A DNA stretch of 64,000 bases from Rhizobium aethiopicum (GTDB lineage: Bacteria; Pseudomonadota; Alphaproteobacteria; Rhizobiales; Rhizobiaceae). Below, in pieces: positions 1 to 64,000 of this stretch; positions within the stretch are counted from its first letter, which is position 1; each line of letters starts with the position of its first letter. The notes below the pieces were generated by a model. That model was not told where the DNA came from. It searched no databases and saw only the letters and a program-made list of their open reading frames with translations. A program made the position numbers and the translations under genes. The stretch is taken from contig NZ_JACIFV010000001.1 in assembly GCF_014197535.1 (NCBI RefSeq), positions 124,001 to 188,000 of the forward strand. Direction: 5' to 3'.

Positions 1-982
1 GATAAGCGCCGTCGAGGCATTCCAGCAGCCCGGCCACGACTTCAATGCTGTACTGGGCGTTCGATCCGGCGAATTTAGTTCTATCGCCGATGGAATCGAA
101 TTCGTCGAGCAGGAGTACGGTAGGCGCCCGAGCGGCGGCGAGCTGGAAGCATTCACGCATGGCTTTTAGAAGATCGCCCAGATGACCAGCGGCCTGCCAC
201 TGTGCGAGCGACGATGCGATGAAGGCGCAGCCGGCGCTTCTTGCAAGTGACCGAGCGAAAAGAGTCTTCCCGACACCCGGCGGACCACTCAAGAGCGACG
301 CGGAATCCACATCCTCCCAGGTAAGGCTTCCACTTTTCCAGGCAGCGAGTTCAGATACCACGACGCGCGCCCATTCGCCCGCATCGCCGAAACCGGCCAG
401 GCTTTCGACGGGCGGCACCTTGGTGTCGAGGGTGCTGTCGTGAGCGGCTTTCAGCCGTCGTAGAACATCGGCGTGGTCGCGGCCAGGACGTAGCGCGGCC
501 AGGACGTCCGCGACAGGATAGTTGAGCATGGCTTCGGCGGCCTCATGCCCGAGTTCCAAGTCATGAACGGCGCGGACAGCCTCGACCAGGACTTCGACGT
601 CGATCGGATGCATCTGCTCGATCGTGTCGGCTGCGGCGATCAGGAAAGCAGGCAAGCCCTCCAGACGGTCCAGGAGGATCACCAGCCTCTCGCACGCCCG
701 AAGGGAAACCTTCACGTCCGTGTAGTCGACGCGTCCCCTCAGGCTTACGGAGTTCGTCCCAAGCCCGACGTCGGCCAGAGCGTCGTCCTCTTTTATCAAA
801 GCTAGGGCTGCGCGATTGAAATCCTTCCTGAGATCCTCGGGCACCGCAAGCACAAGCGTGAAGGGTTCGCCGGCGTACACCGCTGGGTGCCGCAAGAGGG
901 ATCGGCGAAGAGCAGACCGGCACGCGGCCAGTGTGAGACGGGTGGTGGTGTATTTGAAGAGTGTGTCCGCGCGATCTGACAT
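1..982 (-). CDS. AAA+ family ATPase, 3' end cut by window
   Basis: About 327 residues are visible, running off the left edge. The N-terminal ~200 residues are unrecognised. A Walker A motif GPPGVGKT lies near residue 231 and a Walker B/second-region motif LLLDEFDSIGDR near residue 285, the pattern of classical FtsH/proteasome-type AAA domains that remodel proteins. The start codon ATG is 3 bases after the stop of the TnsA-like gene upstream, so the two are one transcription unit and probably act together. Whether it drives proteolysis, DNA remodelling or something else cannot be read from this part. The AAA call is firm; the role is unknown. Confidence 0.8.
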   Translation of the reverse strand, partial: MSDRADTLFKYTTTRLTLAACRSALRRSLLRHPAVYAGEPFTLVLAVPEDLRKDFNRAALALIKEDDALADVGLGTNSVSLRGRVDYTDVKVSLRACERLVILLDRLEGLPAFLIAAADTIEQMHPIDVEVLVEAVRAVHDLELGHEAAEAMLNYPVADVLAALRPGRDHADVLRRLKAAHDSTLDTKVPPVESLAGFGDAGEWARVVVSELAAWKSGSLTWEDVDSASLLSGPPGVGKTLFARSLARSAGCAFIASSLAQWQAAGHLGDLLKAMRECFQLAAARAPTVLLLDEFDSIGDRTKFAGSNAQYSIEVVAGLLECLDGAY

Positions 983-985
983 GAT

Positions 986-1609
986 CTATATCCCGAAAAC
1001 TCGGACCGGCGTGTGCGGAGCAATAAGCTCTGCATCCAGATCGACGGTCACAACCCGGTTGAGAATGAGGGATGAGAGTCCGGCGATCGGGCTCACCTCC
1101 CGGAAAATGGACAGGCATTCGGCGACGGTCGCCGAGCCCTCGTGCTCGAGAGCTGCCAGAAGACGTATCCGGTCGCCCAGCGGTGTTTGGTAGGCTGCGT
1201 ACCTGAGGAGATCTCGAGCGTTTTGTAGCCGGTAGCCGACTCGGATATCGGTGGCTTTCACAAAACGGTGCCATAGCTTGCGGCACGCTGCTGCCTCGGT
1301 GACTTCCGGATCGCCGACGTCCTCCACCGCGTGAAGATAAAGCTCCTTGCCGTTCGGGTAGGTGACCATGAAGTCTGGCGGCGGTCCCTGCCACTCGATT
1401 TCGTCGAGCGCAGCATCCATGCCGTGGGGCCTGCAGCACCATGCGACGACGTCGTCGTCGACATCCAGGATACAACCCAGATCACGAGCGAGCTGGCATC
1501 GGAAGAAAGGCGGATTGGAGCATCGCACCGTGCCGAACGGCTTAAAGCGTTCACTCGCTAAGCACACGGCACCTCGGGTCGCACGACCCTTTGCGTTGTA
1601 AGGATTCAT
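986..1609 (-). CDS. Degenerate TnsA-like (PD-D/EXK fold) protein
   Basis: This 207-residue protein has the layout of TnsA endonucleases: a core with DVDDDVVAWCCRP, then PPDFMVTYPNGKELYL, then a helical C-terminal part. The family's catalytic residues are mostly gone. The FESxxERD helix reads FRCQLARD, the Asp of the PDF motif remains (about residue 79), and the EVK strand reads HAV. It is therefore probably not an active nuclease. I chose the ATG at 1609 because GGAGA precedes it; upstream TTG codons also keep the frame open. It is coupled to the AAA ATPase. A second TnsA-like protein occurs at 24.06 kb. It may be a structural or DNA-binding partner of the ATPase. Confidence 0.6.
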   Translation of the reverse strand: MNPYNAKGRATRGAVCLASERFKPFGTVRCSNPPFFRCQLARDLGCILDVDDDVVAWCCRPHGMDAALDEIEWQGPPPDFMVTYPNGKELYLHAVEDVGDPEVTEAAACRKLWHRFVKATDIRVGYRLQNARDLLRYAAYQTPLGDRIRLLAALEHEGSATVAECLSIFREVSPIAGLSSLILNRVVTVDLDAELIAPHTPVRVFGI

Positions 1610-1996
1610 CGTCGGTCTCCGCAACAATACCAAGGGATCCGCCGCGAGTGCGGCAGGTCGGTCAGCGTTGTTGCGGTTGTCGACGGTTCTTGAACATGAG
1701 AGAACAGATACAGAACGCTCAGGCGGGCGTCAAGGCGCCCGAGAATAAATTGTTTCATGGCAACAAGAAGTCATGCGCCAATCTGGTTGGCCTGTCCGGT
1801 GGTGATTAGTCCGCCGCCCAGTTCCAAGCCTTCCCAATCTGGATCGCCGCCCGGTGTCGCCGATAGATCGTACAATCTTACGGATAGGTGACATTTTATC
1901 CATTGGTTTTCCCAAGCCTCAAGAACTGTGCCGTAATGCAACAAATAACGAGGCAGGCCGTCCTGCATCACAGACGCCAAACGCAGGAAAGCCTTG
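1610..1996. other. Divergent intergenic region
   Basis: About 390 bases separate the divergent TnsA-like/AAA unit and the methyltransferase. It must hold both promoters. I see no supported gene and no clear long dyad. Confidence 0.4.
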
Positions 1997-4009
1997 ATGA
2001 AGCGGTCGCGCACGCCAGAAGAACTTTTGAAACATGAAGCAGTGGCGAAGGCACGAAAGTCGATCCGCCTACTGCAGGGACAGATCGCGGACCGACTGCT
2101 TAAAATCACGGCGGAGGTGGAAGCACTGCATGAGCACCTAACTGCCAAGGAAACTACACAGTTCCTCCACGCCGCCTGTGAACTTGACCTGACAGATGCG
2201 TCCGCGTTCGTGAAGGCCTCCGTCAGCTTGAAAGGTTGTCATGGACTCCTCCGGGAGAAGCGGATCGGTTTCGCCCAGCTACGGTCACTCGCTACCGCCG
2301 ACAATGAGACGCGTCGCGAATCCTTGTTGCGGATGGAGGCCGGAGCCTCCGTTGGCACGAAGGACGTAGCCGCGATCCGGGCCCACTTCAAGCGGCAGAA
2401 GTTGACGTTCTGGGACCTGCAGGCGAGGACGGCAATGCGCAGGACGATAGCCGCCGCAAGGCGCCGTATGGCCGTATCGGTCAAGCTGGTTGACAAGCGT
2501 GTAGGCGAAGTCATGACCAAGGTCGATCTTCTCCAGTCGCGACTATCCCCAGAAGTTCGGACGCAATACCTAGCGAGCGTGCAAGAGATCGCGTCGGAGG
2601 TGTTGCCGCGTTTCGAAGAGGTCTGGGGTCCCCAGCCTGCTTCGCTCAAGGAAGCTTTGTCTCTTCCTAACGGTAGTGAAGGACGCGGCGTCGCCCTCGC
2701 CTATGCTGCGCTAAGGAGGGTGGCTGATGGCCAGCTCGGCGGCGAGTATGGATACGCTCTCGACAACACTTCGCAATGCCGCAAGGTGCAGACTAACCTG
2801 ATCGACTGCCTTCAGAGCGTCACCAGCGCGAAGCCACCGCTCGAGTTTGATGCGCCTGCCGTAAGAAAGCCGCTTGCCGCCCTGCCTCGGCCTCATCTGA
2901 CTGTAGTCGAGCTGTGCGCTGGCGCAGGAGGCTTCTCTATCGGCCTGGAAAGGGCTGGCTATCATCCGATAGCGCTCGTGGAGTTCGACAAGGATGCCGC
3001 CGCGACCCTTCGTCAGAACCGGCCGTTCTGGCCTGTGGTGGAAGCGGACATGCGAACCGTCGACTTTTCGCAGTACCGTTCGCCGAACGTCGACTTGCTG
3101 GTCGGAGGTCTGCCGTGCCAGCCCTACTCCATCGAGGGACTGGGGCTCGGCAAGGACGATCCACGCGATCTCCTGCCGGAGGGTGCGCGGGCTGTCGACG
3201 AGATCAGGCCGGCCGCCTTCGTCTTCGAGAACGTCGCCGGCCTCTTACACGCGCGACATGCGGATCACCTGGGCGCCTTCATGAAGAAGCTCAGGAAGTC
3301 CGGATATGCCATTCAGATCATTCGCATGGAGGCGGAGGATTACGGCGTGCCCCAGGAACGCACCCGAATCTTGATCGTTGGCATGAGGATGGCTGCGATG
3401 GGCGCATTTCGCAGCCCGCCCAAGTTTCCCGAGTGGCGGGCAAACATGGGCGACGCCCTTGCCGACCTTATGGCCGAAAACGGCTGGCTAGGTGCTGCCG
3501 CGTGGGCGGAGGCGCTGCGAACGCAGGTCGTCCGGAGAAACGGTGCTGACCTGCGTGGGGCGCTGGCCTCTACAGTGGTCGGACGCAAGGGCGGTTCGCG
3601 CGAGAAGGAAACGGCCCGTTGGGCTGCAAAGGGCATCGACATCCGCAACGTGGCCGACAGTGCGCCCACGCAGCAGCAGGCCGAACGTGCAGGACCAGCG
3701 TTCCGCCCTTCCCTGACGCTGAGGATGCGCGCCCGTCTCCAGGCCTTCCCCGACTACTGGTCGTTCGTTGGCGGCAAGGATTCGGCGGCGCGTCAGATCG
3801 GCAACGCGGTACCGCCTCCGGTCGGAATGGCTATCGGCCTGGCGGTCCGATCTGCGCTGAGGGGAACCATTTTCGACTACGGAGCATTGATGCGGCCCGG
3901 CGCCGTCCACCAGCCGGAGGAAAGCGCTCGTCAACTGACTTGGGCTCCATCGATCGCGGCGGACTTCGTCGTCGAGGAATTTTCGTCAGCCCTTCCCGAG
4001 GTGAGCTAG
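1997..4009 (+). CDS. DNA (cytosine-5-)-methyltransferase with long N-terminal extension
   Basis: It transfers a methyl group from SAM to C5 of cytosine in DNA. In 670 residues, the conserved motifs sit in the C-terminal half in canonical order: motif I VELCAGAGGFS (about residue 304), motif IV PCQPYS with the catalytic Cys (about 373), motif VI ENV (about 411), motif VIII QERTRILIVG, then RQIGNAVPPPVG (motif X). The first ~300 residues are helical, basic and unassigned; one stretch (REKRIGFAQLRSLA) loosely recalls ParB-like helix-turn-helix regions. The usual length is 350-450, so the extension is unusual. AGGAAAG precedes the ATG; an in-frame TTG lies 3 bases earlier. No recognisable cognate restriction enzyme is adjacent. 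It is either orphan or partner of the divergent genes. Confidence 0.88.
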   Translation: MKRSRTPEELLKHEAVAKARKSIRLLQGQIADRLLKITAEVEALHEHLTAKETTQFLHAACELDLTDASAFVKASVSLKGCHGLLREKRIGFAQLRSLATADNETRRESLLRMEAGASVGTKDVAAIRAHFKRQKLTFWDLQARTAMRRTIAAARRRMAVSVKLVDKRVGEVMTKVDLLQSRLSPEVRTQYLASVQEIASEVLPRFEEVWGPQPASLKEALSLPNGSEGRGVALAYAALRRVADGQLGGEYGYALDNTSQCRKVQTNLIDCLQSVTSAKPPLEFDAPAVRKPLAALPRPHLTVVELCAGAGGFSIGLERAGYHPIALVEFDKDAAATLRQNRPFWPVVEADMRTVDFSQYRSPNVDLLVGGLPCQPYSIEGLGLGKDDPRDLLPEGARAVDEIRPAAFVFENVAGLLHARHADHLGAFMKKLRKSGYAIQIIRMEAEDYGVPQERTRILIVGMRMAAMGAFRSPPKFPEWRANMGDALADLMAENGWLGAAAWAEALRTQVVRRNGADLRGALASTVVGRKGGSREKETARWAAKGIDIRNVADSAPTQQQAERAGPAFRPSLTLRMRARLQAFPDYWSFVGGKDSAARQIGNAVPPPVGMAIGLAVRSALRGTIFDYGALMRPGAVHQPEESARQLTWAPSIAADFVVEEFSSALPEVS

Positions 4010-4018
4010 CGGCTCGTC

Positions 4019-4801
4019 TTAGCCGGCTTTCTCCTGCAGTTCGATCCAGACGGGAGCATGATCGCTGCTGTGGTCCCAGCCGCGCACGTGCTTATCGACC
4101 TCCGCCCTCGCCAGACGGGACGCGGCCTCTGAACTTAGGAGGAAGTGGTCAATGCGGAGTCCGGCGTCGCGGGCGTAGGCGTTTCGGAAGTAATCCCAGA
4201 AGGTGTAGATGCGTTCGTCTGGATGCAGATGCCGGAGTGCATCCGTCCAGCCTTGATCGACGAGCTTCTTATATGCTTCCCGCACTTCGACGCGAAAGAG
4301 CGCGTCGTTCGTCCAGCGCTCCGGCTTGTAGACGTCGAGTTCGGTCGGCATGACGTTGTAATCGCCTGCCAGAACGACGGACACCTCAAGCTCAAGCAGT
4401 TCGGCAGCGTAGTTGTGCAGCCGGTTGAACCATCGAAGCTTGTAGTCGAACTTCGGCCCCGGATACGGGTTGCCGTTCGGAAGATAGAGGCCGCCGATTA
4501 TGATGCCGTCTACGATGGCCTCGATGTAGCGGCTGTGCTCGTCCTCCGGCTCGCCCGGCAGGCCCTTCCTTGTAAGATGTGGCTGCTGCCCCTTCGCAAG
4601 GATTGCAACGCCGTTCCAGGATTTCTGACCCAGCCAAACTGCGCCGTAGCCGGCGGCCTCGATTGTTTCTATGGGAAACTTCTCCTGCGGCGCCTTGAGC
4701 TCCTGCAGGCAGACGACGTCCGGCGCGGTCTCCCCGATCCACCGAAGTAGGACTTCGAGACGGCCGTTGACGCCGTTTACGTTGTAGGTGGCGATCCTCA
4801 C
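4019..4801 (-). CDS. xthA: Exodeoxyribonuclease III (copy 1)
   Basis: An AP endonuclease/3'-5' exonuclease of base-excision repair, 260 residues, the family's usual length. It shows TYNVNG at the N-terminus, the metal-binding LQELK, WNGVAIL, GDYNVMPTELD, RIDHFLLSS and the C-terminal SDHAPVW with the catalytic Asp-His. It is convergent with the methyltransferase and leaves only 3 bases before the DUF3606 gene, so it is probably transcribed with it. A close paralogue lies at 54875-55666; this copy is in the accessory region and is likely acquired rather than the housekeeping one. Confidence 0.93.
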   Translation of the reverse strand: MRIATYNVNGVNGRLEVLLRWIGETAPDVVCLQELKAPQEKFPIETIEAAGYGAVWLGQKSWNGVAILAKGQQPHLTRKGLPGEPEDEHSRYIEAIVDGIIIGGLYLPNGNPYPGPKFDYKLRWFNRLHNYAAELLELEVSVVLAGDYNVMPTELDVYKPERWTNDALFRVEVREAYKKLVDQGWTDALRHLHPDERIYTFWDYFRNAYARDAGLRIDHFLLSSEAASRLARAEVDKHVRGWDHSSDHAPVWIELQEKAG

Positions 4802-4804
4802 TTT

Positions 4805-4981
4805 TTAGTGACGACCGATCTCGGCCTCAACCTTCTTGCGGCTGCTGCCAGCCGATTTGACGGCCTTCTTGACCGTATCCTTCGAGACGTTCTCCTTCTT
4901 CGCCTCGTATGCGACTTCATGCTTCTGACCGGCGGCGACGCGCGCCCGGTCCTGATTTCGTCCACGTGATGTAGTAGCCAT
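4805..4981 (-). CDS. DUF3606-type small protein
   Basis: A 58-residue, very basic and hydrophilic protein starting MATTSRGRNQD, with the motif EAKKENVSKDTVKKAVKSAG typical of DUF3606 proteins, small rhizobial proteins of unknown function. The stop is 3 bases before the exonuclease III start codon. I chose the first ATG giving this compact reading frame; a longer frame upstream has no family match. Confidence 0.6.
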   Translation of the reverse strand: MATTSRGRNQDRARVAAGQKHEVAYEAKKENVSKDTVKKAVKSAGSSRKKVEAEIGRH

Positions 4982-5288
4982 GATAGGAGTTTCTGGTTTC
5001 GACCATCTCAAAACGGGCGCCGCTTCAGGAAGTTCCGGCGAAGCAGGGCGAACGTTATGCCGTCGGCCCGGCAGGTCAGTGAGCCACAGCCGACGTCGGC
5101 GCGTTTGCGCGCGTCGCCCACCTGCCGACATAAGTGCCGATGAGCAGCGTTGAGACAATCCTCCAACGATCTCGCGCCGTCGTTGAAGAACTCGATGGCC
5201 GCCGAGCACAAGGTTTGCGATGCCTAGTCGTCGGGTTCGACCTCGTAATAGCGGTACCAAGCCCTGTACCGCTTCCGAACCATCGAGC

Positions 5289-5435
5289 GCGGGACTCCGC
5301 CAGCGCGGCCGCGTCATCGGCACTTGCGCCTTCGCCGACAATGACGAAATTCTCGATTTCAGAAAGACTGCGGCTCACCCCTTCTCGAAAAAGTGGGTGG
5401 TCGTCCACGATCGCGCTATCGTGGCGTCAAGGACC
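5289..5435 (-). pseudogene. 5' fragment of a NarL/LuxR-type response regulator
   Basis: The first 40 codons (VDDHPLFREGVSRSLSEIEN and on to GEGASADDAAALAESR) match the receiver start of the intact regulator at 52367-52990 nearly residue for residue. Matching stops abruptly near 5289, before the phosphoryl-acceptor Asp. At the 5' side a one-base change breaks the original start; the remnant of the start (TTG ACG CCA) is in another frame. About 300 bases between this and the DUF3606 gene contain no supported gene. This is decayed DNA. In the intact locus a regulator also precedes an exonuclease III gene. Confidence 0.75.
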
Positions 5436-5513
5436 AATTTCGGCGATCGCGCTGATTGCGCGCCTGGCTCGACAAAATGATTTTCTTACCTCGTGGTCCA
5501 TTCCTTTCCCCGT

Positions 5514-7754
5514 TCAACCGGCGCAACACGATAGCTTGGCGACGTCCTTGCCGAACGAGAGCGCCGCGAGCTTCAGTCCCTCGACGGTGGTGAGATATGG
5601 AAAGATCATACCGGCGATATCGTCGACGGTGAGACCTTGTCGGATCGCCAGAGCCGCCGTCTGGATGCTGTCGGCCCCTTCCGGCGCGAGAACATGCGCG
5701 CCGAGCAGGCGGCCGTTGCCGGCGTCGGCCACGAGCTTGATCAGCCCGCGGGTGTCGCGGGCGGCGAGTGCGCGCGGCACCTGGTCGAGACCGATCGTCG
5801 AAACAAGAACCGCGTGTCCAGCGGTGCGAGCGTCCGCCTCGGTGAGGCCGACGCTCGCAACCTGCGGATCGGTGAACACGATGGCAGGCATCGCGCTGTT
5901 GTCGTAGCGCAGGCTGTCGCCGTTGAGGGCGTTCTTGGCCGCCAGTTTGGCACCATATGCCGCCATGTAGACGAACTGGTCGCGGCCGGTGACGTCGCCG
6001 GCGGCATAGACGCCGGCCCTGGTGGTGCGCATACGGTCGTCGACCACGATGCCGCCCTTCGCCGAGACCGTGATCCCGTGCTCGGCCAGCCCAAGGCCTT
6101 CGATGTTGGGCGTGCGCCCCGTGGTGATCAGCACCCGATCGGCGTCGATCGTGGCATCCTGGCCGTCGCGCGTGACCGTCAGCGAGACGCCGCTCCCGGT
6201 CTTGCGGATTGCGCGATAGGCGATGCCGGAGACCACTGTGATGCCTTCGTCCTCGAAATATCCCGTGAGCGCCGCGCCGATCTCGGGCTCGGCCTCGGGA
6301 AGGAGACGCGACCGGCAGACGAGCGTCACATCGACGCCGGCGCGGACGAACATCTGTGCGAGTTCCGCGCCGATATAGCCGCCGCCGATCACAAGCAGCG
6401 AGCGCGGCAGCTCCTCGAGGTCGAGCGCCGTCGTGCTGGTGAGATACGGAATGGTCTCGATGCCAGGAATGGCGGGAACTGCAGCCCGTGCGCCGGTCGC
6501 GATGATGATCTTGCCGGCGGCGATACGCGCGCCGTCTACTTCGACGCCGCCGTCGACGAGGCGCGCCTGTCCGTCGCGATACCCAATGCCGTCGTAGGCA
6601 GGGAGCAGATCGACGTACTTGGCCTGGCGCAACTCGGAAACGAGCGTGTCCTTCTGACGAACGGTTTTGCGCCAGTCCGTCAGTTCGGCTTCGGCAGCAA
6701 TGCCGGCAAAACGGGCCGCCACGCGAGCGTTGTGCAGCGTCTCGGCGGCGCGGATCAGGGTCTTCGACGGCACGCAGCCGACATTGACGCAGGTGCCGCC
6801 GATGGTGCCGCTGCCGATGAGCGCGACCTGGGCGCCCTGATCGGCGGCCGTGATCGAGGCCGAGAAGCCGGCGGAGCCGGCGCCGATGACGATGAGATCG
6901 TAAACGTCTCCATTGCGACCGCTTGTGCGGAAGGGGCGGTTCCCGACCGCTGGGCTCTTCGGTGGGCGATCAAGGCCAGCAAGGCTCGGCCCGAACAGCG
7001 CGCGGCCGGCCTCCAGTCCTTCCTCGATCGACAGCCGGAAACCAGGCTCGTCGGCGGAACGGTCGTCGCGCCAGGCCAAAAGATGGTCGTCCGAGCAGAA
7101 GAAGGCGGTCGTCGCGCAGAGCGAGCTGGCGGCGCAGCCGCCTTCGTAGCGGACGCTTTGCCACATGACGGACGACTGCGGCTCGACGTCGTCGAGTGCC
7201 CGCCCTCGCCCTCGCGTGGTGATCCGGATCGGCGCGCCGCAATGGCGGCACTGCGAGGCGATCGCAATATCGCGATCGGTCATGGCACCGATTCCGAGCG
7301 CGTCGACCGCGCACATTGCGTTCAACGTGCGTCCGTCCAGCACGACCCGATGGTCGGTGTTATGATCGCTGAAGGGATAGGCTCCGACGATCCGCTCGCC
7401 GTCGAGAACAACCAGGTCGCGCCGGCGAAGCTCCTCAAGCAGCGGCTGGACATCCGTCTCGCTTAAACCTGTACGTTCCGCAAGCGCGGCAGTGACCGGA
7501 GCTCGCCCGTCTTCCGCGTAAAGCTGGAGCAGCGCAACACGAATGCGATCGGTGGCGGGGTCGTAGCCGCTCCACCTGTTGAGCACATGGTCCGAGCCGA
7601 CCATCGCCTGCAAGGCGCTTCGGACTGTCGGCGACGTGACGACCGACCAGTCGGGAAACGTCACGCCAGGCCGAACGGCGTAGTTTGGCGGCGTCGCGGA
7701 TGTGGACGTTGCAACCTCGGCCTGAGGCGATGGAGATGCACAGCAATCGTTCAT
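5514..7754 (-). CDS. merA: Organomercurial lyase-mercuric reductase fusion (MerB-MerA)
   Basis: In one cytoplasmic 746-residue chain, residues 1-260 resemble alkylmercury lyase: a helical winged-helix-like start, then CAVD (Cys148, Asp151) spaced like MerB Cys96/Asp99, and a third Cys near 213 in CATTAFF. Residues ~283-746 are NADPH-dependent mercuric reductase: FAD-binding VIGAGSAG, the redox disulphide GTCVNVGCVPSK (Cys322/Cys327), an NAD-binding GGGYIGAELA, and the C-terminal vicinal pair SCCAG. The N-terminal HMA domain of many MerA proteins is replaced by the lyase. The fusion could cleave C-Hg bonds and hand Hg(II) directly to reduction to Hg(0). Its ATG overlaps the merF stop, and it is the last gene of the operon. 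Confidence 0.9.
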   Translation of the reverse strand: MNDCCASPSPQAEVATSTSATPPNYAVRPGVTFPDWSVVTSPTVRSALQAMVGSDHVLNRWSGYDPATDRIRVALLQLYAEDGRAPVTAALAERTGLSETDVQPLLEELRRRDLVVLDGERIVGAYPFSDHNTDHRVVLDGRTLNAMCAVDALGIGAMTDRDIAIASQCRHCGAPIRITTRGRGRALDDVEPQSSVMWQSVRYEGGCAASSLCATTAFFCSDDHLLAWRDDRSADEPGFRLSIEEGLEAGRALFGPSLAGLDRPPKSPAVGNRPFRTSGRNGDVYDLIVIGAGSAGFSASITAADQGAQVALIGSGTIGGTCVNVGCVPSKTLIRAAETLHNARVAARFAGIAAEAELTDWRKTVRQKDTLVSELRQAKYVDLLPAYDGIGYRDGQARLVDGGVEVDGARIAAGKIIIATGARAAVPAIPGIETIPYLTSTTALDLEELPRSLLVIGGGYIGAELAQMFVRAGVDVTLVCRSRLLPEAEPEIGAALTGYFEDEGITVVSGIAYRAIRKTGSGVSLTVTRDGQDATIDADRVLITTGRTPNIEGLGLAEHGITVSAKGGIVVDDRMRTTRAGVYAAGDVTGRDQFVYMAAYGAKLAAKNALNGDSLRYDNSAMPAIVFTDPQVASVGLTEADARTAGHAVLVSTIGLDQVPRALAARDTRGLIKLVADAGNGRLLGAHVLAPEGADSIQTAALAIRQGLTVDDIAGMIFPYLTTVEGLKLAALSFGKDVAKLSCCAG

Positions 7755-7999
7755 GACTTCACGGCTTCCTTCCGAATCGTCGCTTCACGGGCGGTGGATC
7801 TTGCCCAGTGATGATACCGGCTCCACGAGACAAGACCGATGCCCGCGATCATCAGCGGAAGCACGACCGGAGCTGCACCCACCAGCCATACGCCAAGGCC
7901 GGCCAAAGGCAGGTTCAGGGCGACAAGTGGTGAAACGCAGCAGATCGCGGCGAGGACCGCGCCGATCGCGGCTGCACGGAATGAAGCGGAGCCAGTCAT
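7751..7999 (-). CDS. merF: MerF-like mercuric ion transporter
   Basis: An inner-membrane protein of 82 residues, the family's usual size, with two membrane helices. The first helix carries the vicinal pair AAICCVSP (Cys20/21) that accepts Hg(II). The second C-terminal Cys pair of classical MerF is absent; the tail is basic and cysteine-free. I chose the ATG at 7999 (MTGSASF), one base after the merP stop, over an upstream in-frame start. It overlaps merBA by 4 bases. MerF carries Hg(II) into the cytoplasm for the reductase. Confidence 0.78.
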   Translation of the reverse strand: MTGSASFRAAAIGAVLAAICCVSPLVALNLPLAGLGVWLVGAAPVVLPLMIAGIGLVSWSRYHHWARSTAREATIRKEAVKS

Positions 8000-8000
8000 T

Positions 8001-8291
8001 CTAGCTGCCCAGCCGCGGATGGGCAGGATAACCGGCATTCATGCTGGCGGATGCGATGGCGTCGGTGTTCGTCATCGCGTCGTCGAAGGTCACGGCCGCG
8101 GTCTTCGCCTCGAAGGAGACGGTCACCTTCGCGACGCCGGGGATCGCCGCCATCGTGCTCTTCACGATGTAGGGACACGAGGCGCAGGTCATGTTGTCGA
8201 TCGCAAAGGTCACAGTGCGTTCGGCGGCGAAAGCGGCTGGAGCGGTCATCACGGACGCGATCAAGGCGAGAGCACTCAAACTCTTCCTCAT
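8001..8291 (-). CDS. merP: Periplasmic mercury-binding protein MerP
   Basis: A 96-residue protein. A signal peptide (to about AFAAE, residue 23) is followed by an HMA ferredoxin-like domain with the metal-binding motif MTCASC. It scavenges Hg(II) in the periplasm and passes it to MerT/MerF. It sits between merT and merF in the operon. Confidence 0.92.
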   Translation of the reverse strand: MRKSLSALALIASVMTAPAAFAAERTVTFAIDNMTCASCPYIVKSTMAAIPGVAKVTVSFEAKTAAVTFDDAMTNTDAIASASMNAGYPAHPRLGS

Positions 8292-8309
8292 GGGGATCTC
8301 CTCTTGGTG

Positions 8310-8735
8310 TCAGGCGGAAAGCAGCAGCGGGGCGACATAGTCGAAGGCGAAGGCAGCGAGGACGAGAACCGTGGCGAACCAGAGCGCGATCTGGACCAGG
8401 CGGCTGGGAACCGGGCGCGTGCAGGCGGCGCCATCGGCGCAGGCCTGCCTAGGCTTCCAATAGACAAGGTAGAAGCCATAGCCGAGCACGCCCGCCGTTC
8501 CGGCGACGAACAGCGGCTTGTACGGCGCAAGCGCCGTCAGATTGCCGATCCAGGCGCCGCCGATGCCGAGGCTGAACAGGACGAGCGGAATGATGCAGCA
8601 GGACGAGGCGGCGATAGCGCCGAGTATGCCGCCGGCGGCGACCAGGCGCTGTCGCCCGGCCTCGCTTCGCTCTGGCGTCGTCAGGTTTGCCGCAGTCGGT
8701 GCAACGTCTGCTGGTCCGTGTCGCGATGCATTCAT
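8310..8735 (-). CDS. merT: Mercuric transport protein MerT
   Basis: An inner-membrane transporter, 141 residues, with three hydrophobic segments. The first (about residues 32-56) contains the Hg-accepting pair SSCC, and a second Cys pair is in the loop ACADGAACTRP. The N-terminal ~28 residues are hydrophilic and slightly longer than in classical MerT. It is the first gene of the mer operon, directly behind the MerR-type promoter at 8777-8807. Confidence 0.9.
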   Translation of the reverse strand: MNASRHGPADVAPTAANLTTPERSEAGRQRLVAAGGILGAIAASSCCIIPLVLFSLGIGGAWIGNLTALAPYKPLFVAGTAGVLGYGFYLVYWKPRQACADGAACTRPVPSRLVQIALWFATVLVLAAFAFDYVAPLLLSA

Positions 8736-8776
8736 GTCCGACCTCGCTCTTCTTGTCGAAAACCTATCCAGGGGCT

Positions 8777-8807
8777 AACGTGCGGTCTGTAGCAACTACA
8801 GGGTCAA
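8777..8807 (-). promoter_or_regulatory. MerR-type mer operon promoter and operator
   Basis: On the minus strand there is a -35 box TTGACC (8802-8807), a 19-base spacer, and a weak -10 CACGTT (8777-8782). The long spacer is the hallmark of MerR-activated promoters. It is filled by a perfect dyad CTGTAG-TTG-CTACAG (8787-8801). This lies between divergent merT and merR, as expected. Confidence 0.8.
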
Positions 8808-8820
8808 GGGGTATTTTGGT

Positions 8821-9267
8821 ATGGGCGATCACGCTGGCGTGAAAGGCCTCAAGCGCGCTGAACTCGCACAGCGCACAGGGTGCAATCTGGAGACGGTCCG
8901 CTATTACGAGAAGATCGGCCTTCTGCCGGAGCCGCCACGCACGGCGAGCGGCTATCGCAGCTACGACGGCACCCACGAGCGACGGCTTCGCTTCGTCTTG
9001 CGCGCCCGCGAACTCGGTTTTTCCATCGATGAAGTCCGCGAGCTCCTGCGCCTCGTCGACGAGCGCGACCAGCCCTGCGTCGAGGCAAGCGCCGTTGCCG
9101 CCGCGCATCTCGATGACGTGCGGGCGAAGATCGCCGATCTCAGGCGCATGGAACGGGTGCTCAAGGACGTTGTCGCGCAATGCGCCGACGGCTCGCTGCG
9201 GGAGTGCCCGCTTATCGAGACGCTCTTCGACGGTAGAAGTGGGCTGAAATCCGAACTTGCCCGCTAA
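8821..9267 (+). CDS. merR: Mercury-responsive regulator MerR
   Basis: A 148-residue cytoplasmic regulator. The N-terminal winged helix-turn-helix (LAQRTGCNLETVRYYEKIGL) is followed by a dimerisation helix. The three Hg(II)-binding cysteines are all present at about 86, 121 and 129 (QPCVEA, QCADGS, ECPLIE). It is divergent from the mer operon and reads the dyad just upstream. It represses without Hg and untwists the 19-base-spacer promoter with Hg. Confidence 0.93.
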   Translation: MGDHAGVKGLKRAELAQRTGCNLETVRYYEKIGLLPEPPRTASGYRSYDGTHERRLRFVLRARELGFSIDEVRELLRLVDERDQPCVEASAVAAAHLDDVRAKIADLRRMERVLKDVVAQCADGSLRECPLIETLFDGRSGLKSELAR

Positions 9268-9392
9268 CTGTGCTCTGCAGGTCATCGCAAACACCGGCTT
9301 GCCATGCGATGTTTCGATTCACAGCGCCATTCCTTCGATCACACAGCGATGCAAGACATCGCTACGCGTTTTTTTGTGACACGCTTCAGATG

Positions 9393-10439
9393 TCATGAAC
9401 GAGGCTGCCTCTTCCGCGGGAGCGATGTTCCGAGCTCGCGGTCTTCCTGGCGTTGGCGGTTCTGCTCGCTCTTGGAAGCCTCCAGCGACCTACCAAGTAG
9501 TGGCATGACGCGAACGTAGACAAGCTGGCTCAACAGCTCGACGAGCGTCTGAGTGACAATGACTGTCGGAAGAACCGGAACCGCGCCGGGCACCGCCAGC
9601 GCCAACGGCAGCACGACGAGCGAGTTCCGTGTTGATGCGCTGAAGGCGATGGCCCGGCCCTCGGTCGGAGACAGACCGAACATGCGCCCGGCTAGCCAGC
9701 CTGCAAACGGGGCAAGGACCGCAAATACCGCGTAGACTGGGAAGACCGTCAGCGCCGCCCCAGTTGCCGAACCGAGCTGCGGTAGAACTGAAGCGACGAC
9801 GACGAAGAGCACGAGGGAAGTCGCCGGAACGGGCAGGAATCCCAGCACGGCTGAGATTTTCTCCCCGAACCGGTTCGTCTTCGCCCAGCATTGCACGGTG
9901 ATCGCCAACGCCAGCGGTGACGCTATCAACCAGACGAAGGCATGGAGGAAGGGTTCCGCTTGAACCAGCGAGGCCGCATCCTTTCCTAGAAGGAACCCGA
10001 GGTAGATCGGAAGAGCGATCATTTGGACGATGAGCAGGATCGGCGTCGCCGCAAGCAGGAGCCGGGAGTCGGCGCGACCCAGGTGGGAAAAGGTGACGAC
10101 GTAGTCGATGCAGGGTGCGAGCAGCACGAGAAGGACGCCCAGACGAAGCATGGGGTCGCCGGGGAGGAACTGGACGAGAACGCCGACGATGCAGGGGATG
10201 ATGACGAAGTTCGTGAGCAGAAGGACGCCGAGAAACTTGAAGCGTGAAAACGCCTTTCCAAGCTCGGCCAACGGCACCTGGAGGAAGGTGACGAACAGCA
10301 TGAATGCGAGCGCCGGATTGATGGCGACCTCCAGCGCCGCCGTTCCCTGCACGAGAAATGCGGCAAGCGCCGCGACGACGACGGCGACGAAATAGATAGG
10401 GACCTGGCTTTCTTCGAGGCGTTCGCGAATAGTGCTCAA
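9393..10439 (-). CDS. Arsenic resistance permease, bile acid:sodium symporter (BASS) type
   Basis: A 348-residue integral membrane protein with about ten helices. It has the BASS/ACR3 superfamily pattern (LLAPCIDYVVTFSHLG with the conserved Cys, and a late SASTRNSLVV helix) but differs clearly from the canonical Acr3 at 14072. Proteins like this are usually annotated as arsenic resistance permeases; transport of arsenite has to be inferred. The C-terminus is long and basic. It is the last gene of the MerR-controlled operon that starts at 12168. Confidence 0.72.
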   Translation of the reverse strand: MSTIRERLEESQVPIYFVAVVVAALAAFLVQGTAALEVAINPALAFMLFVTFLQVPLAELGKAFSRFKFLGVLLLTNFVIIPCIVGVLVQFLPGDPMLRLGVLLVLLAPCIDYVVTFSHLGRADSRLLLAATPILLIVQMIALPIYLGFLLGKDAASLVQAEPFLHAFVWLIASPLALAITVQCWAKTNRFGEKISAVLGFLPVPATSLVLFVVVASVLPQLGSATGAALTVFPVYAVFAVLAPFAGWLAGRMFGLSPTEGRAIAFSASTRNSLVVLPLALAVPGAVPVLPTVIVTQTLVELLSQLVYVRVMPLLGRSLEASKSEQNRQRQEDRELGTSLPRKRQPRS

Positions 10440-10498
10440 GACGTGTCCTTACGTGTTGATCGGTCCCATCGAACAGCATGGAGACGGTCGTGGCTAGA

Positions 10499-11204
10499 TC
10501 ATATCTGCGTCGTGAGGCCAAGGAGCCAGTCCGGCATGGCACCTTCAAGCGCCGTCTGGATCGGGCGATCGAGGCCCGTCAGGGTCATCGTGCCGACCAG
10601 CACCAGCAGGACGCCGAGGATCGCCTTGAGACGTGCGGCCGACGCGGCCACCCGTCCCCGCCAACGTTGCAGGGCCTCGCGGGAGAGCGATCCGAGGATC
10701 AGTAGCGGAAAGGCGGTTCCGACGCCGAAGGCAAGCATCGTGACGGCGACCGCGGCAATGTTCTCTCCCCTCGCCGCCATTACCGACGCCGCTCCGAGCG
10801 TCGGTCCTACGCACGGCGTCCAGACGGCCCCGAGCAGGAAGCCCACCGCGAACTGCCCGCCGACGCCCGTCGTCGACGTCGTCCGGAACCTGTTCTGTGC
10901 CCAGCCGCTGATCGGCCCGGCGGCCGTTGCGAAGCTGGTCTGAAGACGGGGAGCGAGAAGGACAGCGCCCACGACCACGAGGAGTGCGGCCGAGACAAGC
11001 CGGAAAACGGTCATGTCCAGCCCCATGGAGAACCCGATCGTGGCGACGAAAATGCCTATCAGCGTGAACGACGTCGCGACGCCTGCCGCAAGGGCCAGCG
11101 GCGCGATGCTCCGATGCCGCCGTCGCCATGACGACCGGCACGAGAGGCAGGACGCATGGCGACAGGATGGAAAGGATTCCCGCCAGAAATGCCAGGGCCG
11201 TCAT
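10499..11204 (-). pseudogene. CcdA-type cytochrome c biogenesis protein, frameshifted
   Basis: The frame starting at 11204 gives a typical CcdA N-terminus (LAGILSILSPCVLPLVPVV), then loses sense after ASEHR near 11100. The neighbouring frame continues the family pattern exactly (APLALAAGVATSFTLIGIF, then TPCVGPTLGAAS) to a stop at 10499. Together they make one normal-length six-helix thiol-disulphide transporter with both redox cysteines (SPC, TPC). A one- or two-base indel separates them, so the gene is inactive unless this is a read error or a programmed shift. Its partner would be the adjacent thioredoxin-like protein. Confidence 0.85.
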
Positions 11205-11206
11205 CG

Positions 11207-11593
11207 TCAGAGGGCCTTGCGCAGGAATGCTTCGATGCGGGCGGGATCACTGACGCCCACGCTCCGGTCGATCTCCTTGCCGTTCTTGAACAGGACCATC
11301 GTGCTTTGCGACTGGACCCGCAGCTTGCGAAGGATGGATTTCTGGCTGTCGAAGTCGACGTCGAACTCCTTCATGGTCTTGAAGTCGGAGGTTCCGAGCA
11401 GACGCGCGACCACGGGCTTCTGGGCCTGGCAGACCTCGCACCACGGCGCGGTGACGTGGACGAGAACGGGCACGCCCTTTGCGGCTGCATCGTCAAATCC
11501 GGGGATGGCTTCCGCCGCGGATGCAGAATTGAAGGCAAGGCCAGCCGCGAGAAGTGCGGCGGACGCGGAAGCGAGAAACTGACGGCGATTCAT
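11207..11593 (-). CDS. Secreted thioredoxin-family protein
   Basis: A 128-residue protein. A signal peptide (RRQFLASASAALLAAGLAF, cut near residue 26) is followed by a thioredoxin fold with the redox motif WCEVC. It is probably periplasmic, receiving electrons from a CcdA-type membrane protein, as encoded immediately downstream. The ATG at 11593 overlaps the stop of the upstream membrane gene, so an upstream extension of the frame is not used. Such pairs often accompany metal-resistance genes to keep cysteines reduced. Confidence 0.82.
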   Translation of the reverse strand: MNRRQFLASASAALLAAGLAFNSASAAEAIPGFDDAAAKGVPVLVHVTAPWCEVCQAQKPVVARLLGTSDFKTMKEFDVDFDSQKSILRKLRVQSQSTMVLFKNGKEIDRSVGVSDPARIEAFLRKAL

Positions 11594-12168
11594 TGGACGA
11601 TTTCCTTTCGGAGAGTGACGGAGGAAGGCGCGAAGTTGGAGAAGAGCGCGTCCGCGGATTCGCGGGCCTCCTCGGGCGCGGTGATCGTGAGCCGGATCGT
11701 ATCTACCTCCTGTTTCAGATTGAAGTCGAGAAACGCGCAGCACTCGCGCTCCTTCTGGACGAGCTCCTGCAGCTCCAGCCGCGCCGCGCTGTCGTAGACG
11801 AGTTCTATGGCCAGCGGTTTTCGAACGACTTCGAGTAGGCTGCTGGACGCAAGCCTCTCAATCTCCGCCGCGCGTTTCTTGAAGTCGCCCCCGTCCAACG
11901 TGCAGGCGATCGGCTTGTCCGCCGTAGGCGCGGCACACGAACCGCAGCCACAGGCCGTCGCGGGAAGCGGCGCACCGCCCGCTGTCTGCGCTCTCCGGTT
12001 CAGGACCATATATCCGAGCACCGGGAGCGCCGCCAGAAGAGCGGCCGGTCCGAGCCACGGCGTCAGGCTTGCCGCGGCGACGGCCGATCCCGCCGAAAGT
12101 AGCGGGACCGTGCAGCACGCCGCGCAGGCGGCAAGTCCAAACCCCGCTAGTTTGGTTGTCGTATTCAT
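11590..12168 (-). CDS. Cysteine-rich two-helix membrane protein, metal-linked
   Basis: A 192-residue protein. The first ~60 residues have two hydrophobic helices with CAACC, resembling MerF/MerC-type metal transporters. A cysteine-rich linker (CGCGSCAAP) follows. The C-terminal ~100 residues are soluble with ERECCAFLDF, a motif common in proteins next to mer genes. It is the first gene behind the MerR-type promoter at 12199-12229. It probably moves or binds a soft metal; which metal is not clear. Confidence 0.6.
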   Translation of the reverse strand: MNTTTKLAGFGLAACAACCTVPLLSAGSAVAAASLTPWLGPAALLAALPVLGYMVLNRRAQTAGGAPLPATACGCGSCAAPTADKPIACTLDGGDFKKRAAEIERLASSSLLEVVRKPLAIELVYDSAARLELQELVQKERECCAFLDFNLKQEVDTIRLTITAPEEARESADALFSNFAPSSVTLRKEIVQ

Positions 12169-12198
12169 CCTTCGACCTCCTTCAATCGTGATTGGTCG

Positions 12199-12229
12199 AA
12201 GCTACTCCTTCAAGTTACTTTAAGGGCAA
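12199..12229 (-). promoter_or_regulatory. Second MerR-type promoter and operator
   Basis: On the minus strand: -35 TTGCCC (12224-12229), a 19-base spacer, and -10 TAGCTT (12199-12204). A 19-base imperfect palindrome CCTTCAAGTTACTTTAAGG (12207-12225) overlaps the spacer. This is the geometry of promoters switched by MerR/ZntR/CueR regulators, here between the leftward operon and its divergent regulator gene. Confidence 0.8.
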
Positions 12230-12242
12230 GGAGAAAAATGCG

Positions 12243-12686
12243 ATGAACTATCACACGTCCGTGTTCACGATCGGCAACCTGGCTAAGTCTTCCGGCGTCA
12301 CCACGCCGACCATCAGGTTCTACGAAGAGATCGGCCTCATTCCGAAGGCGCGGCGGTCACAATCCGGCCAGCGCTACTACGAGGACGAGGATGTTTCTCG
12401 GGTGACCTTCATCAAGCAATGCCGCGACTTCGGCTTCTCGATCGATCAGATCCGCGTGCTGCTGGAACTATCCGTTAGCAGCGAGAGGAACTGCATCGAG
12501 ACGCGGGACATCGCGCAGGGTCATCTGGACGAGGTGAGGCAGAAGATGGAGGAGCTGAGGAAACTGGAAGCGCGGCTGGAGACGTTCGTGAAGCGATGCG
12601 ACGAGGCGTGCGCCGGAGGTCCGGGGGACGAATGCATCATCTTCAAGGATCTTGCCGGCCAACCTACCCGGTCGTGCTGCGGCTAG
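12243..12686 (+). CDS. MerR-family heavy-metal regulator (ZntR/PbrR-like)
   Basis: A 147-residue regulator. The winged helix-turn-helix (IGNLAKSSGVTTPTIRFYEE) and dimerisation helix are followed by metal-site cysteines near 84, 119, 123 and 131 and a C-terminal SCCG. The Cys spacing suits a Zn/Pb/Cd/Hg sensor rather than a redox sensor. The ATG at 12243 has AAGGAG upstream. It faces the leftward operon and the 12207-12225 palindrome, which it should control. Confidence 0.82.
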   Translation: MNYHTSVFTIGNLAKSSGVTTPTIRFYEEIGLIPKARRSQSGQRYYEDEDVSRVTFIKQCRDFGFSIDQIRVLLELSVSSERNCIETRDIAQGHLDEVRQKMEELRKLEARLETFVKRCDEACAGGPGDECIIFKDLAGQPTRSCCG

Positions 12687-12705
12687 CGCCTTTCGGTAAT
12701 CCGTC

Positions 12706-12738
12706 TTGACGTTTCCAAAGTATCCGTTATTCTGGATA
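12706..12738 (+). promoter_or_regulatory. Promoter and likely ArsR operator of the ars operon
   Basis: -35 TTGACG (12706-12711), a 16-base spacer, and -10 TATTCT (12728-12733). A dyad TATCC...GGATA (12721-12738) covers the -10 box and ends 2 bases before the arsR ATG. That suits repression by ArsR and implies a very short leader. Confidence 0.65.
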
Positions 12739-12739
12739 T

Positions 12740-13099
12740 ATGGAATCAAAACTTGCGATCACGGCGCTGGCCGCACTAGCCCAGACCACACGCCTCGAAA
12801 CCTTCCGTCAGCTCGTGAAGGCGGAACCGGACGGTGTACCCGCCGGCGAACTCGCCAGGATGCTCGACGTGCCCCAGAACACGATGTCCGCGCATCTCGC
12901 GACGTTGCAGCGCGCGGGTATTGTCAAGAGCGAACGACAGAGCCGCTCCATCATCTACCGCGCCGACCTCGAAGGGTTCCGCGCTCTGACGCTGTTCCTG
13001 CTCAAGGACTGCTGCGGCGGGAACGCGGAACTCTGCGCGCCTCTCATCGCCGATCTCACGCCCTGCTGCTTGCCGGAAAGCCAGCCATGCGTGAACTAA
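12740..13099 (+). CDS. arsR: ArsR-family repressor (first)
   Basis: A 119-residue winged-helix repressor. The DNA-reading segment is AGELARMLDVPQNTMSAHLATL; cysteines cluster at KDCCGG and at the C-terminus (LTPCCLPESQPC), likely ligands for As(III). It heads the arsN2-arsC-acr3-arsC-arsH run. Binding of arsenite would release the dyad at 12721-12738. Confidence 0.9.
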   Translation: MESKLAITALAALAQTTRLETFRQLVKAEPDGVPAGELARMLDVPQNTMSAHLATLQRAGIVKSERQSRSIIYRADLEGFRALTLFLLKDCCGGNAELCAPLIADLTPCCLPESQPCVN

Positions 13100-13527
13100 A
13101 CCTCGAGCCAGTTCCGGTTTCCGATGCGCTAAAGGCGGCCCTGACGTCCGCCGGGCTGCTGACCGACGATCTCGAAGGAGCGGACCGAGCCTACTTCGCT
13201 CTCGTCGACTCCGACGGCGGCATCGTCGGATACTCCGGCTTCGAAACCTGCGACGAAGCATCCGTTCTTCTCCGTTCGGTGGTCGTCGTTCCGGAGTTCC
13301 GGTCGAATGGACTCGGGCGCCGCCTGGTGGAGTTGACGCTCGCCAAGCTGCCCATCGCCGCCGAAGTCTATCTCGCCACGACGAGCGCGGCGCCCTTCTT
13401 CGAATCTTTCGGCTTCACACCCATCCAGCGCGACCAGGCGCCGAACGCGATCCTTTCGACCCGGCAGCTATCGGGCCTCTGCCCTGCGTCGGCGACGATC
13501 ATGAGACTGAACAGGCCACCGACCTAA
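13087..13527 (+). CDS. arsN2: Arsenic-associated GNAT acetyltransferase ArsN2
   Basis: A 146-residue GNAT fold: SVVVVPEFRSNGLGRRLVE is the acetyl-CoA pyrophosphate loop, and FFESFGFTPIQR closes the fold. This short type is regularly found in ars operons and is thought to acetylate an arsenic-containing substrate; ArsN1 acetylates the organoarsenical phosphinothricin analogue. The ATG at 13087 lies inside the end of arsR (13-base overlap), so translation is coupled. Confidence 0.82.
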   Translation: MRELNLEPVPVSDALKAALTSAGLLTDDLEGADRAYFALVDSDGGIVGYSGFETCDEASVLLRSVVVVPEFRSNGLGRRLVELTLAKLPIAAEVYLATTSAAPFFESFGFTPIQRDQAPNAILSTRQLSGLCPASATIMRLNRPPT

Positions 13528-13542
13528 ACACGGACGAAACCG

Positions 13543-14070
13543 ATGACCGACAAGACCTATAACGTGCTCTTCCTGTGCACGGGCAATTCCGCACGTTCCA
13601 TCCTCGCCGAATCCATCCTCAACAAGGAGGGTGCCGGACGCTTCAAGGCGTTTTCCGCAGGCAGCCAGCCAAAGGGAGAAGTGAACCCGCATGCCCTGAA
13701 GGAACTGGAGGCGCTCGGCTATCCGTCGAAGGGCTTCTTGTCGAAGAGCTGGGACGTGTTCGCCGAACCTGGCGCACCGGAGATGGATTTCATCTTCACC
13801 GTCTGCGACAGCGCGGCCGGCGAGGCCTGCCCGGTCTGGATCGGCCACCCGATGACCGCGCACTGGGGTGTCGAGGATCCGGCCGCCGTCGTCGGCACCG
13901 AGGTCGAGATCCAACGCGCCTTCGCGCAGGCGGCCCGCTTCCTGAAGAACCGCATCTCCGCCTTCATCAATCTTCCGCTCGCCTCCATTGACCGTCTGGC
14001 GCTCCAACAGCGCGTCCGCCAGATCGGCAGGCTCGAAGGCGCTTCCGTCAAATCCGCAAAGGCCGAATGA
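13543..14070 (+). CDS. arsC: Arsenate reductase, low-molecular-weight phosphatase type
   Basis: 175 residues. The phosphate-binding loop CTGNSARS with the catalytic Cys at about residue 12 defines the LMW-PTP/ArsC fold, and the segment VCDSAAGEACPVW supplies further cysteines for disulphide relay. It reduces As(V) to As(III) for export. It is a different family from the second arsenate reductase at 15127, so the operon holds two non-homologous reductases. It ends one base before the acr3 start codon. Confidence 0.93.
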   Translation: MTDKTYNVLFLCTGNSARSILAESILNKEGAGRFKAFSAGSQPKGEVNPHALKELEALGYPSKGFLSKSWDVFAEPGAPEMDFIFTVCDSAAGEACPVWIGHPMTAHWGVEDPAAVVGTEVEIQRAFAQAARFLKNRISAFINLPLASIDRLALQQRVRQIGRLEGASVKSAKAE

Positions 14071-14071
14071 G

Positions 14072-15130
14072 ATGTCCACGTTCGAACGATACCTGACCGT
14101 CTGGGTCTTTCTCTGCATCGTCGTCGGCATCGCGCTGGGCCACATGATGCCGGGCGTCTTTCACGTCATCGGCGACGCCGAAGTGGCGAAGGTGAACATC
14201 CCCGTCGCGGCGCTCATCTGGCTGATGGTAATCCCCATGCTGCTGAAAATCGACTTCGGCTCGCTGGCCAAGGTCGGCAGCTACTGGCGTGGGATCGGCG
14301 TGACGCTCTTCGTCAACTGGGCGGTCAAGCCGTTCTCGATGGCGCTGCTCGGCTGGCTGTTCGTCGGCTGGCTGTTCCGCCCTCTCCTGCCGGCCGATCA
14401 GATCGACTCCTACATTGCGGGCCTGATCATCCTGGCCGCAGCTCCGTGCACGGCGATGGTGTTCGTCTGGTCGAACCTCACGAGGGGCGAGCCGCACTTC
14501 ACCCTGTCGCAGGTGGCGCTCAACGACGCCATCATGATCGTCGCCTTCGCGCCTATCGTCGGACTGCTGCTGGGTCTGTCGGCGATCACGGTGCCGTGGG
14601 CAACACTGACGATCTCCGTCGTCCTCTACATCCTGATCCCGGTCGCCATCGCCCAGGGTGTCCGCAGGCTGCTCACCGCCGACGGCACGACGCGGTCGCT
14701 GGATGCACTGCTGGCCAGACTTCAGCCGCTTTCGCTAGTAGCGCTGCTGGCGACCCTGATCCTTCTCTTCGGCTTCCAGGGCGAGCAGATCATCGCTCAG
14801 CCGACCATCATCGGACTGCTGGCGGTTCCGATCCTGATCCAGGTCTACTTCAACTCGGGGCTGGCCTACCTCCTCAACCGCATGTCGGGTGAACAGCATT
14901 GCGTCGCGGGGCCGTCGGCTCTCATCGGGGCCAGCAACTTCTTCGAACTCGCCGTCGCCGCCGCCATCAGCCTGTTCGGCTTCCAGTCCGGAGCGGCGCT
15001 TGCGACCGTCGTCGGCGTGCTCATCGAGGTCCCGGTCATGCTGTCGGTCGTCTGGATCGTGAACCGCAGCAAGGGCTGGTACGAATCCGCACCCGCCGTC
15101 TCCAAGAACATCGCAACCGAAAGGCCATGA
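14072..15130 (+). CDS. acr3: Arsenite efflux permease Acr3
   Basis: A 352-residue integral membrane protein with ten helices. The signature APCTAMVFVWS carries the essential Cys in helix 4, and SGEQHCVAGPSALIGASNF lies in helix 9. It exports As(III) using the proton motive force. I chose ATG 14072, one base after the arsC stop; the open frame upstream runs inside arsC. It overlaps the next arsC by 4 bases. Confidence 0.95.
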   Translation: MSTFERYLTVWVFLCIVVGIALGHMMPGVFHVIGDAEVAKVNIPVAALIWLMVIPMLLKIDFGSLAKVGSYWRGIGVTLFVNWAVKPFSMALLGWLFVGWLFRPLLPADQIDSYIAGLIILAAAPCTAMVFVWSNLTRGEPHFTLSQVALNDAIMIVAFAPIVGLLLGLSAITVPWATLTISVVLYILIPVAIAQGVRRLLTADGTTRSLDALLARLQPLSLVALLATLILLFGFQGEQIIAQPTIIGLLAVPILIQVYFNSGLAYLLNRMSGEQHCVAGPSALIGASNFFELAVAAAISLFGFQSGAALATVVGVLIEVPVMLSVVWIVNRSKGWYESAPAVSKNIATERP

Positions 15131-15555
15131 CCATGGACGTCACCATTTATCACAACCCCGACTGCGGGACCTCGCGCAACACGCTGGAGATGATCCGGAA
15201 CGCCGGCATCGAACCGACCGTGATCGAATATCTCAAGACGCCGCCATCCCGTGCCGAACTGACCAAGATGATCGCCGACGCCGGCCTGACCGTCCGGCAG
15301 GCCATCCGCGAGAAGGGAACGCCCTACGCTGACCTCGGCCTCGACGATCCCGATCTGACCGACGATCAGTTGCTCGACGCCATGCTGAAGGATCCGATCC
15401 TCATCAACCGACCATTCGTCGTCACGCCGCTCGGCACCCGGCTGAGCCGCCCGTCCGAAGTCGTGCTCGACATCCTCCCCGACGCCCACAAGGGCGCCTT
15501 CACCAAGGAAGACGGTGAGCGCGTTCTCGACGAGGAGGGAAAGCGCATTGTCTGA
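15127..15555 (+). CDS. arsC: Arsenate reductase, glutaredoxin-dependent type
   Basis: 142 residues of the ArsC/Spx thioredoxin-like fold: [11 protein letters not shown] with catalytic Cys near residue 13, and the arsenate-binding arginines in NRPFVVT and GTRLSRP. It reduces As(V) with glutathione/glutaredoxin. The start ATG overlaps the acr3 stop (ATGA). An internal ATG six bases on is also possible. Confidence 0.93.
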
Positions 15556-16258
15556 AGGATTCCCCGCACTCGACGAAAGCCATCTCGCCCAGCCCGACGT
15601 CGACGCCCTTCGGCCGTCGTTCTCCAGGCACAAGCCCCGGATCCTGATCCTCTACGGCTCGATCCGCGAGGTCTCGTACAGCCGGCTCCTCGCCCACGAA
15701 TCCCGCCGCCTGCTGGAGCGTCTCGGATGCGAAGTCAGGGTATTCGATCCTAAGGGGCTGCCCCTGCCGGACGACGCGCCTGTCAGTCATCCGAAGGTCC
15801 AGGAGCTCAGGGAGCTGTCGGAATGGTCGGAGGGTCAGGTCTGGGTCAGTCCGGAGCGTCACGGCGCAATGACCGGTGTCATGAAGTCCCAGATCGACTG
15901 GATTCCTCTGGCCGTCGGATCGGTTCGCCCGACGCAGGGCAAGACATTGGCGGTGATGCAGGTGTCGGGCGGCAGCCAGTCGTTCAACGCCATCGGTCAG
16001 CTACGCATCCTCGGCCGCTGGATGCGGATGATCACAATCCCCAACCAGTCGTCTGTCGCCAAGGCGTTTCAGGAGTTCGACGCCGATGGGCGGATGAAGC
16101 CGTCGTCCTACTACGACCGTGTCGTCGACGTCTGCGAGGAACTCGTGAAGTTCACGCTGCTGACCCGCGACGCCTCGTCCTACCTGACCGACCGCTACAG
16201 CGAGCGGCAGGAGGACGCGGCCAAGCCGGAGCAGCGTGTACAGTTGAAATCGATCTGA
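15548..16258 (+). CDS. arsH: NADPH-dependent FMN oxidoreductase ArsH
   Basis: A flavodoxin-like fold of about 236 residues with the FMN-binding [12 protein letters not shown], the [18 protein letters not shown] segment and VSGGSQSF, all typical of ArsH, which oxidises trivalent organoarsenicals. The likely start is the TTG at 15548, overlapping the end of arsC by 8 bases behind GAGGAAAG; the frame is open further upstream, but inside arsC. It is the last gene of the rightward ars operon. Confidence 0.92.
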
Positions 16259-16261
16259 CGT

Positions 16262-17068
16262 CTACTTGTGTCGCCAGACCTTCACGGCGGATAGCAGAAG
16301 GATCACCGCCAACGCGGGAAGCAGAAACGCGTTGGGCACGATGCCGAGCAGCCGTCCACCGATGAAGGTTCCCATGATCGACCCTGCGGCCATGACGATC
16401 AGGAACGCCTTGTTGCGTCCGAGCACGGAGAAACTCTGATCCCGGCTGTATCGCGTGAATCCGACAAGCATCGTCGGCAAACTGACGGCCAGCGAAAGGG
16501 ATCCGGCAAGCTTGATGTCCGCGCCGAACAGCAGCACGAGGGTCGGGATCAGGAGTTCGCCGCCCGCCACGCCTAGTAGCGACGCCACGATGCCGATCAC
16601 GAAGCCGGCGACCACTCCAGCGACAAGCTGGGCCCCTCCCGTCAGCAATGGCTGACCCGAAGTCGCGTCGTGTCCGACAACGAGAATGACCGCGATGACT
16701 AGCAGCAGGACGGAGATCACTCTGTAGAGCGTTTCCGACTTGAGGCGGGTCGCCCACCCGGCCCCGAACCATGCTCCTGCCAGACTTCCTGCAAGCAGAT
16801 TGACGATGATCTGCCAGTGGGAGCCGATCTCGCTGAACGGCACGGTCGAGGCACGGAATGGCAACGCGGTCGCGACGACGACCAAGCTCATGGCCTTGTT
16901 GAGGATCACTGCCTCGAGAGCGGCGAAATTGAAGACGCCAATAAGGAGAGGAAGGCGGAATTCCGCGCCGCCCAGTCCTATGAGACCGCCCAACGCACCA
17001 ATGACCGCGCCACCTGAGAAGGCAATAGGCTTGCTGCGATCCACTGGCTCATTGGCAGAAGCGTCCAT
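16262..17068 (-). CDS. TauE/SafE (TSUP) family membrane permease
   Basis: A 268-residue protein with about eight membrane helices arranged as two repeats, each with a glycine-rich signature (GGLIGLGGAEFRLPLL and ASLLGVAGGELLIPTL). The family exports sulfite, sulfoacetate or other anions. It converges on arsH with 3 bases between stops. A role in arsenic or sulphur-compound export is only suggested by position. ATG 17068 is favoured over a GTG at 17092 because GGGGAG precedes it. Confidence 0.8.
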   Translation of the reverse strand: MDASANEPVDRSKPIAFSGGAVIGALGGLIGLGGAEFRLPLLIGVFNFAALEAVILNKAMSLVVVATALPFRASTVPFSEIGSHWQIIVNLLAGSLAGAWFGAGWATRLKSETLYRVISVLLLVIAVILVVGHDATSGQPLLTGGAQLVAGVVAGFVIGIVASLLGVAGGELLIPTLVLLFGADIKLAGSLSLAVSLPTMLVGFTRYSRDQSFSVLGRNKAFLIVMAAGSIMGTFIGGRLLGIVPNAFLLPALAVILLLSAVKVWRHK

Positions 17069-17404
17069 GCTCCCATACTCCCCGAGATACACGTCGAAGC
17101 TTATCCTGTGAAGCTAGCCTTAATGCAAGTGGCGCACTGAGAGCCGCCGCCGCTTGCGCGAAACCGTTCGAGCCTCGTGCCACTCGTCCAGAAAGGCGCG
17201 CACTCGCTTGCAAAGTTCCAATACATCGGCTTCACGGAACGTGGGAGAAGCGGGCGGACAGTACCTCTTCCACACGCACGTGCATGTGATGTGACGGTTC
17301 GACGGCGAACCCCAAACAGGACATCCCTGTGAACCGAATTCAGCTCGCACCTTACCGCTGAATCGGGTAGAAAACTCAGCATTCGGTTAGTCGAACTCTC
17401 CAGG
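17069..17404. other. Intergenic region
   Basis: Between divergent TSUP and CDF genes. I see no supported gene, RNA or repeat. Confidence 0.35.
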
Positions 17405-18004
17405 ATGCCCGTGGTGCAACCCATCGATCCTACGCTTCGGCGAGCGGTGCTAGTCATCGCACTCGCCAATCTCGCTTATTTTGGCGTTGAGTTCGTCGTT
17501 GCGTGGCGCATCGGGTCGGCTTCACTATTAGCCGACAGCGCCGATTTCCTTGAAGATGCCTCGGTTAATCTGCTTATCTTTTTCGCAATGGCATGGTCGG
17601 CGCGCAGCCGCGCTCTGGTCGGTATGGCAATGGCGCTCATCCTGCTCTTGCCCGCCTTCGCCTTTATCTGGACCGGATGGCACAAACTGCTGGATCCAAT
17701 ACCGCCTGCACCATTCGCGCTGGGCTTGACCGGGTTGGGTGCTCTTGTCGTCAATCTTTGCTGCGCCTATCTGCTCGCTGCCTACCGCCATGCTGGCGGC
17801 TCGCTGACGCGGGCGGCTTTCCTCTCAGCTCGCAATGATGCCTTCGCCAATGTCGCCATCATCGCTGCGGGAATCGTTACGGCCTATCTCTGGTCCTCAG
17901 CGTGGCCAGATCTTATCGTGGGTCTGGGTATTGCGTACATGAACCTTGATGCGGCGAAAGAGGTTTGGGGAGCGGCGCGCGCAGAACACCGAGCAGCCGT
18001 ATGA
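17405..18004 (+). CDS. Short cation diffusion facilitator-type protein
   Basis: A 199-residue membrane protein with five or six helices. It has CDF metal-site patterns in two helices (LLADSADFLEDA and LSARNDAFANV), i.e. the HxxxD/DxxxD arrangement with His replaced by Asp. It lacks the cytoplasmic C-terminal domain of full CDF exporters (about 300 residues). It is probably a metal cation/proton antiporter for Co/Zn/Cd. It lies between two arsenic gene groups. Confidence 0.72.
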   Translation: MPVVQPIDPTLRRAVLVIALANLAYFGVEFVVAWRIGSASLLADSADFLEDASVNLLIFFAMAWSARSRALVGMAMALILLLPAFAFIWTGWHKLLDPIPPAPFALGLTGLGALVVNLCCAYLLAAYRHAGGSLTRAAFLSARNDAFANVAIIAAGIVTAYLWSSAWPDLIVGLGIAYMNLDAAKEVWGAARAEHRAAV

Positions 18005-18077
18005 AACGCGGGACCGCGCCGAGCCGATCACAGATATAGACAGACGGAACAACATGGGGCGGAACTCCTATTGCCGT

Positions 18078-19289
18078 TTACTCGGCTGCAACTAGACCCC
18101 GTCTCGTCGTCATGGCCAGGCTGGCGAACGCGGCCATTCCCACAACTCCGAGCGCGGCGGTGGCGAACAGCGACAGGCCGATCCCCAAGCTCTGCATCGC
18201 CGCCGCAAAGGCGAACGGCGCTGCCGCTCCCAGCGCCAACCTTGCGGCCGCCATCTTGCCCGTGATCGTTCCGTAGCCGTCGCTGCCGAACAGGTAGAGC
18301 GGCAGGCTGCCCTGCGCGATGGAATTGATGCCGGACCCCAGGCCCAGGCAAATCGCGAAGGCCACCGCGCCCGGCAGCCAGCTCCCGCTCACGCCTAGAA
18401 TGATAATGCCGACGACCATCAGAGCCGCCGCGATCACCGCGAGGATCGGTGGCGACAATCTCGTCCCGAAGATCATGTTGATCAGACGACTGAGCACCTG
18501 TGCCGGTCCGAACAGCGAACCGACGACGACCGCCGCCGTGCCCAGCCCGAGGTCGCCGAGCATCGGAACCATGTGGGCGAGGATCGAGGCCAGCGTAAAC
18601 CCGAGGATCGCGAAGGCTGCCGAGACGACGATCATTGCGCCGCGGCGTCTCTCGGGCGAAACGGCGCCCACGACGTGTTCCCGAGCACGCTTGGTTCCTG
18701 CGGCGACCGCAGCCCGGCCCTTTCTGGCCATCCACAGGTGCAAGGGCATGCAGACGAACAGGTTGAGTGCCGCAAAGGCGAGATAGATTTCCCGCCATGT
18801 CAGGTATCCCATGAGCGCCGCGGAGATCGGCCAGAAGATCGTCGAAGCGAAGCCGCCGATCAGCGTGAGGTAGGTGATGCTGCGCGACGCCGTCTTCGGA
18901 TCGCTCTCGACCAAGGCCGCGAACGCCGCCTGATATTGGACCATCCCGGACGCCACCTCGATCAGGACGACGGCGAGCGCGAACACGACGATCGACGGCG
19001 ACCACGCGCAGAGCGCCAGCGTCAGGGCTGAAAGCATCGAGCCTATCGTGAGGACGGTCGCAGCTCCGATCCGGTCCATTTGCTTCCCGATGATCGGAGC
19101 CGACAGACCGCCGACGAAGAGCGATGCCGAGAAGACACCGAAGACCTGCTCGAGGGACATGCCGAGATCCTTCGCCATTCCGGGCGCGAGGATCGAGAAG
19201 GAATAGTAGAGGGTGCCGTAGCCGATGATCTGCGTCAGTCCGAGCGCCGATATCGTCGCGACGGGAACCGTTCCCTTCGCTTCAGACAT
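18078..19289 (-). CDS. arsK: Arsenite efflux MFS transporter (ArsK-type)
   Basis: 403 residues, twelve membrane helices in two halves with the MFS loop motif KQMDRIGAATVL after helix 2. The start (TISALGLTQIIGYGTLYYSF) matches MFS proteins of rhizobial arsenic clusters named ArsK, which export arsenite and trivalent organoarsenicals. It is translationally coupled to the arsR at 19282-19644 (8-base overlap), which supports arsenic control. It is the third distinct arsenic-type exporter here. Confidence 0.8.
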   Translation of the reverse strand: MSEAKGTVPVATISALGLTQIIGYGTLYYSFSILAPGMAKDLGMSLEQVFGVFSASLFVGGLSAPIIGKQMDRIGAATVLTIGSMLSALTLALCAWSPSIVVFALAVVLIEVASGMVQYQAAFAALVESDPKTASRSITYLTLIGGFASTIFWPISAALMGYLTWREIYLAFAALNLFVCMPLHLWMARKGRAAVAAGTKRAREHVVGAVSPERRRGAMIVVSAAFAILGFTLASILAHMVPMLGDLGLGTAAVVVGSLFGPAQVLSRLINMIFGTRLSPPILAVIAAALMVVGIIILGVSGSWLPGAVAFAICLGLGSGINSIAQGSLPLYLFGSDGYGTITGKMAAARLALGAAAPFAFAAAMQSLGIGLSLFATAALGVVGMAAFASLAMTTRRGLVAAE

Positions 19290-19644
19290 TCACGTCGTCT
19301 TTCGCAGGCTCGCCGGCGCAGCAGGCGTCGGTGATCTCCTTCGATCCCGTGACGCGCGGATGGCCGGCGCAGCAGTCGAGCATCAGGAACTGCACGAGAC
19401 CGGAGAGCGCGTCGTAGTCGGCGCTGTAGACGATCGAGCGCGACTCCCGACGCTGGGCGATCAGGCCCGAGCGCTCCAGTTCCTTCAAGTGGAAGGAGAC
19501 GTTCGACGGCGAGACGCCCGCCTTCTCGGCGACCGCTCCCGCGGCCATCCCTTCCGGGCCGACGACGACGAGCATCCGGACGATCTGCAGGCGGGTCTCT
19601 TGCGACAGCGCGGCGAATGACAGGAGGGCTTGACGTTCTTCCAT
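19282..19644 (-). CDS. arsR: ArsR-family repressor (second)
   Basis: A 120-residue winged-helix protein. The recognition region is AVAEKAGVSPSNVSFHLKEL; it has LDCCAGHP in the last helix and a C-terminal DACCAGEP, two vicinal Cys pairs suited to As(III). It heads the arsK transcript and faces the DUF6428 gene across an operator at 19645-19672. It differs from the first ArsR in metal-site placement. Confidence 0.9.
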   Translation of the reverse strand: MEERQALLSFAALSQETRLQIVRMLVVVGPEGMAAGAVAEKAGVSPSNVSFHLKELERSGLIAQRRESRSIVYSADYDALSGLVQFLMLDCCAGHPRVTGSKEITDACCAGEPAKDDVNV

Positions 19645-19672
19645 ATTTCGACAATCCTTGAAATGTTGAAAT
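19645..19672. promoter_or_regulatory. Likely ArsR operator between divergent arsR and DUF6428 genes
   Basis: Inverted repeat ATTTCGACA (19645-19653) and TGTTGAAAT (19664-19672), 8 of 9 positions paired, in a 42-base divergent gap. An overlapping CTTGAAAT half-site adds a third copy. It can control both transcripts. Confidence 0.6.
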
Positions 19673-19686
19673 TAGGGATAACCGAT

Positions 19687-20199
19687 ATGAACGTCATCGA
19701 CAAGACCCTATCGAACGACATCCAACTGGGCGCCCTTCTGGCCGCGCTCGACGCCCACGCCGACGCCCCTCTCGTCTTCCGTTACGACGGCCGGGACGTG
19801 AAGGCGGGCTATCATGTGACCGAAGTGAAGACCGGTCGCTTCGACGCTCTCGACTGCGGTGCCAACCCGGAATCGTGGACGGAAATCTTCGTGCAGCTCT
19901 GGGACATCGACGAAGATGGGCGCACGCACATGCCCTCGGGAAAGTTCGCCAAGATCATCCGGAAGGTTTCCGAGCACGTCGGCCTACCGATGAGCGCGAA
20001 GCTTACCTTCGAGGTGAGCGACGGGGTCGCGCCAATGGCCCTATATTGCGCGGCGACGCCGCGGATCGCTGCCGGCCGCGTCTCGGTCGAGCTTGCCCCT
20101 CGTCCGGCGAGCTGCAAGCCTCGCGACCGCTGGCTTGTAGAGGAGAAGGCGAAGTCGGGATGTTGCGCGCCGTCTGCGAACCAGAGTTGCTGCGCTTAA
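19687..20199 (+). CDS. DUF6428 family protein of arsenic clusters
   Basis: A 170-residue soluble protein, unknown function. It contains LVFRYDGRDVKAGYHVTEVK and DCGANPESWTEIFVQLWD, a pattern of proteins that recur beside arsR genes, and ends in cysteine-rich GCCAPSANQSCCA, which could bind As(III). ATG 19687 was chosen after AGGGATAACC; an upstream frame exists but lies over the operator. Confidence 0.7.
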   Translation: MNVIDKTLSNDIQLGALLAALDAHADAPLVFRYDGRDVKAGYHVTEVKTGRFDALDCGANPESWTEIFVQLWDIDEDGRTHMPSGKFAKIIRKVSEHVGLPMSAKLTFEVSDGVAPMALYCAATPRIAAGRVSVELAPRPASCKPRDRWLVEEKAKSGCCAPSANQSCCA

Positions 20200-20813
20200 A
20201 ATCTCGAGTCTCCGACCGACCCAACGTGTCGGCTTCGAAGTCTCCCGGAGCCGTTCACGCTGCAGGTGTCAGCATGCAGACGCCGCTTGATATGCCGAAC
20301 AAAATAGGAACAAATGCGCATCGGCATCGACGCCTGCAGCCATGATCGCTGCAACGCCAAGATCGTTTCCACAAGCGGAGACATGATTATGACCCGGATC
20401 GAGTTACGAATACGCCACTAGGTGCGGCTTTGGGCCAGCGCGCGATTCGCGCGCATTCACGCACCGCGTATCGTCAAGGTCACTCGGCCGGCCTCCATCT
20501 CCATTTCTGCGATGGTTCAAGCTGCCAGAGCGGCGTGCACTCCGTATAGGTTTGGCGCGGCTGCCAAAGACACTTCATCGATACTTGGCGTACCACGCCG
20601 TACCACCTGATTTCGCCAGGATCCGCCGGCGCCGAACTCACGATCGGGATGAACGATCATCGCGCCGAGTTCCGTTGCTAGCGCCTCGACAGCATGAAAT
20701 CGACGATCGACACGATGCACCACTTTATGGACTGATCGAACCATAAAACGGATCAATTTTCGATGGAACGACGTGAACGAAGGACGGCGTCTGTTCATGA
20801 GCGCTCGTGGAAA
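20200..20813. other. Intergenic region without supported genes
   Basis: About 600 bases. Short open frames on both strands have no family pattern and no good ribosome-binding site. It looks like decayed accessory DNA. Confidence 0.35.
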
Positions 20814-21029
20814 TTACCACGACGTGGCGTCTCGTTCTGGTTTCGGGATCCAACCACGGGTAATCCCTCGGCTTAGGAATGAGTTGGCGACCGCGAGCTG
20901 GCTTCTGAGGTGGCCGCAATCCTGCAGAAGGGTTTCGATCGTGGCGCGCGCATCGCCGTCGTGCCAGGCGAGTGCCGCATCGACGGCGTCCAACTGCTCC
21001 GAGGCAGCATGTTGTTTCGGTGAAAGCAC
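20814..21029 (-). CDS. Small hypothetical protein (WHDGDAR type)
   Basis: 71 residues with a GTG start preceded by GGAAGG. The core LDAVDAALAWHDGDARATIETL followed by CGHLRSQLA resembles small rhizobial proteins I have seen as hypothetical; function unknown. It is the last of three short leftward genes, each with its own ribosome-binding site. Confidence 0.5.
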   Translation of the reverse strand: MLSPKQHAASEQLDAVDAALAWHDGDARATIETLLQDCGHLRSQLAVANSFLSRGITRGWIPKPERDATSW

Positions 21030-21141
21030 TGTTTTCGACCTTCCGAGATGCTCTTTGGCGAGCGTCGATGAACATGCTCATTCAATCGGACGCGCGACAT
21101 TGCATCCGTCTCCGAGGGAGTCCTCGGCATTTCCACGTTAG

Positions 21142-21360
21142 CTATCGGCGTGAGTCGCCACAAGCAGTCCGGGGGGTCGCCCTTGCACAAGCTGAACCGT
21201 CGCCGATCAAGCTTAGGATCGAGCATGCTAGTGCTTCGAAATCGCGCGAAGCCCCACGCTCCATCGTTGTTCCGCGCGCGGCTTCGAACAGAAGTTCGTT
21301 CAGGCGCGCGGCCGCTTCGTATTCGGCATCAGCGGCGGCAGACTTGATATCGACGGTCAC
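21142..21360 (-). CDS. Small hypothetical protein
   Basis: A 72-residue frame from GTG 21360, which follows a strong GGAGGA site. It is helical, alanine-rich, cytoplasmic, with no known domain (VTVDIKSAAADAEYEAAARL). An ORF reading further upstream would lose that site. It lies in the same leftward run as its neighbours. Confidence 0.42.
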   Translation of the reverse strand: MTVDIKSAAADAEYEAAARLNELLFEAARGTTMERGASRDFEALACSILSLIGDGSACARATPRTACGDSRR

Positions 21361-21423
21361 GAGGCATCCTCCTCGGACAATCGTCTTCGCGATCGGCACT
21401 AGGAGCAAGCGGAAATTCAGCAG

Positions 21424-21636
21424 CTATTCCTTGCCAGGCCCGCCGCTTGACAGGAAGTCCTTCGCGCTGCCTTGGGCGCCGCTCTTGGCATAAGATACGG
21501 TGAACACGCCCTCTCCATCGAAGACCTGCTGAGGGCCGTCCCTCTTCGCGACGGTGAACACACGGTGAAGGTCTTCACCGTTTTCCGGGTACTGCCATCT
21601 GCTGTCGCGGCTCGTCGGGACACTGCTACTACTCAT
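21424..21636 (-). CDS. Small hypothetical protein
   Basis: 70 residues from an ATG preceded by AAGGA at good distance. It is hydrophilic, with RWQYPENGEDLHRVFTVAKR and a small beta-rich segment (VFTVSYAKSG). No known domain. It is divergent from the PIN-domain gene. Confidence 0.45.
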   Translation of the reverse strand: MSSSSVPTSRDSRWQYPENGEDLHRVFTVAKRDGPQQVFDGEGVFTVSYAKSGAQGSAKDFLSSGGPGKE

Positions 21637-21726
21637 GCGAATCCTTATACCCTCTCGCTAACGATTTGGTAACCATAATTGGCGTCGAATCCACTGATTA
21701 CGGTGGCCGCGAAGGGGACGTCGCGG

Positions 21727-22359
21727 ATGGCAGTGGATTTTATCCTGGTCGACACCAGCGTGCTAAGCGAAGCCCGCAAAATGATCGACGAACTGGACGA
21801 GAACATCGTCTTCTTCCTGCGGCAGATACCCGCGGGAGCCTTGGCCGTCCCCATCGCGGCAATCTTCGAGCTGCAACGTGGGGCCAGCATGATCGCCATC
21901 ACCAAGCCCGCGAAAGCGCGGGCGTATGAAAGTTGGCTCGATCGGCTGCTCGAGACAGATATCTGGCTGCCGCCGGTCGATGTAAGAGTGAGGCGTTTGC
22001 TCGCCGAGATGACGGTCGTTCCGGAACTAAGCCGGTTTTGGCTTGATCGATCGAAAGACCCGAAGCTCCGTTTCGGATGCGACCCCGAGATTGCGGCTAC
22101 GGCGATCGTCTACAGCATACCGTTGGCGTCTACCGACGTCACCGATTTCCTGGCCATCAATCGGCACTTCCCATTGCCGGGCCTCTATTGTCCGATCGGA
22201 GGACGCTGGCATGTTCCTCCCCCCGCCGGCTGGAACCTGGGTGAGAGCCTGGGCCGACATGAGCGAGACTGGAGAAGGGTGATCGGACCTCTGGGTCAAG
22301 TTCGCGAGGAGCAGCACTCGAACTTTGATGACGACACCTTGGAAGCACCAATTCCCTGA
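21727..22359 (+). CDS. PIN-domain (VapC-like) protein
   Basis: 210 residues. The PIN nuclease acidic residues are recognisable: VDTSVLSEARK at the start, an Asp/Glu in IAAIFELQRG, CDPEIAATAIV and STDVTDFLAI at the end. PIN toxins cleave RNA. The protein carries a ~65-residue C-terminal tail not usual in VapC. No antitoxin frame precedes it on the same strand, so it may be orphan or not a toxin. ATG 21727 lies 8-9 bases after AAGGGGA. Confidence 0.65.
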   Translation: MAVDFILVDTSVLSEARKMIDELDENIVFFLRQIPAGALAVPIAAIFELQRGASMIAITKPAKARAYESWLDRLLETDIWLPPVDVRVRRLLAEMTVVPELSRFWLDRSKDPKLRFGCDPEIAATAIVYSIPLASTDVTDFLAINRHFPLPGLYCPIGGRWHVPPPAGWNLGESLGRHERDWRRVIGPLGQVREEQHSNFDDDTLEAPIP

Positions 22360-22976
22360 AACGCCGACGAACTCGAAACCGCAGGCCGTTTCTGCGCGAC
22401 TGAATCCATGAGCAACCTCAGGCAAGCAATTGTTGACAAAACCGCAATCTGCCACGGAATATTTTACTAAAATCTTATCGAATACGGCTCTCGCAACGCA
22501 GGCGGATTTGCCAATCCCGCAATATCCGACGCCGGCCGACGCCGTTTGCGGATATTTTTTCCGTTGACAACACGGTCGAGATCTGAGCCATATTGCGCCA
22601 CCGCTCCAGTCCGGACGGCGTCATATGAGACAGGCAGTCATGAAGTCGAAAGCAGCCACATCGGGCCAACAAGGTTGCCGGCAAGCGTCGTAAGACGCCG
22701 TGGTTTCTATGCCGCGGCACCGACACGACGCCGCCGGCCATCCTCTGAGTTTTCCAACAGTCGGAATTGAGGACGCAGTCATGACACCTAACTTTCTCTC
22801 CACCATCCATCTCCAACGACGCTTCCAAGCGTTCGCGGCCGCCCGCTAGCTTCTCGGAGGCAATTCCGTCCAGCCAGCGCAGCCGTCGAACCTTCCGAAG
22901 CTTTTGTGCAATCGGGTTCGCGGTCGTGCAGTCGTGCGTCGACGCCGCCGGAACCGCCAAGTGGATGGTGACTGGA
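22360..22976. other. Intergenic region, probable left end of the Tn7-like element
   Basis: No supported gene in about 615 bases. It contains short TGACA-type motifs in one orientation: TGTTGACAA (22431), GTTGACAAC (22563) and ATGACACCTAACT (22781). The last resembles, inverted, the right-end repeats at 33104 and 33161. The exact transposon boundary is not clear. Confidence 0.35.
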
Positions 22977-23447
22977 ATGACCAACGTTATCGAAACCAAG
23001 CAGCTTCAGACCAAGCGCTCGCTCGAGCGCCTTGGGACGCTCATCAAGAGCGGCCGAGGCTTCCCCACCATTCGGTTGAACGACGAGAAGAATCTCGATT
23101 TCGTCTATCGCGACGAAATCAACCGCTGGGTCGAGCGTCAGCGCAGCCGCTATTTTACGCGCGAGGAGACGAACCTTCAGTGCGTCGTCGCGCTGCGCTA
23201 CGCCGACCCGACGCGTCCGACCGTCCGCGAGCTCTGGCAGTACCTGCAGGCCCTCATTCTGAAGGACGCCCGCATGATGCCGGGCCGTCGCGCGGTGCGC
23301 TTCCCCTCCTACAGCACCTTTCGCACCCGCGTGGCCGATCTGCCCCGCGAATTCGTCTGGAAGGCGCGCCTTGGCGCAGATGACGGTCGTCCTTCGATGA
23401 TGACGCTCGTCTCGCGCTTCGACGCCATGGTCTCGCGCCAGGCATAG
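22977..23447 (+). CDS. Transposon-associated small protein, paralogue A
   Basis: About 156 residues of unknown function. It shares a pattern with the next gene: YFTREETNLQCVVALRYAD, a tryptophan-containing helix (ELWQYLQAL) and RFPSYSTFRTRVADL. The last piece also resembles VVLPDIRTFYRRVAKI in the N-terminal DNA-binding part of the TnsB-like protein, suggesting a helix-turn-helix. It is probably a DNA-binding accessory factor of the transposon. The start is uncertain (ATG 22977 or 22965). Confidence 0.6.
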   Translation: MTNVIETKQLQTKRSLERLGTLIKSGRGFPTIRLNDEKNLDFVYRDEINRWVERQRSRYFTREETNLQCVVALRYADPTRPTVRELWQYLQALILKDARMMPGRRAVRFPSYSTFRTRVADLPREFVWKARLGADDGRPSMMTLVSRFDAMVSRQA

Positions 23448-23456
23448 GAGGTCGTC

Positions 23457-23921
23457 ATGAACGTTGTCATCACCCAGCAGGACTACGACGCTTTCGAAAA
23501 GAGCCTTTTCGCGGATGTCCGCGTCAAGGCCCGCTTCGACGGAGCCACTCGCCCCCCCAACCCCGAAGACACACCCACTTTCATGAACAAGGAGAGCAAC
23601 GCCATGTTGCAGATCGATTACGTGCGTGTCTTCGAAGATCGCATCAGCCCCTACCCCGAGCTCGTCGACTGGTTGAAGCGCCAGTGCAGCAAAGCCTTCT
23701 CTTACGAGGAGACGGTTCTCCAGTGCGTCTTCGCGATGGAGTACGAGCGCATGGGCTGCTGGTACCGCGCCAACGCCCGCTTGGTTTGGCGCCTTTTGGT
23801 GGCGGAGACCTGCCGGTTCGGTTCGGAAGGCGTGGTGCTTCGCGTTCCTTCCTACGGCACGTTTTTGAAGCGTGTCCGCGCACTGCGCGACACCATGCAG
23901 TCCGCATCGTCGCTGATGTGA
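23457..23921 (+). CDS. Transposon-associated small protein, paralogue B
   Basis: 154 residues, ATG preceded by a strong AGGAGGT. Its core AFSYEETVLQCVFAMEYERM then RVPSYGTFLKRVRAL aligns with the upstream gene over ~70 residues, so the two arose by duplication. A predicted helix-turn-helix near the C-terminus resembles that of the TnsB-like protein. It lies 9 bases after paralogue A and 16 before the next frame, in the transposition operon. Function unknown. Confidence 0.62.
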   Translation: MNVVITQQDYDAFEKSLFADVRVKARFDGATRPPNPEDTPTFMNKESNAMLQIDYVRVFEDRISPYPELVDWLKRQCSKAFSYEETVLQCVFAMEYERMGCWYRANARLVWRLLVAETCRFGSEGVVLRVPSYGTFLKRVRALRDTMQSASSLM

Positions 23922-23937
23922 GGCCGGGAGACAAATC

Positions 23938-24123
23938 ATGATTAAGGTGCTCACTCAGATCCAGGCTGTCTATTTCGCTCGCGCGGGCTACCGCCCCTGG
24001 GAGCGTCAGGCCGAGCGCAGGACGACCGTCGCGGTGCCCGACGAAGGCTATCGCGGCGGCCTTGCGTCGACCGCCGACCGAGGCGCGCAAATACGAGCGG
24101 TCTCTCGAGGAAATGCTCGGTAA
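23938..24123 (+). CDS. Short frame overlapping the TnsA-like start
   Basis: 61 residues from an ATG behind GGGAG. Codon use is good for the first ~45 codons. It ends inside the TnsA-like gene in another frame. It may be a small coupled protein, or the original N-terminus of TnsA separated by a frameshift. No family recognised. Confidence 0.35.
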   Translation: MIKVLTQIQAVYFARAGYRPWERQAERRTTVAVPDEGYRGGLASTADRGAQIRAVSRGNAR

Positions 24124-24793
24124 GACCCTTTATTACGACATGATCGCGGCCCCGTCCGCCCGCCGGGTAGCGATGAAGTCGAGCGCATCCTGTCGAATTT
24201 TGATGTGTGCTCCTGGAACGAACCAGTATCTCGTGTTCGAGAGCCTATTCGAGCGCGACTGTGCCGTCGTCTTCTGGTCGATGAAGACGGTTCGCTCCGT
24301 CACTGCACAGTATGGCCCCATCGAGTGGACCGACGCGGACGGCGTGATCCACGAGCACTACGCCGATCTGCGCGTGGAGTACGAGAACGGCGAAGTAGTC
24401 CTCTACTGCGTGCGACCGATCGGACGTGACCGGCGTGGTATCTTGAGGGCCGTGGTGAAAAGCATTCGTAACCATGAACTCAAGTATCACGCGCATCGGA
24501 TTGAAATCCTTACCGATCGGGTGGTGACGAAAGCCGCCGTTTACCGGGCGCGTGAGATCTTGTCGGCACGACGTCTCATGAACTCCCCAGACTGCGTGCG
24601 ACTGCTCGAACTTCTCAAGGCGAAGATCAAACCGATCCGTGCCTTCGAGATCGTCGAGGAATTCGGGGACGAGGGCCGAGGGATGATCGCGTTGTGGAAT
24701 TTGATGGGCGACGGCTTGGTAGAGCACGTCGTCAAGGATACGTCGCTGACGTTCGAGGCGGTCTCGTTCGTCCGCGCCGCAAGGGTGAACTGA
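24062..24793 (+). CDS. tnsA: TnsA-like endonuclease with altered active site
   Basis: In Tn7, TnsA nicks the 5' ends of the element so that it moves by cut-and-paste. This 243-residue protein has FESLFERD (Glu near 60) and HYADLRVEYENG (Asp near 102), matching two catalytic acids. The usual VEVKP strand reads YCVRP, so the Glu/Gln-x-Lys becomes Cys-x-Arg. Activity is uncertain. The C-terminal ~100 residues are helical, as in the TnsC-contacting domain. The start is a TTG at 24062 or an ATG at 24113/24140. The stop overlaps the TnsB-like ATG. Confidence 0.72.
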   Translation: MRRPPTEARKYERSLEEMLGKTLYYDMIAAPSARRVAMKSSASCRILMCAPGTNQYLVFESLFERDCAVVFWSMKTVRSVTAQYGPIEWTDADGVIHEHYADLRVEYENGEVVLYCVRPIGRDRRGILRAVVKSIRNHELKYHAHRIEILTDRVVTKAAVYRAREILSARRLMNSPDCVRLLELLKAKIKPIRAFEIVEEFGDEGRGMIALWNLMGDGLVEHVVKDTSLTFEAVSFVRAARVN

Positions 24794-27195
24794 TGGACGA
24801 AATGCCCCGCTATACGAGCGTCAAGCTTTCGATATTCGACAGGGTCGAATGGGATGGCGGCGTCTTCCGCGTGAGGCCTTCGAAAGATGGACGAAGTTAC
24901 ATCTTCACGGAGGTCCACGGCGCCGGGCAGATCGAGAAGTTCTCATACGCGCAGATCGCACGGCTTGTCCGAAACCGTGCGATCGTCATCCGCAAGGGCT
25001 ACTATACCGAGGAGGAACTCGACAAGCGGAAGAAGAAGCTGCTCGATCCGGACATCATCCCCGAGCACGTCAGGTTTCGCGCGCGGATGATCACGAAGTT
25101 CCTTGAGGAGCAGAAGCAAGGTCTTCGGTCGAGGTCGGACGAGAGCATTCTCGAATTCTACGACGACTACATGGAGGAATTCGAAAAGCACCTTCCGAAG
25201 GCTCGTGGCGGAAATAAGAAGGTGGTGATCGAGACGCATCACCCCTGCACGCCGCGGCATTTCATGCGCCTCGTGAAAATATTTGAAGACGGATCGTACA
25301 GCTCATTCTCCTTGATGTACGGGGGCGATCCGAGCGAGAAGACGTCTCGGAAGAGCACGCTGTCCGCTCGCACGAATGCGTACATCGACGCGGAGGCCAG
25401 GAAGCTCGCGACCTCCAAACGTACCGAGATTGCCACCCGCTGGCAGTTGATGACCATAGAGAACAGTCACAGCGCCGATCCCGTCGTGCTTCCGGATATC
25501 CGCACATTCTATCGGCGGGTCGCCAAGATAAAAAAGATGTTGATCCACCTTGGTCAGCTAGGCGCGGAAGCGACCCGAAACGAGTTCGAACTTTCAAAGA
25601 CGGCCAATCGACAGTACCACCCTCTCGAACGGATCGAGATGGACGAAGACAAGCTCGACATCATTCTTCTATTGAAGAAAACTCGGCTTTGGAACGTGCT
25701 CCATCCCGACGTTCAAAAACGGCTGGAAGTGCAAAAGGACAGGTTCTGGGCGTCAGTCGCGATCGACGCTGGAACCCGTTCGATCCTCGCCCTACGTCTG
25801 CTCGATGGCGATCCGAACGGCCGGTCCGGCGTCGCGACCCTGCATATGGCGGTCATGCCGAAAGATCATATCGCGGAAGCGGCGGGCACCGAAAACAAGT
25901 GGATCCAGTTCGGCATACCCCAGGAGGTCGCAACCGATCACGGCGCCGCCTACCTCGACACGGAATTCCACGACACGGTCCTCGCACTTAGCGGAAGCCA
26001 TTTGATGCCACCGACCGGCAATCCGAAGCTCCGCGGTCGCATCGAGCGCTTCTTCAGGACCGGAAAGAAATGGCTGAGACTGTTCACAGGGCAGACGTTT
26101 TCCAATCCCCTCGTCCGCGCGAACTACGACTCCGTCGCTAACGCGTCCATGGAGTTCGAGGAATTTGCACGATGCCTCATCCGCCTGATCGTGGACGTCT
26201 ACCATATAACGCCGCACGACGGCCTGGGTGGCCAGAAGCCGATCGACGCCTGGGCGAAGATGACGAAAGCCCGGCCCGTTGACACGCTCACCGATCCTGA
26301 AAAGGAGGGCATGATCTTCGGCTTCCGCGCTGGAAAGCGAAAGATCTCCCGCTCGGGTGTCGTGTGTCTCGGCATCCCGTATTACGACGACACTATCCAG
26401 CACCTCTACAATGAGTTCAAGAACCAGGAGGTCGTCATCAGGGCCAATCCCTACAATCTGGGCCTTCTCGGGGTGCGGTCCGTACGCGATGACGCATTTC
26501 ACTTCGTCAAAGCTGCAGTCCCCGCTTTCGACGGCGTCTCGGCCATCGAATGGGCGGCGACCAAACGACTGTTGAACGAGTCGTACTCTCAATACGACAT
26601 CGAGGATGAAGCCATCATCGGCCGGGCGCTGACCCAGATCCAGGGAACCGCGAAGTTTTCCGAAGACAAGCTTAACGTGTCCGGCCACGTGGTGACCGAG
26701 GACGACTACGACTATTTCGAAAGAGAGTATTTCGCCGGTTACGTCGCGGGTCGCCGGAGCATGCCGGACTACGCGCCTGATCCGGAACGCCTCATTGTTG
26801 ACGAGCTGCCTAGCGAAACCCATGGGGCCGAGGACGGCGAGGACACGACAAGACCCGCGCTGCCCGACGTAACCGAAGCCGAAGCGGGCGACGACGATGA
26901 CGTCTCCACCTCGCTCGGCCCATCAGAAGGGACCTTCGATCCCGGTGTGTTCGCTAGACGGCGCGCGGAAGACGGCGTGGCGGCTCCGCTTTCTATACCA
27001 CCGCCGAAGCCGAGCCCGAAGCCACGCGAGGAAAAGGACAAACCCGTGCGGGAGGTGACCATTTCCGAACTTTTGCGCGGAACCACTGATCTGCTGCCGA
27101 AGAGTTCCGAAGACAAGCAGCGCACCGCCGGCAGGGTGCGGACATTCAAATCCGACTGGGAAGACGAGGAAGATGATGACCCGATCCAGGATTAG
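24793..27195 (+). CDS. tnsB: TnsB/TniA-like DDE transposase
   Basis: An 800-residue Mu-type (rve) recombinase that cuts and joins 3' ends. The N-terminal ~280 residues include a helix-turn-helix (VVLPDIRTFYRRVAKI). The catalytic core shows IEMDEDKLD (first Asp), ATDHGAAYLD (second Asp) and NPKLRGRIERFF (Glu). A beta-barrel Mu C-terminal domain follows. The last ~120 residues are acidic and disordered and end in a basic piece, comparable to the TnsC-binding tail of TnsB. The ATG at 24793 overlaps the TnsA stop. Confidence 0.92.
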   Translation: MDEMPRYTSVKLSIFDRVEWDGGVFRVRPSKDGRSYIFTEVHGAGQIEKFSYAQIARLVRNRAIVIRKGYYTEEELDKRKKKLLDPDIIPEHVRFRARMITKFLEEQKQGLRSRSDESILEFYDDYMEEFEKHLPKARGGNKKVVIETHHPCTPRHFMRLVKIFEDGSYSSFSLMYGGDPSEKTSRKSTLSARTNAYIDAEARKLATSKRTEIATRWQLMTIENSHSADPVVLPDIRTFYRRVAKIKKMLIHLGQLGAEATRNEFELSKTANRQYHPLERIEMDEDKLDIILLLKKTRLWNVLHPDVQKRLEVQKDRFWASVAIDAGTRSILALRLLDGDPNGRSGVATLHMAVMPKDHIAEAAGTENKWIQFGIPQEVATDHGAAYLDTEFHDTVLALSGSHLMPPTGNPKLRGRIERFFRTGKKWLRLFTGQTFSNPLVRANYDSVANASMEFEEFARCLIRLIVDVYHITPHDGLGGQKPIDAWAKMTKARPVDTLTDPEKEGMIFGFRAGKRKISRSGVVCLGIPYYDDTIQHLYNEFKNQEVVIRANPYNLGLLGVRSVRDDAFHFVKAAVPAFDGVSAIEWAATKRLLNESYSQYDIEDEAIIGRALTQIQGTAKFSEDKLNVSGHVVTEDDYDYFEREYFAGYVAGRRSMPDYAPDPERLIVDELPSETHGAEDGEDTTRPALPDVTEAEAGDDDDVSTSLGPSEGTFDPGVFARRRAEDGVAAPLSIPPPKPSPKPREEKDKPVREVTISELLRGTTDLLPKSSEDKQRTAGRVRTFKSDWEDEEDDDPIQD

Positions 27196-28240
27196 TGAGA
27201 AACCGGAACACTCGATGGTCAACGATGAAATCGCCAAGCTTATAGCGGCCTCGGCCGACTTGGCGCTGGACGAAACGGACCGTCGCATCAAAACGATCAT
27301 GAAAAACGTCAAGCTCGCCTATTTTTCCACGCCGAACGACAAGCTGATCGACATTCCGATAAAACGGATGAAACGAGCAATCGCCGCCCATGATCCCGAC
27401 ACGTTCGCGGTATCGATCCATGGGGAGACGGGCGCCGGAAAGTCGACCCTCTTCGAGCAGCGGCTGAAGGACGAACCTTCGTTCCGACCAGTTCCCGACG
27501 GGTACGGCAACGATCTCTATCCGGTCCTCTACATCAAGGCTCCTTCGAAGGCGACTATGGTCGACCTGGGCGAAGAGCTGCTCGACGCCATGGGGTATCC
27601 GACCAAGAAGAGAAAGCACGAGTCGGATCTGATCCGCGACGTCCGCAACGCGCTTCGTAGGCGTGGAACTAGAGTTGTCCTGATCGACGAGTTCCAGCAC
27701 GTGCTTGACGCCCCCAAGGTGAAGGGGCCGAGCCATGTCGCGGACTCCATCAAGAACCTTCTCCAGAACCCGAAATGGCCTATCTTCATCGTCCTGATGG
27801 GCCTGCCGGAAATCAAGGAAGTCGCCCTTCGTGATCCGAAGGATCAGTTCCTGCGCCGCGTCGACGATTTCGCCCTCCAGACACTGTCGTTGAAGGCCGA
27901 CGCAAAATTCATCGCGAACGTCATAAAGGAACTGGTGGTGAACCGAGCGGGCCTTCGGATGCCGTCCGCGGTAGTGCCGGATTTCATCGAGCGACTGATG
28001 TATGGCGCTCACTTTCGCTACGGCATGGTCATGAAGATCATCTACCACGCCATCGAGGACGCATTGGAAAACGATCTGGGCGAAGTCACGATGTTGTGCT
28101 GGGAGGAAGGCTACCGACGGCTGGTCAATGGTGACGCAGTCCCCGAAACCAACGTCTTCGCCGCCGACAACTGGCGTTCGATCCTTCGTCCGGTCAATCG
28201 AAGAGGCGAGTTCGGCCCGCCATCGGTTCGGGCAGCTTGA
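27173..28240 (+). CDS. tnsC: TnsC/TniB-like AAA+ transposition regulator
   Basis: A 355-residue ATPase that links target choice to the transposase. Walker A GETGAGKST (about residue 85), Walker B VVLIDEFQHVLD with the TniB-typical FQH. The start overlaps the tnsB end by 23 bases, behind GAGGAAG. An alternative ATG lies three bases on. Normal length for TniB/TnsC-type proteins of this branch. Confidence 0.9.
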   Translation: MMTRSRISEKPEHSMVNDEIAKLIAASADLALDETDRRIKTIMKNVKLAYFSTPNDKLIDIPIKRMKRAIAAHDPDTFAVSIHGETGAGKSTLFEQRLKDEPSFRPVPDGYGNDLYPVLYIKAPSKATMVDLGEELLDAMGYPTKKRKHESDLIRDVRNALRRRGTRVVLIDEFQHVLDAPKVKGPSHVADSIKNLLQNPKWPIFIVLMGLPEIKEVALRDPKDQFLRRVDDFALQTLSLKADAKFIANVIKELVVNRAGLRMPSAVVPDFIERLMYGAHFRYGMVMKIIYHAIEDALENDLGEVTMLCWEEGYRRLVNGDAVPETNVFAADNWRSILRPVNRRGEFGPPSVRAA

Positions 28241-28253
28241 CGGGACCAAGAAA

Positions 28254-30077
28254 ATGCTACGTGTCCCGCTCTTCGATGACGAAATGCTTACAAGCTACTG
28301 CGCCCGCCTGGCTGCGGCCAACCTGACGACGGCGACCGATCTGTCCCTGGACATGGGCGTCACGTTCCAGAACGTCATAGACGGCGCCGAAAGGGCGATA
28401 GACGCGCTGGCGGAATATAGCCGTGTTCCGGTTGCTCGGCTGCGGTCAGCAGCGGTCGTCACGTCGGGAAGGATTCTCAATCTGCAGGGAGAGCCACTGA
28501 CGTGGCAAAACTATTCGCGAACGCGACTGCGGTTCTGCCCAGGTTGCTTTCGGGACGACGACCGTTCGAAAGACCGTATGCCCGGAACGCGTCGCTACAT
28601 ACGGCGGAGCTGGGCGCTACGTTTCCTTCGCACGTGTGCTCGGCATCAGTTGAAGATGGTCGACCTAGGCGCCTCGCCGCTCCACCCACCCCGCAATCAG
28701 GATTTCATCGAGAATCTGGAAGAGCTTTACGACCAGGTCGAGGAGGCGATCGTCTCGCCCACCGCACGGCAGCCATCGGATTTCGAAAAATTCCTGCTTC
28801 GCCGATTGGACGGAATTCGTTGCGACGGCGAGTTGCTTGATGAGCTTCCCCTCGAACTGGCGGCTCTCGTATGCACGCTGATTGGCGTGGCCGCCCTCCA
28901 TGGACCGAAAGCCCGTGAAGAAGCGCACGACGACGATCAGCTATGGGAAGCATCCCAGACAGGTTTCGAATATCTTGCTGGTGGGGTCGCCGGAATGCAC
29001 TCGTTTCAAGATCTAATGCACCGCTCGATCTCTGCGGTCCGCTGCGACATCGGCGGGCAGAAAATCTATGGAAACTTCTATGTAAGGCTCAAGGACCGGA
29101 AAGATCCGGCTCTCGATCGGCTGAAATGCGAAATCCATACCTATGCTGTCGAAGTGCTGCCGCTGAGCGGGGATTCCGAGGTGTTCGGAAGACCTGAGGT
29201 CACCAGATACGTATCAGAAAAGCAGCTTCGAAAGGAATTCGGACACCGGCCCGGCCATATGCGCAAAATGGCGGTGGCGATGGGATTCCTCAGTTCCTCG
29301 GAAATTGACGCAGGTGCGATGCCGCGAGACGTCGCCGTAAGAATTTCGGAGCTTATCTCCGATGCGGTCCTGCCGAGAGAGGCCGCAGAGATGCTTTCGG
29401 TGCGCACTGTCAATTTTAATGACCTGCGTCGAGCCGGCATCTTTTCGCCCGTCCTTTCATCTGGAAATGGCGTCGACGCCCACGAGCGCTTTTCCCGAAC
29501 AGCGATCACCGAGTTCCTCTCGGGGCTCCGCTCTATCGCCGTGTATCCGTCCGACGGGCTGATGCGCCCGATATTGAGGGCGTGCAAGATGACAGCGATC
29601 AGGCTCGGCGACATGGTCGCCCTCATCCTCCAGGGGCGGCTCTCCAAAGTCGGATGGGACGCTGATAAGGAAGGGCTTTCGGCGATACTGATCGATCCGC
29701 GCGAGGCAAGCGCCGCCCTCGCTCCCGCTGGTCCCAAAAAGCTTACGATCACCAAAATGAAGGAGCGCCTAAAGACTTCCAACGAGACGGCGTATGCACT
29801 CGTCAGGGGCGGCTATCTGAATTCGTCAATGGAACGTAGTCATGCGCACAACCATCCGCTTCGATTAATCAGCCAAGAGGACGCGGATGCATTCGAGAAG
29901 AAATACGTGTCGTTCCTAACTGCCGAAAAGGACCTTGGAATTAGCCGGTCTACCTTGCGGAAGGCGATCAAGAACGCCGACCTGCAGACCGCCTTTCCAT
30001 TGGACGAGGTAAGAGTTTCGTTCTACGTCCGAGCCGAACTTGAGGCCGCGATCCGGGTGATCGCGGGCGCGGATTAG
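28254..30077 (+). CDS. tniQ: Long TniQ/TnsD-like target-selection protein
   Basis: 607 residues. The N-terminal TniQ domain (PLFDDEMLTSYCARLAAAN) is followed by a zinc-ribbon pattern FCPGC...CARH. The C-terminal half holds several helix-turn-helix-like segments (AAEMLSVRTVNFNDLRRAG, LKTSNETAYALVRGGYL, LGISRSTLRKAIKNADL), as in TnsD proteins that read a fixed chromosomal site. Its size favours TnsD-type site targeting over the short TniQ of Tn5053 or CRISPR-guided elements. The ATG at 28254 follows GGGACCAAGA; the longer frame starts inside tnsC. Confidence 0.87.
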   Translation: MLRVPLFDDEMLTSYCARLAAANLTTATDLSLDMGVTFQNVIDGAERAIDALAEYSRVPVARLRSAAVVTSGRILNLQGEPLTWQNYSRTRLRFCPGCFRDDDRSKDRMPGTRRYIRRSWALRFLRTCARHQLKMVDLGASPLHPPRNQDFIENLEELYDQVEEAIVSPTARQPSDFEKFLLRRLDGIRCDGELLDELPLELAALVCTLIGVAALHGPKAREEAHDDDQLWEASQTGFEYLAGGVAGMHSFQDLMHRSISAVRCDIGGQKIYGNFYVRLKDRKDPALDRLKCEIHTYAVEVLPLSGDSEVFGRPEVTRYVSEKQLRKEFGHRPGHMRKMAVAMGFLSSSEIDAGAMPRDVAVRISELISDAVLPREAAEMLSVRTVNFNDLRRAGIFSPVLSSGNGVDAHERFSRTAITEFLSGLRSIAVYPSDGLMRPILRACKMTAIRLGDMVALILQGRLSKVGWDADKEGLSAILIDPREASAALAPAGPKKLTITKMKERLKTSNETAYALVRGGYLNSSMERSHAHNHPLRLISQEDADAFEKKYVSFLTAEKDLGISRSTLRKAIKNADLQTAFPLDEVRVSFYVRAELEAAIRVIAGAD

Positions 30078-30199
30078 GAGTTGGGCTGCGCTGAGTCGAC
30101 TCTCTTGTTGCGTGATCCAATTAAGTAGCGCTGAGGGCCGTCAGCTCTACGACGGCTAAGTGGCCGAACAAGACGATCGACCCCGACGATCGCCCATCG

Positions 30200-31699
30200 C
30201 TATCGATGAGTTCTGTTCGGCCGGCAGTGCCGGCCGAGTCCAGTTCCCCAGGAAACAGGAAGCGTTGCAACGGCGATTGAAGAACAGATGGCAAGTGAGA
30301 CACCGCTGTAGACGTTCTCCAGCGCCGAGTTGATCGCGGGTTCAGCTTGCGATGAGCGAGCAGCTACCTGGCCTGAGATCAGCATTGCGCCCATCACGAT
30401 AAGACTTACCGAAAGAACGAAGGCGAGAATCACGCCCGCGATGGCTGCGAGGTAGTACATCTGTTCGCTGTCTTTGGCAGGGTCCATCACCATCTCTTTA
30501 TATTCGCCGTTGGATAGAAACCTGTAGAGCTTTTCCCGCCACTGAGACCGCAGACCGCTCTGGATCTGAATAAACCGATGGCCAGAGTACGCCACAAGGC
30601 AGACGTAGCCGAACAAGACAATCCCGATCGAGATGATTGCGTAATCGACACCCAATGTCGCATCTTTGAGAGACAACCTGGCAATGACGACGGCGGCACC
30701 GCCGAAAAGTGCGCTCGCGACCGCACCGGCGAGCTGGCGAGTGACATCGTTCAGTTTCGACGCCTCGTCGGCGACGTTCTTCCGAAGATCGGACAGCGTC
30801 TTCATCGAGTCCGAGCTGATCTTCGAAAGGCCCAACTGGTGTGCAATCTTCGCGCTCTCGAGCACGGCGGCACCACTGTCCTTGTAGAGATCCGCGAGAC
30901 ATTGACCGTTGGCCGGCCATCTGGCGAGCTCGGCGACTGCCAATCCATGCCGCGTCTCCGCTTCTGCGGAGAATTCAAACACCCAGCGCGCCAGATTTGT
31001 CAGGTGGCAGAACCCGTCCTCGCCAAGTTCGTTGGCGAAGTCGGCCGGAACCAGATACCGGCACGCCGGCGGTCCGCGGAACATCACCTCGCTGCCATCG
31101 ATTTCCGAACATAGCGAACGCGCCATGGCGCGTGACGCCTCCCCAGCCCAGACCGAAGCTGGACCTGGACCATCGATCGCCGGCACGTGTGAACCTTCGA
31201 GCAGCACGAACCTCGACACGTTTTCAGGCACCAGGCGTTCACCCACTTCCCTGACGAGCCGCCGAGGATTGGTGTCGAGTGCCGGCCGGCTTACCTCAAC
31301 GACAGCTTCTCCCCATGGAACGAAGGTTGTGGCATAGGTCGCGAATCCTTCATCGAGCGCGCCGAGCTCGACGACTGGGTCGGCTTCCTGATTCCCCAGC
31401 CATGTCCGCAGGCCCTCGTTCGTCAGGATGCGCATGGACGACTGACCGTCGGGCTTCTTGCAGGTGAATTTGAACGGAGGCAGTCCGTTTTCGATCTTGC
31501 TAACTGGAACAGGTGCCTGCGAGGCATCCTCCACCTCGATCGGCCAATCCAGCGAGCGGAGTCCTTCGAGAACGGCCTTCGCATCCTCCTCGCGGACCCC
31601 TCTGACCGTTAAATATGCATGGCTTTCGCTGATGGAAATTCTGTAGCTGTCGTCCCACTCATTTAAGAGCTTTGCGAGATTTTTCGGGGAGAGGCTCAT
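30200..31699 (-). CDS. Membrane protein of a two-gene cargo module
   Basis: 499 residues, unrecognised family. Residues 1-~290 are soluble, ~290-320 probably coiled, then membrane helices at about 322-342, 352-373 and 415-443, and a probable fourth at 463-485; the N-terminal part is likely cytoplasmic. It is downstream of and overlaps the NA37-like gene by 41 bases, so the two are coupled. It converges on tniQ. A membrane effector paired with a soluble NA37-like protein is an arrangement seen in phage-defence modules; that role is inference. Confidence 0.6.
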   Translation of the reverse strand: MSLSPKNLAKLLNEWDDSYRISISESHAYLTVRGVREEDAKAVLEGLRSLDWPIEVEDASQAPVPVSKIENGLPPFKFTCKKPDGQSSMRILTNEGLRTWLGNQEADPVVELGALDEGFATYATTFVPWGEAVVEVSRPALDTNPRRLVREVGERLVPENVSRFVLLEGSHVPAIDGPGPASVWAGEASRAMARSLCSEIDGSEVMFRGPPACRYLVPADFANELGEDGFCHLTNLARWVFEFSAEAETRHGLAVAELARWPANGQCLADLYKDSGAAVLESAKIAHQLGLSKISSDSMKTLSDLRKNVADEASKLNDVTRQLAGAVASALFGGAAVVIARLSLKDATLGVDYAIISIGIVLFGYVCLVAYSGHRFIQIQSGLRSQWREKLYRFLSNGEYKEMVMDPAKDSEQMYYLAAIAGVILAFVLSVSLIVMGAMLISGQVAARSSQAEPAINSALENVYSGVSLAICSSIAVATLPVSWGTGLGRHCRPNRTHR

Positions 31700-32726
31700 C
31701 TTCGATCAACTTCTTCTTGGTGGTCACAACGATCTTAGTCGCGCCGGCTTCCTTGTCGACAGAGCGATCAACGGTGACGCCTTCCTGATCGTGCGGATAG
31801 ATGACGATGACGTCTTCCGCAGTGCGGAGACGCACCCGTACCGACTTCGTCAGCTTCTCCGGGTCCGGTTTGAAAGTGACCCCGCTCAGGTTCTTCGACT
31901 TGAGAGATTTGGACAGCGATAGATCGATGTTCGCGAGCTGGTCCTCAGGGAGTTCCCCCGCCGCCACGATTATCGACTCCCGAACCGCATTGTTGTCAAC
32001 TTCAGCCCGAGCGGCCAGGTTTCTTCGAACCTCCCGCAAGGCACCCGGCACGTCCTCTTGAGGAAGCGACGCCTTATTGGCCATAAGTGTTTCGCGCAGG
32101 ACAGCAATGAGGTCATCGCTAAGTTCGGTGTCCGAACGGTTGCGTTTGACCGACAGGAATTTCTTGAAATACCCCGTCAGATCAGGCGCCCGCTCCATCC
32201 GGTCGAACGCCGACACCAACTCCTGAGCGGTGCCGTTTTCGACCCGAACCAACGCAGATTTTTGGATCGCCCGTTGTTCGGTGACAAAGGCTTGGACGAT
32301 CTGCCGAAGTTTCGTCTTCCCGTTCGCGGAATCAAGTTCGACCGCCTCGCGATAGTCGTACTTGATAAGGCTGTAGAATCTCACATCGGGATTGCCGGCC
32401 GTTAGTTGAAAGACAAAGAAGGCGCCTGGGCTGGCCGATCCCTTGTGCTCGTCCATGAACAAGCGGGAAATTTCCTGCGCGCCCATTTGGAAGGTGACGC
32501 GTTTCATCGCGATATCTTCCAGTCGAGCTCTGACGACGGACCCGAGGGTGAACGCGTGCACGGCGCTGACGGCGACATCGATGATACGAGCCTCGAAGAA
32601 CCCCACATGGTCGCCTTCGACAGGTAGTTCGTCTTTCGGCTGAAACGCCTTTTGCGGATCAACCACGTGGACGATCATTTTTTCGATCTTTAGTTTTTGT
32701 TGCTCTGCATCGGTTAAAAAGCTCAT
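31659..32726 (-). CDS. NA37-like (nucleoid-associated YejK/NdpA-type) protein
   Basis: 355 residues. The middle resembles the NA37 family: SPGAFFVFQLTAG, then FYSLIKYDYREAVELD, then TEQRAIQKSALVRVE and YFKKFLSVKRNR, in family order. NA37 proteins associate with the nucleoid, and relatives occur in defence loci. A charged C-terminal tail follows. The ATG follows GGGGAG. It is the first gene of the leftward cargo operon. Family assignment is from pattern memory, moderate. Confidence 0.6.
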   Translation of the reverse strand: MSFLTDAEQQKLKIEKMIVHVVDPQKAFQPKDELPVEGDHVGFFEARIIDVAVSAVHAFTLGSVVRARLEDIAMKRVTFQMGAQEISRLFMDEHKGSASPGAFFVFQLTAGNPDVRFYSLIKYDYREAVELDSANGKTKLRQIVQAFVTEQRAIQKSALVRVENGTAQELVSAFDRMERAPDLTGYFKKFLSVKRNRSDTELSDDLIAVLRETLMANKASLPQEDVPGALREVRRNLAARAEVDNNAVRESIIVAAGELPEDQLANIDLSLSKSLKSKNLSGVTFKPDPEKLTKSVRVRLRTAEDVIVIYPHDQEGVTVDRSVDKEAGATKIVVTTKKKLIEDEPLPEKSRKALK

Positions 32727-33070
32727 TCTCGCTCCCCAGTTTTTTGCGCTTCGAAGCGGCGCGGCTAAACAATCGCTTTGATGTCAAACGCGAGCGGCGG
32801 TTGTCAACTGTAGGTTTATGGCACCAGGGCATCCGTGCTTCGATGCTTTGATGCGGCGGGACGGCCAAGCCGTACCATTTAAATCTGGTCGACTTGGCGG
32901 TGGTCTGGGTTACTAGGAGCTGGGATTGGTGACGCTCAGCGATACAGATTATCGCCCTGTACGCTCTGATGGTCGACGTCAATCTGCTGATGCGACTGAG
33001 TTCGAAGGATTCCAGGTCGTGGTGGCGAGTTCCCCTTAAAGTATTCGGCCGCGATGCGTAGAGAACGTGT

Positions 33071-33206
33071 GCAATTGAACTTGAGACACGGAACGCAAAT
33101 TTTGCGACGAACTTGGTGTCACAGATGGCGCTGATTTTAAACGATAAATGTGGTTAACGTGCGACATAGTTGGTGTCATGGCATATCAGTGTCTTCTGTG
33201 AATACA
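33071..33206. repeat. Candidate transposase-binding repeats and right terminus
   Basis: Two direct repeats, GCGACGAACTTGGTGTCA (33104-33121) and GCGACATAGTTGGTGTCA (33161-33178), share 14 of 18 bases at a 57-base step. A weaker copy lies at 33071-33089. Beyond them, 33187-33206 read on the minus strand gives TGTATTCACAGAAGACACTG, close to the Tn402/Tn5053 terminal repeat (from memory). This is what one end of a Tn7/Tn5053-type element should look like. Confidence 0.6.
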
Positions 33207-33343
33207 GCGGTAGTTCTGCATAAAACTGACCTATTACAGGCAAAAGGCAGGGGTAAATCCGAAATAGCCGGGCGGTCGTCCGCCCAGCGCAATGAAGCGG
33301 CAAGGCACGCTTGCAGACATTCAGTAACCACCATCAGTCAAGG

Positions 33344-33370
33344 TTTTCCAGGCAATCACTGCCTGGAAAA
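33344..33370. repeat. Perfect inverted repeat (hairpin)
   Basis: Eleven-base arms TTTTCCAGGCA (33344-33354) and TGCCTGGAAAA (33360-33370) around a 5-base loop. No gene ends here; it may be a bidirectional terminator or an element end. Confidence 0.6.
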
Positions 33371-33447
33371 CTAAAATAGGGAACGAATCGGAAACCCTAA
33401 AGAGACTGATTAGAAAAGGAGTTGGCGCAGCCGCGCCTCGCGAAATA

Positions 33448-33479
33448 CAAAAGCCGAACCCTTTCGGATTCGGCTTTTG
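33448..33479. terminator. Likely bidirectional terminator
   Basis: An 11-base stem CAAAAGCCGAA / TTCGGCTTTTG with a 10-base loop and T/A runs at both sides. It lies 130 bases before the gene at 33611. Confidence 0.6.
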
Positions 33480-33610
33480 CGATCACGAATAAGCTGACGC
33501 CTTTCGTGAGGCGAAGTTACGTTCTCCGCCCTGTAGCAAGGTTATTATATGGAGAGTCGTGTACAAGAGTCGAGTTGGGTTTCGGCAGTTATCAACGAAA
33601 AGGATGAGCA

Positions 33611-34267
33611 ATGTCTCAGATTCCTAAGTTCGGATTCTCTGCCTTTCTGAAACTCCTCAACACGAATCCGAAGCCCCAGACACGCCTTGTGCGAGAGCGA
33701 TACCGTCCTAGCGGCGGTGGTTATGATTACCACAAAAGTCTTAGAACTCGTGTTCAACAGGTTGCTTTCGGGGAACTCACTCCTCAGCAAGCCTTGGATT
33801 CGACGGCTCTCATTACAAAACATTCAGAGCGCGAGTCGGCTCGGCGCGGGCTTAAGCGCTTCTTCGAGTGGCAGCAGCAAAATCCAGGAACTCTCGAAAC
33901 GACTGACGGCCTCCTCTTCACCAGCCCTAAGGGGCTTTACAAGGTGGAGTTCACTGCCAACTTTCTTCTTGAGCTTGATGGTCGACGCACAGCGGTACAT
34001 CTGTGGAACACACAGCACCCGCTAAGTGGTCAGTTGGTGAGAGCTGCGCTTTGCACGGTCGCTACGCGTTTTCCAGAACACGACAGGCCCGATGACATCG
34101 CAGTTCTCTCCCTACAGGACGGTTCCATCTACAAATGGTCGGAATCGGATCGACAAATAGCCCTTCTCGGTGAACGGCTCCTGGAGTTCCTTGACAATCA
34201 GTTTGAGGTTGCCCGAACCGAGCTTGGTCTACCCGCTAGTCCGGAAGGTCCATCGCCACAGCCATGA
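33611..34267 (+). CDS. Hypothetical protein, lower-GC, outside the transposon end
   Basis: 218 residues, soluble, no family recognised. The middle is beta-rich (GLYKVEFTANFLLELDGRR, AVHLWNTQHPLSGQL), perhaps a nuclease-like or cystatin-like fold, but no catalytic motif is secure. The ATG follows AAGGATGAGCA. Base composition is visibly more AT-rich than in the flanking genes, and a TATTATA box lies ~60 bases upstream. A hairpin terminator follows at 34276. Horizontally acquired by appearance. Confidence 0.65.
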   Translation: MSQIPKFGFSAFLKLLNTNPKPQTRLVRERYRPSGGGYDYHKSLRTRVQQVAFGELTPQQALDSTALITKHSERESARRGLKRFFEWQQQNPGTLETTDGLLFTSPKGLYKVEFTANFLLELDGRRTAVHLWNTQHPLSGQLVRAALCTVATRFPEHDRPDDIAVLSLQDGSIYKWSESDRQIALLGERLLEFLDNQFEVARTELGLPASPEGPSPQP

Positions 34268-34275
34268 TCGCGGAC

Positions 34276-34303
34276 AGCCCCGCCTCTTGTGGGCGGCGGG
34301 GCT
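34276..34303 (+). terminator. Rho-independent-like terminator
   Basis: Stem AGCCCCGCC / GGCGGGGCT with a 10-base loop, 9 bases after the stop of the preceding gene, followed by AATTAT. Confidence 0.65.
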
Positions 34304-34544
34304 AATTATCTGCCCGCCATATCTTGGAAATGCTTGGGCAGTCGCTAGCTTGTCACTCCGGCTCGCCCTTTCTATTGCCGCCACCGTTCACCCACGGCCT
34401 AACTGGACTGAATAAGAAACCGTCGAAATACACGCTAGAGATTTACGCCACCTAAACCCTCAGGTGCATGTCCGAGACGTCGTGTCTAAAAACAGGCAAA
34501 CGGCACCAAACAACTTCTTGTTGAAGAAATTTGGGGAATAGAGC

Positions 34545-34716
34545 AGATTTTTCGCCGCAGTGCTGTCGCCGCGAATAGCCCCCGTGCATCAGCCGGCGAT
34601 CTGGCGAATCGAATAGGTTGATGCCTTACCTCCTGCGGTTCTCCTAGCAGGTCGGAACTCAGGACGACGTCCGGAGTTTCGTCTGCGAGGTCGAGCTTGA
34701 TTTCGATTTCGGACAA
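34545..34716 (-). pseudogene. Broken CYTH-domain (triphosphate-binding) gene, 5' part only
   Basis: The first ~31 codons read MSEIEIKLDLADETPDVVLS and then LLGEPQEVRH, the EXEXK-type start of CYTH/triphosphatase proteins. A small shift follows, and in the next frame comes LFDSPDRRLMHGGYS, the second conserved CYTH piece. Similarity ends near 34550. The remaining CYTH-CHAD protein is missing. Intact rhizobial homologues commonly sit next to a SixA gene, as here, so the accessory block to the left probably replaced the rest. Confidence 0.7.
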
Positions 34717-34858
34717 GACGCGTTCCGCGTTCGATTGAAACCCGCAAACGCCAAATCCGCGGCTGCCAGTGACATCCGCCTAGTTTGCGAGCTGTATCGG
34801 AGGCCCTTCATGCTCCGGGAGTCAACACGAAACGGACCGATGTAGGCCTCGCGATAAA

Positions 34859-35395
34859 ATGACGCTGAACCCCACGCTGCTGCAACACCGCCTCATCCTT
34901 ATGCGCCACGCCAAATCCGCCTGGCCCGACGGTGTGGCCGACCGTGAACGGCCATTGGCGGATCGCGGGCGCAAGGCGGCATCCGTCATCGGCACCTATA
35001 TGGTGCGCGAAAAACTGATCCCCGATCTCGCCCTCGTCTCGCCGGCCCGCCGGGCGCAGGAAACCTGGAAGCTTGTCCGTCGAGCCCTCTCGAAAAAGGT
35101 CTCCGAACGCGAGGCGACGGATATCTACGAGGTGTCGGCCGAGCGCATCCTCGATGTGATCCGGGCCGTCGAGCCTGGCATCCGCACGCTGCTCATCGTC
35201 GGCCACAATCCCGGCATGGAAAATGCGGCCTCGCTTATCGTGGCGGACGGCGATGCCGATGCCGTGGGACGCATGCGGGAGAAATTCCCGACGGCGGCAC
35301 TCGCTGTTATCGACCTCGATCTCGACGGATGGGACGAGATTGCGGCGGGCACCGGTTATCTCGAGCGGTTCATAACCCCACGATCATTGAGATAA
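34859..35395 (+). CDS. SixA-type histidine phosphatase
   Basis: 178 residues, cytoplasmic. The catalytic loop LMRHAKSAWP (RHG variant with the nucleophilic His) and the second His in IVGHNPGME define the histidine phosphatase superfamily; SixA members act on phosphohistidine in phosphorelay proteins. The start codon at 34859 is the first Met. It is the first intact gene of the chromosomal part. Confidence 0.85.
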   Translation: MTLNPTLLQHRLILMRHAKSAWPDGVADRERPLADRGRKAASVIGTYMVREKLIPDLALVSPARRAQETWKLVRRALSKKVSEREATDIYEVSAERILDVIRAVEPGIRTLLIVGHNPGMENAASLIVADGDADAVGRMREKFPTAALAVIDLDLDGWDEIAAGTGYLERFITPRSLR

Positions 35396-35667
35396 TAAGG
35401 CCGCTTTCCGGTTTGAATTTGGTGGACATGGTGCACGGTCCCGATTCTGCCTGCGCCGGTCCGAACGCGCCGTTCACGGCAGAATGGTCCGAGAGCGCCG
35501 ACATGGCCGGAGAATCCGTTCTCGTCAAGGAATTGGGATCGGTTCTACAGGTAATCCATTGCGGGCATCTCTTCCCTATATGGTGGATGCTACACGCCGG
35601 CAGCTGCTTCCCTCACCCGGTCAGAGTTCCGCCTTCGGCTCTTCTTGGCCGGTACCTCCGGCCATTG

Positions 35668-36936
35668 TCAAAAGGGCAGAATGTCGAATAGGCGCTTACT
35701 CGACCTCGCCGCCCAGGAGGGCTTCACCGTCCCGGCTGCCAACGGCGGGCCGGAGGACGGCGCCGGTGGCGATTGGTAGAACCGGTTGAGCATTGCGTCG
35801 CACACATAGTGACCCCAGTTGGTCAGGTGCTCGGTCTCCTCAGCGCCGAGGAAGTGGAGGTAAGTGCCGACCTCCGCGGGGACGACCGAGGACGGCGGCA
35901 GTGTGTAAGAGGCGTAGGGCTTGAGCTCGGCGTCCTTGCTGTCGATCGACCAATAGACGCCACGCGTTCTCGCGCGCAGCGCCGCTTTCGCGAGATCGTC
36001 GAGGCCAAGCCTATCGGCCTGTTTTGCCGCCCTGAAGCCGCCGATCAGGTCTCGGCGCCGCACAGACCGCACCTGATTGTCGGTGGTGTCGAGAACGCGC
36101 TTGAGCTGGGAGAGATAGTTCCAATATCCGCGGGTCGAGGAGCGCCAAGGCGCGCCGGCATCGCTGACGAGCAGGCAGTCGCAGCGTTTCAGCGCCGGCT
36201 CGATGCCGTGATTGTCGTAGACGCCGCCGTCGCTCAATATTGCTCGGCCCGGAGCAACTGGATCGCCAACGGTGTCATCGAGTTTTTCCCGTTTCCAGGA
36301 AAACTGCGCCAGGTCCAATCGCAGTGGTGACAGCACCGGCGGGAATGCCGCCGAAGCGGCGACCGCGGTCGCGAGCGAAAGTGCCGGATGAAACGACAGG
36401 CCGATCCTGTAATCCGCGATATAGCGGTTCGACATCCGGAAGAGCGAACCGGTGCTGAGATTGCTGGCGCAAAATACGAACCAGGGCGCGCTTGGAAGAT
36501 CTTTCAGGCTTGGCGATTTTCCGTCGAACAGATGCCGTTCATAGAGCTTCGCGGCCTCCGCCGCCGCGCTCGAAAAGGGATTGAACACACCCTTGAGGAA
36601 GCTCGGCCCATCCGCGAACAACTGACTGAAAGCCAGAACGCGATCCAGATATTCGGTCCTGAAGTTGACGGCGACGTCGTTCTCGAAGATCAGCCCTGGC
36701 CAGATATAGGCGAGCAGGCCGGAGGCGATGGAGCCGCCCGAGACCGACGAGATCATATCGAGCTTCGCTAGAAGACCGGCCTCGTTGAGCCTCGCAAGCG
36801 ATCCCGCATGGAAAAGCATGGCCCGATAGCCGCCACCCGAAAGGCAGAGGCCGAGTTTATAACGCTCAGCGGGCCTCTCGGGCTCGTCGGATCCCGACAA
36901 GACGGCATTCGATGGGGCATGCTCGTCTTCCGACAT
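35668..36936 (-). CDS. Patatin-like phospholipase
   Basis: 422 residues. The glycine-rich oxyanion loop CLSGGGYRAMLFHAG, the nucleophile Ser in ISSVSGGSIAS and the catalytic Asp in LSDGGVYDNHGIE are all present. It hydrolyses acyl esters of lipids. The C-terminal ~150 residues are less conserved and no signal peptide is evident. The ATG at 36936 is preferred over a GTG four codons upstream. Confidence 0.88.
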   Translation of the reverse strand: MSEDEHAPSNAVLSGSDEPERPAERYKLGLCLSGGGYRAMLFHAGSLARLNEAGLLAKLDMISSVSGGSIASGLLAYIWPGLIFENDVAVNFRTEYLDRVLAFSQLFADGPSFLKGVFNPFSSAAAEAAKLYERHLFDGKSPSLKDLPSAPWFVFCASNLSTGSLFRMSNRYIADYRIGLSFHPALSLATAVAASAAFPPVLSPLRLDLAQFSWKREKLDDTVGDPVAPGRAILSDGGVYDNHGIEPALKRCDCLLVSDAGAPWRSSTRGYWNYLSQLKRVLDTTDNQVRSVRRRDLIGGFRAAKQADRLGLDDLAKAALRARTRGVYWSIDSKDAELKPYASYTLPPSSVVPAEVGTYLHFLGAEETEHLTNWGHYVCDAMLNRFYQSPPAPSSGPPLAAGTVKPSWAARSSKRLFDILPF

Positions 36937-37029
36937 GCTCGGCCTCACTCAGGAATATGAGTTTTCACCGATCTTTTTCTTCGGGCAAGCTGCCGACCTT
37001 TGCGGTCGCTGCCCGCAGACCGGCGATAT

Positions 37030-38340
37030 CTACTCTGCATACCTCCGGGAGTTGGCATCGCATTTGTGCCACTCCCAGTTTATTTCGGCTTCGTCCTTAT
37101 AGCCATAGCACCAGTCGGCGCGATTGAGCAGCGGACCGAGTTCATCGCGCCGTTTACATGCCCGCAGCGTATCGGGTCCCTTGCGATCGACACTCGTGCG
37201 GCAGATGTCGTCCAGTCCTGTCCACTGATGGATCAACCGATCCGGCGCCTTGGCCCCCTTGTCCGTGGCGAGCACCTTTCCGGTCTCGGACTCGATCTGC
37301 AGAGAGGCCGTGTTCCACACGTAAGAGAATTCGGCCATCCCGGAGGACGTCTTACCCGTGTCTCTGTTTCCGGCAAACCACTCGACAATTCCCGACATTT
37401 CGCACTTTCCGGCACAGCTGGCAGTCACGGAGCCCGGCTTGACGCTGTAGATGCGCTCCGGCCAGCGTTGGGCGAAGGCTGCCTTTTCCTTCAGGACGGC
37501 ATCTTTGTCGACCGAGTTTCCGAAGAAGGAGACCTCATCGGCATAGACACCCTTCATAAAGGCCAACGCCGAAGCACTGTCTTTCGACCATTCGTCATTG
37601 TATCGGTTGACGAAATCAACCGCCTCCGTGGTCAGGTCGCCGGGTTCGGAGGCAGCCATTTCCTCGGAATCGCTCGGGTCTGACGGCATGTCGGCGGGTG
37701 TTGCGCTCTCCTGCGGTGCGGCGCCCGGCGGGGGCGGCGCGCTTTCCTGTGCCGAGGGCATATCCTCGGGCGTGTTGATGTTCCAGTCCCGCATTTCCGC
37801 GGCGGTGAGATACCGTATATCGGTGCTGTCGATCGACAGGCTGAGCTGCAGCAGATTGGGGCTTACCCCCATCTCGGTGAGATAGCCGATGATCTCGCCG
37901 GTCAGTGCTTGAACAGTCGAGATGGCCAATTTGTTGTCGATGGCAACATCGTCGGACAGGGAAACCCGATGCACGCCGATAGAGCCCGGCTCGGCAAATC
38001 TTTCAACGCCACCGACGAAGGCGAAGGCGCAAGCCGACGCGCACTCGGCGGCTCTGATCTGTATCGTTTTTGCATTCAGGAGGCGGAGGGCCCGGCCGAA
38101 CCTGATCGCTGCGACCACGTTTCCGCCGGGCGAGTCAAAGGTGACATAGCTCGGCTGGTACTGCATATATTCGTCGACAAGTGTCATCGCATCGTCGGAA
38201 CCCTCGAACACGCCTTTTATCGTCAGGGCGCGCTCTCCCGGCGCGGTCTCCAGACGTTGGTAGGAAATGGCCGCATGCCCCTCCCCGGCCATGGCGACGA
38301 ACGCCAGCAGCATCGATATCAACGAGACGAATTTCCGCAT
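37030..38340 (-). CDS. Secreted ClpP-like protein with C-terminal extension
   Basis: 436 residues. The signal peptide (RKFVSLISMLLAFVAMAG, cut near 23) is followed by a ClpP/crotonase-like fold: FDSPGGNVVAAIRFG and AAECASACAFAFVGG with the nucleophile Ser, then VHR for the His. A proline/acid-rich linker (about residues 195-240) leads to a second, NTF2-like domain with cysteines. It is a periplasmic protein family common in rhizobia. ATG 38340 is chosen after GGGGAAG; the longer frame has no signal peptide. Confidence 0.75.
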   Translation of the reverse strand: MRKFVSLISMLLAFVAMAGEGHAAISYQRLETAPGERALTIKGVFEGSDDAMTLVDEYMQYQPSYVTFDSPGGNVVAAIRFGRALRLLNAKTIQIRAAECASACAFAFVGGVERFAEPGSIGVHRVSLSDDVAIDNKLAISTVQALTGEIIGYLTEMGVSPNLLQLSLSIDSTDIRYLTAAEMRDWNINTPEDMPSAQESAPPPPGAAPQESATPADMPSDPSDSEEMAASEPGDLTTEAVDFVNRYNDEWSKDSASALAFMKGVYADEVSFFGNSVDKDAVLKEKAAFAQRWPERIYSVKPGSVTASCAGKCEMSGIVEWFAGNRDTGKTSSGMAEFSYVWNTASLQIESETGKVLATDKGAKAPDRLIHQWTGLDDICRTSVDRKGPDTLRACKRRDELGPLLNRADWCYGYKDEAEINWEWHKCDANSRRYAE

Positions 38341-38697
38341 TCTTCCCCAGCCCTCGAGCACCCGTACTTCTCCTGTCGTCATTCGCAGCATAGCTTGCGC
38401 AGGTCTGTATAGCCGGATGATGAAAATCACCTGCTCCACCCCAGCCTGATCCGCGACGGCCAAAACCGATAACGGTCCGAAGAACAATAGCTTCGCAGAG
38501 AATGTTGACAGCTACCCCAGCAGCTCAGATCAATGCACAAGGGTGATCTTCTGGCAAGCGTCACAATCAGAAGTGATGAGACAAGGTAAATGCCGGCCCT
38601 CGCCGAAAAGGCTCGCAGTTCACCAGACATCATAGACGCGTGCAATTGATATCGGCTATGTCGCCTGGACCGACGCATTTGACCAGCGAGGCAGTTC
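38341..38697. other. Intergenic region
   Basis: A divergent gap of about 360 bases. I see no gene, RNA or strong repeat in it. Confidence 0.35.
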
Positions 38698-39168
38698 GTG
38701 ACTTCTTCCTATGACAACCACGCCCTTGACCTGAGGAATGATCCCGATTTCTTCGCCCTTCTTGCCGGCAGCTACCAGCGCATTGTCGGCCGCCGTCTTG
38801 TGGAGAATGGGCAAGGGCCGGACTGGCTTTACAGCCAAGCGCCTTTCGTGGTCCTCGCGCATAATACACTGCCCGACCCGCGCTTCATCTACGCAAACCG
38901 GACCGCGCAGAACTGCTTCGAATATAGCTGGGACGAATTCATCATGCTGCCGTCACGGCTTTCGGCCGAGCAGCCTGATCGCGCCGAACGCCAGCGGCTG
39001 CTGGATGCCGTCACGCGCGATGGGTTTGTCGGCAACGGCCGCGGCCTCAGGGTCGCGAAATCGGGCCGCCGTTTCCTGGTCGAAAATTTCACTGTCTGGC
39101 AGCTCATCGATGAAGCGGGCAAGCGGTTGGGCCAGGCGGCGATATTTTCAACGTGGCGGGACGCGTAG
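38698..39168 (+). CDS. MEKHLA-domain protein
   Basis: 156 residues, GTG start. PAS-like fold: APFVVLAHNTLPDPRFIYAN, then FEYSWDEFIMLPSRLSAE and the FLVENFTVWQL end. The MEKHLA domain resembles PAS sensors; bacterial stand-alone versions have unknown roles. Converges on maiA. Confidence 0.8.
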   Translation: MTSSYDNHALDLRNDPDFFALLAGSYQRIVGRRLVENGQGPDWLYSQAPFVVLAHNTLPDPRFIYANRTAQNCFEYSWDEFIMLPSRLSAEQPDRAERQRLLDAVTRDGFVGNGRGLRVAKSGRRFLVENFTVWQLIDEAGKRLGQAAIFSTWRDA

Positions 39169-39171
39169 TTC

Positions 39172-39804
39172 CTACGGTTTCACGCGGTCCGGATGCGCTG
39201 CCTGGAAGGCGGGGAGTTCGGCGCATCTGGCGTCGATGTCGCTGATGCGTCTGAAAGCAGTCATATCAACTCCCCAGCGGCGCGCATTGTAGACTTGGGG
39301 AACAAGGCAGAGATCGGCCATCGACGGCCTGCCGCCAAAGCTGAACGCGCCATCGGATTCGCCGAGCATAATCTCCAGCTTGCGAAGCCCGTCGCCGATA
39401 AAATGTTTCATCCACTCCTCGCGAGCCTCGGCCTTATCGGTCAGCGTCAGAAGATGCGAGACGACATGCAGGTTGCAGATCGGGTGGATGTCCATGGCAA
39501 CTGCATATGCGAGAGCGCGCACTCTGTGGCGATCGAAGCTATCTGATGGCAGCAATCCGCATTCCGGCCGAGACTCGGCCAGATATTCGATGATGGCCAG
39601 CGACTGTGTCAGCGTCCTCCCATCGATTACCAGTGTCGGCACGAGCCCCTGCGGATTGAGCGCGAGATAGTCCGGCATTCTGTGCGCACCGTCGAGCAAG
39701 TTGATCGGCACGGTCTGGTAGTCGAGGCCCAGAAGATTGAGCGCGATCCGCACGCGATAACTCGCCGATGACCGCCAGTAGTCGTAGAGAATGATCTCGT
39801 TCAT
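39172..39804 (-). CDS. maiA: Maleylacetoacetate isomerase
   Basis: 210 residues, zeta-class glutathione transferase. It shows YWRSSASYRVRIALNLLGL with the catalytic Ser/Cys loop SSAS, and PQGLVPTL of the glutathione site. It converts maleylacetoacetate to fumarylacetoacetate, the penultimate step of tyrosine breakdown. Its start overlaps the end of fahA by 4 bases (same transcript). Confidence 0.92.
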   Translation of the reverse strand: MNEIILYDYWRSSASYRVRIALNLLGLDYQTVPINLLDGAHRMPDYLALNPQGLVPTLVIDGRTLTQSLAIIEYLAESRPECGLLPSDSFDRHRVRALAYAVAMDIHPICNLHVVSHLLTLTDKAEAREEWMKHFIGDGLRKLEIMLGESDGAFSFGGRPSMADLCLVPQVYNARRWGVDMTAFRRISDIDARCAELPAFQAAHPDRVKP

Positions 39805-40829
39805 CCCCCGGCAGCTCCCTCGTATCGTCCGACCGTCTGCTCAATCGCTCCGAAGATCGAATGGCCAGCATGATCCTTCATCTCGATGCGGAGCTGATCG
39901 CCGAACCTCATGAAGGGCGTCTTTGGCGCGCCGCTCTCGATGGTCTCGATCATTCTCAGCTCGGCAATGCAGGAGTAGCCGTCTCCTCCCGCGTCCACCG
40001 GCCTGCCGGGGCCGCCGTCGAGTTTGTTGGAGACCGTGCCGGAGCCGATGATCGTTCCGGCCACGAGGTGACGGGTTTTGGCCGCGTGGGCGATCAGCTG
40101 GCCGAAATCGAAGGTCATGTCGATGCCGGCATTCGCCCTGCCGAACGGCTTGCCATTCAAGCTTACAAGCAGCGGCAGATGCAGCTTGCCGCCATCCCAC
40201 GCCTCTGCAAGTTCGTCGGGTGTCACCGCGACCGGCGAGAATGCCGAAGCCGGTTTGGATTGGAAGAAACCGAATCCCTTGGCGAGCTCGTCCGGGATCA
40301 GGCCGCGCAGCGACACGTCGTTGACGAGCATCACCAGGCGGATCGCGCCGCGGGCAGCCTCGGGGCTGGCTCCCATGGCTACGTCGCCGGTGATAACGGC
40401 AACCTCTCCCTCCATGTCGATCCCATAGGCCTCGTCCGCCATCAGGATCGGATCGCGCGGCGCGAGAAAACTGTCAGAGCCGCCTTGATACATCAACGGA
40501 TCGGTCCAGAAGCTTGCCGGCATCTCGGCGCCGCGCGCCTTGCGCACCAGCTCCACATGGTTGACGTAGGCCGAGCCGTCGGCCCATTGATAGGCGCGCG
40601 GCAAAGGCGATGCGGCGTCGTGTTCGTGAAAGCGGATGGTCGGCTGAGCCCACCCGGTCTCGATGCCTTCGGCAATCAGACGAAGTCGCGGAGCGACATG
40701 CTCCCAGTCGTCGAGCGCCGCCTGCAGGGTGCGGGCGATGTGGCCGACCTCCGAACAACGGGTCAGATCGCGGGACACGACGACGAGGCGGCCGTCCCTG
40801 GTGGAGTCCTTCAAGGTCGCAAGTTTCAT
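39801..40829 (-). CDS. fahA: Fumarylacetoacetate hydrolase
   Basis: 342 residues, the bacterial FAH length. The FAH core shows DIEGEVAVI-like DMEGEVAVITGDVAMG, LMVLVNDVSLRGLIPDEL and LVAGTIIGSGTVSN, with acidic metal ligands. It cleaves fumarylacetoacetate to fumarate and acetoacetate. It lies between hmgA and maiA in the pathway operon; 49 bases separate it from hmgA. Confidence 0.92.
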   Translation of the reverse strand: MKLATLKDSTRDGRLVVVSRDLTRCSEVGHIARTLQAALDDWEHVAPRLRLIAEGIETGWAQPTIRFHEHDAASPLPRAYQWADGSAYVNHVELVRKARGAEMPASFWTDPLMYQGGSDSFLAPRDPILMADEAYGIDMEGEVAVITGDVAMGASPEAARGAIRLVMLVNDVSLRGLIPDELAKGFGFFQSKPASAFSPVAVTPDELAEAWDGGKLHLPLLVSLNGKPFGRANAGIDMTFDFGQLIAHAAKTRHLVAGTIIGSGTVSNKLDGGPGRPVDAGGDGYSCIAELRMIETIESGAPKTPFMRFGDQLRIEMKDHAGHSIFGAIEQTVGRYEGAAGG

Positions 40830-40878
40830 GTCTCAATTCCACTGCCGGAGGAAGCTTCGCCGATCTTGACCGATCCTG

Positions 40879-42246
40879 TCACTTGACGCCCGGAGTTCCG
40901 TCGAACTTGCGTTCGAGGCCATCCCAGCATTCGAGGTAATCGTCCTGCAGCGTTTCGAGCTCGGCCGCATATTTCGTCAGCTGCTGCGGATAACGGGTCT
41001 CGAACATGAAGGCCATGGTGTGGTCGAGTTTCACCGGCTTGAGTTCGCTGTTGGATGCTTTTTCGAAGGCGAGCGCATCCGGCCCGTGGGGCAGCATCAT
41101 GTTGTGCAGGCTGATCCCGCCCGGCACGAAACCCTCCTCCTTGGCGTCATACTGGCCATGGATCAGGCCCATGAACTCGCTCATGATGTTGCGGTGGTAC
41201 CAGGGCGGTCGGAAGGTGTGTTCGGCGACCAGCCAGCGCGGCGGAAAGATCACGAAATCGACATTCGCCGTTCCGGCATCTTCGGTGGGCGCCGTCAGCA
41301 CCGAGAAGATCGATGGATCGGGATGATCGAAGCTGATCGCGCCCACGGGCGAAAACGTTCGCAAGTCATATTTGTAAGGCGCGTAATTGCCGTGCCAGGC
41401 AACCACATCAAGCGGCGAGTGGCCGATCTCGGTGACATAGAATTTGCCGCACCATTTCACATGGACACGGCAGGGTGCTTCCTTGTCCTCGAAGGCGGCG
41501 ACAGGGGTCTTGAAATCGCGGGGGTTGGCAAGGCAATTGGCGCCGATCGGCCCACGGTCCGGCAATGTGAATTTCGCGCCGTAATTCTCGCAGATATAGC
41601 CGCGCCACACCGTCTGCTCACCGCTCTTCAGAATCTTGAACATCATGCCGCGGGGGATGAGGCAGATTTCCAGTGGCTCGACATCCATGATGCCCATTTC
41701 GGTAAACACCCTGATGGCGCCGAGCTGCGGCACGATCAGCAATTCGCCGTCGGCGTTGAAGAAGTAATCGTCGACCATGTCTTCATTGAAGACATAGGCA
41801 TGCGCCGACATGCCGACCTGGGTCGCGGCATCGCCTGCCGTCGTCATCGTCCGCACCCCTTGCAGAAAGCTCAGCCTCTCCTCAGGCGCGGGGATGGGAT
41901 CCCAACGGAGCTGGCCGAGCGGCAGCGAATGCTCGTCGAGACAAGGCGCGGTTTTCCAGAGCGGATAGGAGGCGTTCGAGAAGCGGCGCGTGTGACGCAC
42001 GCTCGGGCGAATGCGGTACAGCCAGGATCTCTCATTCGTGCCGCGCGGTGCGGTAAAGGGCGAGCCGGAAAGCTGCTCGGCATAAAGGCCGTAATTGCAT
42101 TTCTGCGGACTGTTTTGGCCCTGCGGCAAGGCGCCAGGCAGCGACTCCGTCTCGAAGTCGTTGCCGAAGCCCGGCATATATTTCAGTCTGTTTGCCGTCG
42201 CCGCTTCCGCATCGGCGGCCTGGATCGTTGTCTGGTCCATGCTCAA
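40879..42246 (-). CDS. hmgA: Homogentisate 1,2-dioxygenase
   Basis: 455 residues, normal length. The cupin core includes [33 protein letters not shown] and the iron ligands in the segment [20 protein letters not shown] (His and Glu), with a C-terminal [10 protein letters not shown]. It opens the ring of homogentisate to maleylacetoacetate using Fe(II) and O2. Same operon as hppD upstream (33-base gap). Confidence 0.96.
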
Positions 42247-42279
42247 CTCCTCCCCGAAAACCCTACTACGCCGTAGAGT

Positions 42280-43389
42280 TTACTCCGCTGCCGTGCCGAT
42301 GACACCACGCTTGATCTGATCTGCCTCGATCGACTCGAACAGCGCACGGAAGTTGCCTTCGCCGAAGCCCTCGTCGCCCTTGCGCTGAATGAATTCGAAG
42401 AAGATCGGACCGATCACCGTTTTGGAGAAGATCTGCAGCAGGATTTTCGTCATACCGCCGTTCACCACACCTTCGCCGTCGATCAGGATGCCGTGCTTCT
42501 TCATGCGGTCGACCGGCTCGCTGTGGCCGTTCACCCGTTCATAGGACATGTCGTAATAGGTCTCGGGAGGCCCCGGCATGAAGCGCAACCCGTTATCGGC
42601 AAGCCGGTCGGTCGCTTCGTAAATATCCTCCGTGCCAACGGCGATGTGCTGGATGCCCTCGCCCCGGTACTTCTTCAGATATTCCTCGATCTGGCTGGTG
42701 TCGTCCTTCGATTCATTCAGCGGTATGCGGATCTTGCCGCAGGGCGAGGTGATGGCGCGGCTGACCAGACCGGTGATGCGGCCGTCAATATCGAAGAAGT
42801 GAATCTGCTTGAAATTGAACAGATTGCGGTAGAAATCCCACCACTTGTCCATGTTGCCGCGGAAGACGTTGTGGGTGAGATGGTCGAGATAATAAAAGCC
42901 GATCCCGGGCGGCTTTGGATTGGGCTCGCCAAGCCAATCGAACTCGGCCTCGTAAGCCGATCCCTTTGCCCCATAGGTCTCGACGAAATAGAGCAGCGAA
43001 CCGCCGATGCCGACAATCGCCGGAACGTCGAGCACCTTGTCATTTCCTTCATAGGGAACGGCGCCTTTCGACACGGCGTGATCGAAGGCGTGCCTGGCAT
43101 CGACCACGCGCCAAGCCATCGAAGGGGCGCAGGGGCCATGTTTTGCGACAAAACCAGCGGCATGGCTGCCGGGCTCGGCATTCACGACATAATTGATGTC
43201 GCCCTGGCGCCAGACGGTGATGTCTTTCGACTTGTGCCTGGCGACCGCGACATAGCCCATGCGTGTGAAGAGCTCCCTGAGTTTCTCAGGCTCGGGGTGA
43301 GCGAACTCGACGAATTCGAAGCCGTCGGTACCGGCCGGATTGTCGGCGGTGATTTCCGACGGAGGCGCATCATGCGGGAACGGACCCAT
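42280..43389 (-). CDS. hppD: 4-hydroxyphenylpyruvate dioxygenase
   Basis: 369 residues, two vicinal-oxygen-chelate repeats; the C-terminal signature GPIFFEFIQRKGDEGFGEGN with the iron-binding Glu is intact and followed by FRALFESIEADQ. It makes homogentisate from 4-hydroxyphenylpyruvate. The ATG at 43389 follows GGAGGAAAAG and is preferred over an ATG nine codons upstream. First gene of the leftward operon, divergent from an Lrp regulator. Confidence 0.95.
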   Translation of the reverse strand: MGPFPHDAPPSEITADNPAGTDGFEFVEFAHPEPEKLRELFTRMGYVAVARHKSKDITVWRQGDINYVVNAEPGSHAAGFVAKHGPCAPSMAWRVVDARHAFDHAVSKGAVPYEGNDKVLDVPAIVGIGGSLLYFVETYGAKGSAYEAEFDWLGEPNPKPPGIGFYYLDHLTHNVFRGNMDKWWDFYRNLFNFKQIHFFDIDGRITGLVSRAITSPCGKIRIPLNESKDDTSQIEEYLKKYRGEGIQHIAVGTEDIYEATDRLADNGLRFMPGPPETYYDMSYERVNGHSEPVDRMKKHGILIDGEGVVNGGMTKILLQIFSKTVIGPIFFEFIQRKGDEGFGEGNFRALFESIEADQIKRGVIGTAAE

Positions 43390-43520
43390 TTTCTTTTCCT
43401 CCAGAGGAGACTGCATTTTCTATGCAAACTATGGCTCAAAACACGTGCAAAGTTCTTGCGTTCTTGCTGCGAAAGGAACAATTTATGCACGACCTGTGAG
43501 CATTATGGAGATTTTGCGCA

Positions 43521-44021
43521 ATGGATGAGCCTCTCGACAAACTGGACCTGCGCCTCCTTCTGGAACTTCAAAAGGATGGCAGGCTCACGAACAATGAGCT
43601 TGGTGAGCGGATCGCGCTTTCACCGTCGCAATGCTCACGCCGGCGCACCAGACTGGAAGCCGAGGGATATATTCGCAGCTACCGTGCCCACCTCGATCGG
43701 GAGAAGCTGGGGCTTGATATGCTGGTGGTCATTTCCGTCACGCTTGCGACCCACAACCGAGATAATGCCCGCCGATTTTCGCAACTGATCAACGGTCTGC
43801 CCGAGGTTCTCGAAGCCTATGCGCTGACCGGCGAGATGGATTATCACCTGAAGGTGGCGACCCGTGGGCTCGCCGATCTGTCGAAGTTCGTCAACGATGT
43901 TCTGCTGCCGCACGAATCCGTGCAGCACGTGAAAACCTCAATCGTGCTCGACACGCTGAAGACGTTCGAAGGCTATCCGGTGATGATGCCGGGCAGCCGG
44001 CATGGCGACAGCGCGCGATAA
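43521..44021 (+). CDS. Lrp/AsnC-family regulator next to hppD
   Basis: 166 residues. The helix-turn-helix NELGERIALSPSQCSRRRTR is followed by a RAM ligand-binding domain with VLEAYALTGEMDYHLKV. It is divergent from the hppD-hmgA-fahA-maiA operon across 131 bases and so is the likely local regulator, sensing an aromatic amino acid or derivative. Confidence 0.9.
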   Translation: MDEPLDKLDLRLLLELQKDGRLTNNELGERIALSPSQCSRRRTRLEAEGYIRSYRAHLDREKLGLDMLVVISVTLATHNRDNARRFSQLINGLPEVLEAYALTGEMDYHLKVATRGLADLSKFVNDVLLPHESVQHVKTSIVLDTLKTFEGYPVMMPGSRHGDSAR

Positions 44022-44024
44022 CGG

Positions 44025-44495
44025 TCAGAGCGGCAGTTCGGTGGAGAATTTCAGCTCGCGCAGCACGAAGCTCGATACGACGGTGCGCACATGCGGATTG
44101 CGCATCAGATAGCGGGTCATGAAGGCTTCGTAGCTTTCGACGTCCCTCGCCCTTATCTTCAGCATGTAGTCGAAGGCGCCCGACAAGGCGTAGCACTCCA
44201 TGATCTCCGGCCGCTCCAGCACCACTGAAGCGAAAGAAGCCACCGCCTCCTCATGGTGATCCTCCAGCGTGACGTGGGCAATCACGCAGAGCTTGAGATC
44301 GAGTTTGCCGGGATCGAGCAGCGTCACGCGCTTGCGGATGACGCCATCGGCCTCGAGTTCCTGGATCTTCCGCCAGGCCGAGCTCTGCGACATGCCGGCT
44401 CTTTCCGCCAGCTCCGCCAGGGACAGAGTGCCGTCGGCCTGAATCAGCTGCAGAAGCTTGCGGCGGAAATTCCCAGTTTCTTTCATTTCAGCCAT
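44025..44495 (-). CDS. Lrp/AsnC-family regulator next to phhA
   Basis: About 156 residues. Helix-turn-helix SLAELAERAGMSQSSAWRKI; RAM domain with ERPEIMECYALSGAFDYMLK. Divergent from phhA across 114 bases, the classic place for an autoregulated activator. Its stop is 3 bases from the stop of the other Lrp gene; the two are paralogues facing each other. ATG 44495 or 44486. Confidence 0.9.
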   Translation of the reverse strand: MAEMKETGNFRRKLLQLIQADGTLSLAELAERAGMSQSSAWRKIQELEADGVIRKRVTLLDPGKLDLKLCVIAHVTLEDHHEEAVASFASVVLERPEIMECYALSGAFDYMLKIRARDVESYEAFMTRYLMRNPHVRTVVSSFVLRELKFSTELPL

Positions 44496-44609
44496 CACAT
44501 TCGAAAATATCTCCCACCACTATGACGATAGCCGGCATGAAAGAAAAGAAAATCCGTCAAACCCGGAGCATAATGGCAGAAATATCGCCATTCCCGGGAG
44601 GATCAGCCG

Positions 44610-45401
44610 ATGACCAAGGAAAGCAGCTACACCGCCAAACTGCCCGGCCCGGACGGCCTCTATGACTATACATCCGAAGAAGATGCGATCTGGGGCGAAC
44701 TCTACCGGCGTCAGATGAAGCTCTTGGCCGACAAGGCTTGCCAGGAATATCTGGACGGCGTCAAACTGCTGGGGCTCAAGCCGGAAAAAGTGCCTCAGCT
44801 CCTCGATGTGAACAGACGCCTGAATGAGACCACCGGTTTCGGCGTCGAAGGCGTGCCGGCCCTCATTCCGCCTTCGCGCTTCTATGAACTTCTGTCGCAG
44901 GGCAAGTTCCCACTGGCGACCTTCCTGCGCCGCCGCGAGCATATCGATTATATCGAGGAACCGGATCTGTTCCACGAGGTGTTCGGCCATTGCCCGCTGC
45001 TGACCAACCAGAGCTATGCTAATTTCGTCCGGCATTTCGGTGAAACCGCCATGAGCCTCGGCAAGGGCTATTCATGGCATCTGTTCCGAATTTTCTGGTT
45101 CACCGTCGAATTCGGCCTGATCAACACACCGCAAGGCCGCCGCTGCTTCGGCGCCGGCATCGTCTCCTCGCCGAGCGAAGCAAAGGCGGCAACGGAAGGC
45201 ACGGCGTGCGAGTTCCGGCCGTTCGATTTGATGAGCGTGCTCCGGACACCCTACCGCATCGATATCCTTCAGCCGATCTACTATGTCATCGACAGCTTTG
45301 CCGATCTCGAGGCGATCGTGGAGCAGGATATCGGCGGCGCGATCCTAAAGGCGAAATCGTTGGGGGATTTCGCCCCGGCTTTCGAAGCCAAGGCTTCGTA
45401 A
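44610..45401 (+). CDS. phhA: Phenylalanine 4-hydroxylase
   Basis: 263 residues, bacterial monomer length. The iron site is intact (LFHEVFGHCPLL, with the Glu in WFTVEFGLI), as is the pterin/substrate region FGAGIVSSPSEA. It hydroxylates phenylalanine to tyrosine with tetrahydropterin and O2, feeding the hppD-hmgA pathway. The ATG follows GGGAGGATCAGCCG. Confidence 0.95.
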   Translation: MTKESSYTAKLPGPDGLYDYTSEEDAIWGELYRRQMKLLADKACQEYLDGVKLLGLKPEKVPQLLDVNRRLNETTGFGVEGVPALIPPSRFYELLSQGKFPLATFLRRREHIDYIEEPDLFHEVFGHCPLLTNQSYANFVRHFGETAMSLGKGYSWHLFRIFWFTVEFGLINTPQGRRCFGAGIVSSPSEAKAATEGTACEFRPFDLMSVLRTPYRIDILQPIYYVIDSFADLEAIVEQDIGGAILKAKSLGDFAPAFEAKAS

Positions 45402-45446
45402 TCCTGACGTCGCGGTAGCGTGTGGCTACTCGTCAGATCCGGTGTT

Positions 45447-46439
45447 TCACTTCGGATCGGCGGGACTGCGATTGACGAATTCGACCAGGACGCCCGGCTT
45501 GACCATGCCGGCCAGCTCTTCGGCGTCCCAATTCGTCAGCCGTACGCAGCCATGCGAGCCGACCTTATCGATGAGCTTCGGCTCCGGCGTCCCGTGTATG
45601 CCATAGGTCGGCTCGGTCAGGTCGATCCAGACGCTGCCGACCGGACCGTTCGGCCCCTTCGGGATCGTCAGGACCTTGTCGTTCTTTCCCTGCTTGAAGT
45701 TGCGCTTCGGATCATATCGGTAGACCGGCATTCTCGATACGCCCTTGACCTTGTGCTTTCCTGAAGGCGCCGGATTGTCCTCGCTGCCGATCGTCGCGGG
45801 ATAGACGGCAAGCAGCGAGCCATCCTCGCCATAGGCCAGCACCTGCCCTGTCTTCTTGTCCGCCTCGATGCTCTTGACCTTGCCTTCCCTAGGAGGGCCG
45901 GGATTGACGACCCACACCTTGTCGCCGGGCGCGAACTGCGAACCCGGGTTGAGCGCATTCAAGAGATCGAGATCCATGTGAAAGCGCTCGGACAGCTTCT
46001 CCGCAACGCTGGTATAGCCGAGGCTCTGCATCTTTGCCTTCTCGCCGTAATCCTCAGGGATTCTGTCAACGAGCCCCGTGGCGTCCTCCGGCGAGACGAC
46101 ATAGCTCTCGACGATGGGCGAATTGTCCTCCAAGCGGGAGGCGACATCCGGATCCGGCCTGCCGTCGACCGGAAGCTTGTTCATCGCCTCGAAGCCGGCC
46201 ACCGCCTTGTCGACGTTCTCGCCGGAGAGGCCGTCGATCACGCCGGGAGACGAGCCGGCACGGTCGAGCAGGACTTGAAGGCGGACGACCGCCGGGTCCG
46301 GATCGGCGGGCGACAGCTTTCCTTTCCCGATGTCGGCAAGGGAAGCGGCGTTGATCGTTTCGGGGAGAAGCTCTCGCGCCGGGGCGCCGCCAACGGAGAG
46401 GGCCAGAGCGAGCAGCGACATCGGCAGGGCTGTTTTCAT
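45447..46439 (-). CDS. L,D-transpeptidase (YkuD) with peptidoglycan-binding region
   Basis: 330 residues. A signal peptide (to about ARELL, residue 23) is followed by a PG_binding_1-like region (AVVRLQVLLDRAGSSPGVID), a LysM-like segment (FHMDLDLLNALNPGSQFAPG) and the YkuD domain with the catalytic motif IHGTPEP...SHGCVRLTN. It forms 3-3 crosslinks in periplasmic peptidoglycan or attaches proteins to it. ATG 46439 is chosen because it gives the signal peptide; the frame is open 87 codons further upstream without sense. Confidence 0.9.
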   Translation of the reverse strand: MKTALPMSLLALALSVGGAPARELLPETINAASLADIGKGKLSPADPDPAVVRLQVLLDRAGSSPGVIDGLSGENVDKAVAGFEAMNKLPVDGRPDPDVASRLEDNSPIVESYVVSPEDATGLVDRIPEDYGEKAKMQSLGYTSVAEKLSERFHMDLDLLNALNPGSQFAPGDKVWVVNPGPPREGKVKSIEADKKTGQVLAYGEDGSLLAVYPATIGSEDNPAPSGKHKVKGVSRMPVYRYDPKRNFKQGKNDKVLTIPKGPNGPVGSVWIDLTEPTYGIHGTPEPKLIDKVGSHGCVRLTNWDAEELAGMVKPGVLVEFVNRSPADPK

Positions 46440-46540
46440 GGACAACAAATGGCCAATGTGGGAATTTGTTCCCACCACCGGTCGGGCATCGTCGACGCAG
46501 CATCTGCTACAAGTCCGCGAGACCGGTAGCAGGCTCGCGG

Positions 46541-47425
46541 TCACGGCGTCTTCGCTTGTTTCCTGGCCTCGCGTGATCTTGCGGCGCGGCGGGCGGGCCT
46601 CAGTTCTTCGATCGTCGGCTGCCACCATTCGGCATCCCGACGGGGAGGCGTTTTCGCAGGCCATGTGCGGACAAGTTCGTCGAATGTCGGCACCCGCCAA
46701 TACCCCCAGAGATAATCCTCGGTGACCCCGGGATAAAAATCCGCAACGAGAGCCGGATCGACCAGTTCGCCGGTGATTTCTGTGAAGACGACGATCCCAT
46801 ACGAGGTGGCCACCGGACGCCCTGTCGGCGGCAGATCTTCGGCCGGAAGCGGGTAACGGCGGCGCTTGCGTTCTGCTGCGCGAAGCCTGCTGCGCATCTC
46901 CCGTTCGGTTCCCTTCCGCTCGTCGGCACGCCGTCGCCTCTCCTCCGGTTCGTTTCTGCGAGCCGCCGTTTCGATCTCAGGCCATCTGCGTCTCAGTTCC
47001 TCATAGGATCGAAAGGGCACGTGCCATATTCGAAGATCGCCATCCCATCGCGAGAACGGCACCTCGCGAAGCTCGTCGACGACAGTTTTTGAATAGGGCG
47101 TGCGGATTCGAAAACTGGCCTTGCCGAGTTCCAGATATGGACTGTCGATGGGATCAAAGGCGAAGGCATCGCGCCCCTTCGCATCCGCATGCGCGTCGGC
47201 TTCCGCCTCCAGCTCGGCAAGCCATCGGCCGATGCGACGGGACGCGGTTCGGCCGGGAACGAACCAGGCCTTTCGCACATCGTTCCAGCGGGCACGCGGG
47301 AAGCGGTTTCGGAACTGCTCGACGGTCATCCTGTCGTAAGGGAAGGAAACCTCTGCGCCTGGCTTCGGCTCATCGTCACGGGGCGACGTCTCGTCCTGGG
47401 CAGCGGGCGATTTTGTTTCGGTCAT
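46541..47425 (-). CDS. Hypothetical protein with two HARP-like repeats
   Basis: 294 residues, basic and arginine-rich in the middle. Two similar segments (FPYDRMTVEQFRNRFPRARW with KAWFVPG; IRTPYSKTVVDELREVPFSR with RIWHVPF) resemble the HARP repeats of SMARCAL1-type annealing helicases, which bind branched DNA, but no helicase domain is present. Cytoplasmic. A DNA-binding role is conjecture. Confidence 0.6.
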   Translation of the reverse strand: MTETKSPAAQDETSPRDDEPKPGAEVSFPYDRMTVEQFRNRFPRARWNDVRKAWFVPGRTASRRIGRWLAELEAEADAHADAKGRDAFAFDPIDSPYLELGKASFRIRTPYSKTVVDELREVPFSRWDGDLRIWHVPFRSYEELRRRWPEIETAARRNEPEERRRRADERKGTEREMRSRLRAAERKRRRYPLPAEDLPPTGRPVATSYGIVVFTEITGELVDPALVADFYPGVTEDYLWGYWRVPTFDELVRTWPAKTPPRRDAEWWQPTIEELRPARRAARSREARKQAKTP

Positions 47426-47488
47426 AGGAGGAGAACGCTTCCGCGCCGGGATCGGTTTCCGGCGCGGCCGTACGTCGCCTTATCGACG

Positions 47489-47803
47489 CTAGTGAACCGT
47501 TTTCGACGGCTTCTGCGGGTGCGAAATGTTATGCAGCGTTGCCATGAGCTTTTCGAACTCGTTCAAGACACGGTTGAACTCAGCGTCCGGCATCGTGACG
47601 ATTTCCGATACTGTCGAAGAAACCGACGTGATCAGTTTGTCGATCCAAACGCAGCGATCTGCCGACACATTTCCGAGAACTTCGCGACGGAGTATCTTCA
47701 ACTCGCGAAGAATGCGAACGATAAGGGCACCTCGCTCCGCCCTGCTCAAGAACGGAAGCTTTGTCTGCGCCTGGTGGATTTCTGCTATCAGCGTCGTCGC
47801 CAT
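47489..47803 (-). CDS. Hypothetical small helical protein
   Basis: 104 residues, amphipathic helices (ERGALIVRILRELKILRREV), no membrane segment or known domain. A single gene with no clear partner. Confidence 0.5.
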   Translation of the reverse strand: MATTLIAEIHQAQTKLPFLSRAERGALIVRILRELKILRREVLGNVSADRCVWIDKLITSVSSTVSEIVTMPDAEFNRVLNEFEKLMATLHNISHPQKPSKTVH

Positions 47804-47917
47804 CCCCGCTCTCCGCCCCTCAAATACAACCGGATATCACAACCGATGCGATTACAACACGGACTTTAGTCTGGCTAGCCAGCACGGTACCATTTTGTAC
47901 GCGCTGCCCGGCCATGG

Positions 47918-48499
47918 TTAATTGCTCGTCGCGACCAGATCCGACATGTCGCAATTGCGGCGCGGACCATCCCATGGCTGATAGGTGTTGTCTTCCGGTC
48001 GGTACGATCTGTAGCGGGCGGCGCATCGGGCCGCCGCCTGGGCATTGACTTTCATGCCGCCGTCCTCAGGGCTTGCGGCGATATTTTGCTGGAACGGCGA
48101 AGAGCATTCGCGGATCTCGCCCCTATAGGATCGGTAGCTGTTGGTCGCAGGATCGAAGGAACGGTAGCGCTTGGCGCACCAGGCAAGGTGCTCGGCGGCG
48201 AATTTTGGCTGCGGTGCCTGCAGTTCTGTCGACGGACGAGCGGGTTGCGAAGCCATCCTTGGCGCGACGGTCGCCGCAGCCTCGGTGACATAGCTGGAAT
48301 AGACAGGCGGAATTCGCTCATAATGCTGCCGACGTGGATCGACCTTCACAGGACTCGTCGTCCATAGATCGGGGGCGGCAAGGTCCGTGAGCGCGGGCGG
48401 TCCCGAATCCGCCACCACATGCGAGGCAACGGAGGCCGCTGCCATGCAGGCGCCAATCGAGCTGGCGATGCCGAAGGCGACGCTTGCAATGCCATTCAT
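47918..48499 (-). CDS. BA14K-family protein with two repeats
   Basis: 193 residues. A hydrophobic N-terminus (membrane anchor or signal) is followed by two BA14K motifs: HLAWCAKRYRSFDPATNSY and ARCAARYRSYRPEDNTYQP, each with paired cysteines and a final C. BA14K proteins are exported rhizobial/Brucella proteins with reported lectin-like activity. It overlaps the small membrane gene upstream by one base. Confidence 0.8.
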   Translation of the reverse strand: MNGIASVAFGIASSIGACMAAASVASHVVADSGPPALTDLAAPDLWTTSPVKVDPRRQHYERIPPVYSSYVTEAAATVAPRMASQPARPSTELQAPQPKFAAEHLAWCAKRYRSFDPATNSYRSYRGEIRECSSPFQQNIAASPEDGGMKVNAQAAARCAARYRSYRPEDNTYQPWDGPRRNCDMSDLVATSN

Positions 48500-48660
48500 C
48501 AGCCCGCCTCCTGCTGTTGTGCCTGCGGAACCCAGACGCGCGCCGCGGCGCTGCTGTGACCGCCGGTGGCGACCAGCACGGCGAGAATGCCGGCGATCGC
48601 CAAGAGGATGGCGATCAGCGGCACGGCGAGACCAGCGGATTTCTCTTCGGGATAAATCAT
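48499..48660 (-). CDS. Small single-helix membrane protein
   Basis: 53 residues from ATG 48660: a short polar start (MIYPEEKSAG), one membrane helix (LAVPLIAILLAIAGILAVLV) and a tail VWVPQAQQQEAG. The TGA stop overlaps the ATG of the BA14K gene, so the two are coupled. Function unknown. Confidence 0.6.
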   Translation of the reverse strand: MIYPEEKSAGLAVPLIAILLAIAGILAVLVATGGHSSAAARVWVPQAQQQEAG

Positions 48661-48765
48661 GTTCCCTCTCCTCGACTCGGCGGCCGCACGAAGACGCTGC
48701 CGTCCATCGTGCGGCCGATCTGAAGATGATTTGGAAGACGCGGCAGAGCCACGTGAACGATCAGG

Positions 48766-49164
48766 TTACTTGATCACCTGGATCACCTTGCGGGACGACG
48801 GCTCGACAATGACACGCTCGTCATTGATCACCGCGTAGGCATATTTCGGATCGTCCGGAACGGGGGTCACGACGACCGTTTCCGGCAGGGGCTGGCCGAC
48901 GACCACCTTTTCCTTTACGACCACGCGTGCCGAGGGTGCCGGCGCCTCGCGGACATAGGTGACGACCTTTTGCGGCGGCGGATCGATCGCCGTGCCGACG
49001 ACTGCGCCGGCAACGCCGCCGATGGCAGCACCGGCCGGACCACCAACGATAGCTCCGGTGATTGCGCCACCTGCCGCACCATTGACGGTCGAGGACTGGG
49101 CGAATGCGACACCTGACATCAGGGTCATGGCAGTTGCCGCGCCTGCAATTAGCTTAAAGAGCAT
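48766..49164 (-). CDS. DUF1236 protein with glycine-zipper region
   Basis: 132 residues. Signal peptide (LIAGAATAMTLMSGVAFAQS), a glycine-zipper stretch (GAAGGAITGAIVGGPAGAAI) and the DUF1236 C-terminal half (VVTPVPDDPKYAYAVINDER). Exported, probably membrane-associated. ATG 49164 has GGAGGAAAAG upstream; the frame extends further but without a signal. Confidence 0.82.
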   Translation of the reverse strand: MLFKLIAGAATAMTLMSGVAFAQSSTVNGAAGGAITGAIVGGPAGAAIGGVAGAVVGTAIDPPPQKVVTYVREAPAPSARVVVKEKVVVGQPLPETVVVTPVPDDPKYAYAVINDERVIVEPSSRKVIQVIK

Positions 49165-49356
49165 CTTTTCCTCCTTGCTTTTCAATGCGGCCTGCTTGCC
49201 GCTGCCAAACCAACTTGCTGGCAACGAGGTCGTTCCACGCCCCGGACCTCGGTCCGAGGCATCCCGGCCCTTGGTCTGGATTTCATTATTCGTCAGCCGC
49301 GCTATTCTCGAGCCGAACGCCATCGCATCGCGGGCCTGGGCAGGAGACCGAGGGAG

Positions 49357-49629
49357 ATGACACGATCCAACCGGCGGGAAGCTGGACGCAGGCGCCTAGC
49401 CATGCGTCTGCCGCAAATGCGAACGCTGATCATGCAGGCGCGCGACTCGTGGCAACTCGAGCTTTTCGAGGCCTATCAAATGGCAGTCGAGGCGCGTGAT
49501 CGGCTTCGAAGACGACGGTTCAATTTAAAGCTGGTGCGGGAATATGACGAAACCTGTGTCGAGATCGAACAGCACGTCATCGGCGCGATGCATGCCCCTC
49601 CCTACTCAGACTACTGCCTCATCCCCTAA
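49357..49629 (+). CDS. Small hypothetical protein
   Basis: 90 residues, very basic (arginine-rich first half), with a helix LFEAYQMAVEARDRLRRRR. No known domain. An internal ATG at 49402 is possible. Confidence 0.45.
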   Translation: MTRSNRREAGRRRLAMRLPQMRTLIMQARDSWQLELFEAYQMAVEARDRLRRRRFNLKLVREYDETCVEIEQHVIGAMHAPPYSDYCLIP

Positions 49630-49726
49630 TCGGCGACCGTAGGTTTAATCCAGGCGCCAGGGCAATGATTGTCCGCACGAGCCCCCCGGCACCGGCAATC
49701 GACGCGCGAGAGGATGCCGGAAGAGG

Positions 49727-50581
49727 TTAAGCTGCCTGGCCGGAGATGACCAGGGCGCTCATGCTGCCGCAAGGACGGACGCCATAGCGGGACGCGACCC
49801 GCTCGGCCACCTCATCAACGATCTCCGCCATGCGCTCCGGCGCCCGCGATTCGATTTCGCCGCTGAGCGGCGTGCCCCGGCAGAAAGCGGTCGCGACATC
49901 CTGTGCTGTGGCCGCGATAGAGGTCAGTTCGAGCCGTTCGCAGGAAACCGCCTCGAATCCCGCCGATGATACTTCAGCCTTGATCGGGCTGGAGTCGAAG
50001 TAAGAATATGGCAAGCGCCTGAGGAAATCCGGAGGATCCGACGGGAAGAGGTCTGTCAGACATTCGTCCACACATCTTGCGAAGTCGTTGGCAGCAAGCG
50101 AATCCCACGTCGAAAACAGGAAATGGCCTCCACTCCGCAACACTCTTTTCGCCTCGCCGTAGGCCTTCGGCCTATCCGGAAAGAACATGACGCCGAACTG
50201 GCAAACGACGAGATCGAACATCAAAGGGGCGAACGGCAGATCTTGCGCATCCGCGTGCATCCAATGCGTTCGCGACATCGTCACAGATGGTGCGCCGACG
50301 TCGATCATCGCCTGGCTGAGATCGGTGGCAACGATCTCGGCGGCCGGATCGAGCTTCGCCCGCAGAGCACGTGTCAAGGCGCCGGTTCCCGCCGCGACTT
50401 CGAGCACGCTGACCGGCTTCGACCGTTCGGCGACGATTGCCATTTCCAACGCATAGGGCTCAAAGAGAATCGGCACGAGAAGGGCTTGGTAAAGATCGGC
50501 GACGCCTGCCCCGAACGGAGGGGGAGACGCGACCAATGCGGCATCTGCACCGTCATCGATGTTCGCAGAAACTGTCACCAC
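49727..50581 (-). CDS. SAM-dependent methyltransferase (class I)
   Basis: 284 residues. Motif I VLEVAAGTGALTRAL, motif II-like EIVATDLSQAMID, and DLVVCQFGVMFFPDRPKAYG with the post-motif of Methyltransf_11/25. Small-molecule methyltransferase; substrate unknown. GTG start. Confidence 0.85.
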   Translation of the reverse strand: MVTVSANIDDGADAALVASPPPFGAGVADLYQALLVPILFEPYALEMAIVAERSKPVSVLEVAAGTGALTRALRAKLDPAAEIVATDLSQAMIDVGAPSVTMSRTHWMHADAQDLPFAPLMFDLVVCQFGVMFFPDRPKAYGEAKRVLRSGGHFLFSTWDSLAANDFARCVDECLTDLFPSDPPDFLRRLPYSYFDSSPIKAEVSSAGFEAVSCERLELTSIAATAQDVATAFCRGTPLSGEIESRAPERMAEIVDEVAERVASRYGVRPCGSMSALVISGQAA

Positions 50582-50737
50582 ACGTCTCCCAACACAGCTC
50601 TATCGAGGTTGAAATATGGCTGAATCTGCTGTTGTCCACGGGGATGGACCTTGGTCCCAGGCCTCTTCGACCGAAGTCCCCGAAGCGGAACGGTCGCCTG
50701 ACCGCGTCGTTTGAACGACATGGAAGGAGATCCGCTT

Positions 50738-50914
50738 ATGCCCCAAAGGAACAGATCCCATGTCAACGACGCCTGGAACGCCTCCGTCATTGCCCTCGTC
50801 ATCGTTCTGGCCGGTCTCCTCTATGTCTTTGGCGCAGCCATGTCAGGCGATAGCATTCATTTGACCGAGAGCATCAGAGGCGCTGAGGTCTTCGATACCA
50901 GGAATCTACCCTGA
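50738..50914 (+). CDS. Small single-helix membrane protein
   Basis: 58 residues from ATG 50738 (GGAAGGAGA upstream): a polar start, one helix (ASVIALVIVLAGLLYVFGAA) and a short outer tail. It precedes the sensor kinase by 60 bases; possible partner, but not established. Confidence 0.55.
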   Translation: MPQRNRSHVNDAWNASVIALVIVLAGLLYVFGAAMSGDSIHLTESIRGAEVFDTRNLP

Positions 50915-50975
50915 TACAGTCTGGAAAAACGCTAAAGACGCTGTAGGTTAGTCGGCAAAGTCTCATGGTATCAAA

Positions 50976-52364
50976 ATGAATTGGCTGCGCCGCTGGAATG
51001 CCCGCTCACTCGCCTCGCAATTTTTCATCGCGGGTGGCTTGGTCTCGATCGCCGCCATGTTTCTCGTGGGCATCCTTGTCACCCATCTGATCGAGGACGC
51101 CGTCATCCATAATTCCGGCGCGGCGACGGCGCTTTACGTCGACAGCGTGGTGGCGCCGCTGCTTCCCGACATGCAAACGGAATCGCTGCTGGACGAAGGC
51201 AGCGCTCAGGCTCTCGACGAAACGCTTGGCCAGGGGGCGCTTGGCAGGCGCCTTGTCTCATTCAGGTTGTGGCGAAACGACGGCACCATCCTCTATTCGA
51301 ACGACAAGGATCTGGTGGGCCAGAAGTTTCCCCTGAACGCCAAGCTGCGGAAGGCATTCGCCGGCTCGCTCGTTGCGCGCTACGAGATTGCCGATGACCC
51401 GGAAAGCGGTGCCGAGCGCGCGCTCGGCAAGCCGCTGATGGAAATCTACAATCCGGTTCTCCAGCCGTGGTCCGGCCAGGCGGTCGCTGTGCTCGAATTC
51501 TACGAGACCGCGGAGGGCCTTGGCGACAGTCTGGCGCACGCCAGGCTGCAGAGCTGGGGCGCAGTCGCCGCTCTGACAGGCGTCTTTTTCCTCGTTCTCT
51601 CCGCCCTGGTGTTTCGCGGAAGCCGCACGATAGAAGCGCAGCGCAGGGATCTCAAAGAACGGGTCAAGGAATTGTCTGCGCTGCTGGCGGAAAATCGCGG
51701 GCTCCAGCGGCGGTTGCAACGCGCTTCGCAGCGCGTGGCGGCGTTGAACGAAACATATCTGCGCAGCATTGGCGCCGATCTTCACGACGGCCCGGCACAG
51801 CACATTGCCTATGCTTCACTGCGACTGGACAGCGACTTATTGATCAACGCATCCACCGAACCCGAAGCACGCGAAAAGGAACTGGCCTGGATACGCTCGA
51901 GCCTCGCGGAGGCCATGACGGAAATCCGCAATATCTGCAGCGGACTGGTGCTCCCGCAGATCGAAAAGTCGTCAATCACCGATATCGTGCTGCGGGTTGT
52001 CGAAGCACACCGGCACAAGACCGAAACCGTTGTCGAAACGATCATCGACGAGGATGGACCCGAGCTCGCCGCTGCCGTAAAGATCTGTATCTATCGCTTC
52101 GTTCAGGAAGCCTTGAACAACGCCTATCGCCACGGCGGCGGCGTTCAGCAGACCGTGAAAGCCGTGTCGCACAATGGTCATGTTTGTGTGGAGGTCAGTG
52201 ATCGTGGCGATGGGTTCGACCCGACGGAGGTGAGGCCGACAAGCCTCGGCCTGGTGGGGCTGCGCGAACGCATCGACAGCCTGGGGGGATCTTTCGATAT
52301 CAAGACGGGTGAAGGAGGAACGACCGTGACCATGACCTTCGAGCCTATGGAAGCTGGAGAATAG
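50976..52364 (+). CDS. Sensor histidine kinase, NarX/HisKA_3 type
   Basis: 462 residues. Membrane helices at about 11-36 and 195-215 enclose a ~150-residue periplasmic sensor. Then a coiled segment, the HisKA_3 box LHDGPAQHIAYASLRL with the phospho-His, and an ATPase domain (FVQEALNNAYRHGG, DRGDGFD, LGLVGLRERI). It phosphorylates the response regulator two bases downstream. The signal sensed is not readable. Confidence 0.92.
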   Translation: MNWLRRWNARSLASQFFIAGGLVSIAAMFLVGILVTHLIEDAVIHNSGAATALYVDSVVAPLLPDMQTESLLDEGSAQALDETLGQGALGRRLVSFRLWRNDGTILYSNDKDLVGQKFPLNAKLRKAFAGSLVARYEIADDPESGAERALGKPLMEIYNPVLQPWSGQAVAVLEFYETAEGLGDSLAHARLQSWGAVAALTGVFFLVLSALVFRGSRTIEAQRRDLKERVKELSALLAENRGLQRRLQRASQRVAALNETYLRSIGADLHDGPAQHIAYASLRLDSDLLINASTEPEAREKELAWIRSSLAEAMTEIRNICSGLVLPQIEKSSITDIVLRVVEAHRHKTETVVETIIDEDGPELAAAVKICIYRFVQEALNNAYRHGGGVQQTVKAVSHNGHVCVEVSDRGDGFDPTEVRPTSLGLVGLRERIDSLGGSFDIKTGEGGTTVTMTFEPMEAGE

Positions 52365-52366
52365 AG

Positions 52367-52990
52367 ATGACACCAATCACCGTCGGCGTCGTGGACGACC
52401 ACCCGCTTTTTCGCGAGGGTGTAACGCGCAGCTTGTCGGAGATGAGCGACTTCGTGGTCATTGGCGAAGGGGCCAGCAGCGAAGACGCCGCCATGATCGC
52501 ATCGAACAACCTCCCCGACGTGATGCTTCTCGATGTCTCGATGCCCGGCGGCGGATTGGCTGCGATCGCCGACGTCCTGGCGCTGAGCCCGACGACGAAA
52601 GTGCTGATGTTGACGGTATCCGAGGAGGTGGACACGCTGCTCGGAGCCCTACAGCAGGGCGCGATGGGCTACGTTCTCAAAGGTGTCGGTTCACGCGGTC
52701 TCGCCGAAGCGATTAAAACCGTCCTCAGCGGAGCGCGATATGTCTCGCCGACGATGTCGGCGAAGGCGATGGAAAATTCGCTACAAAACGGAAACTCCGA
52801 CAAGAACAGTCTGACGCCAAGGGAGCGCGAGGTGATGGATCTCGTCGCCCAAGGTCTGTCAAACAAGCATATCGGCCTGCGCCTCAACCTGCAGGAAAAG
52901 ACCGTGAAGCACCATATGACCCAGATCCTGAGCAAGCTCGGCGCCTCGAACAGGACCGAAGCGGCCCTGCAATGGCGCGAACGGCGATAG
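52367..52990 (+). CDS. NarL/LuxR-type response regulator
   Basis: 207 residues. Receiver: VVDDHPLFREG, LLDVSMPGGG with acceptor Asp, conserved Lys in VLKGVGS. Output: LTPREREVMDLVAQGLSNKH with the LuxR helix-turn-helix. Start is 2 bases after the kinase stop. A 5' fragment of a near-identical gene lies at 5289-5435. Confidence 0.94.
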   Translation: MTPITVGVVDDHPLFREGVTRSLSEMSDFVVIGEGASSEDAAMIASNNLPDVMLLDVSMPGGGLAAIADVLALSPTTKVLMLTVSEEVDTLLGALQQGAMGYVLKGVGSRGLAEAIKTVLSGARYVSPTMSAKAMENSLQNGNSDKNSLTPREREVMDLVAQGLSNKHIGLRLNLQEKTVKHHMTQILSKLGASNRTEAALQWRERR

Positions 52991-53038
52991 CGCCGGGTCG
53001 ACCCGGCATCTCTGCGGCGCCGTTTTCCGCATTCTGCC

Positions 53039-53563
53039 TCAGCGAAGGAAATTGCTCAGCCGGTTTGCGTCGCCGGCCGTCGCCTGCCGGCTTATGATCG
53101 TCCTGCCTTTCGAGTCCTTCATGATATAGCGGCCACTGCGCAGGCTTTCGGTGATGCCGTTCGCGTGGCGAACGTTGATCGACCCATCGGTGCCTTCGGT
53201 CGCTCTGGCCTTCGATCCTGTCGACGACGAGGCCGAGGAGGAAGAGGATCCGGCGTTGCTGTTGGAGCTTCCACCTGCGCTGTTGCCGGAACCACTACCG
53301 CCGTTTCCGCCCCCGTTGCCATTGCCTCCCCCATTGCCGCCCCCTCCACCGTTGCCGTTTCCGCCGCCGTTGCCGTTGCCGTTTCCGCCGCCGCCGCCGT
53401 TATTGCCGTCTTTTGCCGCTGCGTGTTTCACCGTCAGAACGCGAAGGGAGCCATCGAGATTGAGGGTCACAGGCGATGCGGCAGCCACGAGGGCGACGGC
53501 AGCGCAGCCGCCCAATCTCAAAAAACCCCGTTTCGAGATAGTCAATGCCATTGCCTTGTTCAT
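53039..53563 (-). CDS. Secreted Gly/Asn-rich low-complexity protein
   Basis: 174 residues. A twin-arginine-like start (SKRGFLRLGGCAAVALVAAA), then ~45 residues of almost only Gly and Asn, then ~25 of Ser/Asn/Ala, and a compact C-terminus (INVRHANGITESLRSGRYIM and KDSKGRTIISRQAT). Exported; a structural or matrix role is possible but unknown. The complementary strand is proline-rich and is not a gene. Confidence 0.7.
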   Translation of the reverse strand: MNKAMALTISKRGFLRLGGCAAVALVAAASPVTLNLDGSLRVLTVKHAAAKDGNNGGGGGNGNGNGGGNGNGGGGGNGGGNGNGGGNGGSGSGNSAGGSSNSNAGSSSSSASSSTGSKARATEGTDGSINVRHANGITESLRSGRYIMKDSKGRTIISRQATAGDANRLSNFLR

Positions 53564-53846
53564 CCGTTCTTCGCCGTTCCTACGCCTATTGGACGCCTTG
53601 AGAATTTTCGCCTTTCTGAAGGCTAAATGCAACCGGACCTAGGTACTAAGAAAAGGCAGGACTTTGGTCCGGCATGCAGTGGATGCGCCCCCAAAAATAC
53701 GAGCGATGTCATCACAAATACTGCCTCGGCGCGTATATTGTCGACATTGTCGCCATGGTGTTGCTGGATGAGGCGCAGACGCATTTTTCTGGAACTTCTT
53801 TCCTCGTCACCGCTTTGTTTATCAAAGTGCAACAGAGGAAACCGCG

Positions 53847-54332
53847 ATGCCGAACCCGAATGATTCACCCGCCGTCCAGTCCCTGCGAAAAGAGCAGGCA
53901 GAGCAGCGAAAACAGTCCCGAAAGGGCGAACTCGACAAAGCGATCGAAGACACGTTTCCCGCTTCTGATCCTGTTTCCGCCACCCATACCTCCATTCCCG
54001 TCGGCCGCAGCGATGTCGAAGCGGCTGAGCGGGTGAAGCGGGAGCCTGATCCGACCGCGCTCGACCAGGAGTATCCGCTGGTCGACCAGGCCCTGCAGAC
54101 TTCCCACGCCTCGAACAGATTCGATGCCGACCGCGAGGAACTGCGTGCGCTTCAGAAAGAAGTCGGTCGGATGGCGGAGTCCGCGTCGGAGTTGGCGTCC
54201 GGAACAGCCAGGCTGGCAAAGGCGGAAGCTAGGAGTTTCGTCCAGGACATCGAGGATCGGATACGTCGGCAGCCGCTGACGGCCGCAGCGATCGTCGCCG
54301 GCATCGCCTTCGTGTTCGGCGCGACGCGTTGA
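53847..54332 (+). CDS. ElaB/YgaM-like membrane-anchored protein
   Basis: 161 residues. Hydrophilic helices rich in Glu/Arg (REELRALQKEVGRMAESASE) lead to one C-terminal membrane helix (AAAIVAGIAFVFGATR). This tail-anchored plan resembles ElaB/YqjD proteins that bind ribosomes at the membrane in stationary phase. The N-terminal 90 residues are not family-typical. It starts 7 bases before the next gene in line. Confidence 0.65.
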   Translation: MPNPNDSPAVQSLRKEQAEQRKQSRKGELDKAIEDTFPASDPVSATHTSIPVGRSDVEAAERVKREPDPTALDQEYPLVDQALQTSHASNRFDADREELRALQKEVGRMAESASELASGTARLAKAEARSFVQDIEDRIRRQPLTAAAIVAGIAFVFGATR

Positions 54333-54338
54333 GGGGCC

Positions 54339-54743
54339 ATGATGGCAAGCCAATGGACCGGCGGCTGCCTATGCGGATCCTGCCGATACGAATTCACCGG
54401 CGATCCGCCGCATTCCGGATATTGCCATTGCGACATGTGCAAGAAAGCGACCGGCGGTCCTTTCGCGGTTCTTGTCCAGGCCAAGCTTGAAGATTTCGTC
54501 TGGACGGAATCTTCCCCTGCCGTTTACCGATCCTCGCCCATTGCGACACGCGGCTTTTGCGGCAAATGCGGAACGCCGCTCTTCCTTCAGTATGACGGCG
54601 ACGAACTGATCCGCGTGACAGTCGGCTCGCTTGATCGCCCCGACAGGATTCGCCCGGCAGGTCATTACGGCGTGGAGAGCCGGCTTGACTGGGCCGACTG
54701 CGGGCGCGGACTACCGGAAGAGGAAACGCAGGAGCGTTTCTGA
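54339..54743 (+). CDS. GFA-family zinc protein (CENP-V/formaldehyde-activating type)
   Basis: 134 residues. Zinc ligands in GGCLCGSCRYEF, YCHCDMCKKATG and FCGKCGTPLF follow the GFA pattern. Some members bind glutathione adducts, but most have no known substrate. ATG 54339 or 54342. Confidence 0.88.
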   Translation: MMASQWTGGCLCGSCRYEFTGDPPHSGYCHCDMCKKATGGPFAVLVQAKLEDFVWTESSPAVYRSSPIATRGFCGKCGTPLFLQYDGDELIRVTVGSLDRPDRIRPAGHYGVESRLDWADCGRGLPEEETQERF

Positions 54744-54874
54744 TGCATGCCGCGCAAAATATGCGGCGGTCTTGCGGCAATGAAATGCGACGAAACGAGA
54801 CCTCACGTTAAGTGAACCTGGAAGATCGCGTCCGGCTTTTGTATCATGGCCAGCACACCTCGGCATGAGCTCTC

Positions 54875-55666
54875 ATGAAAATCGCAACCTACAATGTCAA
54901 CGGGATCAACGGGCGACTGAACAACCTGCTGCGCTGGCTGAAGGAAGATGCCCCCGATGTGGCTTGCCTTCAGGAATTGAAAACCGACGACGCCAGATTT
55001 CCGCGAAAAGAGATCGAACGGGCCGGCTACGGCGCCGTCTGGCACGGACAGCGATCCTGGAACGGCGTCGCCATCCTGGCAAAGGACAAGATACCGATCC
55101 TGACCCGGCGCGGTCTTCCGGGCGATCCTGACGATACCCACAGCCGATATATCGAGGCCGTCATCGAGGGCATGCTGATCGGATGCCTGTATCTGCCGAA
55201 CGGCAATCCCTTTCCCAGCACCAAGTTCGAATACAAGCTCCGCTGGTTTCGTCGCCTGCACGCCTATGCCGCCGAACTGCTCGAGATCGCGGTCCCTTCC
55301 ATCCTTGCCGGCGATTTCAACGTCATGCCGACGGAGATCGACGTCTACAAGCCGGAGCGCTGGCGAGACGATGCGCTTTTCAGGCCCGAAGTCCGCAAAG
55401 CCTATGCCCGGCTCGTCTCCCAAGGCTGGACGGATGCCATCAGGCATCTGCATCCGGACGAGCGCATCTACACCTTCTGGAAATATTGGCGGAACAGTTT
55501 CGAGCGCGACGCGGGGCTTCGGATCGACCACTTTCTGCTCAGCCCGACGGTGGCGCCGTGGCTTCGATCGGCGACCGTCCGGCGCAAGCCGCGGGGCTGG
55601 GAGCATACGAGCGACCACGCACCCGTCATGATAGAGCTCGATATTCCCGCAGCTGAAGCCGTGTAA
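54875..55666 (+). CDS. xthA: Exodeoxyribonuclease III (copy 2)
   Basis: 263 residues, chromosomal copy. It keeps TYNVNGINGRLNN, LQELK, SWNGVAILAK, GDFNVMPTEID, RIDHFLLSPT and SDHAPVM. It repairs abasic sites. About 60% identical to the accessory copy at 4019 by eye over the first hundred residues. Confidence 0.94.
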   Translation: MKIATYNVNGINGRLNNLLRWLKEDAPDVACLQELKTDDARFPRKEIERAGYGAVWHGQRSWNGVAILAKDKIPILTRRGLPGDPDDTHSRYIEAVIEGMLIGCLYLPNGNPFPSTKFEYKLRWFRRLHAYAAELLEIAVPSILAGDFNVMPTEIDVYKPERWRDDALFRPEVRKAYARLVSQGWTDAIRHLHPDERIYTFWKYWRNSFERDAGLRIDHFLLSPTVAPWLRSATVRRKPRGWEHTSDHAPVMIELDIPAAEAV

Positions 55667-55731
55667 GCGATCGCAGAATATCGGGGAACCTGCGATGCCT
55701 GCCGGAGTTTGCCTGCAAAGGAGATTGTCCG

Positions 55732-55962
55732 ATGCGCACGAAACCCATTCCCGATTCCGCCAAGCTTCCGCCGAAATCGTTGAACGAGGATACTCAGGAC
55801 GACGAGCTGCCCGAGGCAAATATCGACGACCGGCGCAAACCTCCCGTCAGCATGGGCAGCAGCCGCGAGGCGGGCGACGGCGTCCCCGGCTCCGACCCTG
55901 AGACAGGCCGCGTCGATCACAAGGGACGCATTCCTGCCCCGCAGTTCTCCAACCGGAAGTGA
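55732..55962 (+). CDS. Small hydrophilic hypothetical protein
   Basis: 76 residues, highly charged, probably disordered (DTQDDELPEANIDDRRKPPV). No domain. Overlaps the next frame at its stop. Confidence 0.55.
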   Translation: MRTKPIPDSAKLPPKSLNEDTQDDELPEANIDDRRKPPVSMGSSREAGDGVPGSDPETGRVDHKGRIPAPQFSNRK

Positions 55963-55967
55963 TCGTC

Positions 55968-56150
55968 ATGGGCGAGAGCAAGAACTATCTCAATACCGAC
56001 GAAATTCAGGCCGACGACCAGTTGTCGCCGAAACCGGTCGAAGGGAAAGATCCGCCAAGGCATGTGCGCAAAAGCGAGGAAGCCGTCGCCGAAGGCTCTG
56101 ACGATACGGAGCGCATCCGGGTTCCGCCAGCGGTCGCAAATCCTGATTGA
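55968..56150 (+). CDS. Small hydrophilic hypothetical protein
   Basis: 60 residues, acidic and disordered (YLNTDEIQADDQLSPKPVEG). An upstream GTG at 55959 overlaps the previous stop. Together with its neighbour it looks like a stress-type disordered protein pair, function unknown. Confidence 0.5.
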   Translation: MGESKNYLNTDEIQADDQLSPKPVEGKDPPRHVRKSEEAVAEGSDDTERIRVPPAVANPD

Positions 56151-56168
56151 TGCGATGACAGCATCGCC

Positions 56169-58250
56169 TCATTCGCCGCCGTCCAGATCATAGATGCGGC
56201 CCGTCAACCAGGCGGGCCAGTCCCGCTCGAAAAAGGATTTGGCGCCTTTAACCAGTTCGCGGTTCGGACGGATTGAAAGCCTGATCTCATCGCCTTCGAG
56301 CCGAACGACGATCTGCTCCTGGCGATGCGCTTCGCTTTCCCTACGGAAACGATAGTCCTCCAGTGGACCGGCGCTCGCCTGCGGAAGGAATTCGCCCTCC
56401 GCATCGCAGATCGCGCGTGCTCCCCGACTGCCGCCGCCCCTGCCAATGAAAAAGTCGAGTGCGCTCAGCACCGCTTCCGAAGCAAGCGCCATGTGCCGCC
56501 ATTGCACACCTCGGACCGCTTCGGCCGCGCGGCCGTAGGCGAGGCCATTGGCGCGGATTTCGGCGTTCAGCGCCCGCGCTTCGACCAAGGCCTGGCGGAC
56601 GCTCCTTTGATCGCAGATGATGCCCGCCTTCTCGCTCATGCGGGCCTGTACCGCCGAGCGGACCGCTTTGACGGTGAGCGGGCTTTCACTCAGCAGGGCG
56701 GAAAGGAGATTGACGATGCCCGCCTCTGCGGCCTCCGGTACACGTCCCGCGTCAGGCCGCTTTGCTCCGCCGGCGCCGATGTGTTCGGCCACCCTGGTTC
56801 CGAAGACCTGCCCGGCATTCAGCGCCGCTCCACCGGGCCTTGTCACCCCATGTGTGCCCGCCGCCTCCCCGACCGCGTAGCAGCCACCCAGATTGGTGCG
56901 GCCCCAGCTATCGACCATGATGCCGCCGTTCATGTGCTGGTTATTGACCGCGAACTCCAGCGGCTCTTCGGCAATATCGATCTTGTAACGGCGATAGAGC
57001 TCGATCGCGAGCGGGTTCATATGCTTCAATCGATCGATCGGCATTTGCTGATCGGCGCCAGCCTTGCCGAGATAGAGGCGAACGTCCTCGTCAAGCCTCT
57101 CCAGGCTGAATGGCAGGCCGCCGGGAACGGGCGGAGGATTGCGATTGAAGTCCATAAAGACGCGCCGACCCGCTGCGGTCTCGCTGTAAATGGCGAGATC
57201 GACCAGGCTCGAGCCGAAATCAAGCATGCGGGTCGCGTGGAACGGCCATTGATAACCCTTACGGAAGACGTTTGACGCCAGCTCCTGGGTACTTCGATAG
57301 TATCCCGCCAGGAAATGGTGTTCTGCGCCCTCGCCGTCGACCGAATAGATATGCGGGATCGCCTGGACATATGTGCCGGACAGATTCCACGGGAATCCCT
57401 CCCTGCGCGTTCCGATACCGAATTGGCTTTCGGTTAGGTTGACGAGCTCGACGCCTGCCTCGAGCGCCAGTCCGAGAGAGCCGAAGCAGCCGTTGGGATA
57501 GACGCTGTCGCGATAGAGTTCGCCCGGGCCGCCGGCGGCGAGCACGATCACGTCACTCACGAACAAGGCGATGCCGAGCGGGTTCTCCTGCCTACGGTCG
57601 CCGGCGCGCATGACGAGCATGCCGGCGACGTGACGCTCAGCCCCCTCGCCCTCGGTGAGGATTTTGACCGCGGTGGTCTGGTTGTAGAACGGCACGGCCA
57701 GCCGGATCGCCTCCTCCGCCAGCACCTTGACCATCAACCGCGAGGTGCGCGGGCCGCAGCTGGTGGCGCGGCCGACCTCGTCATGGTCGGTCTGATATCT
57801 CAGTGTTCCGCCAAGCGGATCCTGGGGCAGCGGCAGCCCCAAGAACTGCAGCGATGCCATCATCCGTGACGAGCCGACCGCTTCGACATAGGCCGTGTCC
57901 TCGTCCATGGCGCCGCCGCCGCCGATGGCGCGGGCCATCGCCCGGTAATTATCGCCCTGATCGGCCGTGTTCGCGGTGTGGAGGGTTTGCTTGTCGGAGC
58001 CAGAGCAGGCCGAGGTTCCGCCCCATGCGCTTTGGCTGATGATGACGACATCGACGCCGCGCCGCTTCATTTCCACCGCCGCACGCAGACCCGCAGCGCC
58101 GGATCCGACGACGACGCAGCCGGCTCGGTAGATCGGCACGTCGATGCCGGCGAGGCGGGCTAGACCGGAAGCAGGCGGCTCCGGCGGAAGCCGCGGCATA
58201 TCGACATCGGTCAGTGCGTCAAGGATTTCCTGCGGAACATCTATGGTCAT
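56169..58250 (-). CDS. FAD-binding flavoprotein, fumarate reductase/aspartate oxidase type
   Basis: 693 residues. The FAD Rossmann motif CVVVGSGAAGLRAAVEMKRR is at ~45-65; substrate-domain motifs include GGTSACSGSDKQTLH, FNRNPPPV and the C-terminal FAD segment GGCYAVGEAAGTHG with TRPGGAALNAG. The helical C-terminal domain also fits. It lacks a nearby iron-sulphur partner. First gene downstream of the Gfo/Idh gene in a redox operon; substrate unknown. Confidence 0.85.
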   Translation of the reverse strand: MTIDVPQEILDALTDVDMPRLPPEPPASGLARLAGIDVPIYRAGCVVVGSGAAGLRAAVEMKRRGVDVVIISQSAWGGTSACSGSDKQTLHTANTADQGDNYRAMARAIGGGGAMDEDTAYVEAVGSSRMMASLQFLGLPLPQDPLGGTLRYQTDHDEVGRATSCGPRTSRLMVKVLAEEAIRLAVPFYNQTTAVKILTEGEGAERHVAGMLVMRAGDRRQENPLGIALFVSDVIVLAAGGPGELYRDSVYPNGCFGSLGLALEAGVELVNLTESQFGIGTRREGFPWNLSGTYVQAIPHIYSVDGEGAEHHFLAGYYRSTQELASNVFRKGYQWPFHATRMLDFGSSLVDLAIYSETAAGRRVFMDFNRNPPPVPGGLPFSLERLDEDVRLYLGKAGADQQMPIDRLKHMNPLAIELYRRYKIDIAEEPLEFAVNNQHMNGGIMVDSWGRTNLGGCYAVGEAAGTHGVTRPGGAALNAGQVFGTRVAEHIGAGGAKRPDAGRVPEAAEAGIVNLLSALLSESPLTVKAVRSAVQARMSEKAGIICDQRSVRQALVEARALNAEIRANGLAYGRAAEAVRGVQWRHMALASEAVLSALDFFIGRGGGSRGARAICDAEGEFLPQASAGPLEDYRFRRESEAHRQEQIVVRLEGDEIRLSIRPNRELVKGAKSFFERDWPAWLTGRIYDLDGGE

Positions 58251-58263
58251 CGGCGCGTCACAA

Positions 58264-59433
58264 TCAATTGAGCGGGATATCCACCCAGCGTCTCTGCCGG
58301 GAAGACTCCATGCAGGCGTCGACGATCTGGCAGATGTGGTGGCCGGTATCGAATGTCGGCCACATCGGTCTGTTTGCGACGATCGACCGGATCACCTCCG
58401 CCACCTCGATGATCTTGCTTTCATTATAGCCGATGCCGAAATTCGGCAGCGGAAGGAAAGCCCGGAAGGTCGCATTCTCAGGACCGACGTCGATCTCGCG
58501 GAAGCCCCGCCGTCCGGTGCTGTCGTCGTTGGAGTAAAAACGCAGTCGGTTTATCTCGTCATAGGTATAGGCGATGCTGCCTTTCGTTCCATAAATCTCG
58601 TAGGTCTGCATGAACTTGCGGCCGGTGGCGACGCGGCTGAAGTCGACGATGCCGGCGGCGCCGTTGGCAAACCGGCACAGCAGGTTCGTCGCGTCGGGAT
58701 TGGTGATATCGGCCCAGACCTCGTTGCCTGTGAGCTTCACCTGCTCGCCATAGGCAAGGCCCTCGACGATCGGCCGGCGCGGGGTGACAATGAGATTGTC
58801 GGCGATCAGCGAGCTGACGCGGCCGACGAGGAAATCCATGAAGCTGAAGATGTGCGAACCGGTGTCGCCGACGATCCCGGTCGGCGCGAGCTTGCCATCG
58901 GCGCGCCACATGAACGGCGCTGTGGGATCGCCATACATGTCGACGTGCTGGCAGCCGCGAAACAGCTTGATCTCGCCGATTTCACCGGATTCGATGATCT
59001 CTTTCGCCAGATCATGAACGGGGTTTCGGGGAAAGGCGTGTCCGACACGGGTAATGACACCCTTCTCTCTAGCGATCTCGGCCAGCTCCCGCGCTTCATC
59101 GGCGGTGTTTGCCAGCGGCTTCTCGCAATAGACATGCTTGCCGGCCAGCAGGGCCGCCTTGGCCACCGGATAGTGCAGATGATCGGGCAGACAGATATCG
59201 ATCAGATCGACTTCGGGATCGGCGACCGCCAGCTTCCAATCCTGAAAGATCTTGGCCCCCGGCGCCCTGTTGCCGATATCCTGCGCTACGTCAGGGTTGC
59301 TGTCGACAAGCGCCACGATCCGCGCCGTTCCCTCCGACACGCCGAAAAAATGCGGAAAGGTCTGATAGGCCATCGTGTGGACCTTTCCCATCCAGCCCGA
59401 GGCGCCAAGCACTGCAACTCTCACTTCAGACAT
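58264..59433 (-). CDS. Gfo/Idh/MocA-family oxidoreductase
   Basis: 389 residues. N-terminal NAD-binding motif AVLGASGWMGKVH; catalytic EKPLANTADEARE and the C-terminal sheet domain. Typical substrates are sugars, inositols and 3-keto sugars. ATG 59433 with AAGGAG upstream is preferred over a GTG three codons earlier. Between a GMC gene and the flavoprotein gene, tight spacing. Confidence 0.9.
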   Translation of the reverse strand: MSEVRVAVLGASGWMGKVHTMAYQTFPHFFGVSEGTARIVALVDSNPDVAQDIGNRAPGAKIFQDWKLAVADPEVDLIDICLPDHLHYPVAKAALLAGKHVYCEKPLANTADEARELAEIAREKGVITRVGHAFPRNPVHDLAKEIIESGEIGEIKLFRGCQHVDMYGDPTAPFMWRADGKLAPTGIVGDTGSHIFSFMDFLVGRVSSLIADNLIVTPRRPIVEGLAYGEQVKLTGNEVWADITNPDATNLLCRFANGAAGIVDFSRVATGRKFMQTYEIYGTKGSIAYTYDEINRLRFYSNDDSTGRRGFREIDVGPENATFRAFLPLPNFGIGYNESKIIEVAEVIRSIVANRPMWPTFDTGHHICQIVDACMESSRQRRWVDIPLN

Positions 59434-59445
59434 TGTCGTCACTCC

Positions 59446-61101
59446 TTAGCGGATCTCGGCGCGGGCTCGTGGCCTGGTATCATTGCGTTCATAGGCGAAG
59501 ATCGCCGACGGCAGGGCGGCCAAGCCCCGGATGAGGTCCGATCCTTTTTCACCGACCATGATCGTCGGCGCGTTGGTGTTGCAGGACGGCACGCGCGGCA
59601 TGACCGAGGAATCGCAAACCCTCAGGCCTTCGAGGCCGTGAACCTTGAGATCGAGCCCGACAACCGCGTCAGACCCGGTTCCCATCTTGCAGGTGCCCAC
59701 CGGATGATGGTCGGTCTTGGCGTTGGCGCAGCCATAGTCGAAAAGCTGCTCGTCGGTCATGACCTTCGGTCCCGGCAGCCTTTCGGCCATGACATAGGGT
59801 TTCAGCGCCGCCTGCTGCATGATTTCGCGGGCGATCTTGAGCCCCTCCAGCGACATCTTCCTGTCGTGAGGATCGGACCAGTAGTTAGGATCGATCAAGG
59901 GAGCCGCAGCGGGATCGGCGGATGAGAGACGCACTGTCCCTCGCGAGCGCGGATGCAGATAGGCCGAGTTGAGCGTGACCCCGGCATTCTTGAGCCGCTC
60001 GACGCCGGCTTCGATGCCGGAACCCAGGCCGAGGTGGAACTGGATATCGGGCGACCGTGCGTCGGGATCGGCATACCAGAAGCCGCCGGTTTCAAAGAGT
60101 GAGGAGGCGACCGGACCGGTGCGGAAAAGGACATATTGTATCCCCGCCCAAAGCGTGCGGTGGAGTTTTGCGACGCCGTCATAGGTATGATCGCCGGTGC
60201 ATTCGGCGATAACGAAAAGGTCAAGATGGTCCTGAAGATTGCCGCCGACGCCGGGCAGATCGTGGCTAGGCTTGACACCCACCGCAGTCAAATGGTCGGC
60301 TGGCCCTATGCCGGACTGCAACAGGAGCTTCGGCGATCCGATCGCGCCTGACGAGACCAAGACTTCGCGTTCGGCGCGCACGACCTCCAGACCATTTTCG
60401 GTCGCGATCTCGACGCCAACCGCGCGGCCTGCCTCCAGCAGGATGCGGACGACGCGCGCGCCCGTCCGGATCGTCAGATTCTTCCGGTTTTTGATCGGCG
60501 AGAGATAGGCAAACGATGCCGATGACCGGCGGCGGTTGCGCTGGGTGAGCTGGTAAAATCCGACGCCGGCCTGCTGGCGGCCGTTGAAGTCGTGATTATA
60601 GGGTATGCCGAGCTCCTGTCCCGCGCGGATATAGGCGTCGCAGATCGGCAACGGTGCAGCCGGCATCGAGACCCCCAGCGGACCGCCATAGGCGTGGTAA
60701 TCGTCGGCGAAACGTTGATTGTCCTCGGCACGTTTGAAATAGGGCAGGATCGAACGGTAGTCCCAGCCCTCGCAGCCGTCGTCACTGGCCCAGAGATCAT
60801 AATCGGCCGCGTTTCCGCGCGTGTAGAGCTGCGCGTTGATCGAAGAGCCGCCGCCGATGATCTTTGCCTGGGTATAGCGAAGCACCCTGCCTTTCATGTG
60901 CTTCTGGGGAACGGTTTCCCATCCCCAGCTGGCGACGCCCTTCGTCATCTTGGCGAATCCGGCGGGCATGTGGAAAAGCGGATTCCAGTCGCCTCCGCCG
61001 GCCTCCAGAAGCAGTACCTTGACGTCGGGATCTTCGCTGAGGCGGCTTGCAAGAACGCAGCCCGCAGGACCGGCACCGGTGATGATATAATCGAATCCCA
61101 T
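59446..61101 (-). CDS. GMC-family oxidoreductase (choline dehydrogenase-like)
   Basis: 551 residues, FAD enzyme. Motifs: YIITGAGPAGCVLASRLSED, IGGGSSINAQLYTRGNAADYD, SSGAIGSPKLLLQSGIGP and the C-terminal catalytic HHPVGTCKMG. It oxidises an alcohol, probably of a sugar or polyol, given the context. Ten bases after the second GMC gene. Confidence 0.92.
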   Translation of the reverse strand: MGFDYIITGAGPAGCVLASRLSEDPDVKVLLLEAGGGDWNPLFHMPAGFAKMTKGVASWGWETVPQKHMKGRVLRYTQAKIIGGGSSINAQLYTRGNAADYDLWASDDGCEGWDYRSILPYFKRAEDNQRFADDYHAYGGPLGVSMPAAPLPICDAYIRAGQELGIPYNHDFNGRQQAGVGFYQLTQRNRRRSSASFAYLSPIKNRKNLTIRTGARVVRILLEAGRAVGVEIATENGLEVVRAEREVLVSSGAIGSPKLLLQSGIGPADHLTAVGVKPSHDLPGVGGNLQDHLDLFVIAECTGDHTYDGVAKLHRTLWAGIQYVLFRTGPVASSLFETGGFWYADPDARSPDIQFHLGLGSGIEAGVERLKNAGVTLNSAYLHPRSRGTVRLSSADPAAAPLIDPNYWSDPHDRKMSLEGLKIAREIMQQAALKPYVMAERLPGPKVMTDEQLFDYGCANAKTDHHPVGTCKMGTGSDAVVGLDLKVHGLEGLRVCDSSVMPRVPSCNTNAPTIMVGEKGSDLIRGLAALPSAIFAYERNDTRPRARAEIR

Positions 61102-61110
61102 TTTACTGTC

Positions 61111-62649
61111 CTATTTGAAGCCGGCGCGCGCCAATGGATCTGCCTGTGTCTGCAAGTCCGTCGATGCGATGTGGTGGGCAACTCTGAGCGCTTGGCTGGC
61201 GACGGTAAGTGCCGGATTGACCGCAGCCGATGTGGGCAGAAAACCGGCGTCGACGACGAAAAGATTGCCGTGATCGTAGGACCGGCAGTATGGATCCAGT
61301 GGCGCCGTTGCCGGGTCGTTTCCGATGCGGATCGTTCCGCACTGGTGGGACGGCGTGCGTTTGTCGAAAGCTCTGGAGAGCACGATCGGAAAACCGATCG
61401 ACCGCAGGATCGCCTTCAGCTTGGCGACGAGGGCAAGATGCGCGTCCCAATTGGTCCTCTGCCATTTGAGGACGATCCGATCGCCATCGACCATCACGCG
61501 GCTTTCGGGATTCGGAACGTCCTCGCTCATCGCATAGAAGTCGATGGCATGGTCCGTCATGAAACGCAGAAGCCATTCCGGCGCCTGTGGCAGAGAGCCC
61601 TTGAGGACCTTTTCAGAAATACGCCCCAGCAACTGCACATTGCCGAGCGGCGGTCCACCCTCACCGTCCGAGAGATAGAAGTCGTTGAAGGCGAAGGTCT
61701 TCTGGTAGACGGCGGTGTTCCTGAAGCGCGGCGACACCGCTATCACGGCCGAGGCGTTGTGGTTCATGAAGTTGCGACCGACCTGGTCGGAAGAATTGGC
61801 GAGCCCCCTCGGGAAGCGGTCGTTTTTCGAACGGAGCAAAAGCACGGATGACTGCACCGCACCGGCGGAAAGGATGATGATCCGGGGCGAGACGGTCAGC
61901 GTCTGTCCGTCCTTGACGTAGGTGACCCGGTCGATCCGGCTCCCCGCCCCTGTGTCGAGCCGTATCACCCGTGCATTGGTCTCAAGTCGCACGTTCTCGT
62001 GTTTCAGCGCCACCGCGAGGGCTGCGGTCTCGGCATCCATCTTGCCGTCCTGTGAATTCGGATGTGCATCCCAGGGCGTACGCGCCTTGGAGAGCCAGGC
62101 GTCGAGATCCAGACCGAGCGGCAGCGAAAACGGATGCAGGCCTTTCGCCTTCAGGCGCGCCCTGATGTCGGCGATCGGCGCCTCGTCGGGCACGGGCGGG
62201 AATTCGTAGGCAACCGAATGATGCGGTTCGGTCGGATCTTCGCCAAGACTGCCGCGGACCTGATACATCAGCTCCGCCCTCGAATACCACGGCTCCAGCT
62301 CTTCATAGGGAAAAGGCCAGGCCGGCGACACGCCTTCCCGATGTTCGATGACGTCGAAATCTTCTTTGCGATAGCGCGACAAGACGGCGCCGTAGAATTT
62401 CGAATTGCCGCCGACATTGTAATAGTTGCCCGGGTTGAAGCCCCTGCCGTCCGCTTCGTACCAGGTTTCCTTCGGCCGGAAATGTCCACGCTGGAAGATG
62501 GCGCGCTGGTCGCGATTGACGGGAAGATCGGCGATATGATCGCCGGCTTCGAGGACCAATATCTCAGCACCTGATACAGCCAGGCCGGCAGCGACGGTGG
62601 CGCCGCCGACGCCCGAGCCGATGATGAGGATGTCTGGTGAACCGCTCAT
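61111..62649 (-). CDS. GMC-family oxidoreductase (glucoside-dehydrogenase-like)
   Basis: 512 residues. FAD motif IIGSGVGGATVAAGLAVSG; YNVGGNSKFYGAVLSRYR; C-terminal HQCGTIRIGNDP...VVDAGFLPTSAAVNPALT. This subgroup includes the large subunit of glucoside 3-dehydrogenases, which pass electrons to cytochrome; a sugar substrate is plausible. Adjacent to the ABC ATPase gene. Confidence 0.88.
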   Translation of the reverse strand: MSGSPDILIIGSGVGGATVAAGLAVSGAEILVLEAGDHIADLPVNRDQRAIFQRGHFRPKETWYEADGRGFNPGNYYNVGGNSKFYGAVLSRYRKEDFDVIEHREGVSPAWPFPYEELEPWYSRAELMYQVRGSLGEDPTEPHHSVAYEFPPVPDEAPIADIRARLKAKGLHPFSLPLGLDLDAWLSKARTPWDAHPNSQDGKMDAETAALAVALKHENVRLETNARVIRLDTGAGSRIDRVTYVKDGQTLTVSPRIIILSAGAVQSSVLLLRSKNDRFPRGLANSSDQVGRNFMNHNASAVIAVSPRFRNTAVYQKTFAFNDFYLSDGEGGPPLGNVQLLGRISEKVLKGSLPQAPEWLLRFMTDHAIDFYAMSEDVPNPESRVMVDGDRIVLKWQRTNWDAHLALVAKLKAILRSIGFPIVLSRAFDKRTPSHQCGTIRIGNDPATAPLDPYCRSYDHGNLFVVDAGFLPTSAAVNPALTVASQALRVAHHIASTDLQTQADPLARAGFK

Positions 62650-62664
62650 GTCAGCACCTGCCCG

Positions 62665-63780
62665 TTACGCAATGCGCGCCTGTGTTTCCGGATCGAAGAA
62701 CACGGCCTTGTCGAGATTGAAGGCGAGGCGAGTGTTCTGGCCTGGGGCGATGCCGGCATCGGCGCGCAGGCGGGCGACGACGGATTTGCCGCCGAGTTTG
62801 GTGACGGCGAAGGTGTCGGAGCCGGCCGGTTCGACGACCTCGATCAGGCAATCGTCCTCGGTCAGCGAACGCGCCTTGCGATCGGCGCCGTCGGGATCGG
62901 TCAAGGCTTCGGGACGGATGCCGAAGATCACCGGCTTGCCGGCATAGGCAGACAGGCCGTGATTGCCGGAGACGACAGGCAGTCTGAGCGGCGTGGCATT
63001 CGGCCGTTCGAGCGAGACCGCCAGCCCGGCGGCACCGTTCTCGACGGTGGCGTTGAGCAGGTTCATCGCCGGCGAGCCCATGAAGTCGGCGACGAAGAGA
63101 TTGGCGGGGCTGTTATAGATCTCGGCCGGCGTGCCGAACTGCTGCAGCACCCCGTCCTTCAGCACGGCGATCTTGGTCGCCAGCGTCATCGCCTCGATCT
63201 GGTCGTGAGTGACATAGACGAAGGTGGTGCCCATGCGCTGGTGCAGCCGCTTGATCTCGGTGCGCATGTCGACGCGCAGCTTGGCATCGAGATTGGAGAG
63301 CGGCTCGTCGAACAGGAAGACCTGCGGATTGCGCACCAAGGCCCGGCCCATGGCGACGCGCTGGCGCTGGCCGCCGGAGAGCTGGGAAGGCTTGCGGTCG
63401 AGCAGATGGCCGATCTGCAGCATGTCGGAGACCTGTTTGATCGCCTTGGCCCGCTCCTCCTTGGGAATGCCGCGGATCTCCATGCCGAAGGCGATATTTC
63501 CAGCCACCGTCATGTTCGGATAGAGCGCATAGGACTGGAACACCATGGCGATGTCGCGCTTGGACGGATGCAACCCGCTGATGTCGCGGCCGTCGATCCT
63601 GATCTCGCCCGCGGTGATCGTCTCCAGCCCGGCAATGGTGTTGAGCAGGGTCGACTTGCCGCAGCCGGACGGGCCGACCAGCACGAGAAAGCCGCCCTTT
63701 TCGAGTTCGAGATCGATCCCCTTGAGGATGTCGACGGCGCCGAAGCGCTTTCTGAGACCGGAGATTTCCAGGAAGGCCAT
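62665..63780 (-). CDS. Sugar ABC transporter ATP-binding protein, UgpC type
   Basis: 371 residues. Walker A GPSGCGKST, signature LSGGQRQRVAMGRAL, Walker B VFLFDEPLSNLD, H-loop VTHDQ; a C-terminal TOBE/MalK-like regulatory domain. Powers uptake of a sugar-type substrate. Starts 3 bases after the permease stop, same operon. Confidence 0.95.
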   Translation of the reverse strand: MAFLEISGLRKRFGAVDILKGIDLELEKGGFLVLVGPSGCGKSTLLNTIAGLETITAGEIRIDGRDISGLHPSKRDIAMVFQSYALYPNMTVAGNIAFGMEIRGIPKEERAKAIKQVSDMLQIGHLLDRKPSQLSGGQRQRVAMGRALVRNPQVFLFDEPLSNLDAKLRVDMRTEIKRLHQRMGTTFVYVTHDQIEAMTLATKIAVLKDGVLQQFGTPAEIYNSPANLFVADFMGSPAMNLLNATVENGAAGLAVSLERPNATPLRLPVVSGNHGLSAYAGKPVIFGIRPEALTDPDGADRKARSLTEDDCLIEVVEPAGSDTFAVTKLGGKSVVARLRADAGIAPGQNTRLAFNLDKAVFFDPETQARIA

Positions 63781-63783
63781 GAC

Positions 63784-64000
63784 TTACCCTTTGACTGCGC
63801 CCGCCATCAGGCCGCGCACGAAATAGCGGCCGGCGAGGATATAGACGATGAGCGTCGGCACGGCCGCGATCATCGCCGCCGCCATGTTGACATTGTATTC
63901 GACCACCCCGATCGAGGTGTTGACGACGTTGTTGAGCGCCACCGTCATCGGCATGGAGTCACCGGTGCCGGCATAGGCCGAGGCAAACAGGAAGTCGTTC
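63784..64000 (-). CDS. Sugar ABC transporter permease (C-terminal end, cut by window)
   Basis: Only the last ~72 residues are visible: a membrane segment preceded by NVNMAAAMIAAVPTLIVYIL and the stereotyped end GRYFVRGLMAGAVKG of MalG/UgpE permeases. The start is beyond the window. Confidence 0.92.
   Translation of the reverse strand, partial: NDFLFASAYAGTGDSMPMTVALNNVVNTSIGVVEYNVNMAAAMIAAVPTLIVYILAGRYFVRGLMAGAVKG

Follow-up and report, generated by a model that had tools for sequence, protein, structure and literature searches.

Why would a transposon encode, at the head of its tns genes, two small proteins that resemble one DNA-binding segment of its own transposase? The question arises in Rhizobium aethiopicum (source genome of 6.49 Mb in 61 contigs), in a 64,000-nucleotide stretch of DNA (G000:C1:124001-188000) whose full length is called the window here. 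A first-pass annotation of this DNA had described ORF1 and ORF2 as adjacent paralogues that share a motif with the DNA-binding domain of the transposase, and had proposed that they are stand-alone copies of that domain.

A pair of small genes in a tns operon

The tns operon of the window lies on the plus strand in the order PIN-domain gene, leader, ORF1, ORF2, TnsA-like gene, TnsB, TnsC/TniB and TniQ. Its features are given below; other loci carry L numbers.

21715-22359, plus strand: PIN-domain gene (PIN match, E 1.4e-4), in part inherited with the leader and ORF1
22430-22976, plus strand: leader from the PIN gene to ORF1, conserved and common to L009 and L078
22640-22693, plus strand: leader peptide 1, 17 aa, conserved in three elements (alignment read by eye)
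22781-22849, plus strand: leader peptide 2, 22 aa, partly conserved among three elements (by eye)
22977-23447, plus strand: ORF1, 156 aa, stand-alone protein of I-gamma type (TnsB DNA-binding domain 2)
23457-23921, plus strand: ORF2, 154 aa, adjacent paralogue with the I-gamma-type domain in its second half
23466-23567, plus strand: N-terminal part of ORF2 with likeness to residues 666-698 in the TnsB C-terminal region
23938-24793, plus strand: TnsA-like gene in two overlapping frames (23938-24123 and 24062-24793; NF033179, E 0.0017, below the cut-off)
24694-27195, plus strand: TnsB-like DDE transposase
25339-25593, plus strand: I-gamma domain, or DNA-binding domain 2, of TnsB, the counterpart of ORF1 and ORF2 (placed by a 36-TnsB alignment; weak direct match)
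26686-26799, plus strand: C-terminal segment of TnsB matched by the start of ORF2
27173-28240, plus strand: TnsC/TniB-type AAA+ ATPase (PF05621, 9.4e-21)
28128-30077, plus strand: TniQ protein (PF06527, 6.8e-20) with an extra HTH_17 match (PF12728, 2.2e-6)

Nine base pairs separate the ORF1 stop from the ORF2 start, and a GGAGG site lies ahead of the ORF2 ATG. The translation start of ORF1 is uncertain, the candidates being GTG 22926 (which gives 173 aa), ATG 22965 and ATG 22977. We could not locate the element ends, because repeats around the PIN gene and in L078 include no convincing end pair and a comparison of the 8.5 kb from window position 30000 onward with 40 other genomes (12 of 41 matched, own genome included) shows no clean junction. 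In that comparison, chromosomal DNA is held in common with other genomes only from 34568 on, and mostly from about 34760 or 35670.

Several neighbors of the operon were noted in passing. Upstream of the PIN gene, at 13988-20199, is an arsenic-resistance-like gene set (ACR3-, ArsC-, ArsH- and ArsR-like by eye) that the element may carry as cargo. A small ORF divergent from the PIN gene (21424-21636, minus strand, in the window; 15953-16153, plus strand, in L078; a similar ORF in L090) is, by eye, possibly antitoxin-like. Different elements also lie near the same host genes (L009 and L078; L011, L077 and L080), which by eye are an ABC-F ATPase gene and a pair of metallophosphoesterase and transthyretin-like genes, and these common neighbors suggest fixed insertion sites.

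ORF1 and ORF2 match the second DNA-binding domain of TnsB

Both motifs of the initial annotation are present in both proteins: EETxLQCV as EETNLQCV in ORF1 (23163-23186) and EETVLQCV in ORF2 (23706-23729), and PSYxTFxxRV as PSYSTFRTRV (23304-23333) and PSYGTFLKRV (23847-23876). Blastp aligns the two proteins at 38% identity over 76 aa (E 7e-11), as expected of paralogues. Among 4822 ORFs from 43 sources (the window and 42 loci), the strict motifs recur only in ORF1 of L078, and a relaxed PSY motif adds only the TnsB of the window (25492-25521), in agreement with the likeness first proposed between this motif and the transposase. The observation of two paralogues with a transposase-like DNA-binding motif is thus confirmed. 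The likeness to TnsB exceeds the motif, spanning about 80 residues, and becomes clear once relatives are included; the TnsB of the window taken alone is a weak match that is missed by a six-protein profile and found at E 0.048 with a core profile.

The six-protein profile was built from ORF1 proteins, with no TnsB, and was run with HMMER default filters on 4213 ORFs of 37 sources. Its matches at E up to 10 are exclusively 11 small genes, six of which are its own rows, and 18 of the 34 TnsB ORFs. Within TnsB, the best-scoring stretches fall at residues 195-364, just N-terminal of the DDE domain (best E 2.8e-10), and the 16 TnsBs that were missed include those of the window, L009 and L010. Profile-profile comparison by hhalign, with 11 small proteins on one side and 36 aligned TnsBs on the other, gives a probability of 97.4 and a P of 1e-11 over 79 columns. 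For comparison, the best P in 100 column shuffles is 0.13, and the reversed profile gives 0.4. The profile alignment with TnsB called for by the earlier annotation therefore matches the segment just before the DDE domain, and in the window the counterpart of ORF1 and ORF2 likewise sits directly ahead of that domain. Among 177,635 PDB sequences, an eight-row profile (A3) ranks PseTnsB first and second (E 0.017 and 0.03) and MuA I-gamma fifth (E 1.0).

Predicted structures point to the same domain. An AlphaFold2 model of ORF1, made from an alignment of four small proteins, has a mean pLDDT of 60.9, with means of 69-92 for ten-residue blocks across residues 51-130. Foldseek ranks 9bw1, a TnsABCD-DNA transpososome, first and 2ezh, MuA I-gamma, second, although the E values (1.2 and 1.4) are weak. 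When the Foldseek matches are re-scored with VIA-align, 9bw1 ranks first of 604 (Z 7.1, 72 residues, rmsd 3.4), followed by 4fcy (Z 5.1, 65 residues, 2.2), 2ezh (Z 5.0, 65 residues, 2.2) and 2ezi (Z 4.7, 72 residues, 2.7), and the first unrelated row has a Z of 3.9. For the ORF2 model (mean pLDDT 63), 9bw1 is again first, of 458 (Z 5.1, 68 residues; next row 4.1), and both models match the same residues of the 9bw1 chain; MuA is absent among the best 50 of the 458 structural rows for ORF2. From the entry title, chain M of 9bw1 should be a TnsB chain; a phmmer search for its identity did not list entry 9bw1. A BFVD fold search with ORF1 gave no clear match. Values of Z below 8 are not decisive by themselves, and the domain claim therefore relies on the agreement of sequence profiles, controls and fold.

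This agreement supports the conclusion that ORF1 and ORF2 are free-standing helix-turn-helix proteins of I-gamma type, homologues of DNA-binding domain 2 in TnsB and MuA. The idea of stand-alone TnsB-type DNA-binding domains in a transposition operon is upheld both by the profile match and by the predicted MuA I-gamma-like fold, which is of the helix-turn-helix type whose absence would have spoken against it. Neither protein matches a family in Pfam, NCBIfam, PHROGs or PADLOC at E up to 1; within this range, Pfam yields no TniQ domain (the TniQ of the window scores 6.8e-20), and Pfam and NCBIfam yield no MerR or Xre helix-turn-helix. As to the core-binding and partial catalytic domains of tyrosine-recombinase type that characterize TnsF, neither ORF has a Pfam match, and Cre rows appear for ORF2 at Z about 3, among unrelated rows of like Z. 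At 156 and 154 aa, the two proteins lack a DDE catalytic domain, and their matches cover DNA-binding and tail segments only.

Relatives of ORF1 adjoin tns genes

A single-sequence search with ORF1 across 100 genomes of the genus and order finds relatives in six, own genome included, and a search with the TnsB alignment supplied 31 named loci with flanks. In a whole-genome profile search, 22 of 148 genus genomes have matches, 27 in all among the scored candidates (at most 27 per genome in the genus search and 10 in the order search, such that weaker relatives can be missed). Twelve lie in intact open frames of at most 224 aa, and 14 lie in frames of 732-840 aa, which is the size of TnsB; the three inspected (L080-L082) are TnsB. 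The 27th is a 79-aa stretch with three stops (G166:C18, E 0.006). Among 397 order genomes, small matches occur in the own genome only, and five others fall in frames of 571-785 aa.

All 12 intact small matches adjoin tns genes (in the window, L009-L013 and L077-L080; the L012 contig stops inside TnsA), and the transposon-independent occurrence that would have weakened the original proposal did not appear. L022 (Mycoplana), from the named loci, provides a further small relative. At E below 1e-4, the core profile matches 16 small ORFs in 12 of the 43 sources, although 11 of the 16 are its own rows and match by construction. These and the preceding matches represent 10 distinct elements: the window, L009, L010 (the same as L024), L011 (nearly identical to L077), L012, L013, L022, L078, L079 and L080. 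We give no estimate of prevalence, because among the 43 sources several duplicate each other or are without upstream sequence. Divergent candidates upstream of TnsA in L019, L020, L023 and L044 (E 0.024-0.13) likely belong to the family. A single-sequence ORF1 search of genome contigs and a tblastn search of plasmids gave no match, but both are insensitive and do not indicate absence. In viral contigs, the TnsB alignment search returned 196 pattern-matching stretches, none of which encodes a relative.

Counting ORF2 of the window and L078, a second paralogue is present in seven of the 10 elements. A third type of paralogue follows ORF1 in L010, L011 (two copies), L012, L013 and L079; compared by profile, it aligns with the ORF1 family at probability 91 (P 1e-6) and weakly with TnsB at probability 27 (P 6.6e-4), and in both cases none of 100 shuffles does as well. 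The second ORF of L080 matches the TnsB profile (1.4e-6), and L009 has ORF1 without a second paralogue. This frequent pairing would suit transpososome helpers, in which extra I-gamma domains, maybe on a pair formed by ORF1 and its paralogue, occupy end repeats beside TnsB and promote end pairing. We regard such a role as rather unlikely: many related elements have no copy detectable by these profiles, and the inheritance of ORF1 described below is a further difficulty.

Other small genes were seen in two loci. Besides its ORF1-type gene at 13881-14264, L013 has two genes with LPSxxTFRRxx motifs before TnsA (11694-12483, minus strand), each of which belongs weakly to the ORF1 family (E 7e-5). 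A 119-aa ORF in L032 (6810-7169) matches the TnsB profile (7e-16), apparently with the TnsB N-terminal region; it comes after two TnsA-matching fragments (6177-6820) and ahead of the main TnsA (8315-9169), and could represent either a further free-standing piece of TnsB or a portion of a remnant.

The TnsA genes of these loci have peculiarities of their own. The likely N-terminal part lies in a different frame from the catalytic part in the window, L012, L078 and L009 (by eye), and a similar N-terminal part in L081 shares one frame with the rest. Conserved TnsA residues of L012 lie upstream of any usual start codon of the catalytic frame. This might reflect programmed frameshifting or a TnsA made of two parts. 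The position that aligns with the third active-site residue, a lysine whose role is known from Tn7 TnsA, is R in the window, L009, L010/L024, L012, L022, L036, L078, L079 and L081. Seven of these nine elements also have ORF1, and L011, L013 and L080 combine an ORF1-type gene with K.

A probably old family under purifying selection

The recognizable parts of ORF1 and ORF2 are TnsB-like pieces, as would be expected if they were functionless leftovers of a TnsB copy that broke. In a tree of 51 domains, all 20 small proteins are separated from all 31 TnsBs (support 91/93 at the dividing branch, which is not starred), and this split needs one change in 95% of bootstraps. Five of the 36 TnsBs (L010, L020, L021, L042 and L077; copies, incomplete or distant) were left out, as were the small-gene copies of L024 and L077, the two weak members of L013 and the small genes of L080, L017 and L020. 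Branches are long, and the meeting of L022 with the L019/L023/L044 group is a warning of long-branch effects. The tree thus offers moderate evidence that the small proteins separated from TnsB once, long ago, and did not arise by its repeated breakage.

Between the window and L078, dN/dS is 0.25 for ORF1 and 0.30 for ORF2, compared with 0.19 for TnsA, 0.15 for TnsB, 0.14 for TnsC and 0.22 for TniQ; these values are rough, as dS is high, and saturated for PIN. The ratios of about 0.25-0.3 indicate that ORF1 and ORF2 are under purifying selection and are not decaying fragments. Open frames of the family in 10 distinct elements, the GGAGG site ahead of ORF2, and the grouping of the small proteins apart from the TnsBs, not with their own TnsB as fragments would, also argue against remnants. 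We consider that explanation largely refuted and its probability very small.

A block of PIN and ORF1 is exchanged between distant tns cores

Protein identities were compared for 12 pairs of elements. In the baseline pair, window and L078, identities are 57% for PIN, 73% for ORF1, 71% for TnsA and 63% for TnsB. Window and L009, in contrast, share 71% in PIN and 53% in ORF1 but 37%, 32% and 37% in TnsA, TnsB and TnsC. Similarly, L010 and L011 are 59% identical in PIN and in ORF1 but 28% and 27% in TnsA and TnsB. Conversely, window and L012 share 66% in TnsA, 46% in PIN and 32% in ORF1 (the L012 contig is without TnsB). Such discordance indicates that a block of PIN and ORF1 has been exchanged between distant tns cores.

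A leader of about 550 bp is conserved in the window, L009 and L078. Within it, a 45-bp block (22927-22971) is identical in L078 and has one mismatch in L009; this block overlaps the in-frame upstream extension of ORF1. The query 22550-22976 matches four of the 148 genus genomes, own included. In G161, only 35 bp of the leader match, just ahead of two small ORFs and a TnsA gene. A search of 20000-24300 with Rfam yields only a sub-threshold Guanidine-II match (E 0.25, minus strand 21531-21580) upstream of the PIN gene. Because RNAalifold of the three leader sequences gives no covariation support (term +1.59), we claim no RNA structure. On its conservation, the leader at 22430-22976 looks regulatory.

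The exchange bears on several possible functions. For the helpers considered above, it is odd that the ORF1 block has been swapped between cores whose TnsBs are 27-32% identical, if the small proteins share the binding sites of TnsB. Target-choice proteins, which would bind the insertion site and pass it to TnsC or TniQ, might be expected to be exchanged in this way, since target selectors of Tn7-like elements are modular according to PMC10293859 and PMC11406308. Nonetheless, ORF1 and ORF2 are without a TniQ domain, and an extra HTH_17 match is already present in the TniQ protein itself, such that we judge this role improbable. Exchange between tns cores would also be compatible with immunity, in which a decoy occupies the TnsB sites, or the TnsB partners, of incoming related transposons. 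ORF1 and ORF2 are TnsB-like pieces without the catalytic domain, and truncated transposases act as inhibitors in other elements, such as Tn5. We think immunity quite improbable.

The start of ORF2 resembles a segment near the end of TnsB

Over roughly its first 40 residues, ORF2 aligns with a stretch of TnsB that covers residues 666-698 in the window and about 634-670 in L078. Against the cognate TnsB the scores are 57 (window) and 80 (L078), and none of 2000 shuffles reaches either. Cognate pairs outscore crossed pairs (57 versus 52; 80 versus 57), and the crossed scores are reached by two and one of 2000 shuffles. The best non-self matches of a profile of the two ORF2 starts are the two cognate TnsBs (5.8e-5 and 0.024; next 1.2). 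In the other direction, once TnsBs and TnsB fragments are set aside, a TnsB-tail profile scores ORF2 of the window best (0.0074), and ORF2 of L078 is reached at E 0.58 only. The match concerns about 35 residues in two elements, those of window/L078 type, the only ones in which ORF2 was found.

The N-terminus of ORF1 shows no such likeness to TnsB, its scores being reached by 702 (window) and 366 (L078) of 2000 shuffles. For the N-terminus of ORF1 in L009, 91 of 2000 shuffles reach the score and the match is in the right place, which is suggestive only.

In TnsB, the matched segment comes after the last well-aligned helix, appears by eye to be conserved across the TnsB group, and lies about 130 residues ahead of the C-terminal end. 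The TnsC-binding hook of ShCAST comprises the last 15 residues of TnsB at the extreme C-terminus (PMC9371665). A contact of the ORF2 segment with TnsC is thus a guess, as the segment here lies some 130 residues earlier. A TnsB-tail-like segment in ORF2 would also suit helpers of the transpososome.

A DNA-bound regulator as the most likely function

We infer that ORF1 and ORF2 most likely regulate transposition, or the operon, while bound to DNA. This reading draws on their position at the head of the tns genes, on the purifying selection noted above, and on the fact that the window, L009 and L078 share both ORF1 and the leader, even though the TnsB of L009 is so distant from that of the window. 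The first-pass annotation had suggested end binding or target choice. A module that moves between distant tns cores is easier to reconcile with regulation than with end binding, although ORF1 adjoins the leader and their joint transfer may be mere linkage.

Our specific proposal, which we hold to be evenly balanced between right and wrong, is that both are free-standing I-gamma-type proteins that bind element DNA and thereby restrain or tune transposition. Their binding site would be either an operator within the conserved leader or the sites that TnsB occupies at the ends, and when bound they might hold transposition in check or adjust it. ORF1 may act on the leader and promoter with which it travels. 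The TnsB-like segment of ORF2 might contact the partner of that part of TnsB, be it TnsC or other TnsB subunits, making ORF2 a catalytically empty TnsB mimic. In a fuller and tentative form of the proposal, possible but not one that we would expect to hold, this mimic would combine end binding through I-gamma with a C-terminal-type segment that tracks its own TnsB, and would compete with TnsB, or seat it, at the element ends and at the TnsB partner; with ORF1 and the leader it would constitute a control cassette derived from a transposase, of which the ORF1 part is swapped.

Comparison with known systems

To our knowledge, how transposition is restrained in Tn7-like elements without CRISPR parts is largely open. 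If the regulatory reading is true, ORF1 and ORF2 would define a new class of control or helper proteins that are related to parts of the transposase, are encoded ahead of the other tns genes and pass from element to element. Proteins of this type could serve for tuning transposase tools. A literature search, in which few subscription papers were covered, found no description of stand-alone TnsB DNA-binding domains in the text accessible.

The closest likenesses are to domains within transposases. ORF1 has a fold match over 65-72 residues to I-gamma of Mu transposase (2EZH, 2EZI; 4FCY residues 178-242). The profile of the ORF1/ORF2 family matches TnsB DNA-binding domain 2 in PseTnsAB (30JV) as well as 2EZH, and a further fold match is to 9BW1. 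In MuA and TnsB, I-gamma is one domain of the transposase polypeptide, whereas here it is a separate protein of about 100-180 residues without a catalytic domain.

Tn7-like elements are known to encode DNA-binding regulators. According to PMC9938897 and PMC12150760, CvkR (MerR type) and VpxR (Xre type) are transposon-encoded transcriptional regulators of CASTs, and ORF1 and ORF2 resemble them as predicted DNA-binding proteins encoded by a Tn7-like element. The control proteins reported for two CAST types were co-opted from different sources, according to PMC11406308; ORF1 and ORF2, in contrast, are akin to the transposase and have no MerR or Xre match. TnsF is built on a tyrosine-recombinase-like protein (PMC10293859). 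Like TnsD/TniQ and TnsE, it is a modular accessory DNA-binding protein of Tn7-like elements; ORF1 and ORF2 are without a TniQ domain. A parallel may be found in phage Mu, where repressor c and MuA have a DNA-binding domain in common. In Mu this domain is I-alpha, not I-gamma, and it binds the operator and enhancer. Both cases would involve a regulator akin to a DNA-binding domain of the transposase, which in ORF1 and ORF2 is I-gamma.
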